Assembly (NCBI GenBank): GCA_022870745.1 | Contig: CP085323.1 | Location: 4,836,001-4,900,000, forward strand | Direction: 5' to 3' | DNA from: Silvibacterium acidisoli | Lineage (GTDB): Bacteria > Acidobacteriota > Terriglobia > Terriglobales > Acidobacteriaceae | DNA: 64,000 nt | In this document: in pieces, positions 1 to 64,000 of the stretch | How the letters are laid out: each line of letters opens with the position of its first letter | How positions within the stretch are numbered: the first letter of the stretch is position 1 | The notes under the pieces: generated by a model | Databases searched by the model: none | Seen by the model: the letters and a program-made list of their open reading frames with translations, nothing else | Told to the model about the DNA's origin: nothing | Made by a program: the position numbers and the translations under genes

Positions 1-27
1 TGTCGCACCTGTTACGAATACACGCAT
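1..27 (-). CDS. NAD(P)-binding SDR/epimerase, 5' end only
   Basis: Only the first nine codons lie in the window. Read on the minus strand from position 27 they give MRVFVTGAT, the typical beta1 strand and glycine-rich turn of an extended SDR, epimerase or NmrA-type nucleotide-binding fold. An in-frame ATG at 36 would add three residues, but GGAG abuts that codon. The same GGAG sits 9 nt before the ATG at 27, so 27 is the better start. The gene diverges from the TetR gene, the usual arrangement of a regulator and its target. The substrate cannot be inferred from so short a piece. Confidence 0.6.
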
Positions 28-73
28 TGTCGTCATCTCCTGCCGTTATTAGCGCAATCTGGGTCGCGCCGGG

Positions 74-100
74 TTGACTTCTGCGCCCCCGCTCTATAAA
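74..100 (+). promoter_or_regulatory. Candidate promoter for the TetR gene
   Basis: TTGACT (74-79) and TATAAA (95-100) are separated by 15 bp, slightly short for a housekeeping sigma factor. The palindrome at 103-115 follows at once and would cover the transcription start. Predicted from sequence only. Confidence 0.4.
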
Positions 101-101
101 A

Positions 102-145
102 CGGGGACAGTCCCCGCATATAGAGATAAGTGGGGACAGTCCCCG
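102..145. repeat. Two copies of a 13-bp palindrome between divergent genes
   Basis: The perfect palindrome GGGGACAGTCCCC (6+1+6) occurs at 103-115 and again at 132-144, 29 bp apart. The first copy extends by one pair (C102/G116). Position between a TetR gene and its divergent SDR neighbour suggests twin operators. The same kind of sequence is also known from REP-like dispersed palindromes in other genomes, which is the main alternative. A shorter variant is found at 51277-51287. Confidence 0.6.
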
Positions 146-188
146 GTTGCAAAATTTATTTCTGTAAACGGTTCCGGTAGCGAAAACG

Positions 189-779
189 ATGCCCGCTTCT
201 ACTCAACCTGAACGCAAAGTTCGCGCTGATGCGCAGCGAAATCGCGAACTGATCCTGGAGTTCGCAAAGAAAGCCTTCACTCGCGATGGTGCAGCGGCCA
301 GCCTCGACGATATCGCCCGCAAGGCCGGAATCGGCTCTGCCACGCTTTACCGGCATTTTCCTACCCGCGAAGCACTCATCGAAGCGGTTTATCGGAGCGA
401 GGTGGAGAAGCTCGCGGCCGCAGAAGAACGGCTCGCAGCCACAAAGCCTCCGCTGGAGGCCCTGCGCACCTGGATGCTGCTCTTCATCGATCACGTGGCC
501 GAGAAGAAACTGATCATTCCGGCAATGGAGATTGTGGATGGCGGCTCAACGCGACTCATCGAAGGCTCGCGCGACCGCATTCACCCCGCTTTTTTTCGTG
601 CGGTGGAGCGCGCCGTTGCAAACGGCGACCTGCGCGCGGACACCGATCCGAATGATTTCATCCGGGCTCTCGTAGGCATTTTCCATACGACAGCAATACC
701 GGGCTGGGAGGAGAGTGCTCGCCGGCTCGTCGGCATCCTCATCGACGGCTCACGTCCGTCCCCCAAAAACGCTCAGTGA
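189..779 (+). CDS. TetR/AcrR family transcriptional regulator
   Basis: A 196-residue protein with the usual TetR length and layout. The N-terminal helix-turn-helix spans about residues 18-65 and includes the recognition-helix signature GSATLYRHFPTREAL. The C-terminal ligand and dimerisation domain is alpha-helical and specific to no ligand I can name. TetR proteins usually repress a divergent neighbour and themselves. Here the divergent neighbour is the SDR/epimerase gene at the window edge, and paired palindromes lie between them at 103-144. The ATG at 189 has only a weak purine-rich leader. The 3' end overlaps the convergent chelatase gene by 7 bp. Confidence 0.88.
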   Translation: MPASTQPERKVRADAQRNRELILEFAKKAFTRDGAAASLDDIARKAGIGSATLYRHFPTREALIEAVYRSEVEKLAAAEERLAATKPPLEALRTWMLLFIDHVAEKKLIIPAMEIVDGGSTRLIEGSRDRIHPAFFRAVERAVANGDLRADTDPNDFIRALVGIFHTTAIPGWEESARRLVGILIDGSRPSPKNAQ

Positions 780-2454
780 ATTGACAGCTTATCGAGCGTG
801 CTCAGGTCAGCTAAGGAGACCATGGTTGCCCGGATTGCTTCTGCGAGCGCCGAGGATCGATGAAGAAGCCGATTCCCGGTTTCGGTATCGACGATCAGAG
901 CTCGGCATTGAAGAGAGGACGCGATCTCGAGCGCTTCCTGCCATGGGTCTCCATCTCGCAGAGGCACGTTTGCTCGACCGTCGCTCATTACGATGAGAAG
1001 CGAAACCGGAGTCAGGTAGGTTTTTGCCAGCTCAAGAGCGTGCGCCAGAGGTGTCCGGCCACCTGTCGGCAGGTACTCCAGCGCTACCTCTACGTCTTCA
1101 ATCTGACGTGAAGGTTCGAGCAACACCTGAGCTGCGGTTCCACGGAACGCGATGAGCACTACTTCATCATTCTCCTGAAACGAACGGCGCAACATTGCGA
1201 GTGTGGCGCCTTTCACAAGGCACATCTTTTCCTGTTCCGCATGGGATCCGCTCGAATCAATGAGCACGATGTATCGCGTGCCACTCGCTGAAGAGCGTAC
1301 CTTCTCGCGAAGATCACTCGCGCGGGGTTTAATGTCTCCCCGGTCAAGTAATGCGTGCGTCAGCGTTGCCCGAACGTCGAGCTCGCGTGGTTCACCGGTG
1401 CTTCGGCTACCGATAACTCGCCCGGGGTGCGTCGCTGCCGTCTCACGTTGATTGAGCGATCGTAAGGCATCATCCGAATCGAAGAGAATGGATACTGAAT
1501 TCATCTCCAACGGTTTGAAGACCCGCTCTCTGCCAGAGGATGAACTCTTATCCTCTGGTTCAGCAGCCGATTCTTTCGGTTTTGGAAGCGGTGGCGAGGG
1601 ATTTGAGCGGCCCCCGGCCTTTGCCCTGTGGTTCAGAACCAGTGGAAGTATGGCATCGAGATGATGCTTTGTAACCGTGGCATCACCAATCAGGGCCGCA
1701 TAGGCGATGCTGGCACGCACGGCCGCAAGATCTGCTCGCAGTGAGCGAACTCCCGCCGCACAAATTGCCTTTGATATCTCTTCGAGTATGTAACCGGGAC
1801 ATTCGATCGATGCTCTTCGATTTCTCGCGGCAAGCAGGGTGATCCTAAGCTCTTCCTGTTCGCCCTCGTAGTGTTCTGAAAACATCGAAGGATCGCGCTC
1901 AAAAGACAGCCGCCGCTCCAGGATCGACCGGCGTTCGTCTGTGTCGAGCGGCGCCGCAACTTCCACAGAGAGAGCAAAGCGATCGAGCAGCTGTGGACGC
2001 AGCGAGCCTTCCTCTGGATTCATGCTGCCGAGCAATACAAACTCTGCTGCGTGTGCGACGCTGAAACCCTCTCGCTCCACAACATGCACGCCGCCTGCAG
2101 CAGCATCTAGCAGAGCGTCTCCGAGATGCGGTGGAAGCAGATTTACTTCGTCGATGTAAAGCACGCCGCTATGTGCCTGTGACAGCAATCCTGGCTTCAG
2201 GACGGGCTTGCCTTGAAGCGTGCTCTCAAGATGCAGTCCACCGAGAAGCCTGTCCTCTGTGACCCCGATGGGCAGGTTGATGAAGGGCGCGAGGTCAGGG
2301 AGTAGCCTGGCCAGGGCCCGCGCCGCCGTTGTTTTGCCTGCTCCTTTATCTCCTCGCAGGAGAACTCCGATGCGCCAATCTATCGCGGAGAGCAAAAGGG
2401 CGAGCTTCATTTGCTCCTGTCCGACGATCGCTGCGAAAGGATATGTCATCGGTT

Positions 2455-2458
<4 letters not shown>
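773..2458 (-). CDS. Fused ChlI/ChlD-type Mg/Co chelatase ATPase
   Basis: A 561-residue AAA+ protein of the magnesium chelatase family. The N-terminal half has Walker A (GDKGAGKTT, about residues 36-44) and Walker B (LYIDEVNLL). A low-complexity Pro/Lys/Ser/Glu linker follows near residues 290-320. The C-terminal third is a von Willebrand A domain with the MIDAS motif DSSGS near residue 400. This combines the motor (ChlI/BchI) and adaptor (ChlD/BchD) roles in one chain. It lies directly after the CobN gene, overlapping it by 4 bp. I therefore infer that it powers CobN-type insertion of cobalt into a corrin rather than chlorophyll synthesis, as no chlorophyll gene is nearby. It replaces the CobS/CobT pair of proteobacteria. 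Confidence 0.85.
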
Positions 2459-6810
<4,352 letters not shown>

Positions 6811-6847
6811 GAACTTTCCTCCGCGATGAAGTAATTCGTGACGCCGC

Positions 6848-7744
6848 TCATTCGGACGGCCCTGTGCCGTGTACGAATTCGAAGAGCCGCTGCGCGGCGA
6901 GGGGTGTGCGCGGGCCGGGGACGACCAGCGAATCGCTGGTACCCGGATAGACACGTCCTGCGCGAACGGCGGCAAGCTCCGGATGCTGGTTCCACAATGC
7001 GACTGTCGCTGCACGTGCAGCCTTACGCTCGGCTTCCGTCTCCTGCGTGCCACTCAGATCGATAATGACGTCCGGGTTTTCTCGAAGCACGGTCTCGAAC
7101 GAGATGCGGGGATATTGGGGCATTGCCGGCTTGGCCAGAACATTTGTGCCTCCGGCGATTCTCAGGATCTCGTTGACGTAATTGTTTGGACCGGTAGCCA
7201 CAAGGTTATCGAGAGTTCCAGGCAGGCGGTCGACAATGATCAGGACACGCCGTGACGGTGTCGCATTCGCGCGCGACTGTATCTGCGCGAGGCTCGTCTT
7301 TATCTGTGCGGTGAGCGCAGCAGATCGTTCCGGCACGCCCGCTGCGCTCGCTACCAGCTGAATTGCGGTGTAGACATCTTCAAGCGTACCGTGCGGAACC
7401 TGAACGAAACGAATATGCAGAGCATCAAGCCTGTCCGTTAGCTCGTTGGGGATGCGTTGCAATACGACAAGATCCGGAGACAGACGCGCAATCGCCTCGG
7501 CGTCGGGCTTCAGATAGCTCCCTACCCTGGGCAGCTTCTGTACTTCAGGCGGATAGTTACAGAAACGGGAGACACCAACAACCCTGTCGCCGAGGCCCAG
7601 AGCGAAGAGTGTCTCGGTGATGCTCGGCGCCGTGGACACGATGCGTTGAGGCTGGGATTCTGCAAATGATCGCGCCGTGGACACGATGAGCGATAGAGCA
7701 ACCGCGATCCATAGGGCCCAGGCGTTGCTTCTGATATTCGACAT
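6848..7744 (-). CDS. Periplasmic cobalamin/corrinoid-binding protein, BtuF-like
   Basis: A 298-residue ABC substrate-binding protein of the helical-backbone (BtuF/FepB) class. A signal peptide covers about residues 1-28. The mature start QRIVSTAPSITETLFALG is typical of BtuF, and so are the long linking helix and the DVIIDLSG segment. It should bind vitamin B12 or a cobalt corrinoid outside the inner membrane, but no BtuC or BtuD gene is in the window. It lies between cbtA and cobN. Another ATG at 7768 overlaps the cbtA stop. I chose 7744 because it gives a clean signal peptide with AAGG about 9 nt upstream. Siderophore binding is possible in this family, but the neighbours argue for B12. Confidence 0.8.
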   Translation of the reverse strand: MSNIRSNAWALWIAVALSLIVSTARSFAESQPQRIVSTAPSITETLFALGLGDRVVGVSRFCNYPPEVQKLPRVGSYLKPDAEAIARLSPDLVVLQRIPNELTDRLDALHIRFVQVPHGTLEDVYTAIQLVASAAGVPERSAALTAQIKTSLAQIQSRANATPSRRVLIIVDRLPGTLDNLVATGPNNYVNEILRIAGGTNVLAKPAMPQYPRISFETVLRENPDVIIDLSGTQETEAERKAARAATVALWNQHPELAAVRAGRVYPGTSDSLVVPGPRTPLAAQRLFEFVHGTGPSE

Positions 7745-7760
7745 CCCTGGCAGCCTTGTT

Positions 7761-8483
7761 TCAACCATGCGTAGATCGCCTCGCCACAACCTTCTCCACG
7801 AACCAGCCAAAGACAACACCAAGAACACTCCAGAGAAGAGCCTGCATCGCGAGTGAGGCCACCCGGAACTTCCACATCAACGTCACCGGAAACCCCGCAG
7901 GCACTTCATCAAAGTCTGGAAAGTAGTGACAGGTCACCGTTGCCGCCACGACAAAAAAACCAATTGAGAGAAGCGAGGCGTTCCAGGCTCCCAGTCGACG
8001 ATGGAATCGCATCGCAACCTGCACCGAGAGCGCCGTGAGTGCACAGGAAAATGCCAGAAGCAGAAAATACGCGGCGGTGCGGATCCCGATCGTATCGGGA
8101 TTGCCGACTGAGGGCGGGTTTGCCGGATACTTAAGCGCGGGAACAATGGCGATGGCAACGAAACCCAATGCCGCCAGCAGCGCGGCAAGATTCCGCGGGC
8201 TTTGAACCGGGAGTCGTCCCATCGCAAACGTAAAGGCCAGTGCAAAGATACCGCCGACGGCCGTGCCGTCAAGCACGGTCGCTGTCAGCAATCCGAGTGT
8301 GCCCTGTACTTTGCGGCTCACCACTTCAGCCTCGGGGGCTTCGCCCCGAGCGTGGTCCATGACAGTTTCAAAAGCGATAGCGCGTTCTACCTGCGGTTCA
8401 CCGATCCAGCGGGCCAATGCAAAGACAAAAAGGCCAGCGACCAAACCCGCAAGCATCCCCCGCACAAGCAGGATGCGAGTCAT
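7761..8483 (-). CDS. cbtA: Cobalt transporter subunit CbtA
   Basis: A 240-residue integral membrane protein matching the CbtA family, predicted from B12-riboswitch genomics to import cobalt. Hydrophobic segments lie near residues 5-25, 65-85, 95-115, 130-155, 170-190 and 205-230. The N-terminal MTRILLVRGMLAGLVAGL and a glutamate/histidine-bearing first loop are typical. It begins 9 bp after cbtB and forms the classic cbtBA pair. The stop lies 16 bp upstream of the chosen BtuF-like start, so the genes are probably co-transcribed. Confidence 0.88.
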   Translation of the reverse strand: MTRILLVRGMLAGLVAGLFVFALARWIGEPQVERAIAFETVMDHARGEAPEAEVVSRKVQGTLGLLTATVLDGTAVGGIFALAFTFAMGRLPVQSPRNLAALLAALGFVAIAIVPALKYPANPPSVGNPDTIGIRTAAYFLLLAFSCALTALSVQVAMRFHRRLGAWNASLLSIGFFVVAATVTCHYFPDFDEVPAGFPVTLMWKFRVASLAMQALLWSVLGVVFGWFVEKVVARRSTHG

Positions 8484-8492
8484 AACAGGACC

Positions 8493-8714
8493 TCAGTGGC
8501 AGGGAAAACCGAGCAGATGGCGGCCGTCGTGAACGAACTCGTGCACAGCACGCCCGTGAAGCAGCGCGGTAGCGCCCTGTTCCGCGCCAACGAAGTACAG
8601 CGCGAGCAGCATCAACAGGCCGCCGAAGAGAGCCCAGGGAAGAATTTCCCGGACGGGAATAACAGGAATGGCAATGGGTTGAGGGGTGAGTACAGCGGCT
8701 GAGCGTTGCGCCAT
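8493..8714 (-). CDS. cbtB: Cobalt transporter subunit CbtB
   Basis: A 73-residue protein with one transmembrane helix (about residues 26-44) and a short His-rich C-terminus (HEFVHDGRHLLGFPCH) that is the CbtB signature and a likely cobalt ligand site. The ATG is preceded by AGGAGG 5 nt away. It is the first gene of the minus-strand cobalt/cobN operon and follows a cobalamin riboswitch. CbtB is considered a partner of CbtA; neither has an ATPase. Confidence 0.9.
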   Translation of the reverse strand: MAQRSAAVLTPQPIAIPVIPVREILPWALFGGLLMLLALYFVGAEQGATALLHGRAVHEFVHDGRHLLGFPCH

Positions 8715-8744
8715 TTGAACCTCCTGGGATCGTGCGTCCCAACG

Positions 8745-8850
8745 ACAGAGTTTGCTTGTAGAGATGAAAGAAGGTCTGGCTATATACAGTGGCGCGACCG
8801 CGCCGGAATTTCACCGGCTTCTTCTCTTCAACTCAATAAACTTAATCTAA
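8745..8850 (-). promoter_or_regulatory. Cobalamin riboswitch upstream of cbtB
   Basis: The minus strand carries the conserved cobalamin riboswitch core. GGTGAAATTCCGGC is followed by a C/G-rich stem, then GCGCCACTGTATA, and then AGCCAGACC, which matches the B12-box pattern. The core spans 8773-8818. GAAGAGAAGAAG and TTCTTTCATCTC on either side can pair to close it. The element is compact, and its 5' limit is my estimate. Downstream, GGGA (8735-8738) can pair with TCCC (8724-8727) just before the AGGAGG site, suggesting control of translation initiation. High B12 should shut off cbtBA and the genes behind it. Confidence 0.82.
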
Positions 8851-8899
8851 CCCTATGTCTCTCTATGATGGGTGTCAAGGCATATCAGGAGGAGACACT

Positions 8900-9508
8900 T
8901 TGAGTTCCCGGTTCACGCTTATCACCCATGCCGCCACTGAAGCCCAGCGGCACGCGAGTTTTCCCCTCGATGAACCGATTCTTCCGGGCGAAATTGCGAG
9001 AATGAGTGGAATACATTGGGGAGTCTCGAACTCTGCCCGCGTCCAGGCCGCTCCAGAGTTGCGAACCGGGGAAACCGCGCAACTGCTCGGGCTGGAGGCT
9101 TCAGTTGAAAGCCTGCTGCGAGACTGCGACTACGGACATTGGCGCGGTCTGAAGATGGAGACGATTCAGTCGGAAGACGCCGATGGCCTGCTCGCCTGGC
9201 TGACAGAACCAGCAACCGCGCCCCATGGCGGCGAGTCGATCCATCAGCTTCTTGAACGGGTGAGCTGCTGGATGCAGCAGCAGTGCGCGGTGAATCACAC
9301 CATCGCAGTGACTCATCCTGCCGTCGTCCGCGCGGCACTGGTGTGTGCGCTGGAGTTACCGGCACAGAGCTTCTGGCGGTTCGATATCGCTCCGCTGACA
9401 TGGACCGACCTGCGTTTGAACGGCAAGGTATGGACAGTTAGGAGCGTAGGCTGCTCCATAGCGAAAACCTCAACACTCATGTCGGAGTACTCTGACAAGG
9501 GAGCCTGA
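8900..9508 (+). CDS. Histidine phosphatase superfamily protein, CobC-like
   Basis: A 202-residue protein of the histidine phosphatase superfamily. The catalytic histidine lies in LITHAAT (His10), and the second core histidine in IAVTHPAVVRAAL. The usual RHG triplet is THA, so the first core arginine is absent; a related subfamily is seen beside cobalamin genes in other bacteria. The likely job is alpha-ribazole-phosphate dephosphorylation or a related B12 step, supported by the divergent cobalt operon. The start is TTG at 8900. AGGAGG ends 7 nt upstream, and the next in-frame ATG (8855) has no ribosome-binding site and would add 15 residues ahead of the fold. Confidence 0.72.
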   Translation: MSSRFTLITHAATEAQRHASFPLDEPILPGEIARMSGIHWGVSNSARVQAAPELRTGETAQLLGLEASVESLLRDCDYGHWRGLKMETIQSEDADGLLAWLTEPATAPHGGESIHQLLERVSCWMQQQCAVNHTIAVTHPAVVRAALVCALELPAQSFWRFDIAPLTWTDLRLNGKVWTVRSVGCSIAKTSTLMSEYSDKGA

Positions 9509-9516
9509 GCGATCCG

Positions 9517-9630
9517 ATGGACATCGACGATCTGAGAGTTGTGACTGCAGTCGTGAAGCACGGCAGCATGAACCTGGCCGCTGCGGAACTCCACATGGTT
9601 CATTCGAATGTCACGGCGATGACTCGTCGC
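9517..9630 (+). pseudogene. Truncated LysR-type regulator, N-terminal stub
   Basis: The first 38 codons encode a recognisable LysR winged-helix start (MDIDDLRVVTAVVKHGSMN, then LAAAELHMVHSNVTAMTRR). After that the similarity stops, and the frame runs on into the convergent aminotransferase gene. No effector-binding domain follows in any frame. The ATG lies 8 bp after the CobC-like stop, so it was probably the next gene of that unit before being cut off. The break at about 9630 lies 34 bp from the end of the sugar cassette, so it probably marks an insertion or deletion junction. Confidence 0.7.
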
Positions 9631-9664
9631 CGGGAGTGGTTCGCATCCGCAGTTGATAAACACA

Positions 9665-10783
9665 CTACTCAAGCCCGTCGAGGGCGCGCTTTAGTTGATC
9701 GTAGACGTAGTCGATATCGGCATCGGAGAGATGGTTATAAAAAGGCAGCGCAATTGTCCGCTCTCCAACGCTCTCGCTGACGGGAAGATGCTGCATTCGT
9801 TTAAGACCAGCGTAGGCGGGCTGCAGATGAACCGGAGCAAAGTATCGGGCACAACCAATCCCGGCCAGGCCGAGTGCGTCGAGCACTGCATCGCGATGCA
9901 GACGTGAATATCGATTGTGCAGGCGAATGACGTAAACAAACCAGCTGATGCTGCAGCCCGCGATTGTGTTTGGCGGCAGCTCGATTCGCCGGTCGCCAGC
10001 CAAACGCCGGTGATATTTTTCCGCCACAGATTTACGGCTGCCGAGGATGCTCTCAATACGCTTCATTTGAACGGCACCGATCGCACAGGCAATCTCAGAG
10101 AGGCGGTAGTTGTAGCCGATGATACTGTGCTGCAGCCAATCGTCGGATTCATATCGTCCCTGATTGCGCAATGCGCGAAGCTCTCGCTCTATACGGGCAT
10201 GTGGAGTCAGGACCATTCCTCCCTCACCCGTCGTGATTTGCTTGTTGGGATAAAAAGCAAAAACAGCAGCGTCTCCGAACGAACCCGCCTTTTTGCCGCG
10301 ATACTCCGCACCGATTGCCTCGCAGGCGTCCTCAATCACAAAAAGATTGTGCCTGCGCGCGATTGCCAGGATGCTGTCCATCTCCGCGGGAAGCCCAAAT
10401 GTATGGACGACAACGATGGCCCGTGTCCGTGCCGAGATCGCAGCCTCGATCAAAGCAGGATTCAGATTCATCGTCTGCAGTTCGATGTCGATAAAGATGG
10501 GATCAGCTCCCACATAACGGATCGCGTTTACAGCCGCTATGAACGTAAACGACGGGACGATGACTTCATCCTGAGGCCCGATACCCAGCGCCAAGAGCGC
10601 CAGGTGCAGGCCCGCTGTCCCGGAGCTGACCGCCACGGCGTGTGCAACTCCGATGTAGCTGGCAAAGAGACTCTCGAACTCCTGCTGGCTGGGTCCGATA
10701 CTCAGCCGCGAACTGCGCATCACGGATACCACTGCATCGATTTCAGCATCTGTAATATCCGGCTGCGATAGGGGAATATTCAA
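9665..10783 (-). CDS. DegT/DnrJ/EryC1/StrS sugar aminotransferase
   Basis: A 372-residue PLP-dependent aminotransferase acting on nucleotide-linked keto-sugars. Lys181 in FYPNKQITTGEGG is the Schiff-base lysine. VIEDACEAIGAEYRGKKAG and GYNYRLSEI are family signatures. It is the last gene of a three-gene operon and overlaps the preceding epimerase by 4 bp. After the 4,6-dehydratase it would install a 4-amino group, as in the early steps of legionaminic or bacillosamine-type sugar synthesis. The exact sugar is not determined by the sequence. Confidence 0.9.
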   Translation of the reverse strand: MNIPLSQPDITDAEIDAVVSVMRSSRLSIGPSQQEFESLFASYIGVAHAVAVSSGTAGLHLALLALGIGPQDEVIVPSFTFIAAVNAIRYVGADPIFIDIELQTMNLNPALIEAAISARTRAIVVVHTFGLPAEMDSILAIARRHNLFVIEDACEAIGAEYRGKKAGSFGDAAVFAFYPNKQITTGEGGMVLTPHARIERELRALRNQGRYESDDWLQHSIIGYNYRLSEIACAIGAVQMKRIESILGSRKSVAEKYHRRLAGDRRIELPPNTIAGCSISWFVYVIRLHNRYSRLHRDAVLDALGLAGIGCARYFAPVHLQPAYAGLKRMQHLPVSESVGERTIALPFYNHLSDADIDYVYDQLKRALDGLE

Positions 10784-11940
10784 GCTGTCTCCAGCGCGTC
10801 ACCACGTTTGAGCAGGAGCGTTTCGGATGGCGGAAGCGTCGTCAACACGTGAACGATGCGTTCGGCGGCGTGGCCGTCTCCGTAGGGATTGGTCATGCCG
10901 CGAACACTTTCCTGAAAACCAGGAGCAAGCGCCTGATCTATCTTCGCCGCGATGGACTCGATAGCCGGTGCGGCATCGAGAATATTCGGGGCACGTTCTC
11001 TCCCCTGCTGGCGCATTCCCACGTTCACGGTGGGCATTGCGAACGATCCAGTCTCCATGATGCCGCTGCTGGAGTTACCGATCATGAGGCGAACCGAACG
11101 CAGCAGGCTCCAGTAGACGACTGCCGGCAGGTTGACAAATAGATGACAGCCTGATCGCTGCGACAAAAACTGTCGTGTGCGATCGATGATAATGCGGCTG
11201 CCCGCGTCGGCGTTTGGATAGCAGAAGACAAGCTGATCGGGATGCTTTTCAAGCGCCGCAAACAACGCTTCCATTTCGCTCGTCGTGTCGCGAAGGATGG
11301 TGACCGGATGGTACGCAATCAGCGTGGTCGCTCTTGAAAGATCTAATCCGACCCGGGCTTCAACCTCCGATCGACTGAGCAATTGACTGCGACGGATGTG
11401 GTCAAGGGATGGAGCGCCAGCGCGATGAACGCGCCAGGACTCCTCGCCCATCCTTATCACCCGCCTGCGGGCAAGCTCTGTCGAGGTGAAGTGGATATGG
11501 CTCATTTTGGTGAGGGCGTTCCTCACTGCATCGTCAATGGCGCCTTCGCTAACTTCACCACCCTCGATATGGGCAATGGGTATGCGCAATGCAAGCGCGA
11601 CAGACGCGGGCGCAAGCATCTCGTAACGGTCTGCAATGAGGAGCAGAAGATCGGGACGCATCTGGCCAAGAGTGTCGGCGAGCGAGAGAACACCTACGCC
11701 GATGCTTTTTGCCATTCCAACGTCGGAGTCGGAGCTGAGGAGGCACTCCAGTTTTGCCGCAATCGCAAAACCGTCAGCCTCGATCTCCCGTACAGTGCTT
11801 CCAAACTCAGGCGACAGGTGAGAAGCAAGGACGATCAGCCTGAGTTCCACCTCTGGATGAGCCTGCAGTTCGCGCAATGGCCAGTAGAGATGGCTGTAAT
11901 CGGCACGCGAAGTGGTAACGACCGCAATGGTTCGCTTCAT
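10780..11940 (-). CDS. Hydrolysing UDP-sugar 2-epimerase, NeuC/LegG-like
   Basis: A 386-residue member of the UDP-GlcNAc 2-epimerase family of the hydrolysing type. The N-terminus (MKRTIAVVTTSRADYSHLYW) and the segments HIEGGEVSEGAIDDAVRN, YHPVT and IGNSSSGIMET are characteristic of NeuC/LegG, which release a free 2-epimerised amino sugar from the nucleotide. It overlaps both neighbours by 4 bp. With the dehydratase and aminotransferase it could supply a 2,4-diamino-6-deoxymannose precursor. The nonulosonate synthase and CMP-transferase that would finish legionaminic acid are not in the window. Confidence 0.88.
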   Translation of the reverse strand: MKRTIAVVTTSRADYSHLYWPLRELQAHPEVELRLIVLASHLSPEFGSTVREIEADGFAIAAKLECLLSSDSDVGMAKSIGVGVLSLADTLGQMRPDLLLLIADRYEMLAPASVALALRIPIAHIEGGEVSEGAIDDAVRNALTKMSHIHFTSTELARRRVIRMGEESWRVHRAGAPSLDHIRRSQLLSRSEVEARVGLDLSRATTLIAYHPVTILRDTTSEMEALFAALEKHPDQLVFCYPNADAGSRIIIDRTRQFLSQRSGCHLFVNLPAVVYWSLLRSVRLMIGNSSSGIMETGSFAMPTVNVGMRQQGRERAPNILDAAPAIESIAAKIDQALAPGFQESVRGMTNPYGDGHAAERIVHVLTTLPPSETLLLKRGDALETA

Positions 11941-13043
11941 TTCATCTCCACGGCAGAGGCCGCTGATTGCTGGAGCAGGTCACTCGGCTGGTACTCCGGA
12001 ACGAGCGAGTGAATTGTGCTCAGCAACGCACCCAGGTTGCGGTCTGAAATTGCCTGCTCCATTTGCATGATGACAGAGCCGACTTCAGCCTGAGATTGAG
12101 CGTCAGAGTTGACTGCCACGAGAGGCGATCCAGGATTCGCTTCAATCGACTCGCCAAGTGCAATGAGCGACTCATGAAGTTTTTCGCCCGGACGCAAGCC
12201 TGTGAACGAAATCCCGGTCTGTTTTCCCGGCGCTGCCGCAGCAATGAGAAAGCCAGCCAGTTGCTCAATGCGCTGTGGCGAATCCAAGACTGGTATGTAG
12301 ATACAAGAGGCGCGGGATTCACAGGCAGCCGCCAATAACAACGACACTGCTTCTTTCATCGTAACGAAGTAGCGAGACGCTTCCGGATCGGTCACGGTGA
12401 GGGTCTGGCCTGCCGCGAGCTGCTTCTCGAAAATCGGCACGACACTTCCGGAAGAGCCCAGCACATTCGCGAGACGCACTGCCTTCATTTGTGTCGAGCT
12501 CGCATTCGCGAGCACAATGTGCTCTGCGACCCGCTTGGTTGCACCCATGATGCTCGACGGGTCAGCAGCCTTATCTGTCGAAAGCAGAATCAGCTGCTCG
12601 ACCTTATGCCGAACCGCAACATCTGCCACACGGCTTGTTCCGATGCTGTTTGTCCGGGCCGCGGTGAAAGGGTTCCGCTCCATGAGGGGAACGTGTTTAC
12701 AGGCGGCTGCATGAAAGACTATCTCCGGTTCGTACACAGAAAAGATTTCTTCAAGAAGCGCTGGATCGCAAACGTCGCCTATTATGCTTTGACGATATGT
12801 TTCAGTGGCTTCCCTATCGAGGTCGAAGTCGAGATCGAAGATGCATTGCTCTGAGATGTCGAGCAGCATGAGGCTTTCGACCGGCAGTCGTGAACACTCC
12901 CTGGCGAGCGCCGAGCCCACCGAGCCGCCAGCCCCGGTTACAAGCACGCGTTTGCCTTGGAGCGCGCTTCGGATAGCATCACTGTCCACCGCTATCGACG
13001 GCCTGCCCAGGAACCCTTCCCAGCGCCTTGAATGATTCTTCAT
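11937..13043 (-). CDS. CapD/FlaA1-type nucleotide-sugar 4,6-dehydratase
   Basis: A 368-residue extended SDR of the polysaccharide-biosynthesis CapD group, soluble because the transmembrane domain of the long form is missing. It shows the NAD-binding TGAGGSVGSALAREC, FHAAACKHVPLMERNP, the catalytic LLSTDKA stretch, MGATKR, and GLRPGEKLHESL near the C-terminus. It should convert a UDP- or GDP-GlcNAc type sugar to the 4-keto-6-deoxy form. It is the first gene of the three-gene cassette, and the next gene overlaps by 4 bp. Confidence 0.9.
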   Translation of the reverse strand: MKNHSRRWEGFLGRPSIAVDSDAIRSALQGKRVLVTGAGGSVGSALARECSRLPVESLMLLDISEQCIFDLDFDLDREATETYRQSIIGDVCDPALLEEIFSVYEPEIVFHAAACKHVPLMERNPFTAARTNSIGTSRVADVAVRHKVEQLILLSTDKAADPSSIMGATKRVAEHIVLANASSTQMKAVRLANVLGSSGSVVPIFEKQLAAGQTLTVTDPEASRYFVTMKEAVSLLLAAACESRASCIYIPVLDSPQRIEQLAGFLIAAAAPGKQTGISFTGLRPGEKLHESLIALGESIEANPGSPLVAVNSDAQSQAEVGSVIMQMEQAISDRNLGALLSTIHSLVPEYQPSDLLQQSAASAVEMK

Positions 13044-13185
13044 ACCAACCTTTGCAGCGCTCTACTCAATCCGCTGCATTTCGATTTCTATAATGGATTT
13101 TATTGTTTCGGCGCTCTTTGTGCGGGAAACAGCTTTTCCGGTGAGATCATGGACCTCACGCGCTTGAAAGGAATTACATCGTTTT

Positions 13186-14571
13186 ATGAGTGTCACCTTG
13201 CTCCCGGCCGTCGAACAGCTTGCATTATTGAAGGCAAACAAGCTTTCCCCGCTTGAGCTGGTAGAGGAACATATTGCGCGCATTGAGCGTCTCAATCCGC
13301 TCCTGAATGCATTGGTGGACTTTGACCCCGAACGCGCCCGGCAGCAGGCCAGAGTAGCACGCACGGGCGCCCTTGCCGGATTGCCGATCACCATCAAGGC
13401 ATCCATCGCGACAGCCGGATACAGATGTGAGATCGGCAGCGAACTGCATCGTGGACAGGTTCCCCGGGAAGATGCCGTGTCGGTTTCGCGCCTGAGGGAT
13501 GCCGGCGCCATCATTCTCGGCACAACAAACTGTCCCGAGCTACTGATGGCCTATGAGACCGACAACAACCTCTATGGCAGGACAAATAATCCCTGGGATC
13601 TTGAACGCACGGCAGGAGGGTCGAGCGGGGGTGAAGCGGCGGCTATCGCGGCAGGACTTTCCGCAGGAGGGCTCGGCAGCGACAGCGGCGGATCGGTCCG
13701 AGAGCCTGCGCATTTCTCCGGCATCTGCGCGCTCAAGCCCACATCTGGACGTATCCCCTCACACGGCCACCTGCCTCCATGTACGGGACCATTCGCGACC
13801 CTGGGCGCGATTGGCCCCATGGCACGGACAGTAGGCGACGTTTCCCTGCTCTTCCGTGTAGCAGCTGGGGCCGACGCCTGCGACCCCTCCGGGGTGCCTG
13901 TCGGATTCACAAATGTAACGATGGAAGATATAAAACAGCTTCCGATCGGATGGCTGGAAGACGATGGAATCGCGCCAGTCAGTCCGGAGACAAGGCAGGC
14001 CGTCCGCGATGCGGCCATCGCTCTTGAGAAACGAGGCTTCCGGGTGAAACCGTTTCGGCCGTCAGCACTCGAAGCGGCACGCAAGCTCTGGCATATCTTC
14101 TTTGTGCAGTGCGGCGCGATGTTTTACGCTCCTTTGATCGCCGGTAGACGCGCAGAGCTCAGTCCGACCTTCCTGAATTTCCTCGAGATTGCGGAGGCAG
14201 AAAAGCCTCTCACTGCGGATTCGCTCTTATGGGCTTGGTCCGAGTCAGACTCGGTGCGCAGAGAGCTCCTTACGGAGATGAGCCAGTTTCCATTGCTGCT
14301 GACACCCGTCTGCTCAATCCCGGCGTTTCGGCACGGGGAGCGAAACTGGAAGGTCGAGGGCAAGGACCTCACATATCTGGATGCGATGCGCTTCACGCAG
14401 TGGTTCAACCTGCTGGCATCGCCTGCTGCCGTGGTACCTGTTGGCCGGTCGAACGATGGCCTTCCGATCGGAGTGCAGATCGCTGGAAGGCCATACGAAG
14501 ATGAACGGGTCCTCGCTGTTGCAGCCGCTATCGAAGATGAATTCGGTTATCGAGCGCCCCCACTGGCCTGA
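13186..14571 (+). CDS. Amidase signature family enzyme
   Basis: A 461-residue amidase-signature protein of normal length. The Ser-cisSer-Lys triad is visible: Lys in PITIKAS (about residue 68), the glycine/serine-rich AGGSSGGEAAA, and the nucleophile region SDSGGSVREPA. It is cytoplasmic, with no signal peptide. The substrate cannot be told: GatA-like sequences include aryl- and alkyl-amidases, and no gatB or gatC is nearby, so a tRNA amidotransferase role is unlikely. It is a lone plus-strand gene between the sugar cassette and the first FG-GAP gene, and its 3' end overlaps the latter by 25 bp. Confidence 0.88.
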   Translation: MSVTLLPAVEQLALLKANKLSPLELVEEHIARIERLNPLLNALVDFDPERARQQARVARTGALAGLPITIKASIATAGYRCEIGSELHRGQVPREDAVSVSRLRDAGAIILGTTNCPELLMAYETDNNLYGRTNNPWDLERTAGGSSGGEAAAIAAGLSAGGLGSDSGGSVREPAHFSGICALKPTSGRIPSHGHLPPCTGPFATLGAIGPMARTVGDVSLLFRVAAGADACDPSGVPVGFTNVTMEDIKQLPIGWLEDDGIAPVSPETRQAVRDAAIALEKRGFRVKPFRPSALEAARKLWHIFFVQCGAMFYAPLIAGRRAELSPTFLNFLEIAEAEKPLTADSLLWAWSESDSVRRELLTEMSQFPLLLTPVCSIPAFRHGERNWKVEGKDLTYLDAMRFTQWFNLLASPAAVVPVGRSNDGLPIGVQIAGRPYEDERVLAVAAAIEDEFGYRAPPLA

Positions 14572-17500
14572 TCCGGAGTGATTGGCTCGGAAGGCGTGGG
14601 CAGGTAATGGAACTGATATCGTTGCGTACGATTGCCGGATTCAAAGCGGTCGTTCCAATCAAGCTGATAGCGCACGGAACGTCCATCCTCGGGATAATGC
14701 TCGCTTGAGGCGTATGGATATGCACTCATCTCGTGGAAAGGCATCTCCGCGACGGTGAATGGCATGGCCTCGTAAAAGTCCATGTCTTTGACAAATCCAT
14801 TCGCATAGAAGAAGTAGTCGCGCTTCCATCCCTTTGGAAGCGGAGGCAACGACGCATCGCTGAACTCTGCATCGACATCTTCTCCGCTGCCGAAAACAAC
14901 ATAGTGATTGTCAACCTGCTTCAACAGCGGAGTGACATCACCGTAGCGCGTGTACTCTCCTCGCTGCCACTGGAATGGGCCGGTCTTGCTGATACGGTCG
15001 TAGCGATAGGTAAGGTCGCCGGGTGTTTCGCCGTCAACCTGCTGCGGGTACCCACGGAAATCCAGGTGCGCCGAGGCAAGCGGAAGCTCAGTTTGACGGA
15101 CCTGTTGCGCCATCTCAGGACCGTTATCAACGAGCACCTGGTCCCAGTAGATCTGAAGGTTCGTTTTGATTCGAATGCGGCGTACACCCTGTGGCAGCTT
15201 TCCAGTGAGATCGACCACGATGGTGCGAGGCAGACCTGCGGGAAAGCCCATGTCCTCAACAATCCGCTTCCAGCTGCCATCCGGCATCTGTGCTTCCACG
15301 TATGGGGAAACAGGCTGCAGGCCCGCCTGCCACGCGGCGTACATGGAACTCGCGCTGAAATACTCGATAAAACCACGCATGAAAAGTCGCAGCGGCTTAT
15401 TACTCGACCAATCTCCCAGGTCTAGCGTAAGCGTGTGCATGTTTGCGTAGCCGGCGTATTTGAGATTCGTAAAGTCACGAACGTATTGATGATCCTGCGC
15501 TGCAAGTAAACGGAGGACATCGCGCCCCTGGTCATCCCAGGCCCCATTCAAGCCGTGTGCCTGCGGCGTAGCCACGACCGCACTTCCCGACGCGAAGGGT
15601 GGATTGTCGAGGAAGCGTTCGTCAGGATAGACCTCGGTGTCCGCTGGATGGTCAATGGCAACCATGCGTAACTGGTCGATGTAGTTAATCTCCTCCATCG
15701 GCTCACCGAAGCGGACACTTAGATAGCCCCTGCGCTCCTTCAGCGCCGAGCCATCCACCTTGATCCACTCATCGGGATCGGACTTGTTGGTCGATGTGGG
15801 AGAGATCCAATGGCCAACGACCCCTGCGCCGATCACATCAGAGATGAACTGGTACTTGCTCCCATTCCACGCAAAAAGGACTGGACAGGAGCTGCCGCGG
15901 CGATCGAGCTCCTGCAAAGCTGCGGGCTTGCTGGCGGCAAGGTCAAGTTCGTCCTGTGGCACGCCCGTCGGCCAAAGCAGACGCACCACATCTGCTGTTG
16001 CTGCCTTTCCCAGTCCAGCGATGATCTCATTGCTTCCCTGACCCAGGTAGCCACTGCCTCCGGCGACCTCGAACTTCTGTACATGGCCATTGGAGAAGAC
16101 GTCGACCTTGGTTCCGATCGCTGTCTTGTTATCTGCGAGCCCGGTCAGAGAAATGCGCAGCGAGTGATTGCGGCTGCCACCGGCATTCAGCAGCACAATC
16201 GGAGCAGCGTGCAACCGAGAAACGATCAGGTCGGCTGCCCCATCGCCATTCACGTCGGCAGCGATGATGGAGCGAGGGTTCGAGAGACTCAGCTTATTTG
16301 CACCGACAGCAGAGCTGACATCTTCAAATCCATCCGCACCTCGATTTCTCCAAACGCGCAACTGAGGGCCAGAGGTTGTTTCAACGATCGCAGCGAGGTC
16401 GATCCATCCATCGTTATCTACATCGATCGCCGTAAGTCCCCACGCTGAAGTGATGCCATTTGCGGGAAGTGTCACCCGCTCGAAATGGCTGCCGCCCACA
16501 TTCCTCCAGAGACTGATGCCTGGCGCTCCGCGATGGGTAAGCGCGACGTCCATCCATCCGTCTTTATTGAAGTCGAAAATATAAGCACCACGCGTCGCTC
16601 CCGGGCCGGAACCATCATAGAGCGACACTGCTTTAAAGGCGCCTTCGCGCTGGTTTTCGTAGACCGTTGGGCTGGCGGCGTCACCCGTTACGAGCAGATC
16701 GACAGCACGGTCGTTGTTGATGTCCGATAGCATCGCTCCCAATGTCTCACCCGAGCCTCCAAGCCCGGTCTGGCCGGTCCATTCCGTAAAGGTAGAATCG
16801 CCATTGTTTCGCCAGAGAACATTCGGTGTTTTACTCGTTGCAGACCGAGCTCCAGTAATAAAGAGGTCAAGGTCGCCGTCATGATCAAAATCGACAAAGG
16901 TAAGACCTGCTGGGCGATTGAACTGCCCCAGCCCGGCTGCCTTCGTTGCATCCGCAAATTTTCCGTGGCCGAGATTATGAAAAAGCACCACCCGATCGCT
17001 CATGGATACGGCAAGATCCGGCAAGCCGTCATTGTCGTAGTCGCCTACAGCACAGGCAACGGCATGGCCAGTGAGGGATAGTCCCGCAGATTGGGATGGA
17101 ATTTCTTCCAACGACCCTTGCGCATTAAAGCGGTACAGTCGCAGGGCCGCATCGCCGTCACCCGCTGCAACAATCTCTTTTGCGCCTTTGCCGTCGACAT
17201 CCAAAACGCACAGACCCCCGCCAAGTCCGCCCTCTGGCGCGGGGACGCTTTTTGCTCCCGACATGGAAGAGGCAATAAATTGCACTGGAATCATTGGGCC
17301 TACAGGTTCCGGCGGAGCGAGCATATCCAGCACTGTTGCGTTGTGACCCTGCTCGCCGTAGTTGATCGTCAGCGCAGCTCCAATCTTGGACTGTACGATC
17401 TTTTGAAATCGCTTGAAATGTTCGCGAGCCTCGTCCACCTTACCGGAGCGTTGCAGGGCGCTCGCCAACCCGAACTGCGCTGATGCGTGTAGCGGATTCA

Positions 17501-18047
17501 GCTTTAAGGCAGTTTCGAATTGAGGAATGGCGTTGCTGTAATCCTTCAACTTCAGGTAGAGCGAGCCAAGGTAGTAATAGCTGTCGGCATCACCCTGGTC
17601 TATTGCGATTGCCCGTTTGAAGTCATCGATCGCTTGAGTATTCCTGTCGCCAGCAAAATGCGTAATCCCGAGGCTGTACCAGGCGCGTACATTTTTTGGA
17701 TCGAGTGCAGTGGCTTCTTTTAGGGCGGCTTCTGCTTCAGGCAGCCTGCGCAGGTAGATAAGGGCGATGCCCTTGTTCAGGACGGGGATCGCCGAGGAAG
17801 GATCGAGCTTGTGCGCCTCCTCGAACTTGCCCAGTGCCTTGTCCGTGAACTGCTGGTTCATCAGAGCGACGCCCGTGTTGTTGGCCCTGGCAGCTTCAGT
17901 GGGGTTTGCCCCTTGATCCGCAGCATATGTGCTCGGACCACACGTTATGGCGAGCAGTAGAATCAGCCCGGCAAGCGATTTCGTCCGGATACGGAGGAAG
18001 GAAGTAGTGGCTGGATGTTGTAGAAGAGCCCGCTGTAGTTTACGCAT
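14547..18047 (-). CDS. Secreted TPR/FG-GAP/ASPIC-UnbV giant protein
   Basis: About 1166 residues. An N-terminal signal sequence (hydrophobic core LAGLILLLAITCG) precedes five or so TPRs at about residues 55-210. An FG-GAP/VCBS beta-propeller with repeated DxDxDG-type calcium loops (DYDNDGLPDL, DFDHDGDLDL, DVDNDGWIDL) runs to about 630, followed by an ASPIC/UnbV domain. A ~430-residue C-terminal region is shared with the protein at 26497-30021. The propeller resembles eukaryotic CRTAC1 and integrins. Function is unknown. TTG at 18056 extends the frame, but ATG at 18047 lies 11 nt after a perfect TATAAT, suggesting a very short leader. It is divergent from the amide-ligase operon, and its 3' end overlaps the amidase gene. 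Confidence 0.82.
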   Translation of the reverse strand: MRKLQRALLQHPATTSFLRIRTKSLAGLILLLAITCGPSTYAADQGANPTEAARANNTGVALMNQQFTDKALGKFEEAHKLDPSSAIPVLNKGIALIYLRRLPEAEAALKEATALDPKNVRAWYSLGITHFAGDRNTQAIDDFKRAIAIDQGDADSYYYLGSLYLKLKDYSNAIPQFETALKLNPLHASAQFGLASALQRSGKVDEAREHFKRFQKIVQSKIGAALTINYGEQGHNATVLDMLAPPEPVGPMIPVQFIASSMSGAKSVPAPEGGLGGGLCVLDVDGKGAKEIVAAGDGDAALRLYRFNAQGSLEEIPSQSAGLSLTGHAVACAVGDYDNDGLPDLAVSMSDRVVLFHNLGHGKFADATKAAGLGQFNRPAGLTFVDFDHDGDLDLFITGARSATSKTPNVLWRNNGDSTFTEWTGQTGLGGSGETLGAMLSDINNDRAVDLLVTGDAASPTVYENQREGAFKAVSLYDGSGPGATRGAYIFDFNKDGWMDVALTHRGAPGISLWRNVGGSHFERVTLPANGITSAWGLTAIDVDNDGWIDLAAIVETTSGPQLRVWRNRGADGFEDVSSAVGANKLSLSNPRSIIAADVNGDGAADLIVSRLHAAPIVLLNAGGSRNHSLRISLTGLADNKTAIGTKVDVFSNGHVQKFEVAGGSGYLGQGSNEIIAGLGKAATADVVRLLWPTGVPQDELDLAASKPAALQELDRRGSSCPVLFAWNGSKYQFISDVIGAGVVGHWISPTSTNKSDPDEWIKVDGSALKERRGYLSVRFGEPMEEINYIDQLRMVAIDHPADTEVYPDERFLDNPPFASGSAVVATPQAHGLNGAWDDQGRDVLRLLAAQDHQYVRDFTNLKYAGYANMHTLTLDLGDWSSNKPLRLFMRGFIEYFSASSMYAAWQAGLQPVSPYVEAQMPDGSWKRIVEDMGFPAGLPRTIVVDLTGKLPQGVRRIRIKTNLQIYWDQVLVDNGPEMAQQVRQTELPLASAHLDFRGYPQQVDGETPGDLTYRYDRISKTGPFQWQRGEYTRYGDVTPLLKQVDNHYVVFGSGEDVDAEFSDASLPPLPKGWKRDYFFYANGFVKDMDFYEAMPFTVAEMPFHEMSAYPYASSEHYPEDGRSVRYQLDWNDRFESGNRTQRYQFHYLPTPSEPITPDQASGGAR

Positions 18048-18058
18048 CGACGGCAATG

Positions 18059-18064
18059 ATTATA
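18059..18064 (-). promoter_or_regulatory. Minus-strand -10 box for the TPR/FG-GAP gene
   Basis: TATAAT read on the minus strand, 11 nt before the ATG at 18047. A transcript from it would have only about 5 nt of leader, which leaves no room for a Shine-Dalgarno site. The -35 region is weak (TGATTG, 16-bp spacing). Confidence 0.45.
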
Positions 18065-18180
18065 GAAGAGCCAGAAACAACAATCACCCTGGGTCAGCGG
18101 CCCCTTTGACCAGCTGAAAGCCGCGCGCATCCACGTCTGAACAGCGTAAACTGATTGCATCTTTTAGCCCGACCCTGAGG

Positions 18181-19506
18181 ATGTCCGTGCAGCAATACGT
18201 CGAACGAGTAGTAGACCTGACCGAACCGGAAGCGAACCAGATCTTCAACCTGCCCGTCGAAGAAGCGCAGCGCGTGTTGATGGAATCCTCTGCGGAGGCG
18301 GTGGGAAAGATCCACGGTTCTTTTGCATTGATCGCCCGCGCAGGCAAAACGGTCAGGATGGCAAGGTCGCTCGACCGGCCCATGCGCTACTTCCTTGCCA
18401 AGCGGCAGGAGGGTCCGGTGCTCATCGTCGCACACCGCATCGACGACATTTACAACTGGCTGAAGAGCGAAGGCCTGCACGGACAGTTTCATCCTAGCTA
18501 CACGCGCATGGTGCCGGCGCACCACGTAGTCGAGATCCAACTGATCGGCTGCCCGGATCCCGATCCCGTATACACACGATTCTTCACCCCCGAACTTGGT
18601 ACGCTTCCGCCTGACCTTGACCGAATCGGTGAGCTGTATATTGCAGCGCTCGCGGAAGAGATTTCACAATGGCTCGACCACGTTCCGGAAAGTGACCCCA
18701 TCGGTGTCTGCTTCTCCGGCGGCATCGACAGCGGCAGTGTCTTTTTGACCACGTATCACGTGATGCAGAAACGCGGCATGAATCTGGGTCGACTGAAGGC
18801 ATTTGTACTGGACCTTGGCGATGGACCGGATGTACGGCAGGCTCGTGCGTTTCTGGAGGCCCAGGATCTCGGGCTGTTCCTTGAACCGATAGAGACGGAA
18901 GCGTCGACTCTCGATGTCCAGCAGACAATTCGAATCGTTGAGGATTACAAACCGCTCGATATCGAATCGGCAACGATGGCGCTTGCCCTATGCCGCGGCA
19001 TTCGCGACCGATATCCCGACTGGCGTCACCTGATCGACGGGGATGGCGGAGATGAGAACCTGAAAGACTATCCGATCGAGGAGAATCCGGAGCTCACGAT
19101 TCGCAGTGTCGTTCACAACTGCATGCTTTACCAGGAAGGCTGGGGGGTCGGAAAGATCAAGCACTCCCTTACATACAGCGGTGGCCTGAGCCGCTCCTAC
19201 ACACGCACCTATGCACCGGCTCACCACTTTGGCTTCTCCGGATTCAGCCCCTATACTCGGCCCAGCGTGGTTGCAATCGCAGAAGCAATTCCATTCATTC
19301 AACTTACGAACTACAGCGTAGAGAGGCTCTATGAGTTGAAGGGAGAGATTGTTGCTCGCGGCATCCATAAGCTCACAGGGCAGGACATGCCTGTCTTTCC
19401 CAAACGCCGTTTTCAGCACGGAGCCCTCCCCGAGGACGCTCTGCGGCGCAGGCTTCCTCATCATGAAACTGAATACCGCAGGCAATTCCTATCTCTTTAC
19501 CAGTGA
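18181..19506 (+). CDS. Asparagine-synthetase-like amide ligase
   Basis: A 441-residue protein of the asparagine synthase class. The ATP-pyrophosphatase loop SGGIDSGS is at residues 179-186, and a second synthetase motif IDGDGGDENLKDYP lies near 285. About 150 residues precede the loop and resemble a shrunken glutaminase domain. No catalytic cysteine follows the start Met, so it cannot use glutamine and probably uses ammonia or a substrate amine. Relatives make amide bonds in beta-lactams and lasso peptides; the product here is unknown. GAGG abuts ATG 18181 but is 6 nt from an in-frame GTG at 18187, which may be the true start. It overlaps the radical SAM gene by 4 bp and is the first gene of a three-gene operon. 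Confidence 0.78.
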   Translation: MSVQQYVERVVDLTEPEANQIFNLPVEEAQRVLMESSAEAVGKIHGSFALIARAGKTVRMARSLDRPMRYFLAKRQEGPVLIVAHRIDDIYNWLKSEGLHGQFHPSYTRMVPAHHVVEIQLIGCPDPDPVYTRFFTPELGTLPPDLDRIGELYIAALAEEISQWLDHVPESDPIGVCFSGGIDSGSVFLTTYHVMQKRGMNLGRLKAFVLDLGDGPDVRQARAFLEAQDLGLFLEPIETEASTLDVQQTIRIVEDYKPLDIESATMALALCRGIRDRYPDWRHLIDGDGGDENLKDYPIEENPELTIRSVVHNCMLYQEGWGVGKIKHSLTYSGGLSRSYTRTYAPAHHFGFSGFSPYTRPSVVAIAEAIPFIQLTNYSVERLYELKGEIVARGIHKLTGQDMPVFPKRRFQHGALPEDALRRRLPHHETEYRRQFLSLYQ

Positions 19507-20474
19507 AGCTGACGCCTGTGTATCCCGCGCGTGCCTCGGAGCGAGATGAGTGGATCCTTTCTCAGCGGCCCGCGCGTAACAATGTGGACCCGAGGAAACC
19601 GTACGCCTTTTTTGTTGAGAACGAGCGCTCCATTTCCGGCGATTTGCTTTCTGTAGCAACCATCTTTCTTACGAATCGAGAGTGCCCCTGGCGCTGCGCC
19701 ATGTGCGACCTATGGCGCAACACGTTGACGGAGACCGTGCCAATTGGAGCCATCCCGCAACAGATCGATTACGCACTGGCGAGACTTGCTCCCGCGCGCC
19801 AGATCAAGCTTTATAACAGCGGTAGCTTTTTCGACCTGCGGGCCATTCCGGAAGAGGACTATCCTGCAATTGCGGAGCGCTCCAGCCAGTTCGAGCGAAC
19901 GATCGTTGAATGCCACCCAGCGCTGATAGGCGATCGCTGCCTGCGCTTTCGCGACTTGTTGAAGAACCCCTTCGAAATCGCGCTCGGTCTTGAAACCTCT
20001 CATCCTGAAGTGCTCGAGAAGCTGAATAAACGAATCACGCTCGATCTCTTCGCCCGGGCGGCTGAATTTCTAAGACGGAACGCAATCGACTTGAGGGTTT
20101 TCATCCTCGTTCAGCCTCCATTTTTGCCGAAAGTCGAAGCTCTCGACTGGGCCATGCGCTCCATGGACTTTGCATTTGATTGTGGTGCCACGGCGATAAC
20201 ACTGATTCCTACCCGTGGCGGCAATGGTGCAATGGAGCGGTTCGCTGAGACGGGTTCCTTTACGCCCCCTGAACTCAAAACCCTCGAGGCCGCCGCGGAA
20301 TATGGCATTCGCCAACAGCGCGGGCGCATCTTTGCCGATACGTGGGATCTAAGAACGAGAACGAACGCATGCCTCATGTGTCTTGAGAGACGCATTGCAA
20401 GACTGGAGCTTCAGAACCTGTCGCAATGCATCGAAGCCCGTGTCGAATGCAGTACCTGTGGGGGCGACAGTTGA
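19503..20474 (+). CDS. Radical SAM enzyme with C-terminal Cys cluster
   Basis: A 323-residue radical SAM protein. The [4Fe-4S] motif CPWRCAMC (Cys61, 65, 68) follows a beta strand, as usual for the TIM barrel. GLETSHPEVLEKLNKR resembles the Elp3/MiaB-like subgroup. The last 35 residues hold five more cysteines (290, 293, 309, 316, 319), fitting an auxiliary iron-sulphur cluster or zinc site. The reaction is unknown. It starts with GTG overlapping the stop of the amide-ligase gene (GTGA), and the FAD enzyme begins 5 bp after its stop. The three proteins therefore probably act in one pathway. Confidence 0.85.
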   Translation: MKLTPVYPARASERDEWILSQRPARNNVDPRKPYAFFVENERSISGDLLSVATIFLTNRECPWRCAMCDLWRNTLTETVPIGAIPQQIDYALARLAPARQIKLYNSGSFFDLRAIPEEDYPAIAERSSQFERTIVECHPALIGDRCLRFRDLLKNPFEIALGLETSHPEVLEKLNKRITLDLFARAAEFLRRNAIDLRVFILVQPPFLPKVEALDWAMRSMDFAFDCGATAITLIPTRGGNGAMERFAETGSFTPPELKTLEAAAEYGIRQQRGRIFADTWDLRTRTNACLMCLERRIARLELQNLSQCIEARVECSTCGGDS

Positions 20475-20479
20475 GAGCA

Positions 20480-22015
20480 ATGTACGATATCGCCATCGCG
20501 GGCTCCGGATTCGCCGGCTCGCTGACTGCGATGGTCGCGCGCAGACTCGGCCTTTCCGTAGCGATCGTGGAGCGTGGCAGCCATCCCCGCTTCATGATCG
20601 GTGAATCGTCCACGCCGCTTTCCAATCTTCTGTTGGAAGAGTTGGCAAACACCTACGATCTGCCCGCTATCCGTCCGCTTACGAAATGGGGCAGCTGGCA
20701 ATCGCGACATCCCACCATCGGGTGCGGCCTCAAGCGAGGGTTTACTTTCTACCACCATGGCCTCGGCCAGCCAGGAGCCATCGGACGCGAAAACTCTTTG
20801 CTCGTTGCAGCCAATCCACATGACCGCATTGCTGACACCCACTGGTACCGCGCAGACTTCGATCATTTCCTGCTGCAACAGGCGCAGGAAATGGGCGCGG
20901 ACTACTACGACGAAACAAGTCTTGAGTCGTTACGCGAATTGCCCGATCTGTTGGAGATCTCAGCTACAAGACACGGCCAACCGGTCCATCTAGGTGCAAA
21001 GTTCCTGGTGGATGCGACGGGGCCGCGTGGGTTTCTTCATCGGGCTCTTAATCTAGATGAACTACCACTGCCGAACTACCCGAAGACCCAGGCTCTCTAC
21101 AGCCACTTCACCTCCGTTGAGCGGATCGATGAATTGCACGATGTTCACGAAACACCGCCGTATCCAATTGACGACTCGGCCCTCCACCATCTCTTCGATG
21201 GAGGATGGGTATGGGTGCTTCGCTTCAACAATGGCAGGGTCAGTGCGGGGGTTGCCGCCAACGAATGGATCGCCAGCCAGTTCAACTTTTCCGAAGGAGA
21301 ATCTGCGTGGCGCCGCCTGCTCGCACAACTGCCTGCAGTGCGTGAGCAATTTGAGGGCGCGTCGGCAGTAGAGCCGTTTCGCCACATCTCTCAACTCAGT
21401 TTTTGCAGCTCTAAGATTAACGGAAAGCGATGGGCGCTTCTTCCATCCGCGGCAGGGTTTGTCGATCCCCTGCTCTCGACGGGCTTTCCTCAAACGCTGC
21501 TGGGTATCAGTCGCATGGCGAACATCCTCAAGCATCGTTGGGACTCGCCATCCATGGAGGAATACCTGGCAACGTACTCCATGCAGACGGGAAACGAATT
21601 GCTGGCTACCGCACGCCTTGTCTCAGGGCTCTACGCCAACATGGGGCGCAGTCATCTCTTCAAGGCAATTGCACTGCTCTATTTCGCAGCAGCAAGCTTC
21701 TCGGAGACTGCGCGGCGGTTAAACAAACCTGACCTCGCACCGTCCTTTCTTCTTAATGACCATCCAAGCTTCGGTCCTGCCTGTGAACGCCTGCTGGAAC
21801 TCTCTTTGCACATAAAAACTCAGCACGACGAAGAGCGATTGATTGCAGAGATCATGCAGACGATTGAGCCTATCGATGTTGCCGGGCTGTGCCGCGCCGA
21901 CAGGAATAACTGGTATCCCGTCGACGCGAAAGACCTGCTTGATGCAGCTCACAAGGTAGATTCAAATCGCAAAGAGATCCAAGAGCTCTTGAACAGTTGC
22001 GGATTCTATCCCTAG
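20480..22015 (+). CDS. Flavin-dependent halogenase-like FAD oxidoreductase
   Basis: A 511-residue FAD protein. The N-terminal Rossmann motif GSGFAG (residues 8-13) is followed by IGESSTP, the position of the GEST/GEAT motif of flavin-dependent halogenases. A lysine (Lys85, in GLKRGFTF) sits where the catalytic lysine of halogenases is expected, and AGFVDPLLSTG matches the halogenase DP...S.G motif. The WxWxIP motif is altered to WVWVLRF, so halogenation is possible but not certain; an oxidase or reductase is the alternative. No flavin reductase is nearby. ATG 20480 was chosen because it begins the Rossmann strand directly and lies 5 bp after the upstream stop. The 3' end overlaps the convergent FG-GAP gene by 4 bp. 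Confidence 0.78.
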   Translation: MYDIAIAGSGFAGSLTAMVARRLGLSVAIVERGSHPRFMIGESSTPLSNLLLEELANTYDLPAIRPLTKWGSWQSRHPTIGCGLKRGFTFYHHGLGQPGAIGRENSLLVAANPHDRIADTHWYRADFDHFLLQQAQEMGADYYDETSLESLRELPDLLEISATRHGQPVHLGAKFLVDATGPRGFLHRALNLDELPLPNYPKTQALYSHFTSVERIDELHDVHETPPYPIDDSALHHLFDGGWVWVLRFNNGRVSAGVAANEWIASQFNFSEGESAWRRLLAQLPAVREQFEGASAVEPFRHISQLSFCSSKINGKRWALLPSAAGFVDPLLSTGFPQTLLGISRMANILKHRWDSPSMEEYLATYSMQTGNELLATARLVSGLYANMGRSHLFKAIALLYFAAASFSETARRLNKPDLAPSFLLNDHPSFGPACERLLELSLHIKTQHDEERLIAEIMQTIEPIDVAGLCRADRNNWYPVDAKDLLDAAHKVDSNRKEIQELLNSCGFYP

Positions 22016-23835
22016 CGCTGACCTGCTTTGGGAAGAGCTGCAAAGTGGATTGGTTCTGCTGCGGTCATGCCTTTGCCCTCCTCCAGCGTAATCGATTGGT
22101 TCGGCTCAATATTCTTGACCGTCTCTCTCTTGCCGCTGGGCCATACGATCTCAAGGGTCACTGGCTTGTCCGCATCAGGTTTACCCAGGCCGAATGTCAC
22201 AGGTAATTCACTTTGAGACAGGTAGCTCGAGCCGTCCTTAACCATCGCGAAAAGTTTCTGGCCTCGACTGTTCCGGACAATAATCTTCGCACCGATACCA
22301 TCGCGGTTCGACTTGGTTCCGATCGTCTTTACTCGAAGCACATCGTTCTGGTTGCCGTTCTCATTGCGAAACAACTTTGCCGGGCCATTGCTGGTTGTCA
22401 TGACAAGGTCCAGATCGCCGTCGTTGTCGTAGTCGAGATACGCTGCGCCACGGCCCACCACCGGCTGGCGAAGTGCCGGTCCAACTTTGGCGGTAACGTC
22501 TTCGAATTTACCGTTTCCCTTGTTGTGGAACAGCAAAGGAGGCTCTGCGTAGTGCAATGAGGGTGTGTTCACACTTACATCGTCGGCAACGTGACCATTA
22601 GCGGCCAATATATCAGGCAGTCCATCGAGATCATAGTCAAAGAAGAACGTGCTGAAAGTGAGCGAACTCAGGGACGCAGGACCGATCCCGTCCGTTGCTG
22701 CGTTATCCGCGAAGAGACCGGAACCGTCATTCTTGTAGAGTGCAATCCCCTCGTTCGCAAAGTTTCCGATCACCAATCCCTGATGGCCAGAGAGATCGTA
22801 GTCGGCTGCATCGGCGCCCATACCAGCGCGAGCCTTCCCTGCATCGCTGAAGGCAACACCCGATGCAAAGGCCTCATCGGTGAACGTGCCGTTGTGGTTG
22901 TTGTGGTAAAGCTTGTTGGCCTGGGTATCATTCGCAACGAAGAGATCGAGCCAGCCATCGTTGTCGTAATCGATCAGTGCGACCCCCAGCGACTTGCTGG
23001 ACGGGTCATAGAGACCAGCCTTCTTGGTCACATCTTCGAACCTGCCATTGCCGAGGTTGTGAAAGAGCGTCGCACTCTCGCCCTTGTAAAGCTCAGGCGT
23101 GCAGTACGATTTATGTTTTCCGTCGAGCGAGCATTTCTGGTCAGTCTCAAGTGACCATTGCACGTAATGCGACACGAACAGGTCGAGCTTTCCGTCATTG
23201 TCGTAGTCGAACCATACCGCCCCGGTTGCAAAGCCGGGATCTCGCACACCAGACTTTGCGGTCACATCAATGAACTTGCCATCGCGCTGATTGTGGAACA
23301 AGTGGTTGCCATCCAGCGCAGTGATGTAGATGTCTTCCCTGCCATCGTTATCGAAATCAGCGACCGCGCACCCGAGACCATACACCTGCACTGCCAGTCC
23401 CGCCTGTTGTGTCACATCGGTAAAGGTTCCGTCATGGTTGTTATGGTAGAGCGCCGGATACGACCGGGTTCCGCTCTCATGGCCGCGCCAGTCCATCGAG
23501 TTGACGAACAGGATGTCCTGCCAGCCATCGTTATCGTAGTCGAGCGCGCAGACGCCGCTGCCCATCGTTTCCGGAAGATACTTCTGACCGAACGCACCGC
23601 TGTGGTGATGGAAGTGGATACCTGCCGGCGCTGTCACATCCGTAAAGCGAATCGATCCGGAAGGCCTCGGAGTCGCTTCAGATACAGACGCCGGGGGAAG
23701 ACTCTTTACGGAACTATCCGCCGGCGTCGTTTTTTCCTCCGGTGCAACGGCAGGAGCAGATGACTTGCAGGCAGAGGCCAGAAGAAGAATTCCTGAGAGA
23801 AACAAGGAACAGGTGGTTCGAATACGCAACGACAT
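22012..23835 (-). CDS. CRTAC1-type FG-GAP/ASPIC-UnbV lipoprotein
   Basis: A 607-residue exported protein. The leader ends in a lipobox-like LLASAC, giving a probable lipoprotein. A Pro/Ala/Thr-rich linker is followed by a beta-propeller of FG-GAP/VCBS repeats with many calcium loops (ALDYDNDGWQDI, VADFDNDGREDI, WFDYDNDGKLDL, LIDYDNDGWLDL). A C-terminal ASPIC/UnbV domain closes it (IGAKIIVRNSRGQ, LEIVWPSGKRETV). It is the last gene of a four-gene minus-strand operon and is convergent with the halogenase-like gene. UnbV-like proteins occur in enediyne clusters with no assigned reaction. Here it may bind or present the product of the neighbouring operon, but that is inference. Confidence 0.85.
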   Translation of the reverse strand: MSLRIRTTCSLFLSGILLLASACKSSAPAVAPEEKTTPADSSVKSLPPASVSEATPRPSGSIRFTDVTAPAGIHFHHHSGAFGQKYLPETMGSGVCALDYDNDGWQDILFVNSMDWRGHESGTRSYPALYHNNHDGTFTDVTQQAGLAVQVYGLGCAVADFDNDGREDIYITALDGNHLFHNQRDGKFIDVTAKSGVRDPGFATGAVWFDYDNDGKLDLFVSHYVQWSLETDQKCSLDGKHKSYCTPELYKGESATLFHNLGNGRFEDVTKKAGLYDPSSKSLGVALIDYDNDGWLDLFVANDTQANKLYHNNHNGTFTDEAFASGVAFSDAGKARAGMGADAADYDLSGHQGLVIGNFANEGIALYKNDGSGLFADNAATDGIGPASLSSLTFSTFFFDYDLDGLPDILAANGHVADDVSVNTPSLHYAEPPLLFHNKGNGKFEDVTAKVGPALRQPVVGRGAAYLDYDNDGDLDLVMTTSNGPAKLFRNENGNQNDVLRVKTIGTKSNRDGIGAKIIVRNSRGQKLFAMVKDGSSYLSQSELPVTFGLGKPDADKPVTLEIVWPSGKRETVKNIEPNQSITLEEGKGMTAAEPIHFAALPKAGQR

Positions 23836-23855
23836 CAGATCTTGTCCTTCTATTG

Positions 23856-24716
23856 TTACGAAGCGGTCACCGCAGCCATTGACGCGGCTTTACGGGAATT
23901 CAGCCACATTTCGATCAGCAATGCCGCCGGACCAACCATAAATAACGCATATAGTGGCGCGTAGATACTTTGATCCAGCCTCAGGAAGAATTCTACAAAG
24001 GCGATGCAGAACGCAACCAAAGACTGACCGACCTTTGACTGCACGGTTGTTCGGGGGTCGGTGATCATGAAGAAGATGAACAGCTGATATTCGGGACCAG
24101 TGATAGGGGAGATTTCGGCCTGCCACGGATCGTGCAGGATCGTCGCACGTAGAAATGCAAAAGCGGCAAACGACAACACGTAGACAGCGGTGATGTGAAA
24201 GCGGCGATGGCGGGCTATGATGAACGAGCCAAGCGCCCAGATCACCAGCATGGCCGCAAGGTTATTGCCCCACTGAATGCTCAGGCTTGCCACTGTATCC
24301 GCGGCAAGGAACAGCATTACACAGATGCCGAAGTTCGAGGGGTTCCATAGATGCCTTCCCTTCACCCGCAAAACATACTTCGAGGTAATGGTGATCAACG
24401 CGCACAAAGCATAAGGCCAGAATGCGGGGGAGCGCAGCAGGATACCGACGCTGATACCGCTGATGTAAGCACTCGCGAGGTTTGGCCATTTCTTGTAGAA
24501 GACTCGCCCCAGAACAAGTTCTGCAACGATGCTGGTTGCAATAGCCAGCATCGTTCTCTGATAGCTTTCAAGAATTCCGAAGCTGAGATGGCCTACCAGC
24601 AGAATAAGAGTGATAAACAGCGGCGGCACATACCGGCTGTCAAGGTTCAGCCACCTCTTCCACTGCGGGGGTTCTTTCGCGGGTGCGGCTGGAGTCGTTA
24701 TGGCCGACGGGCTCAT
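23856..24716 (-). CDS. RnfD/NqrB-fold membrane protein, UnbU-like
   Basis: A 286-residue polytopic membrane protein with about eight to nine hydrophobic segments. NPSNFG (125-130) and FFMITDPRTT (215-224) match conserved points of the RnfD/NqrB family, the second corresponding to FMATDPxTS. I do not see the S/T-GAT motif that carries covalent FMN in RnfD and NqrB. Enediyne clusters encode a homologue of this fold, UnbU, next to UnbV, and the pairing here with ASPIC/UnbV proteins on both sides points to that branch. Other rnf genes are absent, so a Rnf complex is unlikely. It overlaps the upstream 595-residue protein gene by 4 bp. Confidence 0.75.
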   Translation of the reverse strand: MSPSAITTPAAPAKEPPQWKRWLNLDSRYVPPLFITLILLVGHLSFGILESYQRTMLAIATSIVAELVLGRVFYKKWPNLASAYISGISVGILLRSPAFWPYALCALITITSKYVLRVKGRHLWNPSNFGICVMLFLAADTVASLSIQWGNNLAAMLVIWALGSFIIARHRRFHITAVYVLSFAAFAFLRATILHDPWQAEISPITGPEYQLFIFFMITDPRTTVQSKVGQSLVAFCIAFVEFFLRLDQSIYAPLYALFMVGPAALLIEMWLNSRKAASMAAVTAS

Positions 24717-26500
24717 TCTGGCTCCTCAATTGTATAGAGCTTCCCGGCAGCCGGGCTGTTAATCGTCTGAACTTTCCCGGATGGCCAGCGGATCACCGCT
24801 TTTTCAATCTGCGGATTCTTGCCCAGACCGAAATGCAAACGTCGATCATTCTGAGCGGCGAAGCCAGAGCCTCCGGATATTTCCTGCTTCTGCTCCTGTC
24901 CATTCCAGTAAAGCGACACCTCGGCACCAATCGCACTGCGGTTGCTCTTCGTGCCCTGAAGCGCAAATTCGATCCATTGATTTTCTGGATTCACATTGTT
25001 TTTGTAGACCAATAGCGGGCCGCGCTGATTTGCCACCACGACGTCCAGCACTCCACGATTCCAGAGATCGGCAAAGGCGACCGCCCGGCCGTCATGCGTG
25101 TCGGTCACGCCGACAGCCTGTGCAACGTCGACAAACTTCCCGGCTCCATCGTTCATCCAGACATGCTTCTGTTGATAACCCGACAGGCTGCGTCCCGTCA
25201 TCGCGGGCCAGTCTTTTGCATCGCCAATGATGGAGGAATTGCCGCCCGCCACCTTGGAAAAGTCATACCAATAATTGCGCTGCTTATCGAGGGATACGTA
25301 TCCGTTTGTCAGAAACAGGTCGAGAGTGCCGTCATTGTTCAAATCGCCGAACTGTGCCCCGAAGCTCCATCCGCCAAGTTCCACCCCCATGTCGCGCGCA
25401 AGGTTTTCGAACTTGATGTCACTGCCCCCCGTTCCTTCTTTCGGAACCCAGAGATTATTACCCTGAATCAGGACACCCTCTTCCGAGATATTGGAGACAT
25501 ATACGGAGTAGCGTCCCTGATTAAGAATGTCTCCAAAAGCCACATTCATACCGCTTTTCGGAGCAAAACCGACACCGGTCTGCGCGCCTGCATCATGAAA
25601 TCGCTTGCCGTCGTTCAGAAACAGCTCGGCAACTCCGTAGTCGTTCGCGACGAAGAGATCCGGATGCCCCGTGCCGCGCAGGTCGGCTGCGCCCGCTGCA
25701 AGAGCCCACCGCCGGCTGGAGATCCCTACTTTGGCGCTAACCTCTTCGAACCTTCCTCCGCCAAGATTATGGAAGAGATATTTTCTGCCTCCGTTCTTCG
25801 CGTATTCAAAGCTCTCAGGCATCATCTTTGTATTCTTCAGGTGCCATAGGTCGACGTTTTCGGGATAATACCCACCAACAAAGAGATCGAGACGCCCATC
25901 GCCGTCGTAGTCGAACCAGACGGCCGTATTGGCATTTATCCACGCAGGCAGACCTGCCTGATCGCTTACGCGCGTGAAGCCCTTGCCATGATCGTTATGA
26001 AAGAGTTCGGGCCTGCCCCACTTGATCAGAAAAAAATCTTCGTATCCGTCGTTGTCATAGTCGCCCCAGACAGTACCCATCGAAACTCCGGTGCCCTGCT
26101 GGTTCACGTCCGCAACTCCCATCGCTTCGGCGACATCTTTGAATGTGCCGTCATGCTGGTTCCGGTAGAGACGATTCCTGCTTCCCTCTTTGCTGTCGGT
26201 AACGTATATGTCGGGCCATCCGTCGCGATCGAAGTCAACGATCGAGACGGATGCTCCCATCGAAGCGACCTCCGGCATGATATGCGCAAGCTGCGAATCA
26301 AGCGTCGGTCCCTGGTGTACGAAATCGATGCCCGCCTGGTGCGATACTTCTTCCAGGTAAAAGCCGTGCCGTTGCATCGCCGCGCTCATGCCCTGGGTAG
26401 CAGCCGATTGCTTATGCCGTGCCGAGATACGCCGGATAATGATCGGAGTAACAATGAGCCCGATGAACAACACAATCAACACGATCCGCGCGCGCTTCAT
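24713..26500 (-). CDS. Membrane-anchored FG-GAP/ASPIC-UnbV protein, UnbV-like
   Basis: 595 residues. One N-terminal transmembrane helix (about residues 5-22) is followed by RR and a basic stretch, so it is probably an uncleaved anchor. The rest is a calcium-type FG-GAP propeller (VDFDRDGWPDIYV, WGDYDNDGYEDF, WFDYDGDGRLDL, GDLNNDGTLDLF) ending in an ASPIC/UnbV domain (IGAEVSLYWNGQ, VIRWPSGKVQTI). Overlaps of 4 bp with both the UnbU-like gene and the upstream giant gene imply coupled translation. The UnbV-UnbU adjacency copies the enediyne accessory pair, but no polyketide synthase is present. Confidence 0.83.
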   Translation of the reverse strand: MKRARIVLIVLFIGLIVTPIIIRRISARHKQSAATQGMSAAMQRHGFYLEEVSHQAGIDFVHQGPTLDSQLAHIMPEVASMGASVSIVDFDRDGWPDIYVTDSKEGSRNRLYRNQHDGTFKDVAEAMGVADVNQQGTGVSMGTVWGDYDNDGYEDFFLIKWGRPELFHNDHGKGFTRVSDQAGLPAWINANTAVWFDYDGDGRLDLFVGGYYPENVDLWHLKNTKMMPESFEYAKNGGRKYLFHNLGGGRFEEVSAKVGISSRRWALAAGAADLRGTGHPDLFVANDYGVAELFLNDGKRFHDAGAQTGVGFAPKSGMNVAFGDILNQGRYSVYVSNISEEGVLIQGNNLWVPKEGTGGSDIKFENLARDMGVELGGWSFGAQFGDLNNDGTLDLFLTNGYVSLDKQRNYWYDFSKVAGGNSSIIGDAKDWPAMTGRSLSGYQQKHVWMNDGAGKFVDVAQAVGVTDTHDGRAVAFADLWNRGVLDVVVANQRGPLLVYKNNVNPENQWIEFALQGTKSNRSAIGAEVSLYWNGQEQKQEISGGSGFAAQNDRRLHFGLGKNPQIEKAVIRWPSGKVQTINSPAAGKLYTIEEPE

Positions 26501-29500
26501 TTCCCCGATGAACCCCTTAGTGCGTTGTTAAAACCTTCCGGAGTGACATAGCGCGTTTGCCAGGTATTCCAGTCAGCTGCGTGATGCTTGTACTCCCAAT
26601 CCTCTGCCAGTGTCGACGGAGGTGTGTCGTATTCGTTCCGTGCATGGTAGGGATACGGGAGAACGGTCTTTGAATTCGTCGAGTTGTAATCGCCGTCCTT
26701 GATCCAGCCGTCGCCCGCGATAACATAATCGCGAACCCATCCGCTTGGCGGAGGCGCAGGTGCTGCGAATCGTAACGACATCTCGTCACCCGCGTTCATG
26801 ATGACGTAGCGATCGTCGACGCCGGCAAGCAGCGGACGAACATCGCCATAGCGCGTGTAGTATCCCTCCAGATCGCGCCAGATCTGCGTCGACGCGAGGA
26901 GCTGGTTATAGTCAGGAATCTCAGGAGAAGAAGCATTTGCCTGATGAATGACCGAATACCCGCGGTAGTGCAGATCAGCGGATGCGGGTTCTAGCTTCCC
27001 GACCTGCACCGAGGTGTCCGGCAGCCCCTTCGCCCATTGGATGCGATCCCAATAGACTTCTAAATTTGTGCGCAGGCGCAGCCTGCGTGGAGCGCCCGGC
27101 ACAAACACTCCCGAGATGTCGATTAAGCAGGTCTTGTTACGTCCAGCGGGGAAACCAAGGTTCTCCTTCACCGTCTTCCACCCACCGCGCCCATCCGACA
27201 CTTCAAGACTCAGCGGACGAGGCGCAGGATGATTGCCCTGGCTCATTGCGATGTTCAGAGACGAATCCGACGGATGCAGCCACCCCTGCGCGATCAGCCA
27301 GACGGGGCCGGATGTGGGTACATCATCGCCAAGTTCGATTTCGACATAGTGGTCACGCGTGATTCCCTGGTACTGCCCTCTCCCGAAATTGTCGAGGTAT
27401 CGCCCATCCAGAGACTTCACAACATCGGTTACATCTTCACCGTTATCATCGACAGCGCGAGCGATGGGCTGCGGCTCTGCAGTAGCGGTCACCGATGGCT
27501 TCACAGCGGGCACCGAATAACGCTCATCCGTGAAAACCTCGGTGCCGGCAGGATGATCGACCGTCATCAACTGCAGGTAGTCGTAGTAATAGGTCTCCCA
27601 CAACTCACCCGTGATGCGCAGATCATAGTAGCCGTCATGAGGCAGGAGCTGGTCGCCCCTGATCTTGTACCACTCCTCGGTTGCGCCGATCCGTGCAGAA
27701 CCAAGAGCATTGATGCGCAGGCCGATTGCAGAACCCCAGGGAACAGTGTCTTTTACGAACTCCATTCGCTTACCGTTAAAAGCGAAGAGAAACGGACATG
27801 ACCCCTTAAGCCGCTGCTCAGTCACAATCTGCTGATCGGCCTTCAGTGCAAACTCTGCACGCACAGATCCGTTGGGCCAAACGATCCTGGCAACATCAAC
27901 TCCAGTTTGCCGGCCCAGTCCGAAGTGCAGCGAGGGGCTGGTAATCGGCTGCTTTTGTACAAGCAGGCCCGAACGAACTTCAATATCGCCGCCAATGCCA
28001 AACGAATTAACGCGTTGATCGCCAGTTGTCTGGCGGGCCCGTGCGCGAATCGTCTGCCAGTGATAATTCTTTGTCTGGTGATTCACCTCGTCGACGGCTT
28101 GTCCGTCAGATGACACGCCGAGCAGATCAATACGTCCATCATCCTTAAGATCGGCCAGACCAAAGATCCTTGCCGAAGCCACAGGCTGACTGATGAGCGT
28201 GAAGTGTGACTGTTCATCCTGCAACCAGATCAGCGGATTCTGAGGAGACTCGACCGGCGCGAGTAAGAGATCCAACGCCCCATTGTTGTCGATGTCACCC
28301 GCGAACAGGCGGACCTGATGCGCAAGGTAGGCTGCAGCGTTTGGCACGGTCGCAATGGTCGATTCATGCCAATCCATTCCATCGGCTGGAAGCGAAAGCG
28401 CTACCACTTCGCCATTTGCGCGAACCACGAGGAGGGCAAAGTTGCCGTCGTGGTTCACATCTCCTACAGCGAGGGCCTTTACATTGTCGAATCCTGAAGG
28501 GAGCGGCTGCTCGTGAAAACGTCCCGAGCGCTCGTTCATGAAGACATGCAAGTGCCCGGCGCCATCGATCAAAGAAGCCTCCGGGTTGCCATCGCCGTTG
28601 AGATCTGCCCAAACGAATTGTCGAATACCTGACACGCCTGAGAACGGATGGATGGGCTGGAAAGTGCCGTCGCCGTTGTTGCGTAAAACCGCCGGCTCCC
28701 CAGCCTCGCTGCCCATCACAATATCCAAGTCGCCATCGGCTTCAATATCGGCAGCCCAGGCGCCGCTGTAAGACGCATTCAGGATCGATGAAGTCAGCCT
28801 CGTCTGCGCCGAGACATCAATGAACTTCGACACGTCATCCTGCCGCATGAAGCGAACGCCTCCCGCTCCAGCAAGAACCAGGCCTGTCTTGAAGTCATAG
28901 TTGAAATCAACAGGCACGACGCCTTCCGGAGAGGGAGCAGTCGTGCTGCCGGGAAACGACAGGCCCGCGCCGGTAGAAAGATGCACCTCGTGTGCATTGG
29001 CTGCGGCAACCACCGGATCTCCCGTGCCGTTGAGATACACGGCTCCAACCCAGTCCCATTTGCCCGCCGGAATGTTTGCCAGCCGCTGCGGAGTGAAGGC
29101 AAGAGCACTGTCCGAAGGGGCTGGCTCAAATACGGGCGTCGCCAGTCGCAGGAAGCGAGTGAAAGGGATTGCTTCTTCGCCGGGTTGAGGTTTTATCTGG
29201 GAGAGATTCGAGCGGAATTCCGGCAACTGCATCAGCACATTCCGCAGAAAGACGGAGCGTGTCGCCGCCGGCCTTGGCTCGGGGCCGAGGGTTGCCGCTT
29301 GCAGTGACATCAACTGTTGTTTGATATCGGCGGGCCACGCAGCTGACTGCGCCGCAATCTTCTCTACCGTCGCCCGCAGTGTCGCAACATCTCCGCGCTT
29401 CGCTGATATCCGGCTCAGCTCCAGCAGCGCTGCGAGATTCTTCGGTTGCACAGAGAGAATCTGTTGCATCAGCTTCTGAAAATCGGCGTCGCTGTTTGCG

Positions 29501-30021
29501 TCACCCTGGCGCTCTACTTCCGATGCCAGTTGGTAGATTGCCCGCAGATTCTGCGGATTCTCCTGGGCTGCATCGCGAAGATGAGCGATAGCCTGCGAGG
29601 AGTTTCCCCGGTCGCTTTCAAGGAGTCCGAGCAGATAATCCAGGCGATCATTTTTTGGCGCGAGTTCCTTTGCCCGTCCAAGCCGTTGCGCGGCCGCATC
29701 AAAGCTGCGCTGACGCAGCGCCAGGATGCCCCAGTTTGCCCAACCGGCAGGCTCTCCGGGCACCATCTGCGCTGCCTGCCCCAGGTTCGCGTCGGCCCTC
29801 ACGTCGTCTCCTACCTGCAGAGCCGCAAGCCCCACATAAAAGGTTCGAGTGAAATCCGCGTATGCCTGCGACTTCGGCTCGGGGAGTTTTGAAGCAGAGT
29901 GGCAGCCGACTCCCAGCAGAGCGCCGACCGTCATAAGAACAATAGAGATTCGTTGCGGAACCGAAAGCAAGCGGAAAGCCCTGCGGACCCGACCCGGCCC
30001 GTACGATGATGAGGAGTTCAT
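26497..30021 (-). CDS. TPR/FG-GAP/ASPIC giant lipoprotein
   Basis: About 1174 residues. The leader ends LLGVGC, a plausible lipobox. TPRs occupy about residues 50-230, followed by FG-GAP repeats to about 640 (less regular than its paralogues) and a degenerate ASPIC segment (LHFGLGRQTG, ARIVWPNGSV). A long C-terminal region is shared with the protein at 14547-18047. Shared points include SCPFLFAFNGK versus SCPVLFAWNGS, RLRTNLEVYWDRI versus RIKTNLQIYWDQV, and YTRYGDVRPLL versus YTRYGDVTPLL. The frame is open to 30057, but ATG 30021 starts the signal peptide cleanly. It is first in the operon with UnbV-like, UnbU-like and CRTAC1 genes, and diverges from the ABC operon. Confidence 0.82.
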   Translation of the reverse strand: MNSSSSYGPGRVRRAFRLLSVPQRISIVLMTVGALLGVGCHSASKLPEPKSQAYADFTRTFYVGLAALQVGDDVRADANLGQAAQMVPGEPAGWANWGILALRQRSFDAAAQRLGRAKELAPKNDRLDYLLGLLESDRGNSSQAIAHLRDAAQENPQNLRAIYQLASEVERQGDANSDADFQKLMQQILSVQPKNLAALLELSRISAKRGDVATLRATVEKIAAQSAAWPADIKQQLMSLQAATLGPEPRPAATRSVFLRNVLMQLPEFRSNLSQIKPQPGEEAIPFTRFLRLATPVFEPAPSDSALAFTPQRLANIPAGKWDWVGAVYLNGTGDPVVAAANAHEVHLSTGAGLSFPGSTTAPSPEGVVPVDFNYDFKTGLVLAGAGGVRFMRQDDVSKFIDVSAQTRLTSSILNASYSGAWAADIEADGDLDIVMGSEAGEPAVLRNNGDGTFQPIHPFSGVSGIRQFVWADLNGDGNPEASLIDGAGHLHVFMNERSGRFHEQPLPSGFDNVKALAVGDVNHDGNFALLVVRANGEVVALSLPADGMDWHESTIATVPNAAAYLAHQVRLFAGDIDNNGALDLLLAPVESPQNPLIWLQDEQSHFTLISQPVASARIFGLADLKDDGRIDLLGVSSDGQAVDEVNHQTKNYHWQTIRARARQTTGDQRVNSFGIGGDIEVRSGLLVQKQPITSPSLHFGLGRQTGVDVARIVWPNGSVRAEFALKADQQIVTEQRLKGSCPFLFAFNGKRMEFVKDTVPWGSAIGLRINALGSARIGATEEWYKIRGDQLLPHDGYYDLRITGELWETYYYDYLQLMTVDHPAGTEVFTDERYSVPAVKPSVTATAEPQPIARAVDDNGEDVTDVVKSLDGRYLDNFGRGQYQGITRDHYVEIELGDDVPTSGPVWLIAQGWLHPSDSSLNIAMSQGNHPAPRPLSLEVSDGRGGWKTVKENLGFPAGRNKTCLIDISGVFVPGAPRRLRLRTNLEVYWDRIQWAKGLPDTSVQVGKLEPASADLHYRGYSVIHQANASSPEIPDYNQLLASTQIWRDLEGYYTRYGDVRPLLAGVDDRYVIMNAGDEMSLRFAAPAPPPSGWVRDYVIAGDGWIKDGDYNSTNSKTVLPYPYHARNEYDTPPSTLAEDWEYKHHAADWNTWQTRYVTPEGFNNALRGSSGK

Positions 30022-30160
30022 ACGATTACTTATTCTCAAGGGCCCGACACCATGCAAAATTACAACGTTACACGTTCACACAACCGTTGTCTCGCCACAA
30101 TTCATTGCATGACTGCAGGTTCTAGTTCGCTCTCAACCTTTCGATGGAGGCGCCCTCTGC

Positions 30161-31012
30161 ATGTGTATGTCTAAGATGAGCGGAAGCGATTCGATTCCTC
30201 AGAGAGCAGACATGCAGGCGAGCGGAGGCAGACAGAAAATGCGCCACGGATGGTCAAGGTTCGTGGTGGCTCTACGTCCGTTTCTGTTTATCGCTCTGCT
30301 GATCGTAGCCTGGGACATCGCGGTACGCAGGCAGCCGGCGCACCTGCTTCCCACACCCTGGGAAACAGTCGGCGGCATCCTGGATCTCGTACGCCACAAC
30401 CTGCTTCTCAAATACGTGGTCGCGTCGCTTTTTCGCGTCACGTGGGGATTCAGTCTGGCGGCGATTCTTGCCATTCCGCTGGGGCTTGCGATCGGGTGGT
30501 ACCGCCGCGCAGAGATGGCGTTGAATCCGATTCTGCAGATTCTGCGGCCCATATCTCCGCTTGCATGGATACCCATCGCAATTCTCTGGTTCGGCGTCGG
30601 CGACCTCTCGGCGGTCTTTCTCATTTTCGTAGGCTCGTTTCTACCCCTGCTGCTTACGTCGATCAATGCCGCGCGCAGCGTTCCCGATGTATATGTCAAT
30701 GCCGGGCGCAACTTCGGACTTGGCCCGATGCAACTCATCGCGCGAATTTTCTATCCAGCTGTCATGCCGCAATTGATCGTTGGCTTGCGAATCACGCTCG
30801 GAGTGGCTTGGTTGGTGGTCGTGGCTGCTGAAATGATTGCGGTAGACTCGGGTCTTGGATTTCTGATCGTCGATGCAAGAAATGCAGGCAACCGCTACGA
30901 TCTGGTCGTGGCCGGCATGGTCATCATCGGGCTCATCGGCTTTCTCCTCGATGTAGGAATGCGTTCGCTCGAGAAGGTGAAGTCATTCCGCTGGAGCTAC
31001 TCGGAGGATTAG
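30161..31012 (+). CDS. ABC importer permease, SsuC/TauC type
   Basis: A 283-residue inner-membrane permease of the nitrate/sulphonate/taurine class. The EAA-like coupling loop reads NAGRNFGLGPMQLIARIFYPAVMPQLIVGLR in pieces, and it has about six transmembrane helices. A 40-residue basic cytoplasmic tail precedes the first helix. GGAGG lies 10 nt before the ATG. It is first in a six-gene operon and closely resembles the second permease at 31798, with near-identical central blocks (ILRPISPLAWIP, VAAEMIAVDSGLG). The two probably form a heterodimeric channel with the ATPase between them. Confidence 0.88.
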   Translation: MCMSKMSGSDSIPQRADMQASGGRQKMRHGWSRFVVALRPFLFIALLIVAWDIAVRRQPAHLLPTPWETVGGILDLVRHNLLLKYVVASLFRVTWGFSLAAILAIPLGLAIGWYRRAEMALNPILQILRPISPLAWIPIAILWFGVGDLSAVFLIFVGSFLPLLLTSINAARSVPDVYVNAGRNFGLGPMQLIARIFYPAVMPQLIVGLRITLGVAWLVVVAAEMIAVDSGLGFLIVDARNAGNRYDLVVAGMVIIGLIGFLLDVGMRSLEKVKSFRWSYSED

Positions 31013-31015
31013 TAC

Positions 31016-31801
31016 GTGGTAACAAAAGAAGTCGAAGCAGCTCCAGGATTGAAAACCAAACTCTCCGTTGACAACGTGAGTATGACCTACAAGCGTGACG
31101 GCAAACTCACGCACGTTCTCGAAAACGTGAATCTCGAGGTCAGCGATGGCGAATTTGTATGCCTGCTAGGCCCATCGGGATGCGGCAAGACAACACTCCT
31201 GAACACAATGGCCGGATTTCTCACTCCGACAAGCGGAACGATTCAGGTAAACGGCGAAGCTGTCCGTGGCCCCGACCCGCGCCGCATCTTTGTCTTCCAG
31301 GAGCGCGGAGTCTTCCCTTGGCTTACCGTCGAGGGCAATATCGGTTTCGGGCTATCGAAGCTTACGAAACCGGAACGTGAGCAGCGTATCGCCCACTACG
31401 TCAAAATGGTCGGGCTGCAAGGCTTTGAAAAGTCTTATCCCGCTGAACTCTCAGGCGGAATGAAGCAGCGGCTGGAAGTCGCGCGAGCGTTGGCCGTCAA
31501 TCCTGACATGCTCTTTCTAGACGAGCCTTTCGGCGCCCTCGATTCCATCACACGACTGGTCATGCGGAGCGAGCTGCTTCGCATCTGGCAAGCCGAGCGC
31601 AAGACAATCATCTTCGTCACGCACGATATCGACGAGGCAGTCCAGCTTGCCGATCGCGTGGTGGTAATGAGCGCTCGTCCCGGAACAATCCAACAGATTG
31701 TACCGATCGATATCGCACACCCGCGAGATATCAGCTCACAGCACTATCTCGAACTGCGCGACGGAATCTTCAAACAGATCGGACTGGCCCACCAGGTATG
31801 A
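31016..31801 (+). CDS. ABC importer ATPase, SsuB/TauB type
   Basis: A 261-residue ABC ATPase with Walker A (GPSGCGKTT), Q-loop (VFQERGVFPWL), signature (LSGGMKQR), Walker B (MLFLDEPFG) and switch histidine (VTHDIDEAVQLADR), all intact. It follows the NrtD/SsuB pattern and energises the permease pair. The start is GTG at 31016 with GGAGG 8 nt upstream, 3 bp after the first permease. The stop overlaps the second permease start by 4 bp. Confidence 0.92.
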   Translation: MVTKEVEAAPGLKTKLSVDNVSMTYKRDGKLTHVLENVNLEVSDGEFVCLLGPSGCGKTTLLNTMAGFLTPTSGTIQVNGEAVRGPDPRRIFVFQERGVFPWLTVEGNIGFGLSKLTKPEREQRIAHYVKMVGLQGFEKSYPAELSGGMKQRLEVARALAVNPDMLFLDEPFGALDSITRLVMRSELLRIWQAERKTIIFVTHDIDEAVQLADRVVVMSARPGTIQQIVPIDIAHPRDISSQHYLELRDGIFKQIGLAHQV

Positions 31802-32580
31802 ATTCACTCGCCGCACCCCAAAGATGGGAAAAGATTTTTTGGCCGCTGGTGGCGACAGCTCTGCTGCTGCTCCTGTGGCATTTCTCTGTCATATGGTCCG
31901 GCACAAAGATCTTCCCCTCGCCACGGGATGTCGGGAGAGGAATGCTTGAACTCTTCCGTCACCACGTTCTATGGGCTGACATACGCGATTCAGTGCGCCG
32001 CGTGCTGATCGGTTTTGGTATTGCGGCCGTACTCGGCATACCAATGGGTTTGCTTCTTGGCTGGTATCCGGCTGCTAACCAGGTCGTCAATCCGGTGATG
32101 CAGATCCTTCGCCCCATCAGCCCCATCGCGTGGATCCCTGTAGCAATCATCTTTTTTGGCATCGGGGATCGTGCGGCAGTCTTTCTTATCTTCCTGGGCT
32201 CATTCTTTCCAATCGTCGTGGCCTGTATCAATGGTGTCTCAAACGTGCCGTCAGTGTTTCGCCGCGCGGGGCGCAACTTCGGGCTCACTCCGATGCAGCT
32301 GCTGACACGCGTTGTATTTCCCGCGGCACTCCCGCAGATCCTTGTCGGCCTTCGTATCGCATTGGGAATCGCATGGCTGGTCGTGGTCGCGGCGGAAATG
32401 ATCGCCGTAGACTCTGGGCTGGGGTATCTTGTCATCGACTCCCGCAACTCCGGTAAGCGCTACGACCTTGTGATTGCGGCAATCCTCCTTATCGGCGTTA
32501 TCGGTCTTATCCTGGATCTCATCTTCCGCAGCCTGGAGCGGCTCAAGCCATTACGCTGGGGGTTCCGCAATGTCGCCTAA
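31798..32580 (+). CDS. ABC importer permease, second subunit
   Basis: A 260-residue permease paralogous to the one at 30161, with about six helices and the coupling loop RRAGRNFGLTPMQLLTR. Having two different permease genes instead of one self-associating permease is uncommon for SsuC/TauC systems and suggests an internal duplication. The start overlaps the ATPase stop (ATGA), and the stop lies inside the next gene by 11 bp. Confidence 0.88.
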   Translation: MNSLAAPQRWEKIFWPLVATALLLLLWHFSVIWSGTKIFPSPRDVGRGMLELFRHHVLWADIRDSVRRVLIGFGIAAVLGIPMGLLLGWYPAANQVVNPVMQILRPISPIAWIPVAIIFFGIGDRAAVFLIFLGSFFPIVVACINGVSNVPSVFRRAGRNFGLTPMQLLTRVVFPAALPQILVGLRIALGIAWLVVVAAEMIAVDSGLGYLVIDSRNSGKRYDLVIAAILLIGVIGLILDLIFRSLERLKPLRWGFRNVA

Positions 32581-33628
32581 AAGGATCGCACTGCTCTGCT
32601 TCGCTGGATGGCTGGTCATCATTACAGGTCTCCATTCCTGGCTGAACGTCAACTGGAGCGCGATCCTGAACGATTTCCGGCCGCCGGAGAAACGCAAAGT
32701 CACCGTCGCATACCTTCCCGTCACCTGCCAGCTCACCTGCCCGGTGACCGATTACATCTCGAAGTTTTCCGAAAACGGCGAGCTCTTTATGCCGCGCATG
32801 TTCCAGGGCTTTCCCGAAGTCAAGGAAGCCCTGATATCGAACAAAGTACAGGCAGCCTTCGTTGTCGCTCCGCTTGCCATCGCCCTTGTATCCCAGGGGG
32901 TGCCTATTAAGGTCGTATACCTCGGCCATCGTTATGGCAGCGCGATGGTCGTTCGCAAGGGCGGCCCGGTAAAAACTTTTGCCGATCTCAAGGGACGAAC
33001 CGTTGCCATCCCCAGCCGCTTCTCCGATGAGCGCCTGATCCTCTTCCGCGCGATGAAGGTCTGGGGCATGAAGCCCGGGGATATCAAGATGGTGGAGATG
33101 GCGCCACCCGACGTCTCAGGCGCACTGGCTGCCGGCGCCATCGATGGCTTCGTCATGGGTGAGCCTTTTCCATCGCAGGCAGAATTGGGCGGCTTCGGAC
33201 GCGTTCTCTTCCAGGCCCGCGACTACTGGCCTGACTACATGTCCTGCATCCTCGTTGTTCGTCAGGATGTTATCGACCAGCGCCCTGAAACCGTGCAGGT
33301 ACTGGTCGACGGCATTGCACGCTCCGGCTTGTGGCTCGATAAAGGTAAACCATATCGCGAAGACGCAGCAGAGTTCGTTGGCCGCTACTACTACAACCAG
33401 AAACCTGCTCTGCTCCGCTGGGCACTCACCAAGCCAATGGACCGCGTGGTATACAGCCCGCTCGCGCCACGTAAGGCAGACTTCGATATGGTTCGCGATC
33501 TCATGATCGAGACGGGCGTTCTCAAGAAGAAGATTGAATTTTCCGACTACACCGACACACGCTTCGCCGACCGCGCCAGCATTCAAACAGCATGGAAATA
33601 TCAGCCGGGCATTGCGTCCGCGAAATAG
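32570..33628 (+). CDS. ABC substrate-binding protein with CxxxC motif
   Basis: A 353-residue NMT1/SsuA-like periplasmic-binding-protein fold. The N-terminal helix (about residues 5-22) has no clear cleavage site, so the protein may stay membrane-anchored. Just after the first beta strand, Cys53 and Cys57 (TCQLTCP) stand at the entrance of the predicted ligand cleft, where taurine or nitrate binders have no such pair. A thiol-coordinated metal or a thiol compound is therefore a reasonable guess. ATG 32570 was chosen because it gives the N-terminal helix directly and overlaps the permease stop by 11 bp; the open frame upstream lies within the permease gene. Confidence 0.82.
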   Translation: MSPKRIALLCFAGWLVIITGLHSWLNVNWSAILNDFRPPEKRKVTVAYLPVTCQLTCPVTDYISKFSENGELFMPRMFQGFPEVKEALISNKVQAAFVVAPLAIALVSQGVPIKVVYLGHRYGSAMVVRKGGPVKTFADLKGRTVAIPSRFSDERLILFRAMKVWGMKPGDIKMVEMAPPDVSGALAAGAIDGFVMGEPFPSQAELGGFGRVLFQARDYWPDYMSCILVVRQDVIDQRPETVQVLVDGIARSGLWLDKGKPYREDAAEFVGRYYYNQKPALLRWALTKPMDRVVYSPLAPRKADFDMVRDLMIETGVLKKKIEFSDYTDTRFADRASIQTAWKYQPGIASAK

Positions 33629-33650
33629 TTCAGCAACGAAAGGACAAACG

Positions 33651-33953
33651 ATGGAACGCAGACGATTCATGCAGCTTGCCGGATTGGCCGGTGTCAGTAC
33701 GATTGCCGCAGCCAACGCGCTCGAATCCAAGGATGCCAAAACGATCGCCTACAGTGTCAAAGGCTTTACCTGCATTACCTGCGCAGTTGGCCTCGAGACA
33801 CTCCTCCGCCAGGAGAAAGGCGTTCTTAAGGCAGAGGCCAGCTACCCCGGAGCCTCGGTTGTCATCCATTACGATTCGGCGAAGGTAAACCCAGATCAGC
33901 TCAAAGGCTACATCGCTGAAATGGGCTTCACCGCGACCGAAAAGCACGCCTGA
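33651..33953 (+). CDS. Periplasmic heavy-metal-associated (HMA) domain protein
   Basis: A 100-residue protein. A twin-arginine-like leader (RRRFMQLAGLAG) suggests export by Tat, and the mature part is a single HMA fold. The metal motif is GFTCITC with Cys41 and Cys44, in place of the usual GMxCxxC. MerP and copper chaperones share this fold. It sits 22 bp after the binding-protein gene, and I infer that it hands metal to, or takes it from, the CxxxC binding protein. Which metal is not decided by the sequence. Confidence 0.82.
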   Translation: MERRRFMQLAGLAGVSTIAAANALESKDAKTIAYSVKGFTCITCAVGLETLLRQEKGVLKAEASYPGASVVIHYDSAKVNPDQLKGYIAEMGFTATEKHA

Positions 33954-33982
33954 ATCTCAATAGCCGCTAAAACAGGAGCAGG

Positions 33983-34744
33983 ATGAGTTCTCCAGTATTT
34001 GCAACGATAGCTGACACCCTTACAAAGAGCCTCCATCTGAAGGAGGCCCCGGTTGCACTTTCTTTCACCGATTCCCTGCCAGCGGGCCTTGCAACTCACA
34101 CAGGGCGCGTCCCGGCCGGGTGCCGCTTCTGGCAGGAGGGCGCGCTTACTGCATTCGCCACAAGCGCTGCCGATCATGATCTATGTTCCATAGGTATTTA
34201 CACACATCACCTCGAATCCACTCCTGCCCGGCAGTCGGAGTTGATGGCTGCATTGAAGGTCTTCGGCCAGCTCGATTACGTGCGTCAAGAAGACATCGCG
34301 ATGATCCCGGTGCTCGAAAAGCAGCACGCTTACGTAATCTACTCCCCGCTGGCACAGGCGACGACTCCGCCAGACGTGGTACTGCTCTTTCTTAATTCCA
34401 ACCAGTCCCTTGTCTTGTCAGAGGCTGTCCAGCAGGTCGAGCACCAGCTTGCACCCGCCATGGGAAGGCCGGCTTGCGCGGTTGTTCCCCAGGTAGTAAA
34501 CACAGGGCGGGCTGCAATGAGCCTGGGTTGCTGTGGCGCTCGTGCCTATCTTGACCTTTTAGATGATGGAACCGCACTCTTCGCCTTGCCCGGAAAGACC
34601 CTCGAGGAGTACGTAAAACGCATCGAGGCCCTTGCATGCGCCAATGAGCTGCTGTCGCAAGTTCATCAATTGAGAAGGCGCGATGTAGATAGCGGTCTTT
34701 CCCCGACGATTGAACAATCCCTCGCAGCCTTGCAAGCCGGATAA
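33983..34744 (+). CDS. DUF169 family protein
   Basis: A 253-residue cytoplasmic protein matching DUF169. The early KEAPVALSF strand, the conserved GCRFWQEG block and the cysteine-bearing LGCCGARAYL segment near residue 180 are typical. Function is unknown. DUF169 genes are often found near redox or metal genes. Here it ends the ABC importer operon, 29 bp after the HMA gene. Its Cys48, Cys67, Cys182 and Cys183 could bind metal, but this is only a possibility. Confidence 0.8.
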   Translation: MSSPVFATIADTLTKSLHLKEAPVALSFTDSLPAGLATHTGRVPAGCRFWQEGALTAFATSAADHDLCSIGIYTHHLESTPARQSELMAALKVFGQLDYVRQEDIAMIPVLEKQHAYVIYSPLAQATTPPDVVLLFLNSNQSLVLSEAVQQVEHQLAPAMGRPACAVVPQVVNTGRAAMSLGCCGARAYLDLLDDGTALFALPGKTLEEYVKRIEALACANELLSQVHQLRRRDVDSGLSPTIEQSLAALQAG

Positions 34745-34763
34745 AACCGGGTCAGCCAGGCAT

Positions 34764-34782
34764 GAGTTGCAATATGCAACTC
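34764..34782. terminator. Hairpin after the ABC operon
   Basis: GAGTTGCA, a 3-nt ATA loop and TGCAACTC form a perfect 8-bp stem 20 bp after the DUF169 stop. No T-run follows, so it may be a weak terminator or a protein-binding palindrome. Confidence 0.4.
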
Positions 34783-34796
34783 CATGTTCATGGCTC

Positions 34797-34808
34797 GTTT
34801 ACGTTAAC
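34797..34808. promoter_or_regulatory. Candidate LacI-family operator, distal copy
   Basis: GTTTACGTTAAC, identical to the copy at 34950-34961 and 153 bp upstream of it. Two sites at this distance could allow looping by a tetrameric or paired LacI-type repressor. The gene for such a repressor is at 39829-40905. Confidence 0.5.
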
Positions 34809-34914
34809 GGATTTAACCTCGATCTGTGATCCGCCGAAGCGTATTGAGCAGGCCTCGCTGCCCTCTATACTTCGCTCGTCCTCGATGAATACCAGCAAGA
34901 GCGATGCAAATTAC

Positions 34915-34961
34915 TTGACTTTCCTGAAGACGACCGATAGGTTGGTTCCGTTTACGTTAAC
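34915..34961 (+). promoter_or_regulatory. Promoter and operator of the DUF5107 gene
   Basis: TTGACT (34915-34920) and TAGGTT (34938-34943) with 17-bp spacing form a plausible promoter. The near-palindrome GTTTACGTTAAC (34950-34961) lies at the expected transcription start, the classic place for a repressor. The same layout is seen before the GH59 gene. Confidence 0.55.
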
Positions 34962-34970
34962 TATCGGAGA

Positions 34971-37900
34971 GTGCACACGGTGTCAGCCTCAGGCAAAAAA
35001 GAGCTAAACGGCGAGATGATCTCCAGATTGGAGCTTCCTGACGCTCCCGCCGGACTCGAGGGCCCGGTCAAGGCATGGCGCGAAGAAGTAAGCATCAAAA
35101 CCTACGAACCGGCGACGCCCAACCGAAATCCGATGTTCCTTGAAAAGAGGGTTTATCAGGGCAGCAGCGGGCGCGTCTATCCGCTGCCGGTCATTGACCG
35201 GATTTCTACGGTTCCCCAAATTAAATCGTGGGACGCACTGCACATCGAAAATGAATACCTCCGCATGATGATCCTCCCTGAGGTTGGCGGCCGCATTCAT
35301 GTCGGCTACGACAAGACCAGGGGCTACGACTTCTTTTATCGCCAGGATGTGATGAAGCCGGCTCTTGTTGGACTTGCCGGCCCATGGGCCTCCGGAGGCG
35401 TTGAATTCAACTGGCCTCAGCATCATCGCCCGGCAACCTACATGCCTGTCGAGACAGAGATCGAACACCACGAGGACGGCTCGGTCACAGTCTGGTGCAG
35501 CGATCATGACCCGATGTTGCGCTTGAAAGGAATGCATGGCGTCTGCCTGCATCCGGGAAAGGCGGTTGTCGATCTCAAGGTGAGGCTCTTCAACCGCACC
35601 CAGTTCCAGCAAACCTTCTTATGGTGGGCAAACGTTGCCACCCATGTACATGAAGCCTACCAGTCTTTTTTCCCGACAGATGTCCGCAACGTAGCCGACC
35701 ACGCGAAGCGTGCAATCACGACTTTTCCTCTGAGTGATGGGCATTATTATGGCGTCGACTATGGAGAACGAGGCAGGTCGGGTGTTCCAAAAGATGAAAT
35801 CCCGAATCAGTTTGTACCGGACGGTTCTTATCCCGCAAATGATCTGAGCTGGTATGCGAACATCCCCGTTCCAACCAGTTACATGATCACAGGAACCGAA
35901 GGCGACTTCAGCGGCGGGTATGACCATCACGCAAAGAGCGGCCTGGTCCACGTTGCGAATCATCACATCGCACCCGGAAAGAAGCAGTGGACATGGGGCA
36001 ACCACGAGTTTGGTTATGCGTGGGACCGCAGCCTGACCGACCACAATGGACCCTATATTGAGCTGATGGCCGGGGTGTACACCGACAACCAGCCAGACTT
36101 CTCCTATCTTGCGCCGTGGGAAACAAAGACTTTTACGCAAACGTGGTTTCCGATTCGCGATATCGGAATACCGCAGGCTGCAAACACAGACTCAGCGCTG
36201 AACCTGCGAGTTGACGGTAAAAGAGCTCGTGTGGGCGTATGCGTTACACAGCCAAGAAAAGCAGTGACAGTCACTTTATTTAAATCGGGCCGGCAGTCAG
36301 GACAACTGGTCGCAGATATCGATGTGGCTGAACCATGCATCACAGACTTCGAGCTGGATGTTGACACAACACTCGACGAGCTGTCGGTGAAGGTGACTGC
36401 AGATGGAAAGACATTGATTGAATATGACCCGGCAAAGGTTGAGCCGATGAAGGCTCCCGCCGTGGCTGTTGAACCGTCTGCACCGGAAGAAATGGCTTCC
36501 ATCGAGGAGCTCTACCTGACTGGGGTTCACCTGGATCAGTATCGCCATGCAACACGTATGCCTGAGGACTATTGGCGGGAAGCATTACGCAGAGATCCGG
36601 GTGAAAGCCGCTCTCATAACGCGCTCGGTTTGTGGAGGCTTCGCCGCGGTGAATTCGATGCCGCAGCCGAACATTTCGAGGCCGCCATCTCGAGAATTAC
36701 GCGCCTCAATCCCAACCCGAGGGATGGTGAACCTTACTACAACCTGGGGCTTGTCCGCCGCTATCAGGGCAAACTGAAGCAGGCCTACGATGCCTTTTAT
36801 AAGGCGACATGGAGCGCAGCATGGCGCTCACCGGCCTACTTTGCTCTCGCGGAAATTGACGCACAACGCGATGAATGGGAATTAGCTCTCGACCACGTGC
36901 AACGCAGCCTGAAAGCCGAAGCAGACAACCTGAATGCACAGAACCTGCTCGCGCGGGCGCTGAGTCACCTGAATCGCCCCGAAGAAGCGGAGACTGTTTG
37001 GAGCACAATTCTATCCCTTGACCCCATGGACATTGGCGCGCGCTGGCATCGTGGCATACAGCCGGGGAGCAACCAGGAAAGGATAGACCTGGCGCTCGAT
37101 CTTCTGCGCTGCGGGGAACAGGTCGAGGCGATCCGTGTTTTAAACTCTGCGGACTTTGATAGCAATGACGGTTCGGTTCCGCTGGTGCTTCTCACACTGG
37201 CGGATGTGCAGTCCCGACTGAATCTTCCGGAAGCCCAGAACACATATCAAAGAGCGAGAACCGTATCCCTTGACTACTGCTTTCCTAATCGCCTCGAAGA
37301 GATGCATCTCTTGGAGGCCACTCTCCGTCGATATCCCGGAGATGATGTAGCCTCTTACCTGCTCGGCAATTTCCTCTATGACCGGCGTCGCCACACTGAA
37401 GCCATCGCTATGTGGGAACAGGCAGCCAAGGGAGATCGAGCACTTGCTACCACGTGGAGAAACCTCGGCATCGCTTACTTCAACCACGGGCATGAAGTCC
37501 GAAAGTCCCTCGACGCCTACGATCGTGCCTTCACTCTCGACCCGAGTGACGCCAGAATACTGTACGAACGCGATCAGCTTTGGAAGAGAATTGGAGAGAG
37601 TCCAGCGAGGCGTCTCGAAGAGCTACTGCGCTTCCCTGCCCTGGTCGAGCTGCGCGACGATCTTTCCGTCGAGCTCGCCACCCTTTACAACCAGACGGGA
37701 CAACCGGGAAAGGCGCTGGATCTGCTGCTCGCGCGTCATTTCCAACCGTGGGAAGGTGGCGAAGGACTGGTCCTTGCCCAGTATGTTCGCGCCCATCTTC
37801 TAATCGGTCAGCAGGCGCTCAAGGCGCATGATCTGGATGCGGCTCTTGATCACTTTCGCGCGACACTGCACATACCCGCGAACCTGAGTGAAGCAAGGCA

Positions 37901-38402
37901 CCTGCTCGCAAATCAGAACGACATCTACTACTGGATGGGAACCGCCTTGCAGATGCGCGGCGATCAAGAACAGGCGGAAGCATGGTGGCAGAGGGCGGTG
38001 CGCCATCGTGGTGACTTCCAACAGATGACCGTGAAAAATATCTCGGATATGACTTACTGGAGAGCGCTCGTTCTCCGCCAGTTAGGAAAAGAAGAGGATG
38101 CAGTCTCACTCTTCGAAGAAATTAGTTCATACGGTCAGAAACTCGAAGCAACCGAAGCAAAGATCGACTACTTCGCGACATCGTTGCCGACAATGCTTTT
38201 GTTCGATGAAGACCTTCAGCGAAGAAACCAGATCGATGCCTGGTTCCTGCGCGCGCAGGCACTCACCGGATTGAACCGGAGAGCTGAGGCAATTGAAATT
38301 CTGCAGAAGCTGCTGGCAGAGGACTGCAACCATGCCGCAGCTACCGATCTTCTTCGCCAGGCTCGTGAATCACAAGAGGCGGAAGGCCGGCACGCACAGT
38401 GA
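34971..38402 (+). CDS. DUF5107-TPR protein, possible carbohydrate-active
   Basis: 1143 residues without signal peptide. The N-terminal ~400 residues match DUF5107, a mutarotase/aldose-epimerase-like beta-sandwich (NEYLRMMILPEVGGRIHVGYD, in two pieces, and GGVEFNWPQHH). A short beta domain follows, and then a long TPR array from about 560 to the end (for example ALGLWRLRRGEFDAAAEHFE). DUF5107 proteins cluster with sugar genes, but their reaction is not established to my knowledge. Start codons possible are GTG 34971, GTG 34980 (GGAG 10 nt upstream) and ATG 35016; I give the longest. The stop overlaps the sugar-porter GTG by 4 bp, so both are probably induced together through the LacI-type operators. 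Confidence 0.75.
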   Translation: MHTVSASGKKELNGEMISRLELPDAPAGLEGPVKAWREEVSIKTYEPATPNRNPMFLEKRVYQGSSGRVYPLPVIDRISTVPQIKSWDALHIENEYLRMMILPEVGGRIHVGYDKTRGYDFFYRQDVMKPALVGLAGPWASGGVEFNWPQHHRPATYMPVETEIEHHEDGSVTVWCSDHDPMLRLKGMHGVCLHPGKAVVDLKVRLFNRTQFQQTFLWWANVATHVHEAYQSFFPTDVRNVADHAKRAITTFPLSDGHYYGVDYGERGRSGVPKDEIPNQFVPDGSYPANDLSWYANIPVPTSYMITGTEGDFSGGYDHHAKSGLVHVANHHIAPGKKQWTWGNHEFGYAWDRSLTDHNGPYIELMAGVYTDNQPDFSYLAPWETKTFTQTWFPIRDIGIPQAANTDSALNLRVDGKRARVGVCVTQPRKAVTVTLFKSGRQSGQLVADIDVAEPCITDFELDVDTTLDELSVKVTADGKTLIEYDPAKVEPMKAPAVAVEPSAPEEMASIEELYLTGVHLDQYRHATRMPEDYWREALRRDPGESRSHNALGLWRLRRGEFDAAAEHFEAAISRITRLNPNPRDGEPYYNLGLVRRYQGKLKQAYDAFYKATWSAAWRSPAYFALAEIDAQRDEWELALDHVQRSLKAEADNLNAQNLLARALSHLNRPEEAETVWSTILSLDPMDIGARWHRGIQPGSNQERIDLALDLLRCGEQVEAIRVLNSADFDSNDGSVPLVLLTLADVQSRLNLPEAQNTYQRARTVSLDYCFPNRLEEMHLLEATLRRYPGDDVASYLLGNFLYDRRRHTEAIAMWEQAAKGDRALATTWRNLGIAYFNHGHEVRKSLDAYDRAFTLDPSDARILYERDQLWKRIGESPARRLEELLRFPALVELRDDLSVELATLYNQTGQPGKALDLLLARHFQPWEGGEGLVLAQYVRAHLLIGQQALKAHDLDAALDHFRATLHIPANLSEARHLLANQNDIYYWMGTALQMRGDQEQAEAWWQRAVRHRGDFQQMTVKNISDMTYWRALVLRQLGKEEDAVSLFEEISSYGQKLEATEAKIDYFATSLPTMLLFDEDLQRRNQIDAWFLRAQALTGLNRRAEAIEILQKLLAEDCNHAAATDLLRQARESQEAEGRHAQ

Positions 38403-39814
38403 TCGGGCCCGCCCCAAACACGTCGACCTCGCCTGGCGATGAAGAGTTGCATCTCGGCTATCTCTGGGTCATCGCTTTTGTCGCGGCCCTGGGAGGCCTG
38501 CTCTTTGGCTATGACTGGGTCGTAATCGGCGGGGCCAAGCCATTCTACGAAGCGTATTTTCACCTGAGCACAGGCTCGCAGATCGGTTGGGCAAACAGCT
38601 GTGCGTTGATCGGCTGCTTTCTCGGATCTCTCTGCGCAGGTGTGACCAGCGAACGGCTCGGGCGAAAAAAGGCTCTCATCATTTCCGCGCTCATCTTCGG
38701 CGTTTCGTCAGTGCTCACCGGGTGGTCTTACAGCTTTTCGAGCTTTATCGCATGGCGAATTGCCGGCGGCGTCGCAATTGGCCTCGCTTCCAGCATCTCT
38801 CCGATGTACATCGCCGAGATCAGTCCTGCTGCTTGGCGCGGAAGACTGGTAAGCCTGAATCAACTTGCGATCGTTTGCGGCATTCTTCTCGCACAGATCG
38901 CGAACTGGTGTATTGCGGACAAGATCCAATCGAATCTTTCGGCTACTGCGCTGGCAGCCAGCTGGAACGCGCAACATGGATGGCGCTGGATGTTCACCGC
39001 AGTCGCACTCCCCGCGCTTCTTCTTCTGTTATGCGCACCCTTCATCCCTGAGAGTCCTCGCTGGCTGGCTGCACATCAACGCGTGGACAGTGCCGCAAAA
39101 GTTCTGCGGCGTATTGGAGGCGAACAATACAGCTGCAGAGAAATCGAAACCATCCAAAATGCGTTCGCTGCGTCTTCAGCGAGTCGTGACTGGAGGGAGC
39201 TGTTCTCGTCTCCCGTCCGCAAGCTTCTTCTTCTGGGAATCGCACTTGCCGTGCTTCAACAAGGCAGCGGCATCAACATCCTGTTCAACTATGCGGAAGA
39301 AGTCTATCGCAGCGCAGGTTACGGACTGAACGATATCCTTTTCAATATCGTCATCACAGGCACTATCAACCTGGTCTTTACATTGGTTGCGATGATGATG
39401 GTGGATCGCTTCGGGCGAAGACGCCTGATGATTTTTGGCTGTATCGCGATTGCAGTGTCTCACTTAGCAGCCAGCGCCGCTTATCGCATGCATCTGCATG
39501 GATTCTGGGTGCTGGCCCTTACGCTCTGCGCGATCGCCTGCTACGCTCTCTCGCTTGCGCCCGTCACCTGGGTGCTCATCTCCGAGATTTTTCCGAATCG
39601 AGTTCGCGCCTCCGCTGTCTCGATCGTGGTCGCGTTCCTGTGGGTCGCATCCTTTGTGCTCACGTACACCTTTCCCATGCTCGATCACGTCCTCGGCACT
39701 TCCGGGGTGTTTCTCATCTATGCGGCTATCTGCCTTGCTGGCGCGCTGCTTGTGATTTTCGCCGTGCCTGAAACGCAAGGCCGCTCCCTCGAGCAGATCG
39801 AGGCGGATGCCTGA
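38399..39814 (+). CDS. MFS sugar porter
   Basis: A 471-residue, 12-helix transporter of the sugar porter family. The family marks are GLLFGYDWVVIGG in helix 1, RLGRKKAL, the PESPRWL loop motif, QQGSGINILFNY in helix 7, DRFGRRRLM and the C-terminal PETQGRSLEQIE. It should carry a monosaccharide with protons across the inner membrane. It starts with GTG overlapping the DUF5107-TPR stop (GTGA), so translation is coupled. A convergent LacI gene follows 14 bp later. Confidence 0.92.
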   Translation: MIGPAPNTSTSPGDEELHLGYLWVIAFVAALGGLLFGYDWVVIGGAKPFYEAYFHLSTGSQIGWANSCALIGCFLGSLCAGVTSERLGRKKALIISALIFGVSSVLTGWSYSFSSFIAWRIAGGVAIGLASSISPMYIAEISPAAWRGRLVSLNQLAIVCGILLAQIANWCIADKIQSNLSATALAASWNAQHGWRWMFTAVALPALLLLLCAPFIPESPRWLAAHQRVDSAAKVLRRIGGEQYSCREIETIQNAFAASSASRDWRELFSSPVRKLLLLGIALAVLQQGSGINILFNYAEEVYRSAGYGLNDILFNIVITGTINLVFTLVAMMMVDRFGRRRLMIFGCIAIAVSHLAASAAYRMHLHGFWVLALTLCAIACYALSLAPVTWVLISEIFPNRVRASAVSIVVAFLWVASFVLTYTFPMLDHVLGTSGVFLIYAAICLAGALLVIFAVPETQGRSLEQIEADA

Positions 39815-39828
39815 TCATTCAAGACGCC

Positions 39829-40905
39829 TCAGAAATCAGAGCCGCGCTCAAGCTTCGAGGGGAACAGCGGTAGATTACTGCGCAGGATAATATGCGGGGC
39901 AAGACGAGTTGAAGTTTCAGGAGCAGTTCCATTTACGAGGTGCTGAATGATCGTTTCGAACGCGATTTTTCCCTGCGCAAATGGTCTTTGGTAAATGGTC
40001 GCGAAGATCTTTCCGGCATCAAGCAGCAAAGCGAGCTCTGAGAACAGATCGGTAGTAACGATCTCGATTTTTCCCAGCAGGCTCTGCTCTCTCAGTGCCT
40101 GGAATACGGGCAGGCTGTTCGCCGTGCTGATGTAGAGGCCTTGCGGCCGGTGCCTGCGCTTCAGAAGATCGAGCGTTGCCTTATAGGCATCCGTCGTCTT
40201 TTCATGCGTCTCCACTACTGGCAAGAGCGTCAGATGCGGAGCGACCGTAGCGAGCGTTCCCGCGAAGCCGCGAAACTTTTCCCCATGGTCATAGGTACTA
40301 AGATCTCCAGTGATCGATGCGACTGCACCTTCCGCACGCACCACCTTGCCCAGAAGTTCCGCCGCGATTCCTCCGCTTACCGCTGCATCGACACAAACAG
40401 AGGTAAGCCTGCCCGAACGAGGGGCGTCGCTTGCCACGCACACCACAGCCGTGCCGGCGGCGGTAAACTCACGAATGACCGGCTCTACCTTTGTGGGATT
40501 ACCCGGGGTAATCAGCAGACCGTCGTAGCCCGCCTTCAAGTCCCGCTCCATCGACTCCACATCCCCTTCGCCGAGCCTTGGATAAGAGCGGAAATCAAGA
40601 TCCAAACGCACACCAGGCACGGATGCGGCGGCGGCCCGAATGCCATCCCGCAATGAGTCGAAAAATGACGCAACTTCATTCGGCAGATGAACCGCTATCC
40701 GAACGCGACGATTCAGCTTCAGGTTTCTGGCCGCGAGGTTAGGCTTATAGTTCAGCTTCTCGGCCATCTTCAAAACTTTGGCTTGCGTCCTGGCGTTAAC
40801 TCCTCCGCGATTATGCAATGCGCGATCGACGGTGCCGATCGATATGCCCAAGGCCTTGGCGATTTCTTTGATTCCAACGGGTTTCGAGGAGTGATTGTCC
40901 GTCAT
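39829..40905 (-). CDS. LacI family transcriptional regulator
   Basis: A 358-residue repressor. The N-terminal helix-turn-helix and hinge (VGIKEIAKALGISIGTVDRA, then LNYKPNLAARNL) are typical, followed by a periplasmic-binding-protein-like sugar sensor domain. Its gene lies between the porter and the GH59 part of the sugar region. LacI operators are palindromes with a central CG. The repeated GTTTACGTTAAC-type sites at 34797, 34950 and 42665 fit that rule and lie at promoters of sugar genes, so I infer that they are its targets. No such site precedes its own gene. Confidence 0.9.
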   Translation of the reverse strand: MTDNHSSKPVGIKEIAKALGISIGTVDRALHNRGGVNARTQAKVLKMAEKLNYKPNLAARNLKLNRRVRIAVHLPNEVASFFDSLRDGIRAAAASVPGVRLDLDFRSYPRLGEGDVESMERDLKAGYDGLLITPGNPTKVEPVIREFTAAGTAVVCVASDAPRSGRLTSVCVDAAVSGGIAAELLGKVVRAEGAVASITGDLSTYDHGEKFRGFAGTLATVAPHLTLLPVVETHEKTTDAYKATLDLLKRRHRPQGLYISTANSLPVFQALREQSLLGKIEIVTTDLFSELALLLDAGKIFATIYQRPFAQGKIAFETIIQHLVNGTAPETSTRLAPHIILRSNLPLFPSKLERGSDF

Positions 40906-41024
40906 TGATAGCCGATTCTAGCTGATCGTGAAAATCAGCGATAGGTTCCTGCAACTTAACAATCTCTGATGATCCTACCCGCTATCGTTTTCCCCCGGGT
41001 GCCCTCTAACAGGCTTCAACCGAA

Positions 41025-41030
41025 TATACT
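41025..41030 (+). promoter_or_regulatory. -10 box next to a start codon, leaderless arrangement
   Basis: TATACT ends 7 nt before the ATG at 41038, the spacing expected if transcription starts on the A of the ATG. No Shine-Dalgarno site is seen. The -35 region is poor. Confidence 0.4.
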
Positions 41031-41037
41031 GACTGCC

Positions 41038-42456
41038 ATGATTCCGGCAGTGGCCTGGCGAACATCTGCGCGTTACTCAAAGCTTCATGCATTTGTCGCC
41101 TCCCACGCATTGGGCCTGCTTCTTTGCGGATCCACCCTCGCGCAAACCACCGCCATTGCTCCCCAGGATCAGCAGGCGTTTCAACGAGCCATGGCCGCTG
41201 TCGATGCGGGCGACAGCGCTACCGCCAAGCCCTTACTCGAGCAGTTGACGGGCCGCTACTCTGCCAGCTTCGAGGTGAACGAAGCTCTCGGCTTGATATA
41301 CGCCTCCGAAGAAAATCTCACCCTGGCCCTGCCACACCTGGAACGCGCCGCCAAGGAAAGACCTGGCTCAGACACCGCAGCGGCGAATCTCGGCATCGCA
41401 TACCTGAAAACAGGACGCAACGATGCAGCCGCACATACTCTTACCCGGGCAGTAGCCCTGAATCCCAGCAACACCGGTGCACAAGGTGCGCTTGGGCAGG
41501 CGTGGATGGAGCTGAAGCAACCTGCAAAGGCAGCCGCTGCTTTTGAATCCGCTCTCCATGGCGAGAACAATCCCGAGCTTCTATACAACGCGGCGCTGGC
41601 CGAATTCGACAGCAACCAATCGGCGAAGGCCGCAGATTTACTGGGCCGCATACCGGGTGTAGAAGAATCCGCAGAAGCGCAGTCACTCTATGGAGACGTC
41701 GATGAGAAGCTGGGGCAATACAAAGAAGCCGGACAGCACTATTTAAATGCCGCCAGGCTTGAGCCGAACGAGGCGAACGAGTATGCCGTAGGAGCAGAGT
41801 TCCTGCGTCACTGGACATTCCCCGCAGCCGTGGCGCAACTTGAACCAGCTGCTCGCAACTTTCCTCAAAGCCGCCGAATCTTGATGGCTTTAGGCATCGC
41901 ATACTTCGGCGATCACAAATACGACAAGTCCGCTGCTGTGTTTGCCGGCCTCCTGAAACAGGACCCTGAGAACCAGGCCTACGCTGATTTGCTAGGGCGC
42001 AATTGTTCGGTCGAACTTGAAAGTGAGGACCCCACATGCACCGCACTCCTCGATTTCGCGCGCAAGCACCAGCAGAATGGCGACGCAGCAACATACGCAG
42101 CGATATACATGCTGCATAGGCCGGATAGCGCGGCCCACCTGGACGAGGCACGGGAACTGCTCGAGCGAGGCATCCGCCTTCGTCCTGAATCAGCAAGTGC
42201 GTACTACGGGCTTGGCCTCGTGCTCGGCATGCAGGAGAAATGGCAGCAAAGCATTTCGGCGCTCAAACGGGCGATCCAGATCAAGCCAGACCTATCAACT
42301 GCCCACTACCGGCTGGCGATCGCTTATCGGCGCACCGGGCAGGCCGATCTTTCCCGTGAAGAGGTTCTATTGGAACAAAAATACAGAGCCCAGGAATCGC
42401 GGGATAGGGACATCAAACTGGAACAGATCCAGACATTCCTGCTGACTACCCAATAA
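41038..42456 (+). CDS. Exported TPR-repeat protein
   Basis: About 472 residues. A signal sequence (hydrophobic AFVASHALGLLLCGSTLAQ) leads into tandem TPRs over nearly the whole length, e.g. ALGLIYASEENLTLALPHLE and YYGLGLVLGMQEKWQQSISA. TPR solenoids bind other proteins; no enzyme domain is present. It sits between the LacI gene and GH59 and may be a periplasmic scaffold for the sugar system, but the role is unproven. ATG 40969 would add 23 residues; ATG 41038 was chosen because it follows a -10 box at leaderless spacing and gives a better signal peptide. Confidence 0.75.
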   Translation: MIPAVAWRTSARYSKLHAFVASHALGLLLCGSTLAQTTAIAPQDQQAFQRAMAAVDAGDSATAKPLLEQLTGRYSASFEVNEALGLIYASEENLTLALPHLERAAKERPGSDTAAANLGIAYLKTGRNDAAAHTLTRAVALNPSNTGAQGALGQAWMELKQPAKAAAAFESALHGENNPELLYNAALAEFDSNQSAKAADLLGRIPGVEESAEAQSLYGDVDEKLGQYKEAGQHYLNAARLEPNEANEYAVGAEFLRHWTFPAAVAQLEPAARNFPQSRRILMALGIAYFGDHKYDKSAAVFAGLLKQDPENQAYADLLGRNCSVELESEDPTCTALLDFARKHQQNGDAATYAAIYMLHRPDSAAHLDEARELLERGIRLRPESASAYYGLGLVLGMQEKWQQSISALKRAIQIKPDLSTAHYRLAIAYRRTGQADLSREEVLLEQKYRAQESRDRDIKLEQIQTFLLTTQ

Positions 42457-42622
42457 ATTCGCCTCTCTGGACAATCCTTTGGGGTACGTACACGCCCTCA
42501 AAGGGCTAAAGCTGTCAAAACAGCACCGCTGCTGAATTGCCGCGCCGGCATCCCTTTGAAATCTGCAATACGTCTCCAGATTGCCTTCTGTGAGCATTAC
42601 ACCCTTCTTCTGAAAAACATGC

Positions 42623-42676
42623 TTGACAGTTTCTTGTGCTGGAAACTACGATCCACAGCCGAAAGTTAACGTACAC
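42623..42676 (+). promoter_or_regulatory. Promoter and LacI-type operator of the GH59 gene
   Basis: TTGACA (42623-42628) and TACGAT (42647-42652) with 18-bp spacing. GTTAACGTACAC (42665-42676) differs at one base from the reverse complement of the sites at 34797 and 34950, and overlaps the likely transcription start region. Confidence 0.6.
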
Positions 42677-42691
42677 GGAAATGACATCGAA

Positions 42692-44794
42692 ATGAAATCG
42701 CCGTTCGTAATAACCTCCTCAGTTGCGCAAAAAAAAGGCCGTCCCGCTCTGCCCATGGAAGTTTTTTATCCGCGTGCTCACCGCAATCCAACACGGCCCC
42801 GGTTTAGGACCCGGTGGTGCTTTGCCATCTGCCTCGTGCTTGCCGTGACCAGCCAGGCCGAAACAAGAAACAAACCTGTCCAGGTCATTGCGATCGATGG
42901 CCAGGGATCTGGCCCCGTATTCGAAGGGTTGGGAGCGCTCAGTGCAGGGGCCTCATCCCGTCTGCTGATCGACTACCCGGAACCGCAGCGCAGCCAGATT
43001 CTCGACTATCTTTTCAAGCCGGGCTACGGAGCAGCGCTTCAACACCTCAAGGTCGAAATCGGCGCGGATGTGAATTCGACCGACGGCTCCGAGCCCAGCC
43101 AGATGCGCAGCCCTGCCGACCGTGACTACACCCGCGGTTATGAGTGGTGGCTCATGCAGGAGGCGCGTAAGAGAAACCCCAGGATCATCCTTGACACGCT
43201 GCCCTGGGGCGCACCGGGGTGGATTGGTAATGGCCGCCTGTACTCAAAGGACATGGCAGAGTACGTCGCCGACTTCATCGAAGGTGCAAAAAAAACCTAT
43301 GGCCTCGACATCGCCTATACCGGTGTCTGGAATGAGCGCGTTTATGACGCTACCTACGTGAAGACATTGCACGCGGTCCTCAAACAGCACGGGCTCGCGA
43401 CAAAGATCGTCTGCTGCGACGAGTATCCGGGTAAGACATTCGACCAGTGGGAAGTCGTGCAGGCAATGCAGCGCGATCCCGCGTTGAAAGATGCCATCGA
43501 TGTCGTCAGCGTGCACTATCCCTGGGTCTACAACCACTCCACCACACCCCAGGCGGCAAAGGAGATCGGAAAACCACTCTGGGCCAGTGAAGACCAGCCC
43601 AACGACGGAGGAGGACCGATCGTTTCTCGTGACTGGCCCGTGGGTGGCCGCCTGCTAGCCAAGCTATACAACCGCAACTACCTCGAGGGTGGATTTACCA
43701 AGACAGAGATCTGGAGCCCCATCACCTCTTACTACGACATCCTTGCTGCCCCCAACTCCGGCCTGATGTATGCCAATACTCCGTGGTCAGGTCACTACGA
43801 CGTGCAGGCAGCGATGTGGGTAACGGCCCATACAACACAGTTCGCGCAACCTGGTTGGACATACGACGATCCTTCATCCGGCTACCTGGCACGCGGCGGT
43901 AGCTTCGTCACCTTCCTCTCGCCCGAAAAGAAGGAATGGAGCACAGTGATTGAAAGCATTGATGCTCATGAATCACAAACCATTCGGCTACGTCCGGTAG
44001 AGGGAGCACCTGGACAGATCGTTCATGTGTGGCAAACCAACGCAACGAAGACCTTCAGCCATATAACCGATTTGAAACTGACACAGGGTAGTTTTGCCCT
44101 CGATGTCGAACCTGATTCGATTTACACCGTCACGACAACGACCGGCCAGGGTAAAGGCGATGCGGTGCCCCCCGCAGCCGCTGGCTTCCCTTTCCCCTAC
44201 AGCGACAACTTCGACTCATCGCCGCTGAATAAGGCAGCCAAATACCTGTCTGACCAGGATGGTGCATTCGAGGTGCAGCCTTGCCGCGGCCGGGCGGGCC
44301 AATGCCTGACCCAGGTCATCACACTCAAGCCGACGCCCTGGTCACCTTTGCCAGATCCTTTCACCCTCGCCGGCGATGCCGAGTGGAAGGACTACACCGT
44401 ATCTGTCGATACACAAATTCCCCTGGCGGGGAAAGCCACTCTCTTCGGCCGCATCGACTCCGCGAATGTGTTCTCGGGCGAAAAGGCAAACTACCCCGGC
44501 GGCTATGGACTCATTCTTCAGAGCAGCGGAGCCTGGCAACTCATCTCCACCGCATTCGGAAAAGAAACACTCGTCCTCGCTTCAGGCGAGCTCGTGCCAG
44601 ACAACCACTCAGAAACCGCGCCCTGGCATCATTTGCAACTGAAATTTGCGAAGTCATCCATTGAGGTCTCAATCGACGACAAAGAAGTCGCGAGCGTGGC
44701 TAGCTCCGGGCATGAGCACGGCATGTTTGCCATCGGAGGCGATTGGACATCTACGCAATTCGACAACCTGGCAGTAAACGGCAACGAAAAATGA
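42692..44794 (+). CDS. GH59 beta-galactosidase (galactocerebrosidase-like)
   Basis: About 700 residues, secreted. It matches glycoside hydrolase family 59, known for galactosylceramidase. The acid/base glutamate is in GVWNERVYDATYVKTL and the nucleophile glutamate in LWASEDQP. A C-terminal beta-sandwich (lectin-like, DGAFEVQPC to the end) follows the TIM barrel, as in the family. Bacterial GH59 enzymes act on beta-galactosides, perhaps of plant polymers. The frame opens at 42623, inside the promoter, so I chose ATG 42692; ATG 42755 is a further option close to the signal peptide. It is the first gene before a TonB receptor gene. Confidence 0.85.
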   Translation: MKSPFVITSSVAQKKGRPALPMEVFYPRAHRNPTRPRFRTRWCFAICLVLAVTSQAETRNKPVQVIAIDGQGSGPVFEGLGALSAGASSRLLIDYPEPQRSQILDYLFKPGYGAALQHLKVEIGADVNSTDGSEPSQMRSPADRDYTRGYEWWLMQEARKRNPRIILDTLPWGAPGWIGNGRLYSKDMAEYVADFIEGAKKTYGLDIAYTGVWNERVYDATYVKTLHAVLKQHGLATKIVCCDEYPGKTFDQWEVVQAMQRDPALKDAIDVVSVHYPWVYNHSTTPQAAKEIGKPLWASEDQPNDGGGPIVSRDWPVGGRLLAKLYNRNYLEGGFTKTEIWSPITSYYDILAAPNSGLMYANTPWSGHYDVQAAMWVTAHTTQFAQPGWTYDDPSSGYLARGGSFVTFLSPEKKEWSTVIESIDAHESQTIRLRPVEGAPGQIVHVWQTNATKTFSHITDLKLTQGSFALDVEPDSIYTVTTTTGQGKGDAVPPAAAGFPFPYSDNFDSSPLNKAAKYLSDQDGAFEVQPCRGRAGQCLTQVITLKPTPWSPLPDPFTLAGDAEWKDYTVSVDTQIPLAGKATLFGRIDSANVFSGEKANYPGGYGLILQSSGAWQLISTAFGKETLVLASGELVPDNHSETAPWHHLQLKFAKSSIEVSIDDKEVASVASSGHEHGMFAIGGDWTSTQFDNLAVNGNEK

Positions 44795-44856
44795 TAGCCG
44801 GACCACGGGCAAGCTTCACGAATACGGCATGACCATTCAGCATCAGGAGGCGGTAC

Positions 44857-47800
44857 GTGAAATCACCACAACTCCAGCGCAAGATAGCTGGCATAATTTC
44901 TCCTTACCTGGCAGGTGCAATGCTGGCACTGCTGTGTCTTTTCATGGCACGCACTGCTATCGCACAGATAGACCAGGGCACCATCACGGGAACTATTCTC
45001 GATGAAAGCGGCGCCGCCATTCCAAATGCTGAAGTCACGCTTACAAATGTCGACACTGCACTCACGCTGAAGGCCAGGGCCGATGCTGGCGGTGTCTACA
45101 TCTTTACGCCGGTCAAGATCGGCAACTACAAGATCAGCGCCACGGCCAACGGTTTCCAGACGACGACCCAGGAACACGTGCAGCTACAGCTGGGTCAACG
45201 GCTGAACGTGCCGATTTCTTTGAAGCCGGGCTCCGTATCGCAGACCGTCGAGGTTACAGCGGCTCCTCCGCTTCTTCAGACCGAATCTGCTTCGGTCGGC
45301 CAGGTTCTAAGCACGCAAACCATCAACACCACCGCCTTGAACGGGCGTAATTGGGTTTACATCGCGCAGCTCACAGCCGGTGTCGATCCCGCTTCCGGTT
45401 CTCGTGGAGCAGGCCAGGGAGACTTCGAAGCGAATGGTCAGGACTCCGGCCAGAACAACTTCATCCTCGACGGAGTCGACAACAACATCAATAGCGTGGA
45501 CTTCCTCAATGGGGCGAGCTTCGCAGTTCGTCCCCCTCCTGATGCCCTCGCTGAGTTTGAGGTTTCGACGAGTGACTACAGCGCGGAGCTTGGGCACTCC
45601 GCTGGCGCAGCGGTAAACGCGAGCATCAAGTCCGGAACGAACCAGATTCACGGCGATCTGTGGGAGTACTTCCGCAATACAGTGCTTGATGCCCGCGACT
45701 TCGATGCGTTAAGTGTCCCGAAGTATAACCAGAATCAGTTTGGAGGCACACTTGGCCTGCCGATCCTCAAGGACAAGCTCTTCTTCTTTGGGGACGCTGA
45801 AAATAACCGCATCGTCTTCGGACAAACCTTTACGGAATCTGTTCCTACCCTAAAGATGCGCCAGGGAGATTTTAGCGAGCTGCTGAACACCGGTCTTACC
45901 GGACTCGCTCAACCTGTCCAGCTTTATGCACCAAATTCAGGAGGCTCGCAGACCGTTGCGTGCAATGGACAAAACAACGTTTATTGCCCCACACAGATCG
46001 ACCCGGTTGGGCAACGGATTCTCAACCTCTATCCCACGCCCAACACCAATGGCAGCCTGATCTACAACAACTATGTCACCTCCAAGAACTCGGTCGATAA
46101 TCGCTGGTCATGGGACACTCGAGTCGATTGGAACATCAGTCCAAAAGATCAGTTCTTTGTACGTTACAGCTACCTGAACGAGCGCAGTTCATATCCCCCG
46201 CCACTCGGCCCGATCCTCGATGGCGGCTCTTACGGAACAGACGGCAGTATTGTCGATTTTGCCCAACAAGGCGTAGGCAGCGAAACCCATGTCTTCAGCC
46301 CGCAGACCACGAATGAATTTCGCTTCGCCTATTCGTATGGTCACTTTGAGGACGCTCCTACCAGTGCGAATGTAGATACAGCATCCCAGGTGGGTCTTGG
46401 TGGTATTCCCTTTTCTCCTGGAAATGGCGGACTGCCTCCCACCACCATCGGTGGCGTTCCAGGCACGGCCGGTAGCTCCAGCATCAGCGGTTCCACAGCA
46501 GTTGGAGGCATCGCCTCATTTGGCGCCCCCGCGTATTACACGGCCGACGAGTATCAGAATGTATACCAGATCCTGGATAACGTCACGAAGATCGCCGGCA
46601 AGCACTCGCTCAAATTCGGTGTGAGCTTTGAGAGTATGCGTTTTAGCACCCTCGCTCCTCCCTACTCTCGCGGCACCTATGGATTCAACGGGCAATACTC
46701 AGCCAACCCGGGCGTCAGCTTCACAGGCTTTGGCGTAGCCGATTTCATTACCGGCCAGATCAACTCAGCAAGCATCTCGAACCTCAGTACTGTTGCGAAC
46801 AATCGTTGGTACCGGGCTGCATATGCGCAGGACGACTGGCGGCTCAGCAATAAACTCACCCTGAACCTTGGGTTGCGTTATGAATATTTCCAGCCGTATA
46901 AGGAAAACTCCGGATCGCAGGCTAACTTTTTTGTGAGTGGCCCGGTGGGCATCGGCACAGGGACCGGCACTCTCCTGATTCCCACGCAACGACAATCTAC
47001 GCCTCTATCCAGTAGCTTCCTGGCTGCGCTCAGTCAGGACAACATCACACTTCGATACTCTGGAAACCCGCACCTGGCAAACGGACAGACGCTCAACTTC
47101 AGTCCTCGCGCCGGCTTCGCATTCCAGGTTGATCCGAAGACCACGGTGCGCGGCGGTTATGGCATCTTTTTCGGCGGCCTCGAAAACATTGGAGGCGGAC
47201 CGAACCTGGGCTTCCAATATCCTTTCCAGTTCACTTCGAGCTTCCCTGCTCCGAACTGTAACGCCGGCGCAGGCAATTGCCCATCGAATGGCCTGACGCT
47301 GGAAGATGGCTTCAGCGAAGCGATCGCCGCCGGTCTCCAGAACTTTGTCAGCACTCCAGGCCTGATCGGTGTTCCACAGAACATCAAGACGCCCTACACA
47401 CAGTCCTGGAACCTGAGCGCTCAACGGATGATCACCAGCAACCTGAGCGCGACCGTCGGATACGTGGGATCTGTAGGCCGCCACATCATAAACGTCATCA
47501 ACCAGAACTCTTCGCAGGCACTCATCAATCCTGGAAACAGCACCCAACTCACGCAGCCGTTCCCGCAATTCGGCGGCGACAATTTCGTGGCCAATTCCGC
47601 AAAGAATAGCTACAACGCTCTGCAGGCGAAACTGGAACAACGCTTCGCAAATGGTCTGAGCTTCCTTGCCACCTATACGTACTCCCATTCGCTCGACAAT
47701 GCGCCCAGCGCTCTGGGAAGCACGGGGGAAGGAGGCTATCGCAACCCGAGCCTGGTGCCAATCTCCGAAGATTTCTCAAACTCCCCGTGGGATACGCGGC

Positions 47801-48474
47801 ATCGTGTCACATTCAACGGCCTCTATGAACTACCCGTCGGTGCTGGCCGTCGATATCTGAACCATACCGGAATCGTCGATCTCGTCGCCGGTGGATGGAG
47901 CACGAGTCTTACCTTCTCGGCACAGACTGGAAACCCGTTCACTGTTTACCCAGACATCACGACGGCTGCAGGTGGAACCGCGCATGCTATCCTCGTCCGC
48001 GACCCATTCTCAAAAGGTGGCTCGCCCGACCCCAGCAATCCGGGCGTCAGTTGCCCAACCTCGGTTCGCAACAAGACCAATTGGTATAACCCATGCGCGT
48101 TTGCCAACCCTCTGTCCGGCTCGCTTATCAGCCCCGGGCCGAACGGCGGCAATCCGCAACCCGGTTATGCATATCCGCAATATGTAACCAACCCTGCACA
48201 GGTGCTGCAGTTCCTGGGCGGCCGCCGAAACCAAATCATGGGACCGGGCTTTGAACGGATCAACATGTCGATCTTCAAGGACTTCACGACCTTCCGCCAG
48301 CAGAAGCTCCAGTTCCGTACCGACATCTTCAACCTGTTCAACACTCCTGCGTATGGCGACCCCAGCGTGACCTCCAACAACTCTAACGGCGGCCAAATCA
48401 CTGCACCCCGCTTCTTCCAATCGAACACTCCGGATGCAAGGTTCTTTCAGTTCTCACTCAAGTACATCTTCTGA
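44857..48474 (+). CDS. TonB-dependent receptor, Oar/SusC-like with Cna-type N-domain
   Basis: A 1205-residue outer-membrane receptor. A signal peptide precedes a carboxypeptidase-regulatory (CarboxypepD_reg) domain (GTITGTILDESGAAIPNAEV), a plug with NGRNWVYIAQLTAG and FILDGVDNN, and a large beta-barrel ending in a C-terminal phenylalanine (QFSLKYIF). This type is abundant in Acidobacteria and is thought to import oligosaccharides. No SusD gene is present. The start is GTG at 44857 with AGGAGG 6 nt upstream. It is probably co-transcribed with GH59, 62 bp apart, and ends at a strong terminator. It is paralogous to the protein at 56688-60242. Confidence 0.92.
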   Translation: MKSPQLQRKIAGIISPYLAGAMLALLCLFMARTAIAQIDQGTITGTILDESGAAIPNAEVTLTNVDTALTLKARADAGGVYIFTPVKIGNYKISATANGFQTTTQEHVQLQLGQRLNVPISLKPGSVSQTVEVTAAPPLLQTESASVGQVLSTQTINTTALNGRNWVYIAQLTAGVDPASGSRGAGQGDFEANGQDSGQNNFILDGVDNNINSVDFLNGASFAVRPPPDALAEFEVSTSDYSAELGHSAGAAVNASIKSGTNQIHGDLWEYFRNTVLDARDFDALSVPKYNQNQFGGTLGLPILKDKLFFFGDAENNRIVFGQTFTESVPTLKMRQGDFSELLNTGLTGLAQPVQLYAPNSGGSQTVACNGQNNVYCPTQIDPVGQRILNLYPTPNTNGSLIYNNYVTSKNSVDNRWSWDTRVDWNISPKDQFFVRYSYLNERSSYPPPLGPILDGGSYGTDGSIVDFAQQGVGSETHVFSPQTTNEFRFAYSYGHFEDAPTSANVDTASQVGLGGIPFSPGNGGLPPTTIGGVPGTAGSSSISGSTAVGGIASFGAPAYYTADEYQNVYQILDNVTKIAGKHSLKFGVSFESMRFSTLAPPYSRGTYGFNGQYSANPGVSFTGFGVADFITGQINSASISNLSTVANNRWYRAAYAQDDWRLSNKLTLNLGLRYEYFQPYKENSGSQANFFVSGPVGIGTGTGTLLIPTQRQSTPLSSSFLAALSQDNITLRYSGNPHLANGQTLNFSPRAGFAFQVDPKTTVRGGYGIFFGGLENIGGGPNLGFQYPFQFTSSFPAPNCNAGAGNCPSNGLTLEDGFSEAIAAGLQNFVSTPGLIGVPQNIKTPYTQSWNLSAQRMITSNLSATVGYVGSVGRHIINVINQNSSQALINPGNSTQLTQPFPQFGGDNFVANSAKNSYNALQAKLEQRFANGLSFLATYTYSHSLDNAPSALGSTGEGGYRNPSLVPISEDFSNSPWDTRHRVTFNGLYELPVGAGRRYLNHTGIVDLVAGGWSTSLTFSAQTGNPFTVYPDITTAAGGTAHAILVRDPFSKGGSPDPSNPGVSCPTSVRNKTNWYNPCAFANPLSGSLISPGPNGGNPQPGYAYPQYVTNPAQVLQFLGGRRNQIMGPGFERINMSIFKDFTTFRQQKLQFRTDIFNLFNTPAYGDPSVTSNNSNGGQITAPRFFQSNTPDARFFQFSLKYIF

Positions 48475-48498
48475 GTGACCGCATCCATCCTGTTTCTG

Positions 48499-48538
48499 AA
48501 ACACTTAACGATGGGCAGTCCCCATCGTTAAGTGTTTT
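48499..48538 (+). terminator. Strong Rho-independent terminator after the TonB receptor gene
   Basis: A perfect 17-bp stem (48499-48515 with 48521-48537) and a 5-nt loop, ending in TTTT at 48535-48538. It lies 25 bp after the receptor stop. The A-rich 5' arm gives a U-run at the 3' end. Confidence 0.85.
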
Positions 48539-48695
48539 GATAGAAGGCACCTGCGATGCTGGAGCCTCTTCATCCCTCCCCGGATGCGAACGATTAAGCC
48601 AGGCGGGATATGAGGGAGCTAATCATGAAGGCGATGCCTATACCGGCCTGGGCATACTCCCAGGCACGTGCTCAGCAGGATCTATCGCACTCTCG

Positions 48696-49331
48696 CTATT
48701 GTGGACCGTCTGCAGTTCGTGCATTCTTTGCAAGAAGGTCGATTTGACCAGTGATCACATGCACGTAAAGTCGATACTCGCCGTTCGGGTTCTCTTTTTT
48801 AAAGTCACGGAAAAACCCACTCTTTTGTACGCCGTACGCTGTGGCATTGACTTGGCCAACGCCAACAGAGACATCTACGTCCTTGTAGTCCCACAAATGG
48901 GCCGAGCAAACCGTGATCTGTCCAGCGTAGAGTTTAATGTCTTTGTCTCCCACAATCTCGTCTACGTTTACTTGTCCCGCTGGCATCTGAATTCCCAGGT
49001 TCACCTTGCGAGGCACCTCGACACGAATGTGAAGATTGCCGTTCTCCAAATGCTCTCCTTCAATCGTGAGCTTCGAGACGGTGGGCGTTCCCGATAATCG
49101 AAGACGGATCTGTCTGGAGTTGTCCATATCATTTGCCGAGCACGCGACATGGATCGTCTCCTGATCTGTCCCGACTATCTCAAGGCCGGCTGGTCGAGAT
49201 TCAATGGTCAATACCGCATTGAGGCGGAGCGGAGCTTCAAGCGTTTGGCCACACGGAACGTCCGACTGAGAATAGCCAAGCCAGTTACAGGCAAGAAATG
49301 CGATGCCAACAGCTATCCGGAGAGTCTTCAT
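48696..49331 (-). CDS. Exported DUF4097-like beta-helix protein
   Basis: A 211-residue protein with a signal peptide (MKTLRIAVGIAFLACNWLGY). The rest is beta-rich with short repeats (LTIEGEHLENGNLHIRVEVP, then NLGIQMPAGQVNVDEIVGD) of the kind found in DUF4097 adhesin-like proteins. Function is unknown; an outer-surface or periplasmic structural role is likely. It is divergent from the GH39 gene. About 157 bp between the upstream terminator and its end hold nothing that I can identify. Confidence 0.6.
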   Translation of the reverse strand: MKTLRIAVGIAFLACNWLGYSQSDVPCGQTLEAPLRLNAVLTIESRPAGLEIVGTDQETIHVACSANDMDNSRQIRLRLSGTPTVSKLTIEGEHLENGNLHIRVEVPRKVNLGIQMPAGQVNVDEIVGDKDIKLYAGQITVCSAHLWDYKDVDVSVGVGQVNATAYGVQKSGFFRDFKKENPNGEYRLYVHVITGQIDLLAKNARTADGPQ

Positions 49332-49544
49332 ATCCCCAATTACGTGCCTGCCCGGGATAATGTTCCCTGCGGATCTTCGACGTAGGGCCCAGATTCATCA
49401 GGATCGGCCAGCAAGCTATCCCAAAAACCGCTCCCGGCTGAACAGTGCAAGTTTTGCGACTCTGTCGCGGCGTGCCCTCTCACTCGGACAATATCGTGCG
49501 GAACTGCTATGGTTCCTTACATGGCTTTCTGCCGGGGAGATCTT

Positions 49545-51260
49545 ATGCTGCGTGCGCTCCGCACCTGGGCATCTGCTGTGCTCTTTTTTTCGCTTGCTGC
49601 TCTGGCGCAAGGAACAATTCCCGCACCATTACCCTCAACCAGCGCTGCACCAGTAAACATCGCAGTTGACCTCACAAAGACGGTTGGTTCTTATAAGCCC
49701 ATCTACAGCTGGTTCGGATACGACGAGGCTAACTACACCACCATGCCTGGCGGCAGGAAGCTGCTAGGTGAGCTCCATGACTTAAGTCCGGTTCCTGTAT
49801 ACATCCGCGTTCATCATCTCCTTACCTCCGGAAACGGCCAGCCAGAACTCAAGTGGAGTTCGACAAATGTCTATCGCCAGGATGCAAGCGGCAAGCCCAT
49901 TTACGACTTCACCCTGCTTGACGGCATTTTCGACGCATTTAAAGCAGCAGGTGTGCACCCCATGGTTGAACTTGGTTTCATGCCGAAGGATCTCGCAGCT
50001 TCGCTGCCTGACCGAAAGGAATACCAGGTTCACTTCCCTCAGAGTACGATCTCCGGAGCTTCAAACAATCCTCCGAAGGACTACGCAAGATGGGAAGAGC
50101 TGACACGCGTCGTCGTCGCTCACCTTGTCGAGCGGTACGGACGAGACACGGTGCTGCATTGGTATTTCGAAGTGTGGAATGAGCCGGACATCGATTATTG
50201 GCACGGCACCGCAGAGGACTACTGGAAGCTGTATGACTATGCAGCCGCCGGTATCCGCACAGCACTTCCTGAAGCAAAGGTTGGAGGCCCGGCTAGCACC
50301 AGTCCGCGCAGCGAAAAAGCAGACGAATTTCTCAGAAAGTTTCTGGATCATGTTGCCAACGGAAAAAGCGCGGCGACCGGCGGCCTTGTGCCCCTCGACT
50401 TCATCTCTTTCCACGTGAAAGGCCAACCGCAGATTGCAAATGGACAGGTGCGAATGGGACTTGATAAGGAGCTGAAGGATGCAGACCGCGGCTTTGCTAC
50501 GGTCGCTTCCTTCCCCACCCTGCGGAATCTGCCGATTATCCTGAGTGAAGCTGATCCCGAGGGCTGTGCCGCCTGCTCGAGCAAATCAAATCCTGCGAAC
50601 AACTATAGAAACGGAACGCTATACCCCGCTTATACAGCGGCCGCATACAAAGCGCTTTTTGAATTACAGGACAAGTACCGGATCAACCTGATCGCGATGC
50701 TGAGCTGGTCGTTCGAATTTGAGGGACGCGACTATTTCGAAGGCTTCCGCTCTCTTTCCACAAACGGAATCGACGAGCCGATTCTGAACTTGTTCCGCAT
50801 GTTCGCTCTCATGAAAGACGAACGGGCCAGCGTGCAAAGCACCGGCGCTGTTCCGTTCGATGACCTTGTCTCGAGCGGTGCCAGCAACTCGGCTGACGTG
50901 GACGCGATGGCGACAACATCGGCGCACGAAACAAGCATTCTCGTATGGAACTATCGGGATATCGAAGCTCAGTCTGCCCGTACACCCATTTCACTCACCG
51001 TCAATGGCATACCGTCATCAGTAAGCCGGGTACTGGTAAAGCAGTACCGCATCGACGGCAAACATAGTAATGCCTACAGCGAGTGGCAGGCAATGGGTTC
51101 CCCTCAACATCCAACCCCCGATCAATATGCACACTTGATCGATCGTTCTGGATTAGAGCTCATCGGATCGCCCACATGGCAGGATGCAGGCAACGGACAG
51201 ATTAAGATAGGCACCGATCTTCCCGGAGAATCGGTCGCACTTGTGCAGCTGAGCTGGTGA
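49545..51260 (+). CDS. GH39 family glycosidase (beta-xylosidase-like)
   Basis: A 571-residue secreted enzyme. A signal peptide precedes a TIM barrel of glycoside hydrolase family 39. The acid/base glutamate lies in FEVWNEPDIDYW and the likely nucleophile in PIILSEADPEG. A C-terminal beta-sandwich closes the protein. GH39 includes beta-xylosidases and alpha-iduronidases; a plant-glycan substrate fits the neighbours. The start is ATG 49545 with GGGGAGA 4 nt upstream. An earlier ATG (49509) has no such site. The gene is convergent with the SGNH hydrolase gene. Confidence 0.88.
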   Translation: MLRALRTWASAVLFFSLAALAQGTIPAPLPSTSAAPVNIAVDLTKTVGSYKPIYSWFGYDEANYTTMPGGRKLLGELHDLSPVPVYIRVHHLLTSGNGQPELKWSSTNVYRQDASGKPIYDFTLLDGIFDAFKAAGVHPMVELGFMPKDLAASLPDRKEYQVHFPQSTISGASNNPPKDYARWEELTRVVVAHLVERYGRDTVLHWYFEVWNEPDIDYWHGTAEDYWKLYDYAAAGIRTALPEAKVGGPASTSPRSEKADEFLRKFLDHVANGKSAATGGLVPLDFISFHVKGQPQIANGQVRMGLDKELKDADRGFATVASFPTLRNLPIILSEADPEGCAACSSKSNPANNYRNGTLYPAYTAAAYKALFELQDKYRINLIAMLSWSFEFEGRDYFEGFRSLSTNGIDEPILNLFRMFALMKDERASVQSTGAVPFDDLVSSGASNSADVDAMATTSAHETSILVWNYRDIEAQSARTPISLTVNGIPSSVSRVLVKQYRIDGKHSNAYSEWQAMGSPQHPTPDQYAHLIDRSGLELIGSPTWQDAGNGQIKIGTDLPGESVALVQLSW

Positions 51261-51276
51261 CACTTGAACTGTAGCA

Positions 51277-51287
51277 GGGACGGTCCC
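51277..51287. repeat. Palindrome between convergent genes
   Basis: GGGACGGTCCC, an 11-bp palindrome, resembles the paired sequence at 103-144 with one central change. It lies between the convergent GH39 and SGNH genes and may serve as a transcription barrier, or it may be a dispersed repeat. Confidence 0.35.
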
Positions 51288-51303
51288 CAGGACCATCTCT
51301 GCT

Positions 51304-52005
51304 TCAATCGCCCTTCACTAAAATGGATCGAATGATCGCAGCTGCCTGGTCTCCCTGGATAGCCGCCCCCTTGGGGCTGAAGTGCACGCGGTCTTCGTGC
51401 AGATCTTCGTGGCTCATCATTAAACGATGCTGATCGTCCACGACGATGCCGCGCGACTTCACCATCTTAAGTGCGATCTCATTTCGCGCTTCGATTCTGG
51501 AGTTGGTTGCGCCACCTGCCTCATCAGTTTGAACCGGCGTGGTGCTCGCCCAGATCAGTACGCCTTTCTTATCGCCGAGTGCCTTCACCCCATTTAAAAA
51601 GCGTGGAAAGCCGTTGCGATATTGTTCCTCCGTGTAGCCCCAACCGTGCATTCCATTGTTGAAGTGCACCACGGAGAAGTGAACACCTTCCATCCTTGCG
51701 AACTCAGCGATTTGCGATGGCAATCGTGGATCTCCCACGCATGTTGAGGACGCCATCAGATAAACATTGGCCACACCACTTAGATCCTTCTCTACCTGGG
51801 GAAAATAATTCCTCGAGATGGAATCTCCCAGCAAAAGAACATTCGGCAGCTTCGCGTCGACATGTGAAGGACGTACTTCCCACGTCCACTCAATCTCTTC
51901 AGGAATCGAAATCGGCCTTTGAGCAAAAGTTGCGAGCGGTAAAAGAAGCAGTCCCGACACAGTCAGCAATTTCAAGATGCCCGTCCATCGAGCAAACTGG
52001 CTCAT
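51304..52005 (-). CDS. Secreted SGNH/GDSL hydrolase (esterase)
   Basis: 233 residues with a signal peptide (LLTVSGLLLLPLATFAQ). It is an SGNH hydrolase: the nucleophile serine is in LLGDSISRN, the block-III asparagine in HFNNGMHGW, and the Asp/His pair in EDRVHFSPKG. It likely removes acetyl groups from a polysaccharide. ATG 52005 has AGGGGG 7 nt upstream and replaces an upstream ATG at 52038. The GH95 stop is only 1 bp before the start, so both are probably one transcript. Confidence 0.85.
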   Translation of the reverse strand: MSQFARWTGILKLLTVSGLLLLPLATFAQRPISIPEEIEWTWEVRPSHVDAKLPNVLLLGDSISRNYFPQVEKDLSGVANVYLMASSTCVGDPRLPSQIAEFARMEGVHFSVVHFNNGMHGWGYTEEQYRNGFPRFLNGVKALGDKKGVLIWASTTPVQTDEAGGATNSRIEARNEIALKMVKSRGIVVDDQHRLMMSHEDLHEDRVHFSPKGAAIQGDQAAAIIRSILVKGD

Positions 52006-52006
52006 A

Positions 52007-54418
52007 CTATATCCCCCTATTATGATTCGGAGTCTCAACGAACATGCCAGGCCCTATTCGCAACGGCTGGTTCTTTTGAAACGTGAGCCTCATCGTTTTT
52101 TCCCCGTAACGTACGGTAGCCTTCGCATCGCCGCAACTGCGAATGAAAGCAGATCGCAACCGGCCACCTCCCCATGAGAGATCAATCACAAACCCTCCTC
52201 GCGCACATAATCCTTTCACTGAACCGGTGCGCCATGCCGCAGGCAGGGCAGGCAGTAACTCGATCTCGCCGCCTTGTGATTGCACAAGCATCTCCGCAAG
52301 ACCCGCTGTTCCTGCAGTATTGCCATCGATCGCGAAAATGTTCTGCTCTGCTCCCGCAACTCCGCCACTCGAGAAGGTGAGAAGGTTTGCACCTGTCGAC
52401 TTCGCGAGCAGCCCTACAAAATAGCGCTGCGCTTCGTCGCCCTTTAGAAGCCGCGCATAGTACACAACAAGATTTGCCCGTCCCCACTCGCTCTGCTCCC
52501 AGTTAGGGGCATGCAATCGACGCTCAATCGTTACCTCAGCTGCCCGGGCCAATTGAGGAGTCTTGCGCGGAGAGATCTGACACTCTGGATAAAGCGATAT
52601 CAGATGAGAAGTGTGTCGATGATTTGGATACGCTTCGTCAAAGTCCTCCAGCCATTCCTGCAGTTGCCCATGCTTCCCTACCTGAAATGGCGGCAACTTT
52701 TGCCGCGCACTCTCAAGCTTCCCGCGAAACTCGGAATCCACATCCAGCATCGTCGATGCTTCAATGCACATGCTGAACAGCGCTTCCACCAGCACACGAT
52801 CGCAGGTTGCGCCCATCGAAACGCTTGCCCTGCCACCCGTTGGCGTCAGATATGCGTTTTCAGGAGACTCGGAAGGTCCCGTCACCAGCCAACCGTGCTT
52901 CGGTTCAGTCGTCATATATTGCAGGAAGAACTCCGCCGACGATCGTAATATCGGGTAGGCTCGCTCTCGCAGAAACTTAACATCCTGCCCGAATCTCCAG
53001 TGCTCCCAAAGCTGCAGTGAGATCCATACCCCTGCTGTGACAAAGATCCCCCAGCCCAGGCCGCCGGGAGCGGAATAGCCCCATGGATTTGTAACCGTGT
53101 GGGCTACCCATCCAGGAGCGCCGTACATCTCCGCTGCCGTTGTCTGCCCGTGTCTGCTCAATCCCTCAAGCAATCGAAAGAGCGGCGTCTGGCACTCTGA
53201 AAGATTGCAAACCTCTGCCGGCCAATAATTCTGCTCCGTGTTGATGTCTAAATGAAAGTCGTCGGTCCAACCCATGCTGCTCGCTAGCCCATCATTCCAG
53301 ATTCCCTGGAGTGCCAGCGGCAGAGGTGAGTCCTCACGCGATCCGGCAATCGTAAGATAGCGTCCATACTGAAAGAAAAGCGCTAGCAGCTCCGGGTCGT
53401 CCGCTCCATCTTCAAGGACCTTACGCCGTTTATCTGTTGGCAGATTCCTTGCCAGCTTAGAGCTCACGCCTATATCCAGCACCATCCGCCGGTAAAGAGG
53501 CTGGAAGTCGTCTAAGTGTGCGCGTCTCAGTTGCGAATAGCTTTTGCCCGATGCGGCATGAAGAGTGTCTTCGCATGCCACCTTGGGGTCTGCGTCTCCA
53601 AAGCTTGTTCCTACTGCCAGCAGAATTCTCACATCATTCGCGTTACTGACTTCTATAGAATCCTGCAATGCCCTGACTGTGCCGCCGTCAGCCTGTATCC
53701 GGGCTTCGATTCGCAGAGCGACACCCGCTCTTCCATCGCTATGCATTTTCTCCCACGCATGGCCGTCGAAGCATAGGGCATCACTTTGAACTTGCACGGA
53801 TCCTGGGAACACTGCCGCGGAAAACCTCAGGCGAAAGGAGATCTTATTCTCGCCATCACTGTGTAACCGCACGACCAGCACTCTATCCGCATGCGAGGAG
53901 AACACTTCCCGCCGATAGCGAACCCCGTCTGCTATCCAGTCGACATTAGCGATTGCTTCATCCAGGTTGAGCGACCGCCGATACCGCCCAACTTCACTAG
54001 GCATATCGCAATCAATCAACAATTCGGGTAGCGGAAGATTCGTCCCAAAGTTCTTCATCCTGCCCGGAAGGGATCTTCCGGCAAGTGTCTGCGCCTCATC
54101 GTATCTGCCTTCAAAGAGCAGCCGACGGATTTCGTCCAAGTGCGTCCGAGCCTCGGGATTAACTCCATCCTTGGTGGGGGCGCCCGACCAGGCTGTCGAC
54201 TCCGAAAGAGCGATTCTTTCGTGCTTAACTCCCCCAAACGCCATTGCCCCGAGACGCCCATTTCCCAACGGCAATGCCTCGAGCCATTGTTCAGCGGGTT
54301 TGTCGTACCAGAGTTCGTCGCGCACACCTGCAGTGTTGCCCTTTTGCCCATGCGCGATTTTCGTCACCACACCCAACGCAGCCGCGCCCTGCAAAAATCC
54401 TCGTCGCGATAGAGACAA
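52007..54418 (-). CDS. GH95 alpha-L-fucosidase family enzyme
   Basis: An 803-residue exported enzyme with a Tat-type leader (SRRGFLQGAAAL). It matches glycoside hydrolase family 95. The substrate-site asparagines are seen in DINTEQNYWPAE, the catalytic glutamate in SESPENAYL, and the general-base aspartate in AIDGNTAGTAG, so the active site is intact. GH95 removes alpha-1,2-fucose and in some plants and bacteria alpha-L-galactose from xyloglucan side chains. It is co-directional with the SGNH esterase and follows the GH27/36-like gene by 24 bp. Confidence 0.9.
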   Translation of the reverse strand: MSLSRRGFLQGAAALGVVTKIAHGQKGNTAGVRDELWYDKPAEQWLEALPLGNGRLGAMAFGGVKHERIALSESTAWSGAPTKDGVNPEARTHLDEIRRLLFEGRYDEAQTLAGRSLPGRMKNFGTNLPLPELLIDCDMPSEVGRYRRSLNLDEAIANVDWIADGVRYRREVFSSHADRVLVVRLHSDGENKISFRLRFSAAVFPGSVQVQSDALCFDGHAWEKMHSDGRAGVALRIEARIQADGGTVRALQDSIEVSNANDVRILLAVGTSFGDADPKVACEDTLHAASGKSYSQLRRAHLDDFQPLYRRMVLDIGVSSKLARNLPTDKRRKVLEDGADDPELLALFFQYGRYLTIAGSREDSPLPLALQGIWNDGLASSMGWTDDFHLDINTEQNYWPAEVCNLSECQTPLFRLLEGLSRHGQTTAAEMYGAPGWVAHTVTNPWGYSAPGGLGWGIFVTAGVWISLQLWEHWRFGQDVKFLRERAYPILRSSAEFFLQYMTTEPKHGWLVTGPSESPENAYLTPTGGRASVSMGATCDRVLVEALFSMCIEASTMLDVDSEFRGKLESARQKLPPFQVGKHGQLQEWLEDFDEAYPNHRHTSHLISLYPECQISPRKTPQLARAAEVTIERRLHAPNWEQSEWGRANLVVYYARLLKGDEAQRYFVGLLAKSTGANLLTFSSGGVAGAEQNIFAIDGNTAGTAGLAEMLVQSQGGEIELLPALPAAWRTGSVKGLCARGGFVIDLSWGGGRLRSAFIRSCGDAKATVRYGEKTMRLTFQKNQPLRIGPGMFVETPNHNRGI

Positions 54419-54442
54419 GCGAGTCTCTCCTTCCCGTCTCTT

Positions 54443-56593
54443 TTATTTCGCCGGACGCAGCTCTATCAATTTCGATTCTCCCGGATCGAGCTGGACCACA
54501 ACCGTTCCCTGGGCCGACGGTAAACTCTTATTCCCGGATACGTCCGTTACTGTTACATTTTCCTTCCCCAGCCCTGCGCTGATCCTCTCGAGCGGTACCT
54601 GAATCGTTTTTGCCTGCTTCGCGTCGTAGTTAAAGACCGCGAGATAGTACCCGGTGGCCGTCTGACGCACGAATGCGGAAGCAGCATGATCGCCGGTGTC
54701 TCCCTCGACAGGGCGAAAGACCTTGCCTTCTGCAGCCACCGCAAACAACCGGGGGTTATCGTAGACTTGCTTCGCCAGCTCGCGCCCCTGGGGATCATCC
54801 GCCAGGCGGGAACTGTCTAGAATCATGCCGCCGCTTACGATCGCAGACAGGAAACGGCTTCGGCCCTCTGTCGCATTGCGCGCCCCCAGGTCCGCCTTTT
54901 CGCCAAGCACAACATGATCAGGATCGGCGATATAAAGGTTGCCGCTCGTCCACCATCCATAGGTTAGCGAGTTCAGCATGTACTCCGTCGACTGATCGCC
55001 GTCGATGTGTCCCTTCGTATCGCATGAGAGCCTGCGCGCATTGCCGTAGCCGGAAGGAAAGAGCGGCGCAATCGACAAGCTAAGAAACATCTTCCCGGCA
55101 GCGGCACGCACCACCTCCTGCATGCCCATGTTATAAGCCTGCGTACCGGTCTGCACCGCTGGGTCAAAGTGCTTTCCTTCAAGCGCGCCATGCGAGAGAA
55201 AATCGATTTTCAGATATTCGAATCCCATCTTTTCGAACTGTTGCATCGTGAAACGGATGCGCTCTTTCGAACCAGGATGAGACGGATCAATGGGGCGGCC
55301 TCCATCGACCTTCGGCAGGAGTGAACCGTCGGGAGCCTTCAGCAGAATGTCTCGATAGCGATACTTCTTGTGCGTGCCCTCTACCCACGCGTCCAGGTCG
55401 TCAGACCAGTATGCAAATGGCGTCCAATAGATGCCCGGCGCGAAACGCGTACCATCCGGCGCGCTCATTCCCTTGATCGTCTCAACTGCATCAGCCAGTT
55501 GCACCGCGTCAAGCCGCGACCAGAAGGCGTCGAGATTCACGTAAACGACACGTCCCTTACCAAAGCCCTGAGGCACGAGCGTGTCATGCAAATATGACGC
55601 CGCGCCAAGATAGCGGTCGTAGCTGATCTTGTCTGCATACGCGGCCCAGCTGTTCCATCCCATGGGAACGGGTCCGGCCCATCGCAGCGGAGCATGTACA
55701 GCCGCGTTAGCCTCGCCGTACGCCTCCAGTCCGGCGCGCCAATCGATAAATGAACCGATGAAGATCCGCGGAGAGGTCACTCGTGTTCCGCTTACAACAC
55801 CATGCGGAACAGTATCGTGCGTGTCGGTCCGGACACCGGTGGGCGACGATATGCCGCCATAAAGATCAAGCCCGCGAATTTGCCCTGACTCCGCATTTAT
55901 CTCAATCGCTGTCTTCCACACATCGTGATCGATCGAGCCGAGCACCAACCCCTCGCGGCTGGTGTTGTCATAGATTGCCGTAACCTCGTTGCTCGTAAAT
56001 GCTTTATCCGATGCAATCGACTTCACCGGCTCACTGTCGTAGCGAAACCACATGTCATTGTCATAAGGAACGTGCAGCACGCGCAGTTCAGCGCCTTCCT
56101 TCACATTCACGTCTCCGTCTTTCGCAAGCCTGAGCGCATCGATGTGCCTCGTTCCAACACGGCTCGCATCGCCATCGAGCTCAAGCGAAATCGATAGCCA
56201 CGGCTTGTCGTTTGAAATCCAAAGATGCTGCAGCAGAGCCGGTTTGCCATCTGCTCGGCTTGCGATAGTAAACTCCATCACGCCATTCTTTGCGCTGGCA
56301 GCGTGAGGAGCAAGCGCATGCGTTGCATAGTCTGGAGTCGCCAGCTTGCGCCCGTCGACAAGCTCCACTGCGCTTTCAATCCCGCTGATGCGATGGCCGT
56401 CCTGCCATGCAATATCCATGAGCCCGGTCTGCTTGTGATAATGAACCGCGAGCAGCTTGCTCTCCACAGTGATCTCATCGCCGCGGCTTGCTGCACTCAC
56501 CTGGGCCGCAAGCGGACTCATCGTACAAACCAGGAAAACACTAAGCGACAGAGTGTTTCGAAGTGATGCTGCCACTTTATTTTCAAAAACCAT
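54443..56593 (-). CDS. GH36/GH27-type alpha-galactosidase
   Basis: A 716-residue exported enzyme. A signal peptide is followed by a beta-sandwich N-domain (about residues 35-300) and a TIM barrel starting at MGWNSWAAYADKISYD. The nucleophile aspartate is in YLKIDFLSHG, and the acid/base aspartate probably in RRLSCDTKG. This clan-D layout fits alpha-galactosidase or a related alpha-linked sugar hydrolase. It is first in the minus-strand GH/SGNH operon after the TonB receptor terminator. Confidence 0.82.
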   Translation of the reverse strand: MVFENKVAASLRNTLSLSVFLVCTMSPLAAQVSAASRGDEITVESKLLAVHYHKQTGLMDIAWQDGHRISGIESAVELVDGRKLATPDYATHALAPHAASAKNGVMEFTIASRADGKPALLQHLWISNDKPWLSISLELDGDASRVGTRHIDALRLAKDGDVNVKEGAELRVLHVPYDNDMWFRYDSEPVKSIASDKAFTSNEVTAIYDNTSREGLVLGSIDHDVWKTAIEINAESGQIRGLDLYGGISSPTGVRTDTHDTVPHGVVSGTRVTSPRIFIGSFIDWRAGLEAYGEANAAVHAPLRWAGPVPMGWNSWAAYADKISYDRYLGAASYLHDTLVPQGFGKGRVVYVNLDAFWSRLDAVQLADAVETIKGMSAPDGTRFAPGIYWTPFAYWSDDLDAWVEGTHKKYRYRDILLKAPDGSLLPKVDGGRPIDPSHPGSKERIRFTMQQFEKMGFEYLKIDFLSHGALEGKHFDPAVQTGTQAYNMGMQEVVRAAAGKMFLSLSIAPLFPSGYGNARRLSCDTKGHIDGDQSTEYMLNSLTYGWWTSGNLYIADPDHVVLGEKADLGARNATEGRSRFLSAIVSGGMILDSSRLADDPQGRELAKQVYDNPRLFAVAAEGKVFRPVEGDTGDHAASAFVRQTATGYYLAVFNYDAKQAKTIQVPLERISAGLGKENVTVTDVSGNKSLPSAQGTVVVQLDPGESKLIELRPAK

Positions 56594-56652
56594 CAGGTCC
56601 TCATCTTTACAGGAACCATTGAAGACTTATCCTTCACAACGAGAAACAAAGA

Positions 56653-56677
56653 CAGGGCGGCAAACGGCACCGCCCTG
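56653..56677 (-). terminator. Terminator of the second TonB receptor gene
   Basis: On the minus strand CAGGGCGG and CCGCCCTG form an 8-bp stem with a 9-nt loop, followed by TCTTTGTTTCTC. It is 10 bp past the receptor stop. Confidence 0.65.
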
Positions 56678-56687
56678 AGGGAGTTAG

Positions 56688-59600
56688 CTAGAAGTTATAT
56701 TTCAAAGACAGTTGAAGAAAGCGAGCATCCGGCGTGTTGTTCTGGAAGAACTTCGTACCTGTGATCTGCCCGCCCTGCGGCCCGATCCCTGTATTCGAGG
56801 GATTTCCCCACGTCGGATGGTTCAGAAGGTTGAACGCATCCGCACGGAACTGCAGGAACTGGCTACGGAAGGTGGCGAAGTTCTTGAACAGTGACATATC
56901 GACCTTGTTATAACCAGGGCCGTATATCTGATTCGAACGACCGCCCAGGAACGAAAGAACCTGGGCCTCGTTCGTCACAATCTGGTTGCCAGTGATCAAA
57001 TTGCCTGGTAGCGGATTGATGAACGCGCAGGGGTTGTACCAGTTGTTCAGGTTCTTCACCTTTGCAGGGCACGAAGTCAGGTTGGGATTGTTCGGGGTTC
57101 CATCCGGGTTGACGACATTCGGAACATTTCCTCCACCCTTGAAAGGATCGCCCACAAGAATCGCGCGTGCTCCACCACCATTAGCCGTCGAGATGCTCGG
57201 CGATACGGTGAAAGGCGTGCCTGTCTGCACAGCAAAGGTCAGGCTCGTCGACCACCCGCCGATCGCCTCATCCTCCCAGCGGGACTGGTTGAAGAAGGCC
57301 CGGCCTTTGCCGAACGGCAGCTCGTAGTTGCCATTGAGCGTGAACCGGTGACGGATATCGTAAGGAGAGTTGGTGTACTCCTGGTTGAACGGGATCAGAG
57401 CGAGGTTACGATCTCCGACTGCGTTTGAAAGACCGCCTGAATCACTTGTATCGTCAAGCGCGTGCGCATAGGTGTACGTCGCCAGGAAGCTCAACCCGTG
57501 CGAAGCACGCTTTTCGAGCTTGGCCTGCAGCGAGTTGTAGTTGCTTACACCTGCGAAGTGAATGGTGCCGATGCCTCCAAGATCGGGAAACGGCTGAAGC
57601 GGCTGGTTCTGGACGCCGGGGGCAAGCAATCCACGCAGTGTATTGGGGTCATAGTACGTGGAAAGGTGTCTGGATCCATTGCCAACATAGCTGATTGTCG
57701 CAGCCAGGTTGCTGGTAATCGAACGCTGCACCGAGAGGCTATAGTTCAGCGTGTAAGGCGTTTTGATATGCGGGTCGATTGCATGAAGGCTCGGATTTGC
57801 CACAAAGTTCTGTAACCCGACGCCTGTCTTAGCCACTAAGCCGTTCTCGAGGTTGACACTTTCTGAACTGAGCGATGGGCAATCACCCAGCGTGCAGGTC
57901 GGAGCGTACAGATTCGCCTGATTGGACCAAGGGAAGTTGGTTCCAAGGTTCGTGTTGCCCTGGCTCTGCAGTCCACCGTAGAACATACCGAAGCCGGCGC
58001 GAATAACGGTCTTCTGATCGGCTGCAAATGACAATCCAACGCGCGGCGCGAAGTTCAGATCCTGACCATCCGCCAACCGCTCGTTATCGCTGTAGGCAAG
58101 CGTTACGTTGTCCTTGGCAAGCACCGCGAGGAACGGCGCACCAAGATCCTGATTGCGCGACCGGCTGGGCAGCAGATAGGTTCCCTTCCCAGTCGAGATG
58201 CCCAGGCTTGAAAGGTCGGGAATAAAGTTCGCCTGATTTCCCGACTCCTCCTTGTACGGCTCATAGTGGTCGTAACGAAGGCCGAGGTTCAAAGTAAGCC
58301 TCTGCGACACCTTCCAGTCATCCTGAAAATAAGCCGAGTCGTACCACTGCGCGTCATGAATCGGCGGGCTGGTAGCGATGGATGCCTGATGCATGTTGTC
58401 TGTAAGGAAGTCCGCCGGGCCTGCACCGGTAGTGATCGAGCTGCCGACTAGTCCGGTGAACTGGCCGTTGTAGAAATACTGCCCGATCGGGGCAGGTGCA
58501 TAGCGATCGAAGACACGTAGCGACTGGAATGAAACGCCGATCTTGAGCGAATGATTCCCGACCGTCTTCGTAACGTTGTCAAGGATCTGGAAGACGTTCT
58601 GGGCTTCGTCCTGTGTACCGACCGATCCCCACTGGTTTACACCGATGGAGCCGTCGAAATAGCCGAGTGGCAGACCGCCCAATCCGGGGCCCGGATACGG
58701 TACACCGCCGAGACCAAGCGATGCTGCGAGCGTGCTGTTGTTCGCGTTCGGCTGATGATACTGCGAGGCGATCCAGTTGTAACCGAAACGGAATTCATTC
58801 GTCAGGGTCGGCGAAAAAACATGCGTCTCGCTCAGCATGAAGTTTTCTGCAAGATCCGTATCCGACTGGCCACCGAAACCACCGCCGTCGAGAATCGGTC
58901 CCAGCGGCAGGTTGTGCGTGATGATCTCGTGATCGTAGCTGTAGCGGGCATATGCCTGGTCATGCTGGCTGAGGTTCCAGTCCACGCGCTGGTCCCACTG
59001 GATCGTATTATCCGAGGTTCCAACGTTCACGCGGTAGTTGTTGTAGGTCAGCCCTGCCACGCCGAGATTCGGCGAAGGGTACATCTTCAGAATATTCTGC
59101 GCCACAGGGTTAATCTGATTCGCGCAGAAAACGTTGTTCGCACCATTACAACTCTGCTTTGCGGCTCCGCCCGAGTTGGGTTGGTACAGTTGAACCGGAA
59201 CGCCCTGGTTGTTCAGGTTGGTATTCAGGTATTCCGAGAAGTCGCCGTTCCGCATCAGCGCTGTTGGTACGGTAGTCGTAGTCGGGTTTCCAATCGTGAT
59301 GCGATTCGCCTCGATGTCACCGAAATAAAAGAGACGGTTCTTTAACACTGGAAAGCCCAGCGTGCCACCGAACTGATTCTCGTGATAATCGGGAATCGTG
59401 GATGCGTCCCAACTCTTCGAATCGAGATTGGTGTTTCGGAAGTACTCCCAGAAATCGCCGTGGATCTGATTCGTTCCAGACTTGATGCTCGCGTTCATGA
59501 CCGCGCCGGCCGAATGACCAAACTCAGCACTGAAGTTGCTCGTCTGGATATCAAACTCCGCGAGCGCATCCGGCGGGGGGCGCTGCACGAAGCTCGATCC

Positions 59601-60242
59601 ATTCAGGAAGTCGATCAGGTTGGTGTTGTTATCGACACCATCCAGGATGAAGTTGTTCTGCTCGGCGCGCTGTCCGTTTGCGACGAAGTCTCCCGTACCG
59701 CTGCCGCGCGTGCCGCCAAACGGAGGCGCAACGCCAGCGGTCAACTGCGCGATGTAAACCCAGTTGCGCCCGTTGAGCGGCGTGTTGTTGATGACCTCCG
59801 TGCTGATGACCTGGCCCACCGCTGCATCCTGCGTTTGCAGAAGAGGTGCGGAACTGGTAACCGTGACGGTTTCAGAAGTCGTCCCAGGCTGGAGCGTCAG
59901 CGGCACATTAAGATGCTGCTGGATATCCACCCTCACATGCTCCTGCACAGTAGTTCGAAAACCGGATGCACTGGCGCTGATCGAGTAGTTGCCGATTTTA
60001 ACCGGCGAGAAAACATACACGCCGCTGCCATTGGAGTCTCTCTCCAGCACCAACCCCGTATCCGTTTCCGTCAACTTGAGATGCGCATTGGGAATGACGG
60101 CTCCCGAAGAATCTACCACCACCCCTGATATGGCTCCCTGATCGACCTGGCCGAAGCCGGAGCGATTAAAAAGCAACAGGATCAGGCACGGCACTCCGAA
60201 AACAAGTAACAACCTATGTATTTTATTGAAGCGCGATAGCAT
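56688..60242 (-). CDS. TonB-dependent receptor, Oar/SusC-like, second copy
   Basis: About 1184 residues. It has the same layout as the receptor at 44857-48474: signal peptide, carboxypeptidase-regulatory domain (GAISGVVVDSSGAVIPNAHL), plug (NGRNWVYIAQLTAG, FILDGVDNN) and barrel ending LQLSLKYNF. The two share long conserved stretches, so they are paralogues; barrel loops differ, which suggests different ligands. The frame extends to GTG 60266, but ATG 60242 has AAGGGAG about 6 nt upstream. A promoter is proposed at 60348-60377. Likely substrate: oligosaccharides released by the neighbouring glycosidases. Confidence 0.92.
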   Translation of the reverse strand: MLSRFNKIHRLLLVFGVPCLILLLFNRSGFGQVDQGAISGVVVDSSGAVIPNAHLKLTETDTGLVLERDSNGSGVYVFSPVKIGNYSISASASGFRTTVQEHVRVDIQQHLNVPLTLQPGTTSETVTVTSSAPLLQTQDAAVGQVISTEVINNTPLNGRNWVYIAQLTAGVAPPFGGTRGSGTGDFVANGQRAEQNNFILDGVDNNTNLIDFLNGSSFVQRPPPDALAEFDIQTSNFSAEFGHSAGAVMNASIKSGTNQIHGDFWEYFRNTNLDSKSWDASTIPDYHENQFGGTLGFPVLKNRLFYFGDIEANRITIGNPTTTTVPTALMRNGDFSEYLNTNLNNQGVPVQLYQPNSGGAAKQSCNGANNVFCANQINPVAQNILKMYPSPNLGVAGLTYNNYRVNVGTSDNTIQWDQRVDWNLSQHDQAYARYSYDHEIITHNLPLGPILDGGGFGGQSDTDLAENFMLSETHVFSPTLTNEFRFGYNWIASQYHQPNANNSTLAASLGLGGVPYPGPGLGGLPLGYFDGSIGVNQWGSVGTQDEAQNVFQILDNVTKTVGNHSLKIGVSFQSLRVFDRYAPAPIGQYFYNGQFTGLVGSSITTGAGPADFLTDNMHQASIATSPPIHDAQWYDSAYFQDDWKVSQRLTLNLGLRYDHYEPYKEESGNQANFIPDLSSLGISTGKGTYLLPSRSRNQDLGAPFLAVLAKDNVTLAYSDNERLADGQDLNFAPRVGLSFAADQKTVIRAGFGMFYGGLQSQGNTNLGTNFPWSNQANLYAPTCTLGDCPSLSSESVNLENGLVAKTGVGLQNFVANPSLHAIDPHIKTPYTLNYSLSVQRSITSNLAATISYVGNGSRHLSTYYDPNTLRGLLAPGVQNQPLQPFPDLGGIGTIHFAGVSNYNSLQAKLEKRASHGLSFLATYTYAHALDDTSDSGGLSNAVGDRNLALIPFNQEYTNSPYDIRHRFTLNGNYELPFGKGRAFFNQSRWEDEAIGGWSTSLTFAVQTGTPFTVSPSISTANGGGARAILVGDPFKGGGNVPNVVNPDGTPNNPNLTSCPAKVKNLNNWYNPCAFINPLPGNLITGNQIVTNEAQVLSFLGGRSNQIYGPGYNKVDMSLFKNFATFRSQFLQFRADAFNLLNHPTWGNPSNTGIGPQGGQITGTKFFQNNTPDARFLQLSLKYNF

Positions 60243-60347
60243 GGACGCTCCCTTTCGTGGATTCACGCCCTATCTCGCACTGCGGCTGACACCGGCAAAC
60301 AGAGATTGTTGCCAGCGAAAGAAATGGGCGCAATTATTTCGCCGCCA

Positions 60348-60377
60348 AACTTACGCTCTCAAGTATGAAACTGTCAA
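60348..60377 (-). promoter_or_regulatory. Candidate promoter of the second TonB receptor gene
   Basis: TTGACA (60372-60377) and TAAGTT (60348-60353), minus strand, spaced 18 bp. The bases TTGACAGTTTC and the 18-bp spacing are shared with the GH59 promoter at 42623. The remaining non-coding bases between 60243 and 60549 hold this promoter and the hairpin at 60506; nothing else was recognised. Confidence 0.5.
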
Positions 60378-60505
60378 CCTTTTGAATATTTCTTAAGTAA
60401 AGCTGTTCGTGTCGAAGACAATCGTCTGTCTTCGGGGTGGCCAGGAATCGCAGAGGGAGTCGTGTTCTCGCGATACCCGCTTGTCGTTGAGACGCATCAC
60501 GACGA

Positions 60506-60533
60506 AGGCCTCCGCCCAGAGCAGCGGAGGCCT
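60506..60533 (-). terminator. Hairpin after the GH27-CBM gene
   Basis: AGGCCTCCGC and GCGGAGGCCT pair as a perfect 10-bp stem with an 8-nt loop, 17 bp beyond the stop of the GH27 gene. No T-run follows on the minus strand, so termination efficiency is uncertain. Confidence 0.5.
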
Positions 60534-60549
60534 CCATCGCACGGCAGCG

Positions 60550-62670
60550 TCAAATGACCGGAGCTACAGTGATGGAATCCAGGTCAGGGGCAAAACTCGA
60601 CGGATTGTCGAAGATGATCTGGTTCTTCCCCGTTTTCAGTTGAACCTGGATGACGGTAGTTGTCGGCGTTCCGAAGGTGTAGCCGTTCAAGTCGACTTCT
60701 TTTGCAGGCTGATCGTTCACCGTGACGAAGAATGATCGTTGTCCCTGGGTCAAGTAGTCGATCTCAAGGTTGTACGTGCCGGGCGACTTCACCTCGACAT
60801 CGGAAAAGGTCACATTGTTCGCCGAGCCTCCGCCGATATTGCCCGCCTTGGCCAGGCCCGACGCGTTTCCATTGAAGCCTGCGCTGACTGTTCCGTTTAG
60901 TGTTGCCAACTCGGCCTCATAAGTCTGTGTCTCTGGATAGGGCTCGAGACCGTTGCCGCTAATCACGATGCGGTCAAGATCGGGTGGATAGCTGATGGGG
61001 TTTCCGAACTCAATGCTGTTCATACCCTTCTTGAGCTGCACAGGGATGGTCAGTTCGGACGGGATGTTTCCGCTGCCTCCACTGGAGTTGAGTGTGATTG
61101 CGGGCCCTCCATTAACGTGGATGATGTAAGACCGCGTCCCCAGTGTTGCCGAGTCCACCTCCATCCTGTACGTTCCGTCCCGATCCACCTTCACATCGTC
61201 GAAGAAGACGTTGTTGTTCGGTCCGATACCGATGTAGCCGACCTTCTTCCCCTGCGAGCACAACGGACAGTCGGCCACCTGCGCCGATCCGGTGAGCGTC
61301 GCCTGGTAGGCCTCGTAACTGGTCGACTTTGACGGAGGTACATTGAGCACACCATTCACTTTGAGAAGACGGACACCGTGTCCGGGTAGCACCGTTGAAT
61401 ATTCGATGAGTGAAGGCCCTAGCTCCGAGTGACTCCACAGGTCACGCGTCCTGGTCGTCGCCGCAAACCCGAGATCGTTCCATGGAAAAGTTACTCGGGC
61501 AGGAGCGGCGTTCAGATTAAAGAGCGCGACGTAATATTGCCCGTTTCCCAGATCCGATACCCAGACCGGCGTAAAGCCTGCGCGCACTTGTTGAGCAGGA
61601 TGGCCAGACTGATCGACGGCGATCACTTCATCGTTGCCGAGTATCTGCTTACCTGTCGCCGACATTTTGGTCAGGTCGCCACCTATGTACAGTGGCGCAT
61701 TGGCCATCGCCCACAAGCTGAACGCAGTCCGTTGCTCCTGCGGAGTGATGCCGTCGGTCGCATCGTTGCCGATCTCCAGTGAATCGAGATCGTTCCATCC
61801 AAGCGACGGGCCAGCCGCTGTTTCCCAACTCGGAATGTCGAGGAAGCGCACCTGGATGCGGTTCCACTCCGTCAGAAAGGGGCAGTCACCCTCGCATTCC
61901 ACGTCTCCTTCGATGCGCCGGGCGTTGCTGGTCGCCTGCCAGTCCGCGATGTAATCCTGATCGAGCGCCCAGGAAATCGTCAGCCAGATCGGCCGCCCGC
62001 TCTGTGCGATCGCCTTCGAATAGGCGGCCACATCCGGACGATTATCGATATTCGTGTTGTCATTGTAAGAACCCGGAGTGACTGCGTCGAGCTTGATGAA
62101 ATCGACTCCCCACGAGGCATAGAGATCGACGATGGAGTTGATATATTCCTGCGCGCCAGGTTTGGTGAAGTCGATCTTGTCTCCTCCGCCGAAGGCGTTA
62201 GCGATGGTCGCCGGCTGCACGATGATGTCCTGAAGATGGTATGGAGTGCCTAGGATCGGCTTGTTCGCGGCCACCTGATCTGTACCGACACCAGGGTTCA
62301 AATACATCCCGAACTTCTGCCCGTTAGCATGAATGTGTTGAATCATCGCAACAATGTCAGGAAAACGTGTGGTATCGAACAATGTGCGTCCGTAGGCATC
62401 GGAGTTGCCAGTCCATCCGGCATCGACATTGATGTAGTTGTAGCCGTGTTCCTGCAGTCCGGAGCTTCGCAGAGCGTCGGATTGAGCAATGATGCTTGCC
62501 TGGGTGAGGAATATCTGAGTCGGGGCAATGGTCTGCTGGCTATAGGTGCTCCAGCCAAGATAGGGACGTTGCCCCACCCCGTTCACCTGCGCATGGCTTG
62601 CGATTGGACTGACAAGGGCCATCGAAATAAGCATCGCCCAGCTTCTAAAAACGCCTGTCTTTGGAGGCAT
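60550..62670 (-). CDS. GH27 alpha-galactosidase with two C-terminal CBM domains
   Basis: A 706-residue exported enzyme. A signal peptide precedes a GH27 TIM barrel beginning RPYLGWSTYSQQ. The nucleophile aspartate is in VDFIKLDAVTP and a candidate acid/base aspartate in RRIEGDVECEGD. After a beta-sandwich, two similar ~130-residue modules follow (YEAYQATLTGSA and YEAELATLNGTV), each of CBM35/CBM6 type and ending in LKKGMNSIEF or LKTGKNQIIF. These bind galactan or xylan-type chains. The gene is separate from the second TonB receptor but has the same direction. Confidence 0.85.
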   Translation of the reverse strand: MPPKTGVFRSWAMLISMALVSPIASHAQVNGVGQRPYLGWSTYSQQTIAPTQIFLTQASIIAQSDALRSSGLQEHGYNYINVDAGWTGNSDAYGRTLFDTTRFPDIVAMIQHIHANGQKFGMYLNPGVGTDQVAANKPILGTPYHLQDIIVQPATIANAFGGGDKIDFTKPGAQEYINSIVDLYASWGVDFIKLDAVTPGSYNDNTNIDNRPDVAAYSKAIAQSGRPIWLTISWALDQDYIADWQATSNARRIEGDVECEGDCPFLTEWNRIQVRFLDIPSWETAAGPSLGWNDLDSLEIGNDATDGITPQEQRTAFSLWAMANAPLYIGGDLTKMSATGKQILGNDEVIAVDQSGHPAQQVRAGFTPVWVSDLGNGQYYVALFNLNAAPARVTFPWNDLGFAATTRTRDLWSHSELGPSLIEYSTVLPGHGVRLLKVNGVLNVPPSKSTSYEAYQATLTGSAQVADCPLCSQGKKVGYIGIGPNNNVFFDDVKVDRDGTYRMEVDSATLGTRSYIIHVNGGPAITLNSSGGSGNIPSELTIPVQLKKGMNSIEFGNPISYPPDLDRIVISGNGLEPYPETQTYEAELATLNGTVSAGFNGNASGLAKAGNIGGGSANNVTFSDVEVKSPGTYNLEIDYLTQGQRSFFVTVNDQPAKEVDLNGYTFGTPTTTVIQVQLKTGKNQIIFDNPSSFAPDLDSITVAPVI

Positions 62671-63008
62671 ACGAGTCTCCCATGGGGAAGGTTTTGCAGG
62701 CGCGATCTCAACCGCCTTTGTATTTCAATAGTGAGATTTTGCTTGCGGCAATGAAAACTAACCCATCTTCATTTGAGTTGGCAAGAGTCTTTTTTCTCGT
62801 TTTCAACGAGTCCCCTTCATCGTCGATTCAAGGCTTATCAGAGAAATGAAAGGCGCTGCTCTCTGCCGCGAGAGCAGATCAGCGTCAAAGGCAAAGCCGA
62901 TCGCAGTGGTCACTGAAGCCGCGTAGCTGCTCGATATATAGGGTTTCTGTACTATAGGTCTCGAGAAACTGCATCGCCCAAAAAGTTCACCACGAGGAAA
63001 TGAGCTTT
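62671..63008. other. 338-bp intergenic region between divergent genes
   Basis: It lies between the GH27-CBM gene (minus) and the GH31 gene (plus). A hairpin with an 8-bp stem (CTGCTCTC with GAGAGCAG, 62856-62877) is present. TACTAT near 62950 could serve as a -10 box for the GH31 gene, but no good -35 was seen. I found no LacI-type site and no small gene here. Confidence 0.5.
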
Positions 63009-64000
63009 ATGAAGCGGAAGGCCGTGACGCGCAGAGACGCACTCAAAGGGATCGCTGTCTCAGCAGGCGCTTTCACTCTCGTTCGACCGGAGTGCTCCGA
63101 AGCACAGGAAGCTGTGATTACCGTGGGAGGGAAACCGGTCGAGGTTGCACTGTTCGCGGCCAGTTCCCAGACTATCCGCGTTACGGTTCAGCCCATCGTG
63201 AACGGCGTGCCGGAGTCTATCCCGCAGGACGGCGCGCTGGTGAAGTCCACCTGGGGAATGCCGTTGACACGCGTGCGCAATATTGCCGGCACACACACGG
63301 TCAAGAGCGGCAACCTGCGCGCGAAGATCTCCCCAGATCCACTTACGGTAAGAATCGAGACTGCAAGCGGGCAACTCGTTCAGGAGTTGAAGTTCGATGT
63401 CTCCGGCAACATGGGCTTCTCACTCGGCAGCGGTCCACTCTTCGGGCTTGGTCAGGGAGGGCCACAGTTTGATCGTCGTGGCAGCACTGACCAGATGCGA
63501 AGCGGGCAGGATGGCTATCGCCTGGGCACTCACGGTTCCCGTGTGCCAATCCAGCTTTTGGTCGGCACGTCTGGATGGGGCTGCTTCGTCCATCAGCCTT
63601 TGGGCGCATTCGATCTTTCCGGCGAGGAAGGCAGGTTGATTCCTGCCCATGGAGAAGAGGCATTGCCGGCGGATGTCTTCGTAATGCACATTGAAGACCC
63701 GATCGAGCTACCGAGGGAGTACGCGAAGATCACCGGCTTTGCCGAGATGCCTCCACTCTGGTCACTCGGCTATCAGCAATCGCATCGCACGCTTGGAACT
63801 CCGGAGGAAATCCTCGGAGAAGCCAGAATGTTCCGCGAGAAGAAGCTCCCCTGCGACGCGATGATTTACCTCGGGACCGGCTTCTGCCCAGAGGGCTGGA
63901 ACACCGACAATGGTGAATTCACCTGGAACCAAAAGGCTTTTCCAGATCCGCCCGCGGCTCTCGAAAAATTACATGACGAGAACTTCAAGGTCGTGTTGCA
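63009..64000 (+). CDS. GH31 family alpha-glycosidase, 5' part
   Basis: The first 330 codons of an exported enzyme; the 3' end is beyond the window. The leader TRRDALKGIAVSAGAF is Tat-like. The N-terminal beta-sandwich is followed by PPLWSLGYQQSHRTL and the start of the TIM barrel (REKKLPCDAMIYL), which are characteristic of GH31 alpha-glucosidases and alpha-xylosidases. The catalytic aspartates would lie further on. ATG 63009 has GAGG 11 nt upstream; an in-frame ATG at 63000 has only a 2-nt gap. Alpha-xylosidase activity would match the GH95 and esterase genes nearby. Confidence 0.85.
   Translation, partial: MKRKAVTRRDALKGIAVSAGAFTLVRPECSEAQEAVITVGGKPVEVALFAASSQTIRVTVQPIVNGVPESIPQDGALVKSTWGMPLTRVRNIAGTHTVKSGNLRAKISPDPLTVRIETASGQLVQELKFDVSGNMGFSLGSGPLFGLGQGGPQFDRRGSTDQMRSGQDGYRLGTHGSRVPIQLLVGTSGWGCFVHQPLGAFDLSGEEGRLIPAHGEEALPADVFVMHIEDPIELPREYAKITGFAEMPPLWSLGYQQSHRTLGTPEEILGEARMFREKKLPCDAMIYLGTGFCPEGWNTDNGEFTWNQKAFPDPPAALEKLHDENFKVVL

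Follow-up and report, generated by a model that had tools for sequence, protein, structure and literature searches.

Genes at the locus

The window, meaning the whole 64,000-nucleotide stretch analysed here, covers positions 4836001-4900000 of the Silvibacterium acidisoli genome, a single contig of 5.36 Mb. It contains four minus-strand genes, named here G, V, U and C. G (26497..30021) encodes a giant lipoprotein with an N-terminal TPR region, FG-GAP repeats, a partial ASPIC domain and a conserved 442-aa C-terminal domain; its open reading frame reaches 30057 with a TTG start. V (24713..26500) encodes an FG-GAP/ASPIC protein of 595 aa, anchored by a hydrophobic N-terminal segment, and U (23856..24716) encodes a 286-aa membrane protein with a predicted RnfD fold, devoid of the covalent FMN segment. 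The two are homologues of the enediyne proteins UnbV and UnbU, respectively. C (22012..23835), the optional fourth gene, encodes a 607-aa CRTAC1-type lipoprotein with FG-GAP repeats and an ASPIC domain. An earlier sequence-only reading had described an operon of G, an anchored ASPIC/UnbV protein, an RnfD-fold protein and a CRTAC1 lipoprotein, joined by two 4-bp overlaps and one 20-bp gap; the genes and their junctions were found in the sequence exactly where that reading had placed them.

U matched PF03116, and the NCBIfam rnfD model recognized it only at E = 0.084; no other PF03116 protein was found in the window genome. Among PDB chain sequences, the sole match to V at E ≤ 0.01 was Cartilage acidic protein 1 (9etn), and U gave one match at chance level. 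The C-terminal domain of G was aligned and its structure predicted (pLDDT 80.8); Foldseek returned no match to the model at E ≤ 0.001. Short, partial matches were of the CBM32/APC10 type.

Three plus-strand genes occupy the other side of C, namely an asparagine-synthase-like gene (AsnB; 18181..19506), a radical SAM gene with the CxxxCxxC motif and RaSEA-like features (rSAM; 19503..20474), and a flavin halogenase/QhpG-like monooxygenase gene (FAD; 20426..22015), which is convergent with C. Divergent from G, and also on the plus strand, lies an ABC importer (30161..33628) composed of a permease, an ATPase, a second permease and an SsuA/NMT1-type binding protein.

Distribution and gene order

We searched 297 Acidobacteriota genomes with U, V and G. 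U orthologues (at least 308 bits) were present in 14 genomes, including that of the window, and weaker matches (at most 110 bits) in 18 further genomes. V orthologues (at least 523 bits; next best 436) occurred in the same 14 genomes and in none of the other 283 (Fisher 3e-24, with species as non-independent units). G orthologues (at least 843 bits; next 464) were found in these 14 genomes and in G199, G206 and G077, and G-like proteins at E ≤ 1e-60 in 93/297.

A profile built from the 14 aligned U proteins was also used to scan genome contigs, and the best 80 of 302 relatives were used, so the spread of G-V-U given here is a lower bound. Together with 13 phylum loci they made 93 loci, or 89 distinct loci after removal of four duplicates; every count of distinct loci below therefore includes the best 80 of 302. 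V lay immediately upstream of U in all 80 distinct loci with room for it, and G upstream of V in 72/73. C adjoined U downstream in 49/78 loci with room, and in 2/14 outside Acidobacteriota, hence the conserved core is G-V-U and a strict four-gene unit is ruled out. The four-gene unit of the sequence-only reading holds for G-V-U, which is constant, and fails for C; failure of the genes to co-occur, the outcome that would have spoken against it, was not seen. Of the 90 loci with V (a count that includes the four duplicates), 68 had ATGA and 15 GTGA at the end of V, which would allow a 4-bp overlap in 83 of them, given a matching start codon of U.

Among the best 80 of 302, carriers other than metagenome-assembled genomes (MAGs) belong to Acidobacteriota, Planctomycetota and Balneolota and include, by title, Silvibacterium, Acidicapsa, Acidipila, Aquisphaera, Rhodopirellula and Fodinibius. 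To judge by title, MAGs account for the carriers from Pseudomonadota, Bacteroidota, Armatimonadota, Rhodothermota and Abditibacteriota, and misbinning is possible since L142, L149 and L163 adjoin Acidobacteriota rows in the V trees.

Relation of V and U to the enediyne pair

The enediyne core and an iodoanthracene both derive from a conserved cassette, according to PMC9464397, and PMC5181780 gives the gene order of this cassette as E10/E/E5/E4/E3. What exactly TnmE3/E4/E5 do is described as still uncertain in PMC11069151, and passages of PMC3174227 and PMC3909097 merely mention ASPIC/UnbV domains. Our search of a literature collection made up mostly of openly accessible journals retrieved no account of a G-V-U operon. 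We take UnbV to be E4 and UnbU to be E5, in a cassette of the form UnbL-UnbV-UnbU-PksE-TE; the diiodotetrayne work reportedly concerns the enediyne cassette.

For reference we used cassettes on Streptomyces, Sinorhizobium and Serratia plasmids and at the same-phylum loci L052, L058 and L060; some of the Streptomyces genes are annotated as “enediyne biosynthesis protein UnbU”. Two of the ten UnbU rows (L059 and L066) and the UnbV row of L066 were labelled by similarity, with no PksE in the stretch. In the cassettes the V gene directly precedes the U gene, the same order as in G-V-U loci. The UnbV-UnbU junction is a 4-bp overlap in L058, L060 and L063, as in the window, a 2-bp gap in L052, L067, L068 and L069, and 144 bp in Serratia L066. 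Like V, the UnbV of L063 combines FG-GAP repeats with a C-terminal ASPIC domain.

U and UnbU are 25-30% identical and have NPSN and M[I/V]TDPxTT-type motifs in common. The threonine that carries covalent FMN was present in 12/12 RnfD/NqrB proteins; its column was a gap, with the whole segment missing, in 41/41 U, 10/10 UnbU and 16/16 standalone relatives. Moreover, U has H122 and R190 where RnfD/NqrB have N and L/F/G. HMM-HMM comparison gave E-values of 1.3e-28 for U/UnbU, 2.9e-35 for U/DUF2330-type standalone proteins and 6.1e-7 for U/RnfD, with 1.4e-8 for UnbU/RnfD and 7.6e-22 for UnbU/standalone; by raw score, U is thus nearer to the DUF2330-type proteins than to UnbU. In the trees, the U proteins of G-V-U loci formed one clade and UnbU another. 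The two joined at 96/93 in the first tree, built from the window, 13 loci of the phylum sample and 27 of the 80 found in contigs (the long plasmid row L064 fell within this group), and at 98/94 in the second, from which seven long or odd rows were left out and in which the G-V-U rows were halved from 41 to 21. RnfD/NqrB fell on one side at 100/99 and 100/100. In the AU test, two alternatives involving the DUF2330-type proteins stayed unrejected (p 0.285 each). The trees, the missing FMN segment and the HMM scores rule out U as an ordinary RnfD/NqrB protein, the grouping that would have undone the sequence-only reading.

V resembles the CRTAC1/ASPIC lipoproteins (PF07593) in its FG-GAP repeats and C-terminal ASPIC domain and differs from them in an extra insert and a motif, M-x(1,3)-S-x(2,5)-A-x-NGG. 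The insert, of about 25 residues, is common to V, UnbV and the V-like rows associated with ketosynthase (KS) genes, and absent from CRTAC1 rows. The motif was found in 32/32 V, 8/8 UnbV and none of the 46 remaining ASPIC rows, made up of 24 C rows, four paralogues, 14 KS-associated proteins and four giants; it was picked post hoc from the V/UnbV alignment and, of four patterns, was alone complete and exclusive. The discarded patterns occurred in 17/32 V and 1/8 UnbV, in 13/32 and 1/8, and in 25/32 and 8/8, the last yet also in 9/14 KS-associated rows. HMM-HMM comparison gave E-values of 1.6e-60 for V/UnbV, 5.2e-94 for V/CRTAC1 and 2.6e-34 for UnbV/CRTAC1, which places V nearer to CRTAC1 proteins than to UnbV by raw score.

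The first V tree had 32 V rows, with the partial UnbV of L060 and a duplicate plasmid (L070) left out; the second omitted three C rows because of their length and another 12 rows by thinning, and the third was thinned to 54 rows. V and UnbV joined at 99/98 in the second tree and at 95/95 under a mixture model with the 54 rows. CRTAC1-type rows split from V at 100/99 and 100/98 in the first and second trees, and V, UnbV and the KS-associated rows split together from the rest at 100/100 in the 54-row mixture-model tree. Alternatives again stayed unrejected in the AU test (p 0.415 and 0.467). Judged from alignments, trees and profiles, V and U share ancestry with enediyne UnbV and UnbU, in line with the earlier assignment of the 595-aa and 286-aa proteins, and in the best trees V-U is sister to the enediyne pair rather than nested within it.

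The V-like proteins that neighbour type II ketosynthase or DUF1702 genes in other Acidobacteriota (L208-L215) have best copies 38-43% identical to V with equal insert length. KS, ACP, FabA-like or DUF1702 genes accompany them in 4/8 stretches (L209, L211, L214 and L215). Unlike G-V-U, none of the eight stretches has a U match, and 3/8 have V-like copies in tandem; the V/UnbV motif is absent in the 14 KS-associated rows.

It might be argued that the locus is an ordinary surface-protein operon, in which V and U belong only distantly and unspecifically to the broad ASPIC and PF03116 families and their likeness to UnbV-UnbU is functionally meaningless. ASPIC/FG-GAP proteins are indeed common in the window genome, with 17 V-like segments (V itself counted) in seven genes by position, G-like proteins are as widespread as noted above (93/297), and the AU tests leave the placement of V and U open. 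However, the pairing of V with U (same 14/297 genomes; 80/80 adjacent among distinct loci), the gene order matching enediyne cassettes, the ATGA/GTGA ends of V (83/90) that allow a 4-bp overlap, and a motif absent from the 46 other ASPIC rows all speak against this explanation, which we regard as improbable.

Absence of an enediyne polyketide synthase

Carriers of V-U were searched with PksE from S. clavuligerus, which recovered full-length proteins in the control genomes G257 and G152 (1624 and 1251 bits). Among the sampled genomes of the phylum, none of the 14 with V-U had a full-length PksE; the best match, at 255 bits, was a partial KS/AT. One example without a full-length PksE is Granulicella sp. 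S190 (G103), which belongs to the family of the window genome. Near the 89 distinct loci (best 80 of 302 included), PksE gave one weak 32-bit match and UnbL none. UnbL/DUF1702 (PF08012) was found in 0/14 V-U genomes in a run whose own control was silent; in a separate run, the DUF1702 search was positive in 4/4 same-phylum control genomes. The whole-genome scope of both searches is the 14 phylum genomes, and outside the phylum it is the loci. That an enediyne cluster lies concealed at some other genomic site is thus ruled out for these 14 genomes, in which neither full-length PksE nor DUF1702 was detected, and the earlier proposal of a V-U pair without an enediyne PKS stands for 14/14. G-V-U also differs from the enediyne cassette in its constant G. 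The 14 V-U genomes do contain pieces of type I PKS genes of the ordinary kind and of ketosynthase genes.

Neighbouring modules and proposed function

Three modules recur beside G-V-U in variable orientation. Among the 89 distinct loci (best 80 of 302 included), AsnB was present in 37, rSAM in 38 and FAD in 38; in the 53 that have full flanks, the counts were 30 for AsnB, 30 for rSAM and 29 for FAD. AsnB and rSAM accompany the locus in Acidobacteriota and Planctomycetota, FAD in Acidobacteriota only. The binding-protein gene of the SsuA/NMT1-type ABC importer was found at 20/89 loci (14/53 with full flanks) and an ATPase gene at 28/89 (19/53), although a lone ATPase match may belong to another ABC system. 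The third module, a redox-like set, comprises a His-rich membrane protein, a protein with a YtkA domain, a NapH/MauN-like polyferredoxin and another small protein; the polyferredoxin was present at 22/89 loci and 15/53 with full flanks. In the window genome, three of the four redox-set genes lie at another place.

Within the 53 full-flank loci, ATPase and permease occurred together at 0/15 loci with the polyferredoxin versus 17/38 without it (p = 0.001, a guide only, because the loci are related). An uptake role could be imagined, in which U serves as channel or permease (urea and ammonium channels resemble the RnfD fold), V and G capture the substrate, and the system swaps with or complements the SsuA-type importer; we consider this quite unlikely.

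Extracytoplasmic electron transfer has also been suggested, as a redox module, by the sequence-only reading. U would move electrons across or within the membrane like RnfD/NqrB, with V, G and C as outer partners and the polyferredoxin, YtkA-domain and His-rich membrane proteins feeding U. The polyferredoxin beside 22/89 loci favours such a module, and its absence from 38/53 full-flank loci does not. The suggestion is weakened because U has no covalent-FMN threonine of the RnfD/NqrB kind (0/41), and the segment is equally missing from all UnbU and standalone rows. In addition, the window V has no Cys and the window U no CxxC, though a haem might be bound through His. Overall, we judge electron transfer unlikely, its simple RnfD-like form being disfavoured by the lack of a flavin site.

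We slightly favour the reading that G-V-U acts in the envelope as a conserved complex, handling or finishing a small molecule, with V-U being used outside polyketide synthesis; the complex itself is suggested by gene order. The polytopic U, with its RnfD fold, would sit in the membrane, and the anchored V and large lipoprotein G would act outside the cytoplasm, probably joined by lipoprotein C in many Acidobacteriota. Such a complex may take up, hold or oxidatively finish a small molecule, probably one that is imported or soluble in the membrane; the cytoplasmic AsnB-rSAM-FAD enzymes could make or modify this molecule (or a peptide instead) in many hosts. In enediyne clusters, V-U might perform the equivalent step on the polyene from PksE. 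The recurrence of AsnB-rSAM-FAD speaks for a role in biosynthesis or modification and not for one in adhesion alone.

A bolder version, which we put forward only tentatively and rate as doubtful, is that G-V-U and AsnB-rSAM-FAD constitute an unrecognised, multi-phylum biosynthetic class for a non-polyketide molecule or peptide, and that V-U carries out the same step there as on the enediyne precursor. If so, V-U would be a general membrane tailoring enzyme recruited by enediyne clusters. The recurrent enzyme set tied to V-U hints at the substrate of the pair. Where V-U occurs without the drug-making enzyme, its role could be studied alone; in culturable bacteria with no full-length PksE found, such as Granulicella sp. 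S190, the pair could be deleted and assayed with neither the toxic product nor the enediyne PKS.

AsnB-rSAM-FAD is neither obligatory nor exclusive, because rSAM (E ≤ 1e-28) is missing in 5/14 V-U genomes (present in nine) and present in 21/283 others, 11 of these 21 from one genus. Among nine genomes reached through loci, seven had rSAM, at the G-V-U locus by position in four and away from it in three, namely Fodinibius (AsnB-rSAM-FAD) and two Rhodopirellula (rSAM-FAD); the two betaproteobacterial MAGs among the nine had none. Of five tested genomes with an rSAM-less stretch, three had rSAM elsewhere in the genome; the L176 stretch has no upstream sequence. In G199, AsnB, rSAM, FAD and G stand in a row without V-U.

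Giant TPR proteins and the enzyme trio

Two more giant TPR protein genes flanked the conserved G-V-U core (giant FG-GAP lipoprotein, UnbV homologue and RnfD-fold UnbU homologue) in the window, one on each side (14547-18056, minus strand; 34971-38402, plus strand). One product combined FG-GAP and ASPIC with a G-like C-terminal part, and the other carried DUF5107. We also observed G as the last of four consecutive genes on one strand of L207 (genome G199; 4721-12012), following those for the asparagine-synthase-like, radical SAM and flavin halogenase/QhpG-like proteins. This arrangement, which lacked V and U, ties G to the enzyme trio.

A histidine-rich membrane protein

The protein encoded at L129:1403-2059 was a membrane protein of about 200 residues with many conserved histidines (HWxEH, LHY, FWHHxEH, LHLFYN), and had zero matches in Pfam and NCBIfam. 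Relatives occurred in 20 loci, and a NapH-like polyferredoxin accompanied the protein in all 20. The window organism's genome also encoded a relative (L202:10928-11527).

Other settings of UnbV- and UnbU-like proteins

Eight stretches from other Acidobacteriota (L208-L215) encoded a distinct UnbV-like subfamily (for example L209:4660-6468, with further examples in L211, L214 and L215). Ketosynthase, ACP, FabA-like or DUF1702 genes lay near it in four of the eight, and tandem UnbV-like copies with a giant TPR/FG-GAP protein in three; none of these stretches contained a match to U.

DUF2330 (PF10092) is another partner for the UnbU-like membrane fold. The two shared a single open reading frame in three genomes of the same phylum (L048:9535-11691, L050:9117-11777 and L051:8139-10370), and these UnbU-like proteins lacked the RnfD/NqrB segment carrying the covalent-FMN threonine. 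A lone U-like gene on a Metabacillus plasmid (L064:7300-8687) shared a 4-bp overlap with a gene for an AhpC/TSA redoxin.

On a Serratia proteamaculans plasmid (L066), a lone ketosynthase gene, together with a glycosyltransferase and a methyltransferase gene, adjoined DUF1702, UnbV-like and UnbU-like genes, and the 17 kb read there contained no enediyne PKS gene (PksE). An enediyne-type cassette comprising UnbV, UnbU, UnbL, PksE and a thioesterase occurred in the family to which the window organism belongs (L058, genome G257).
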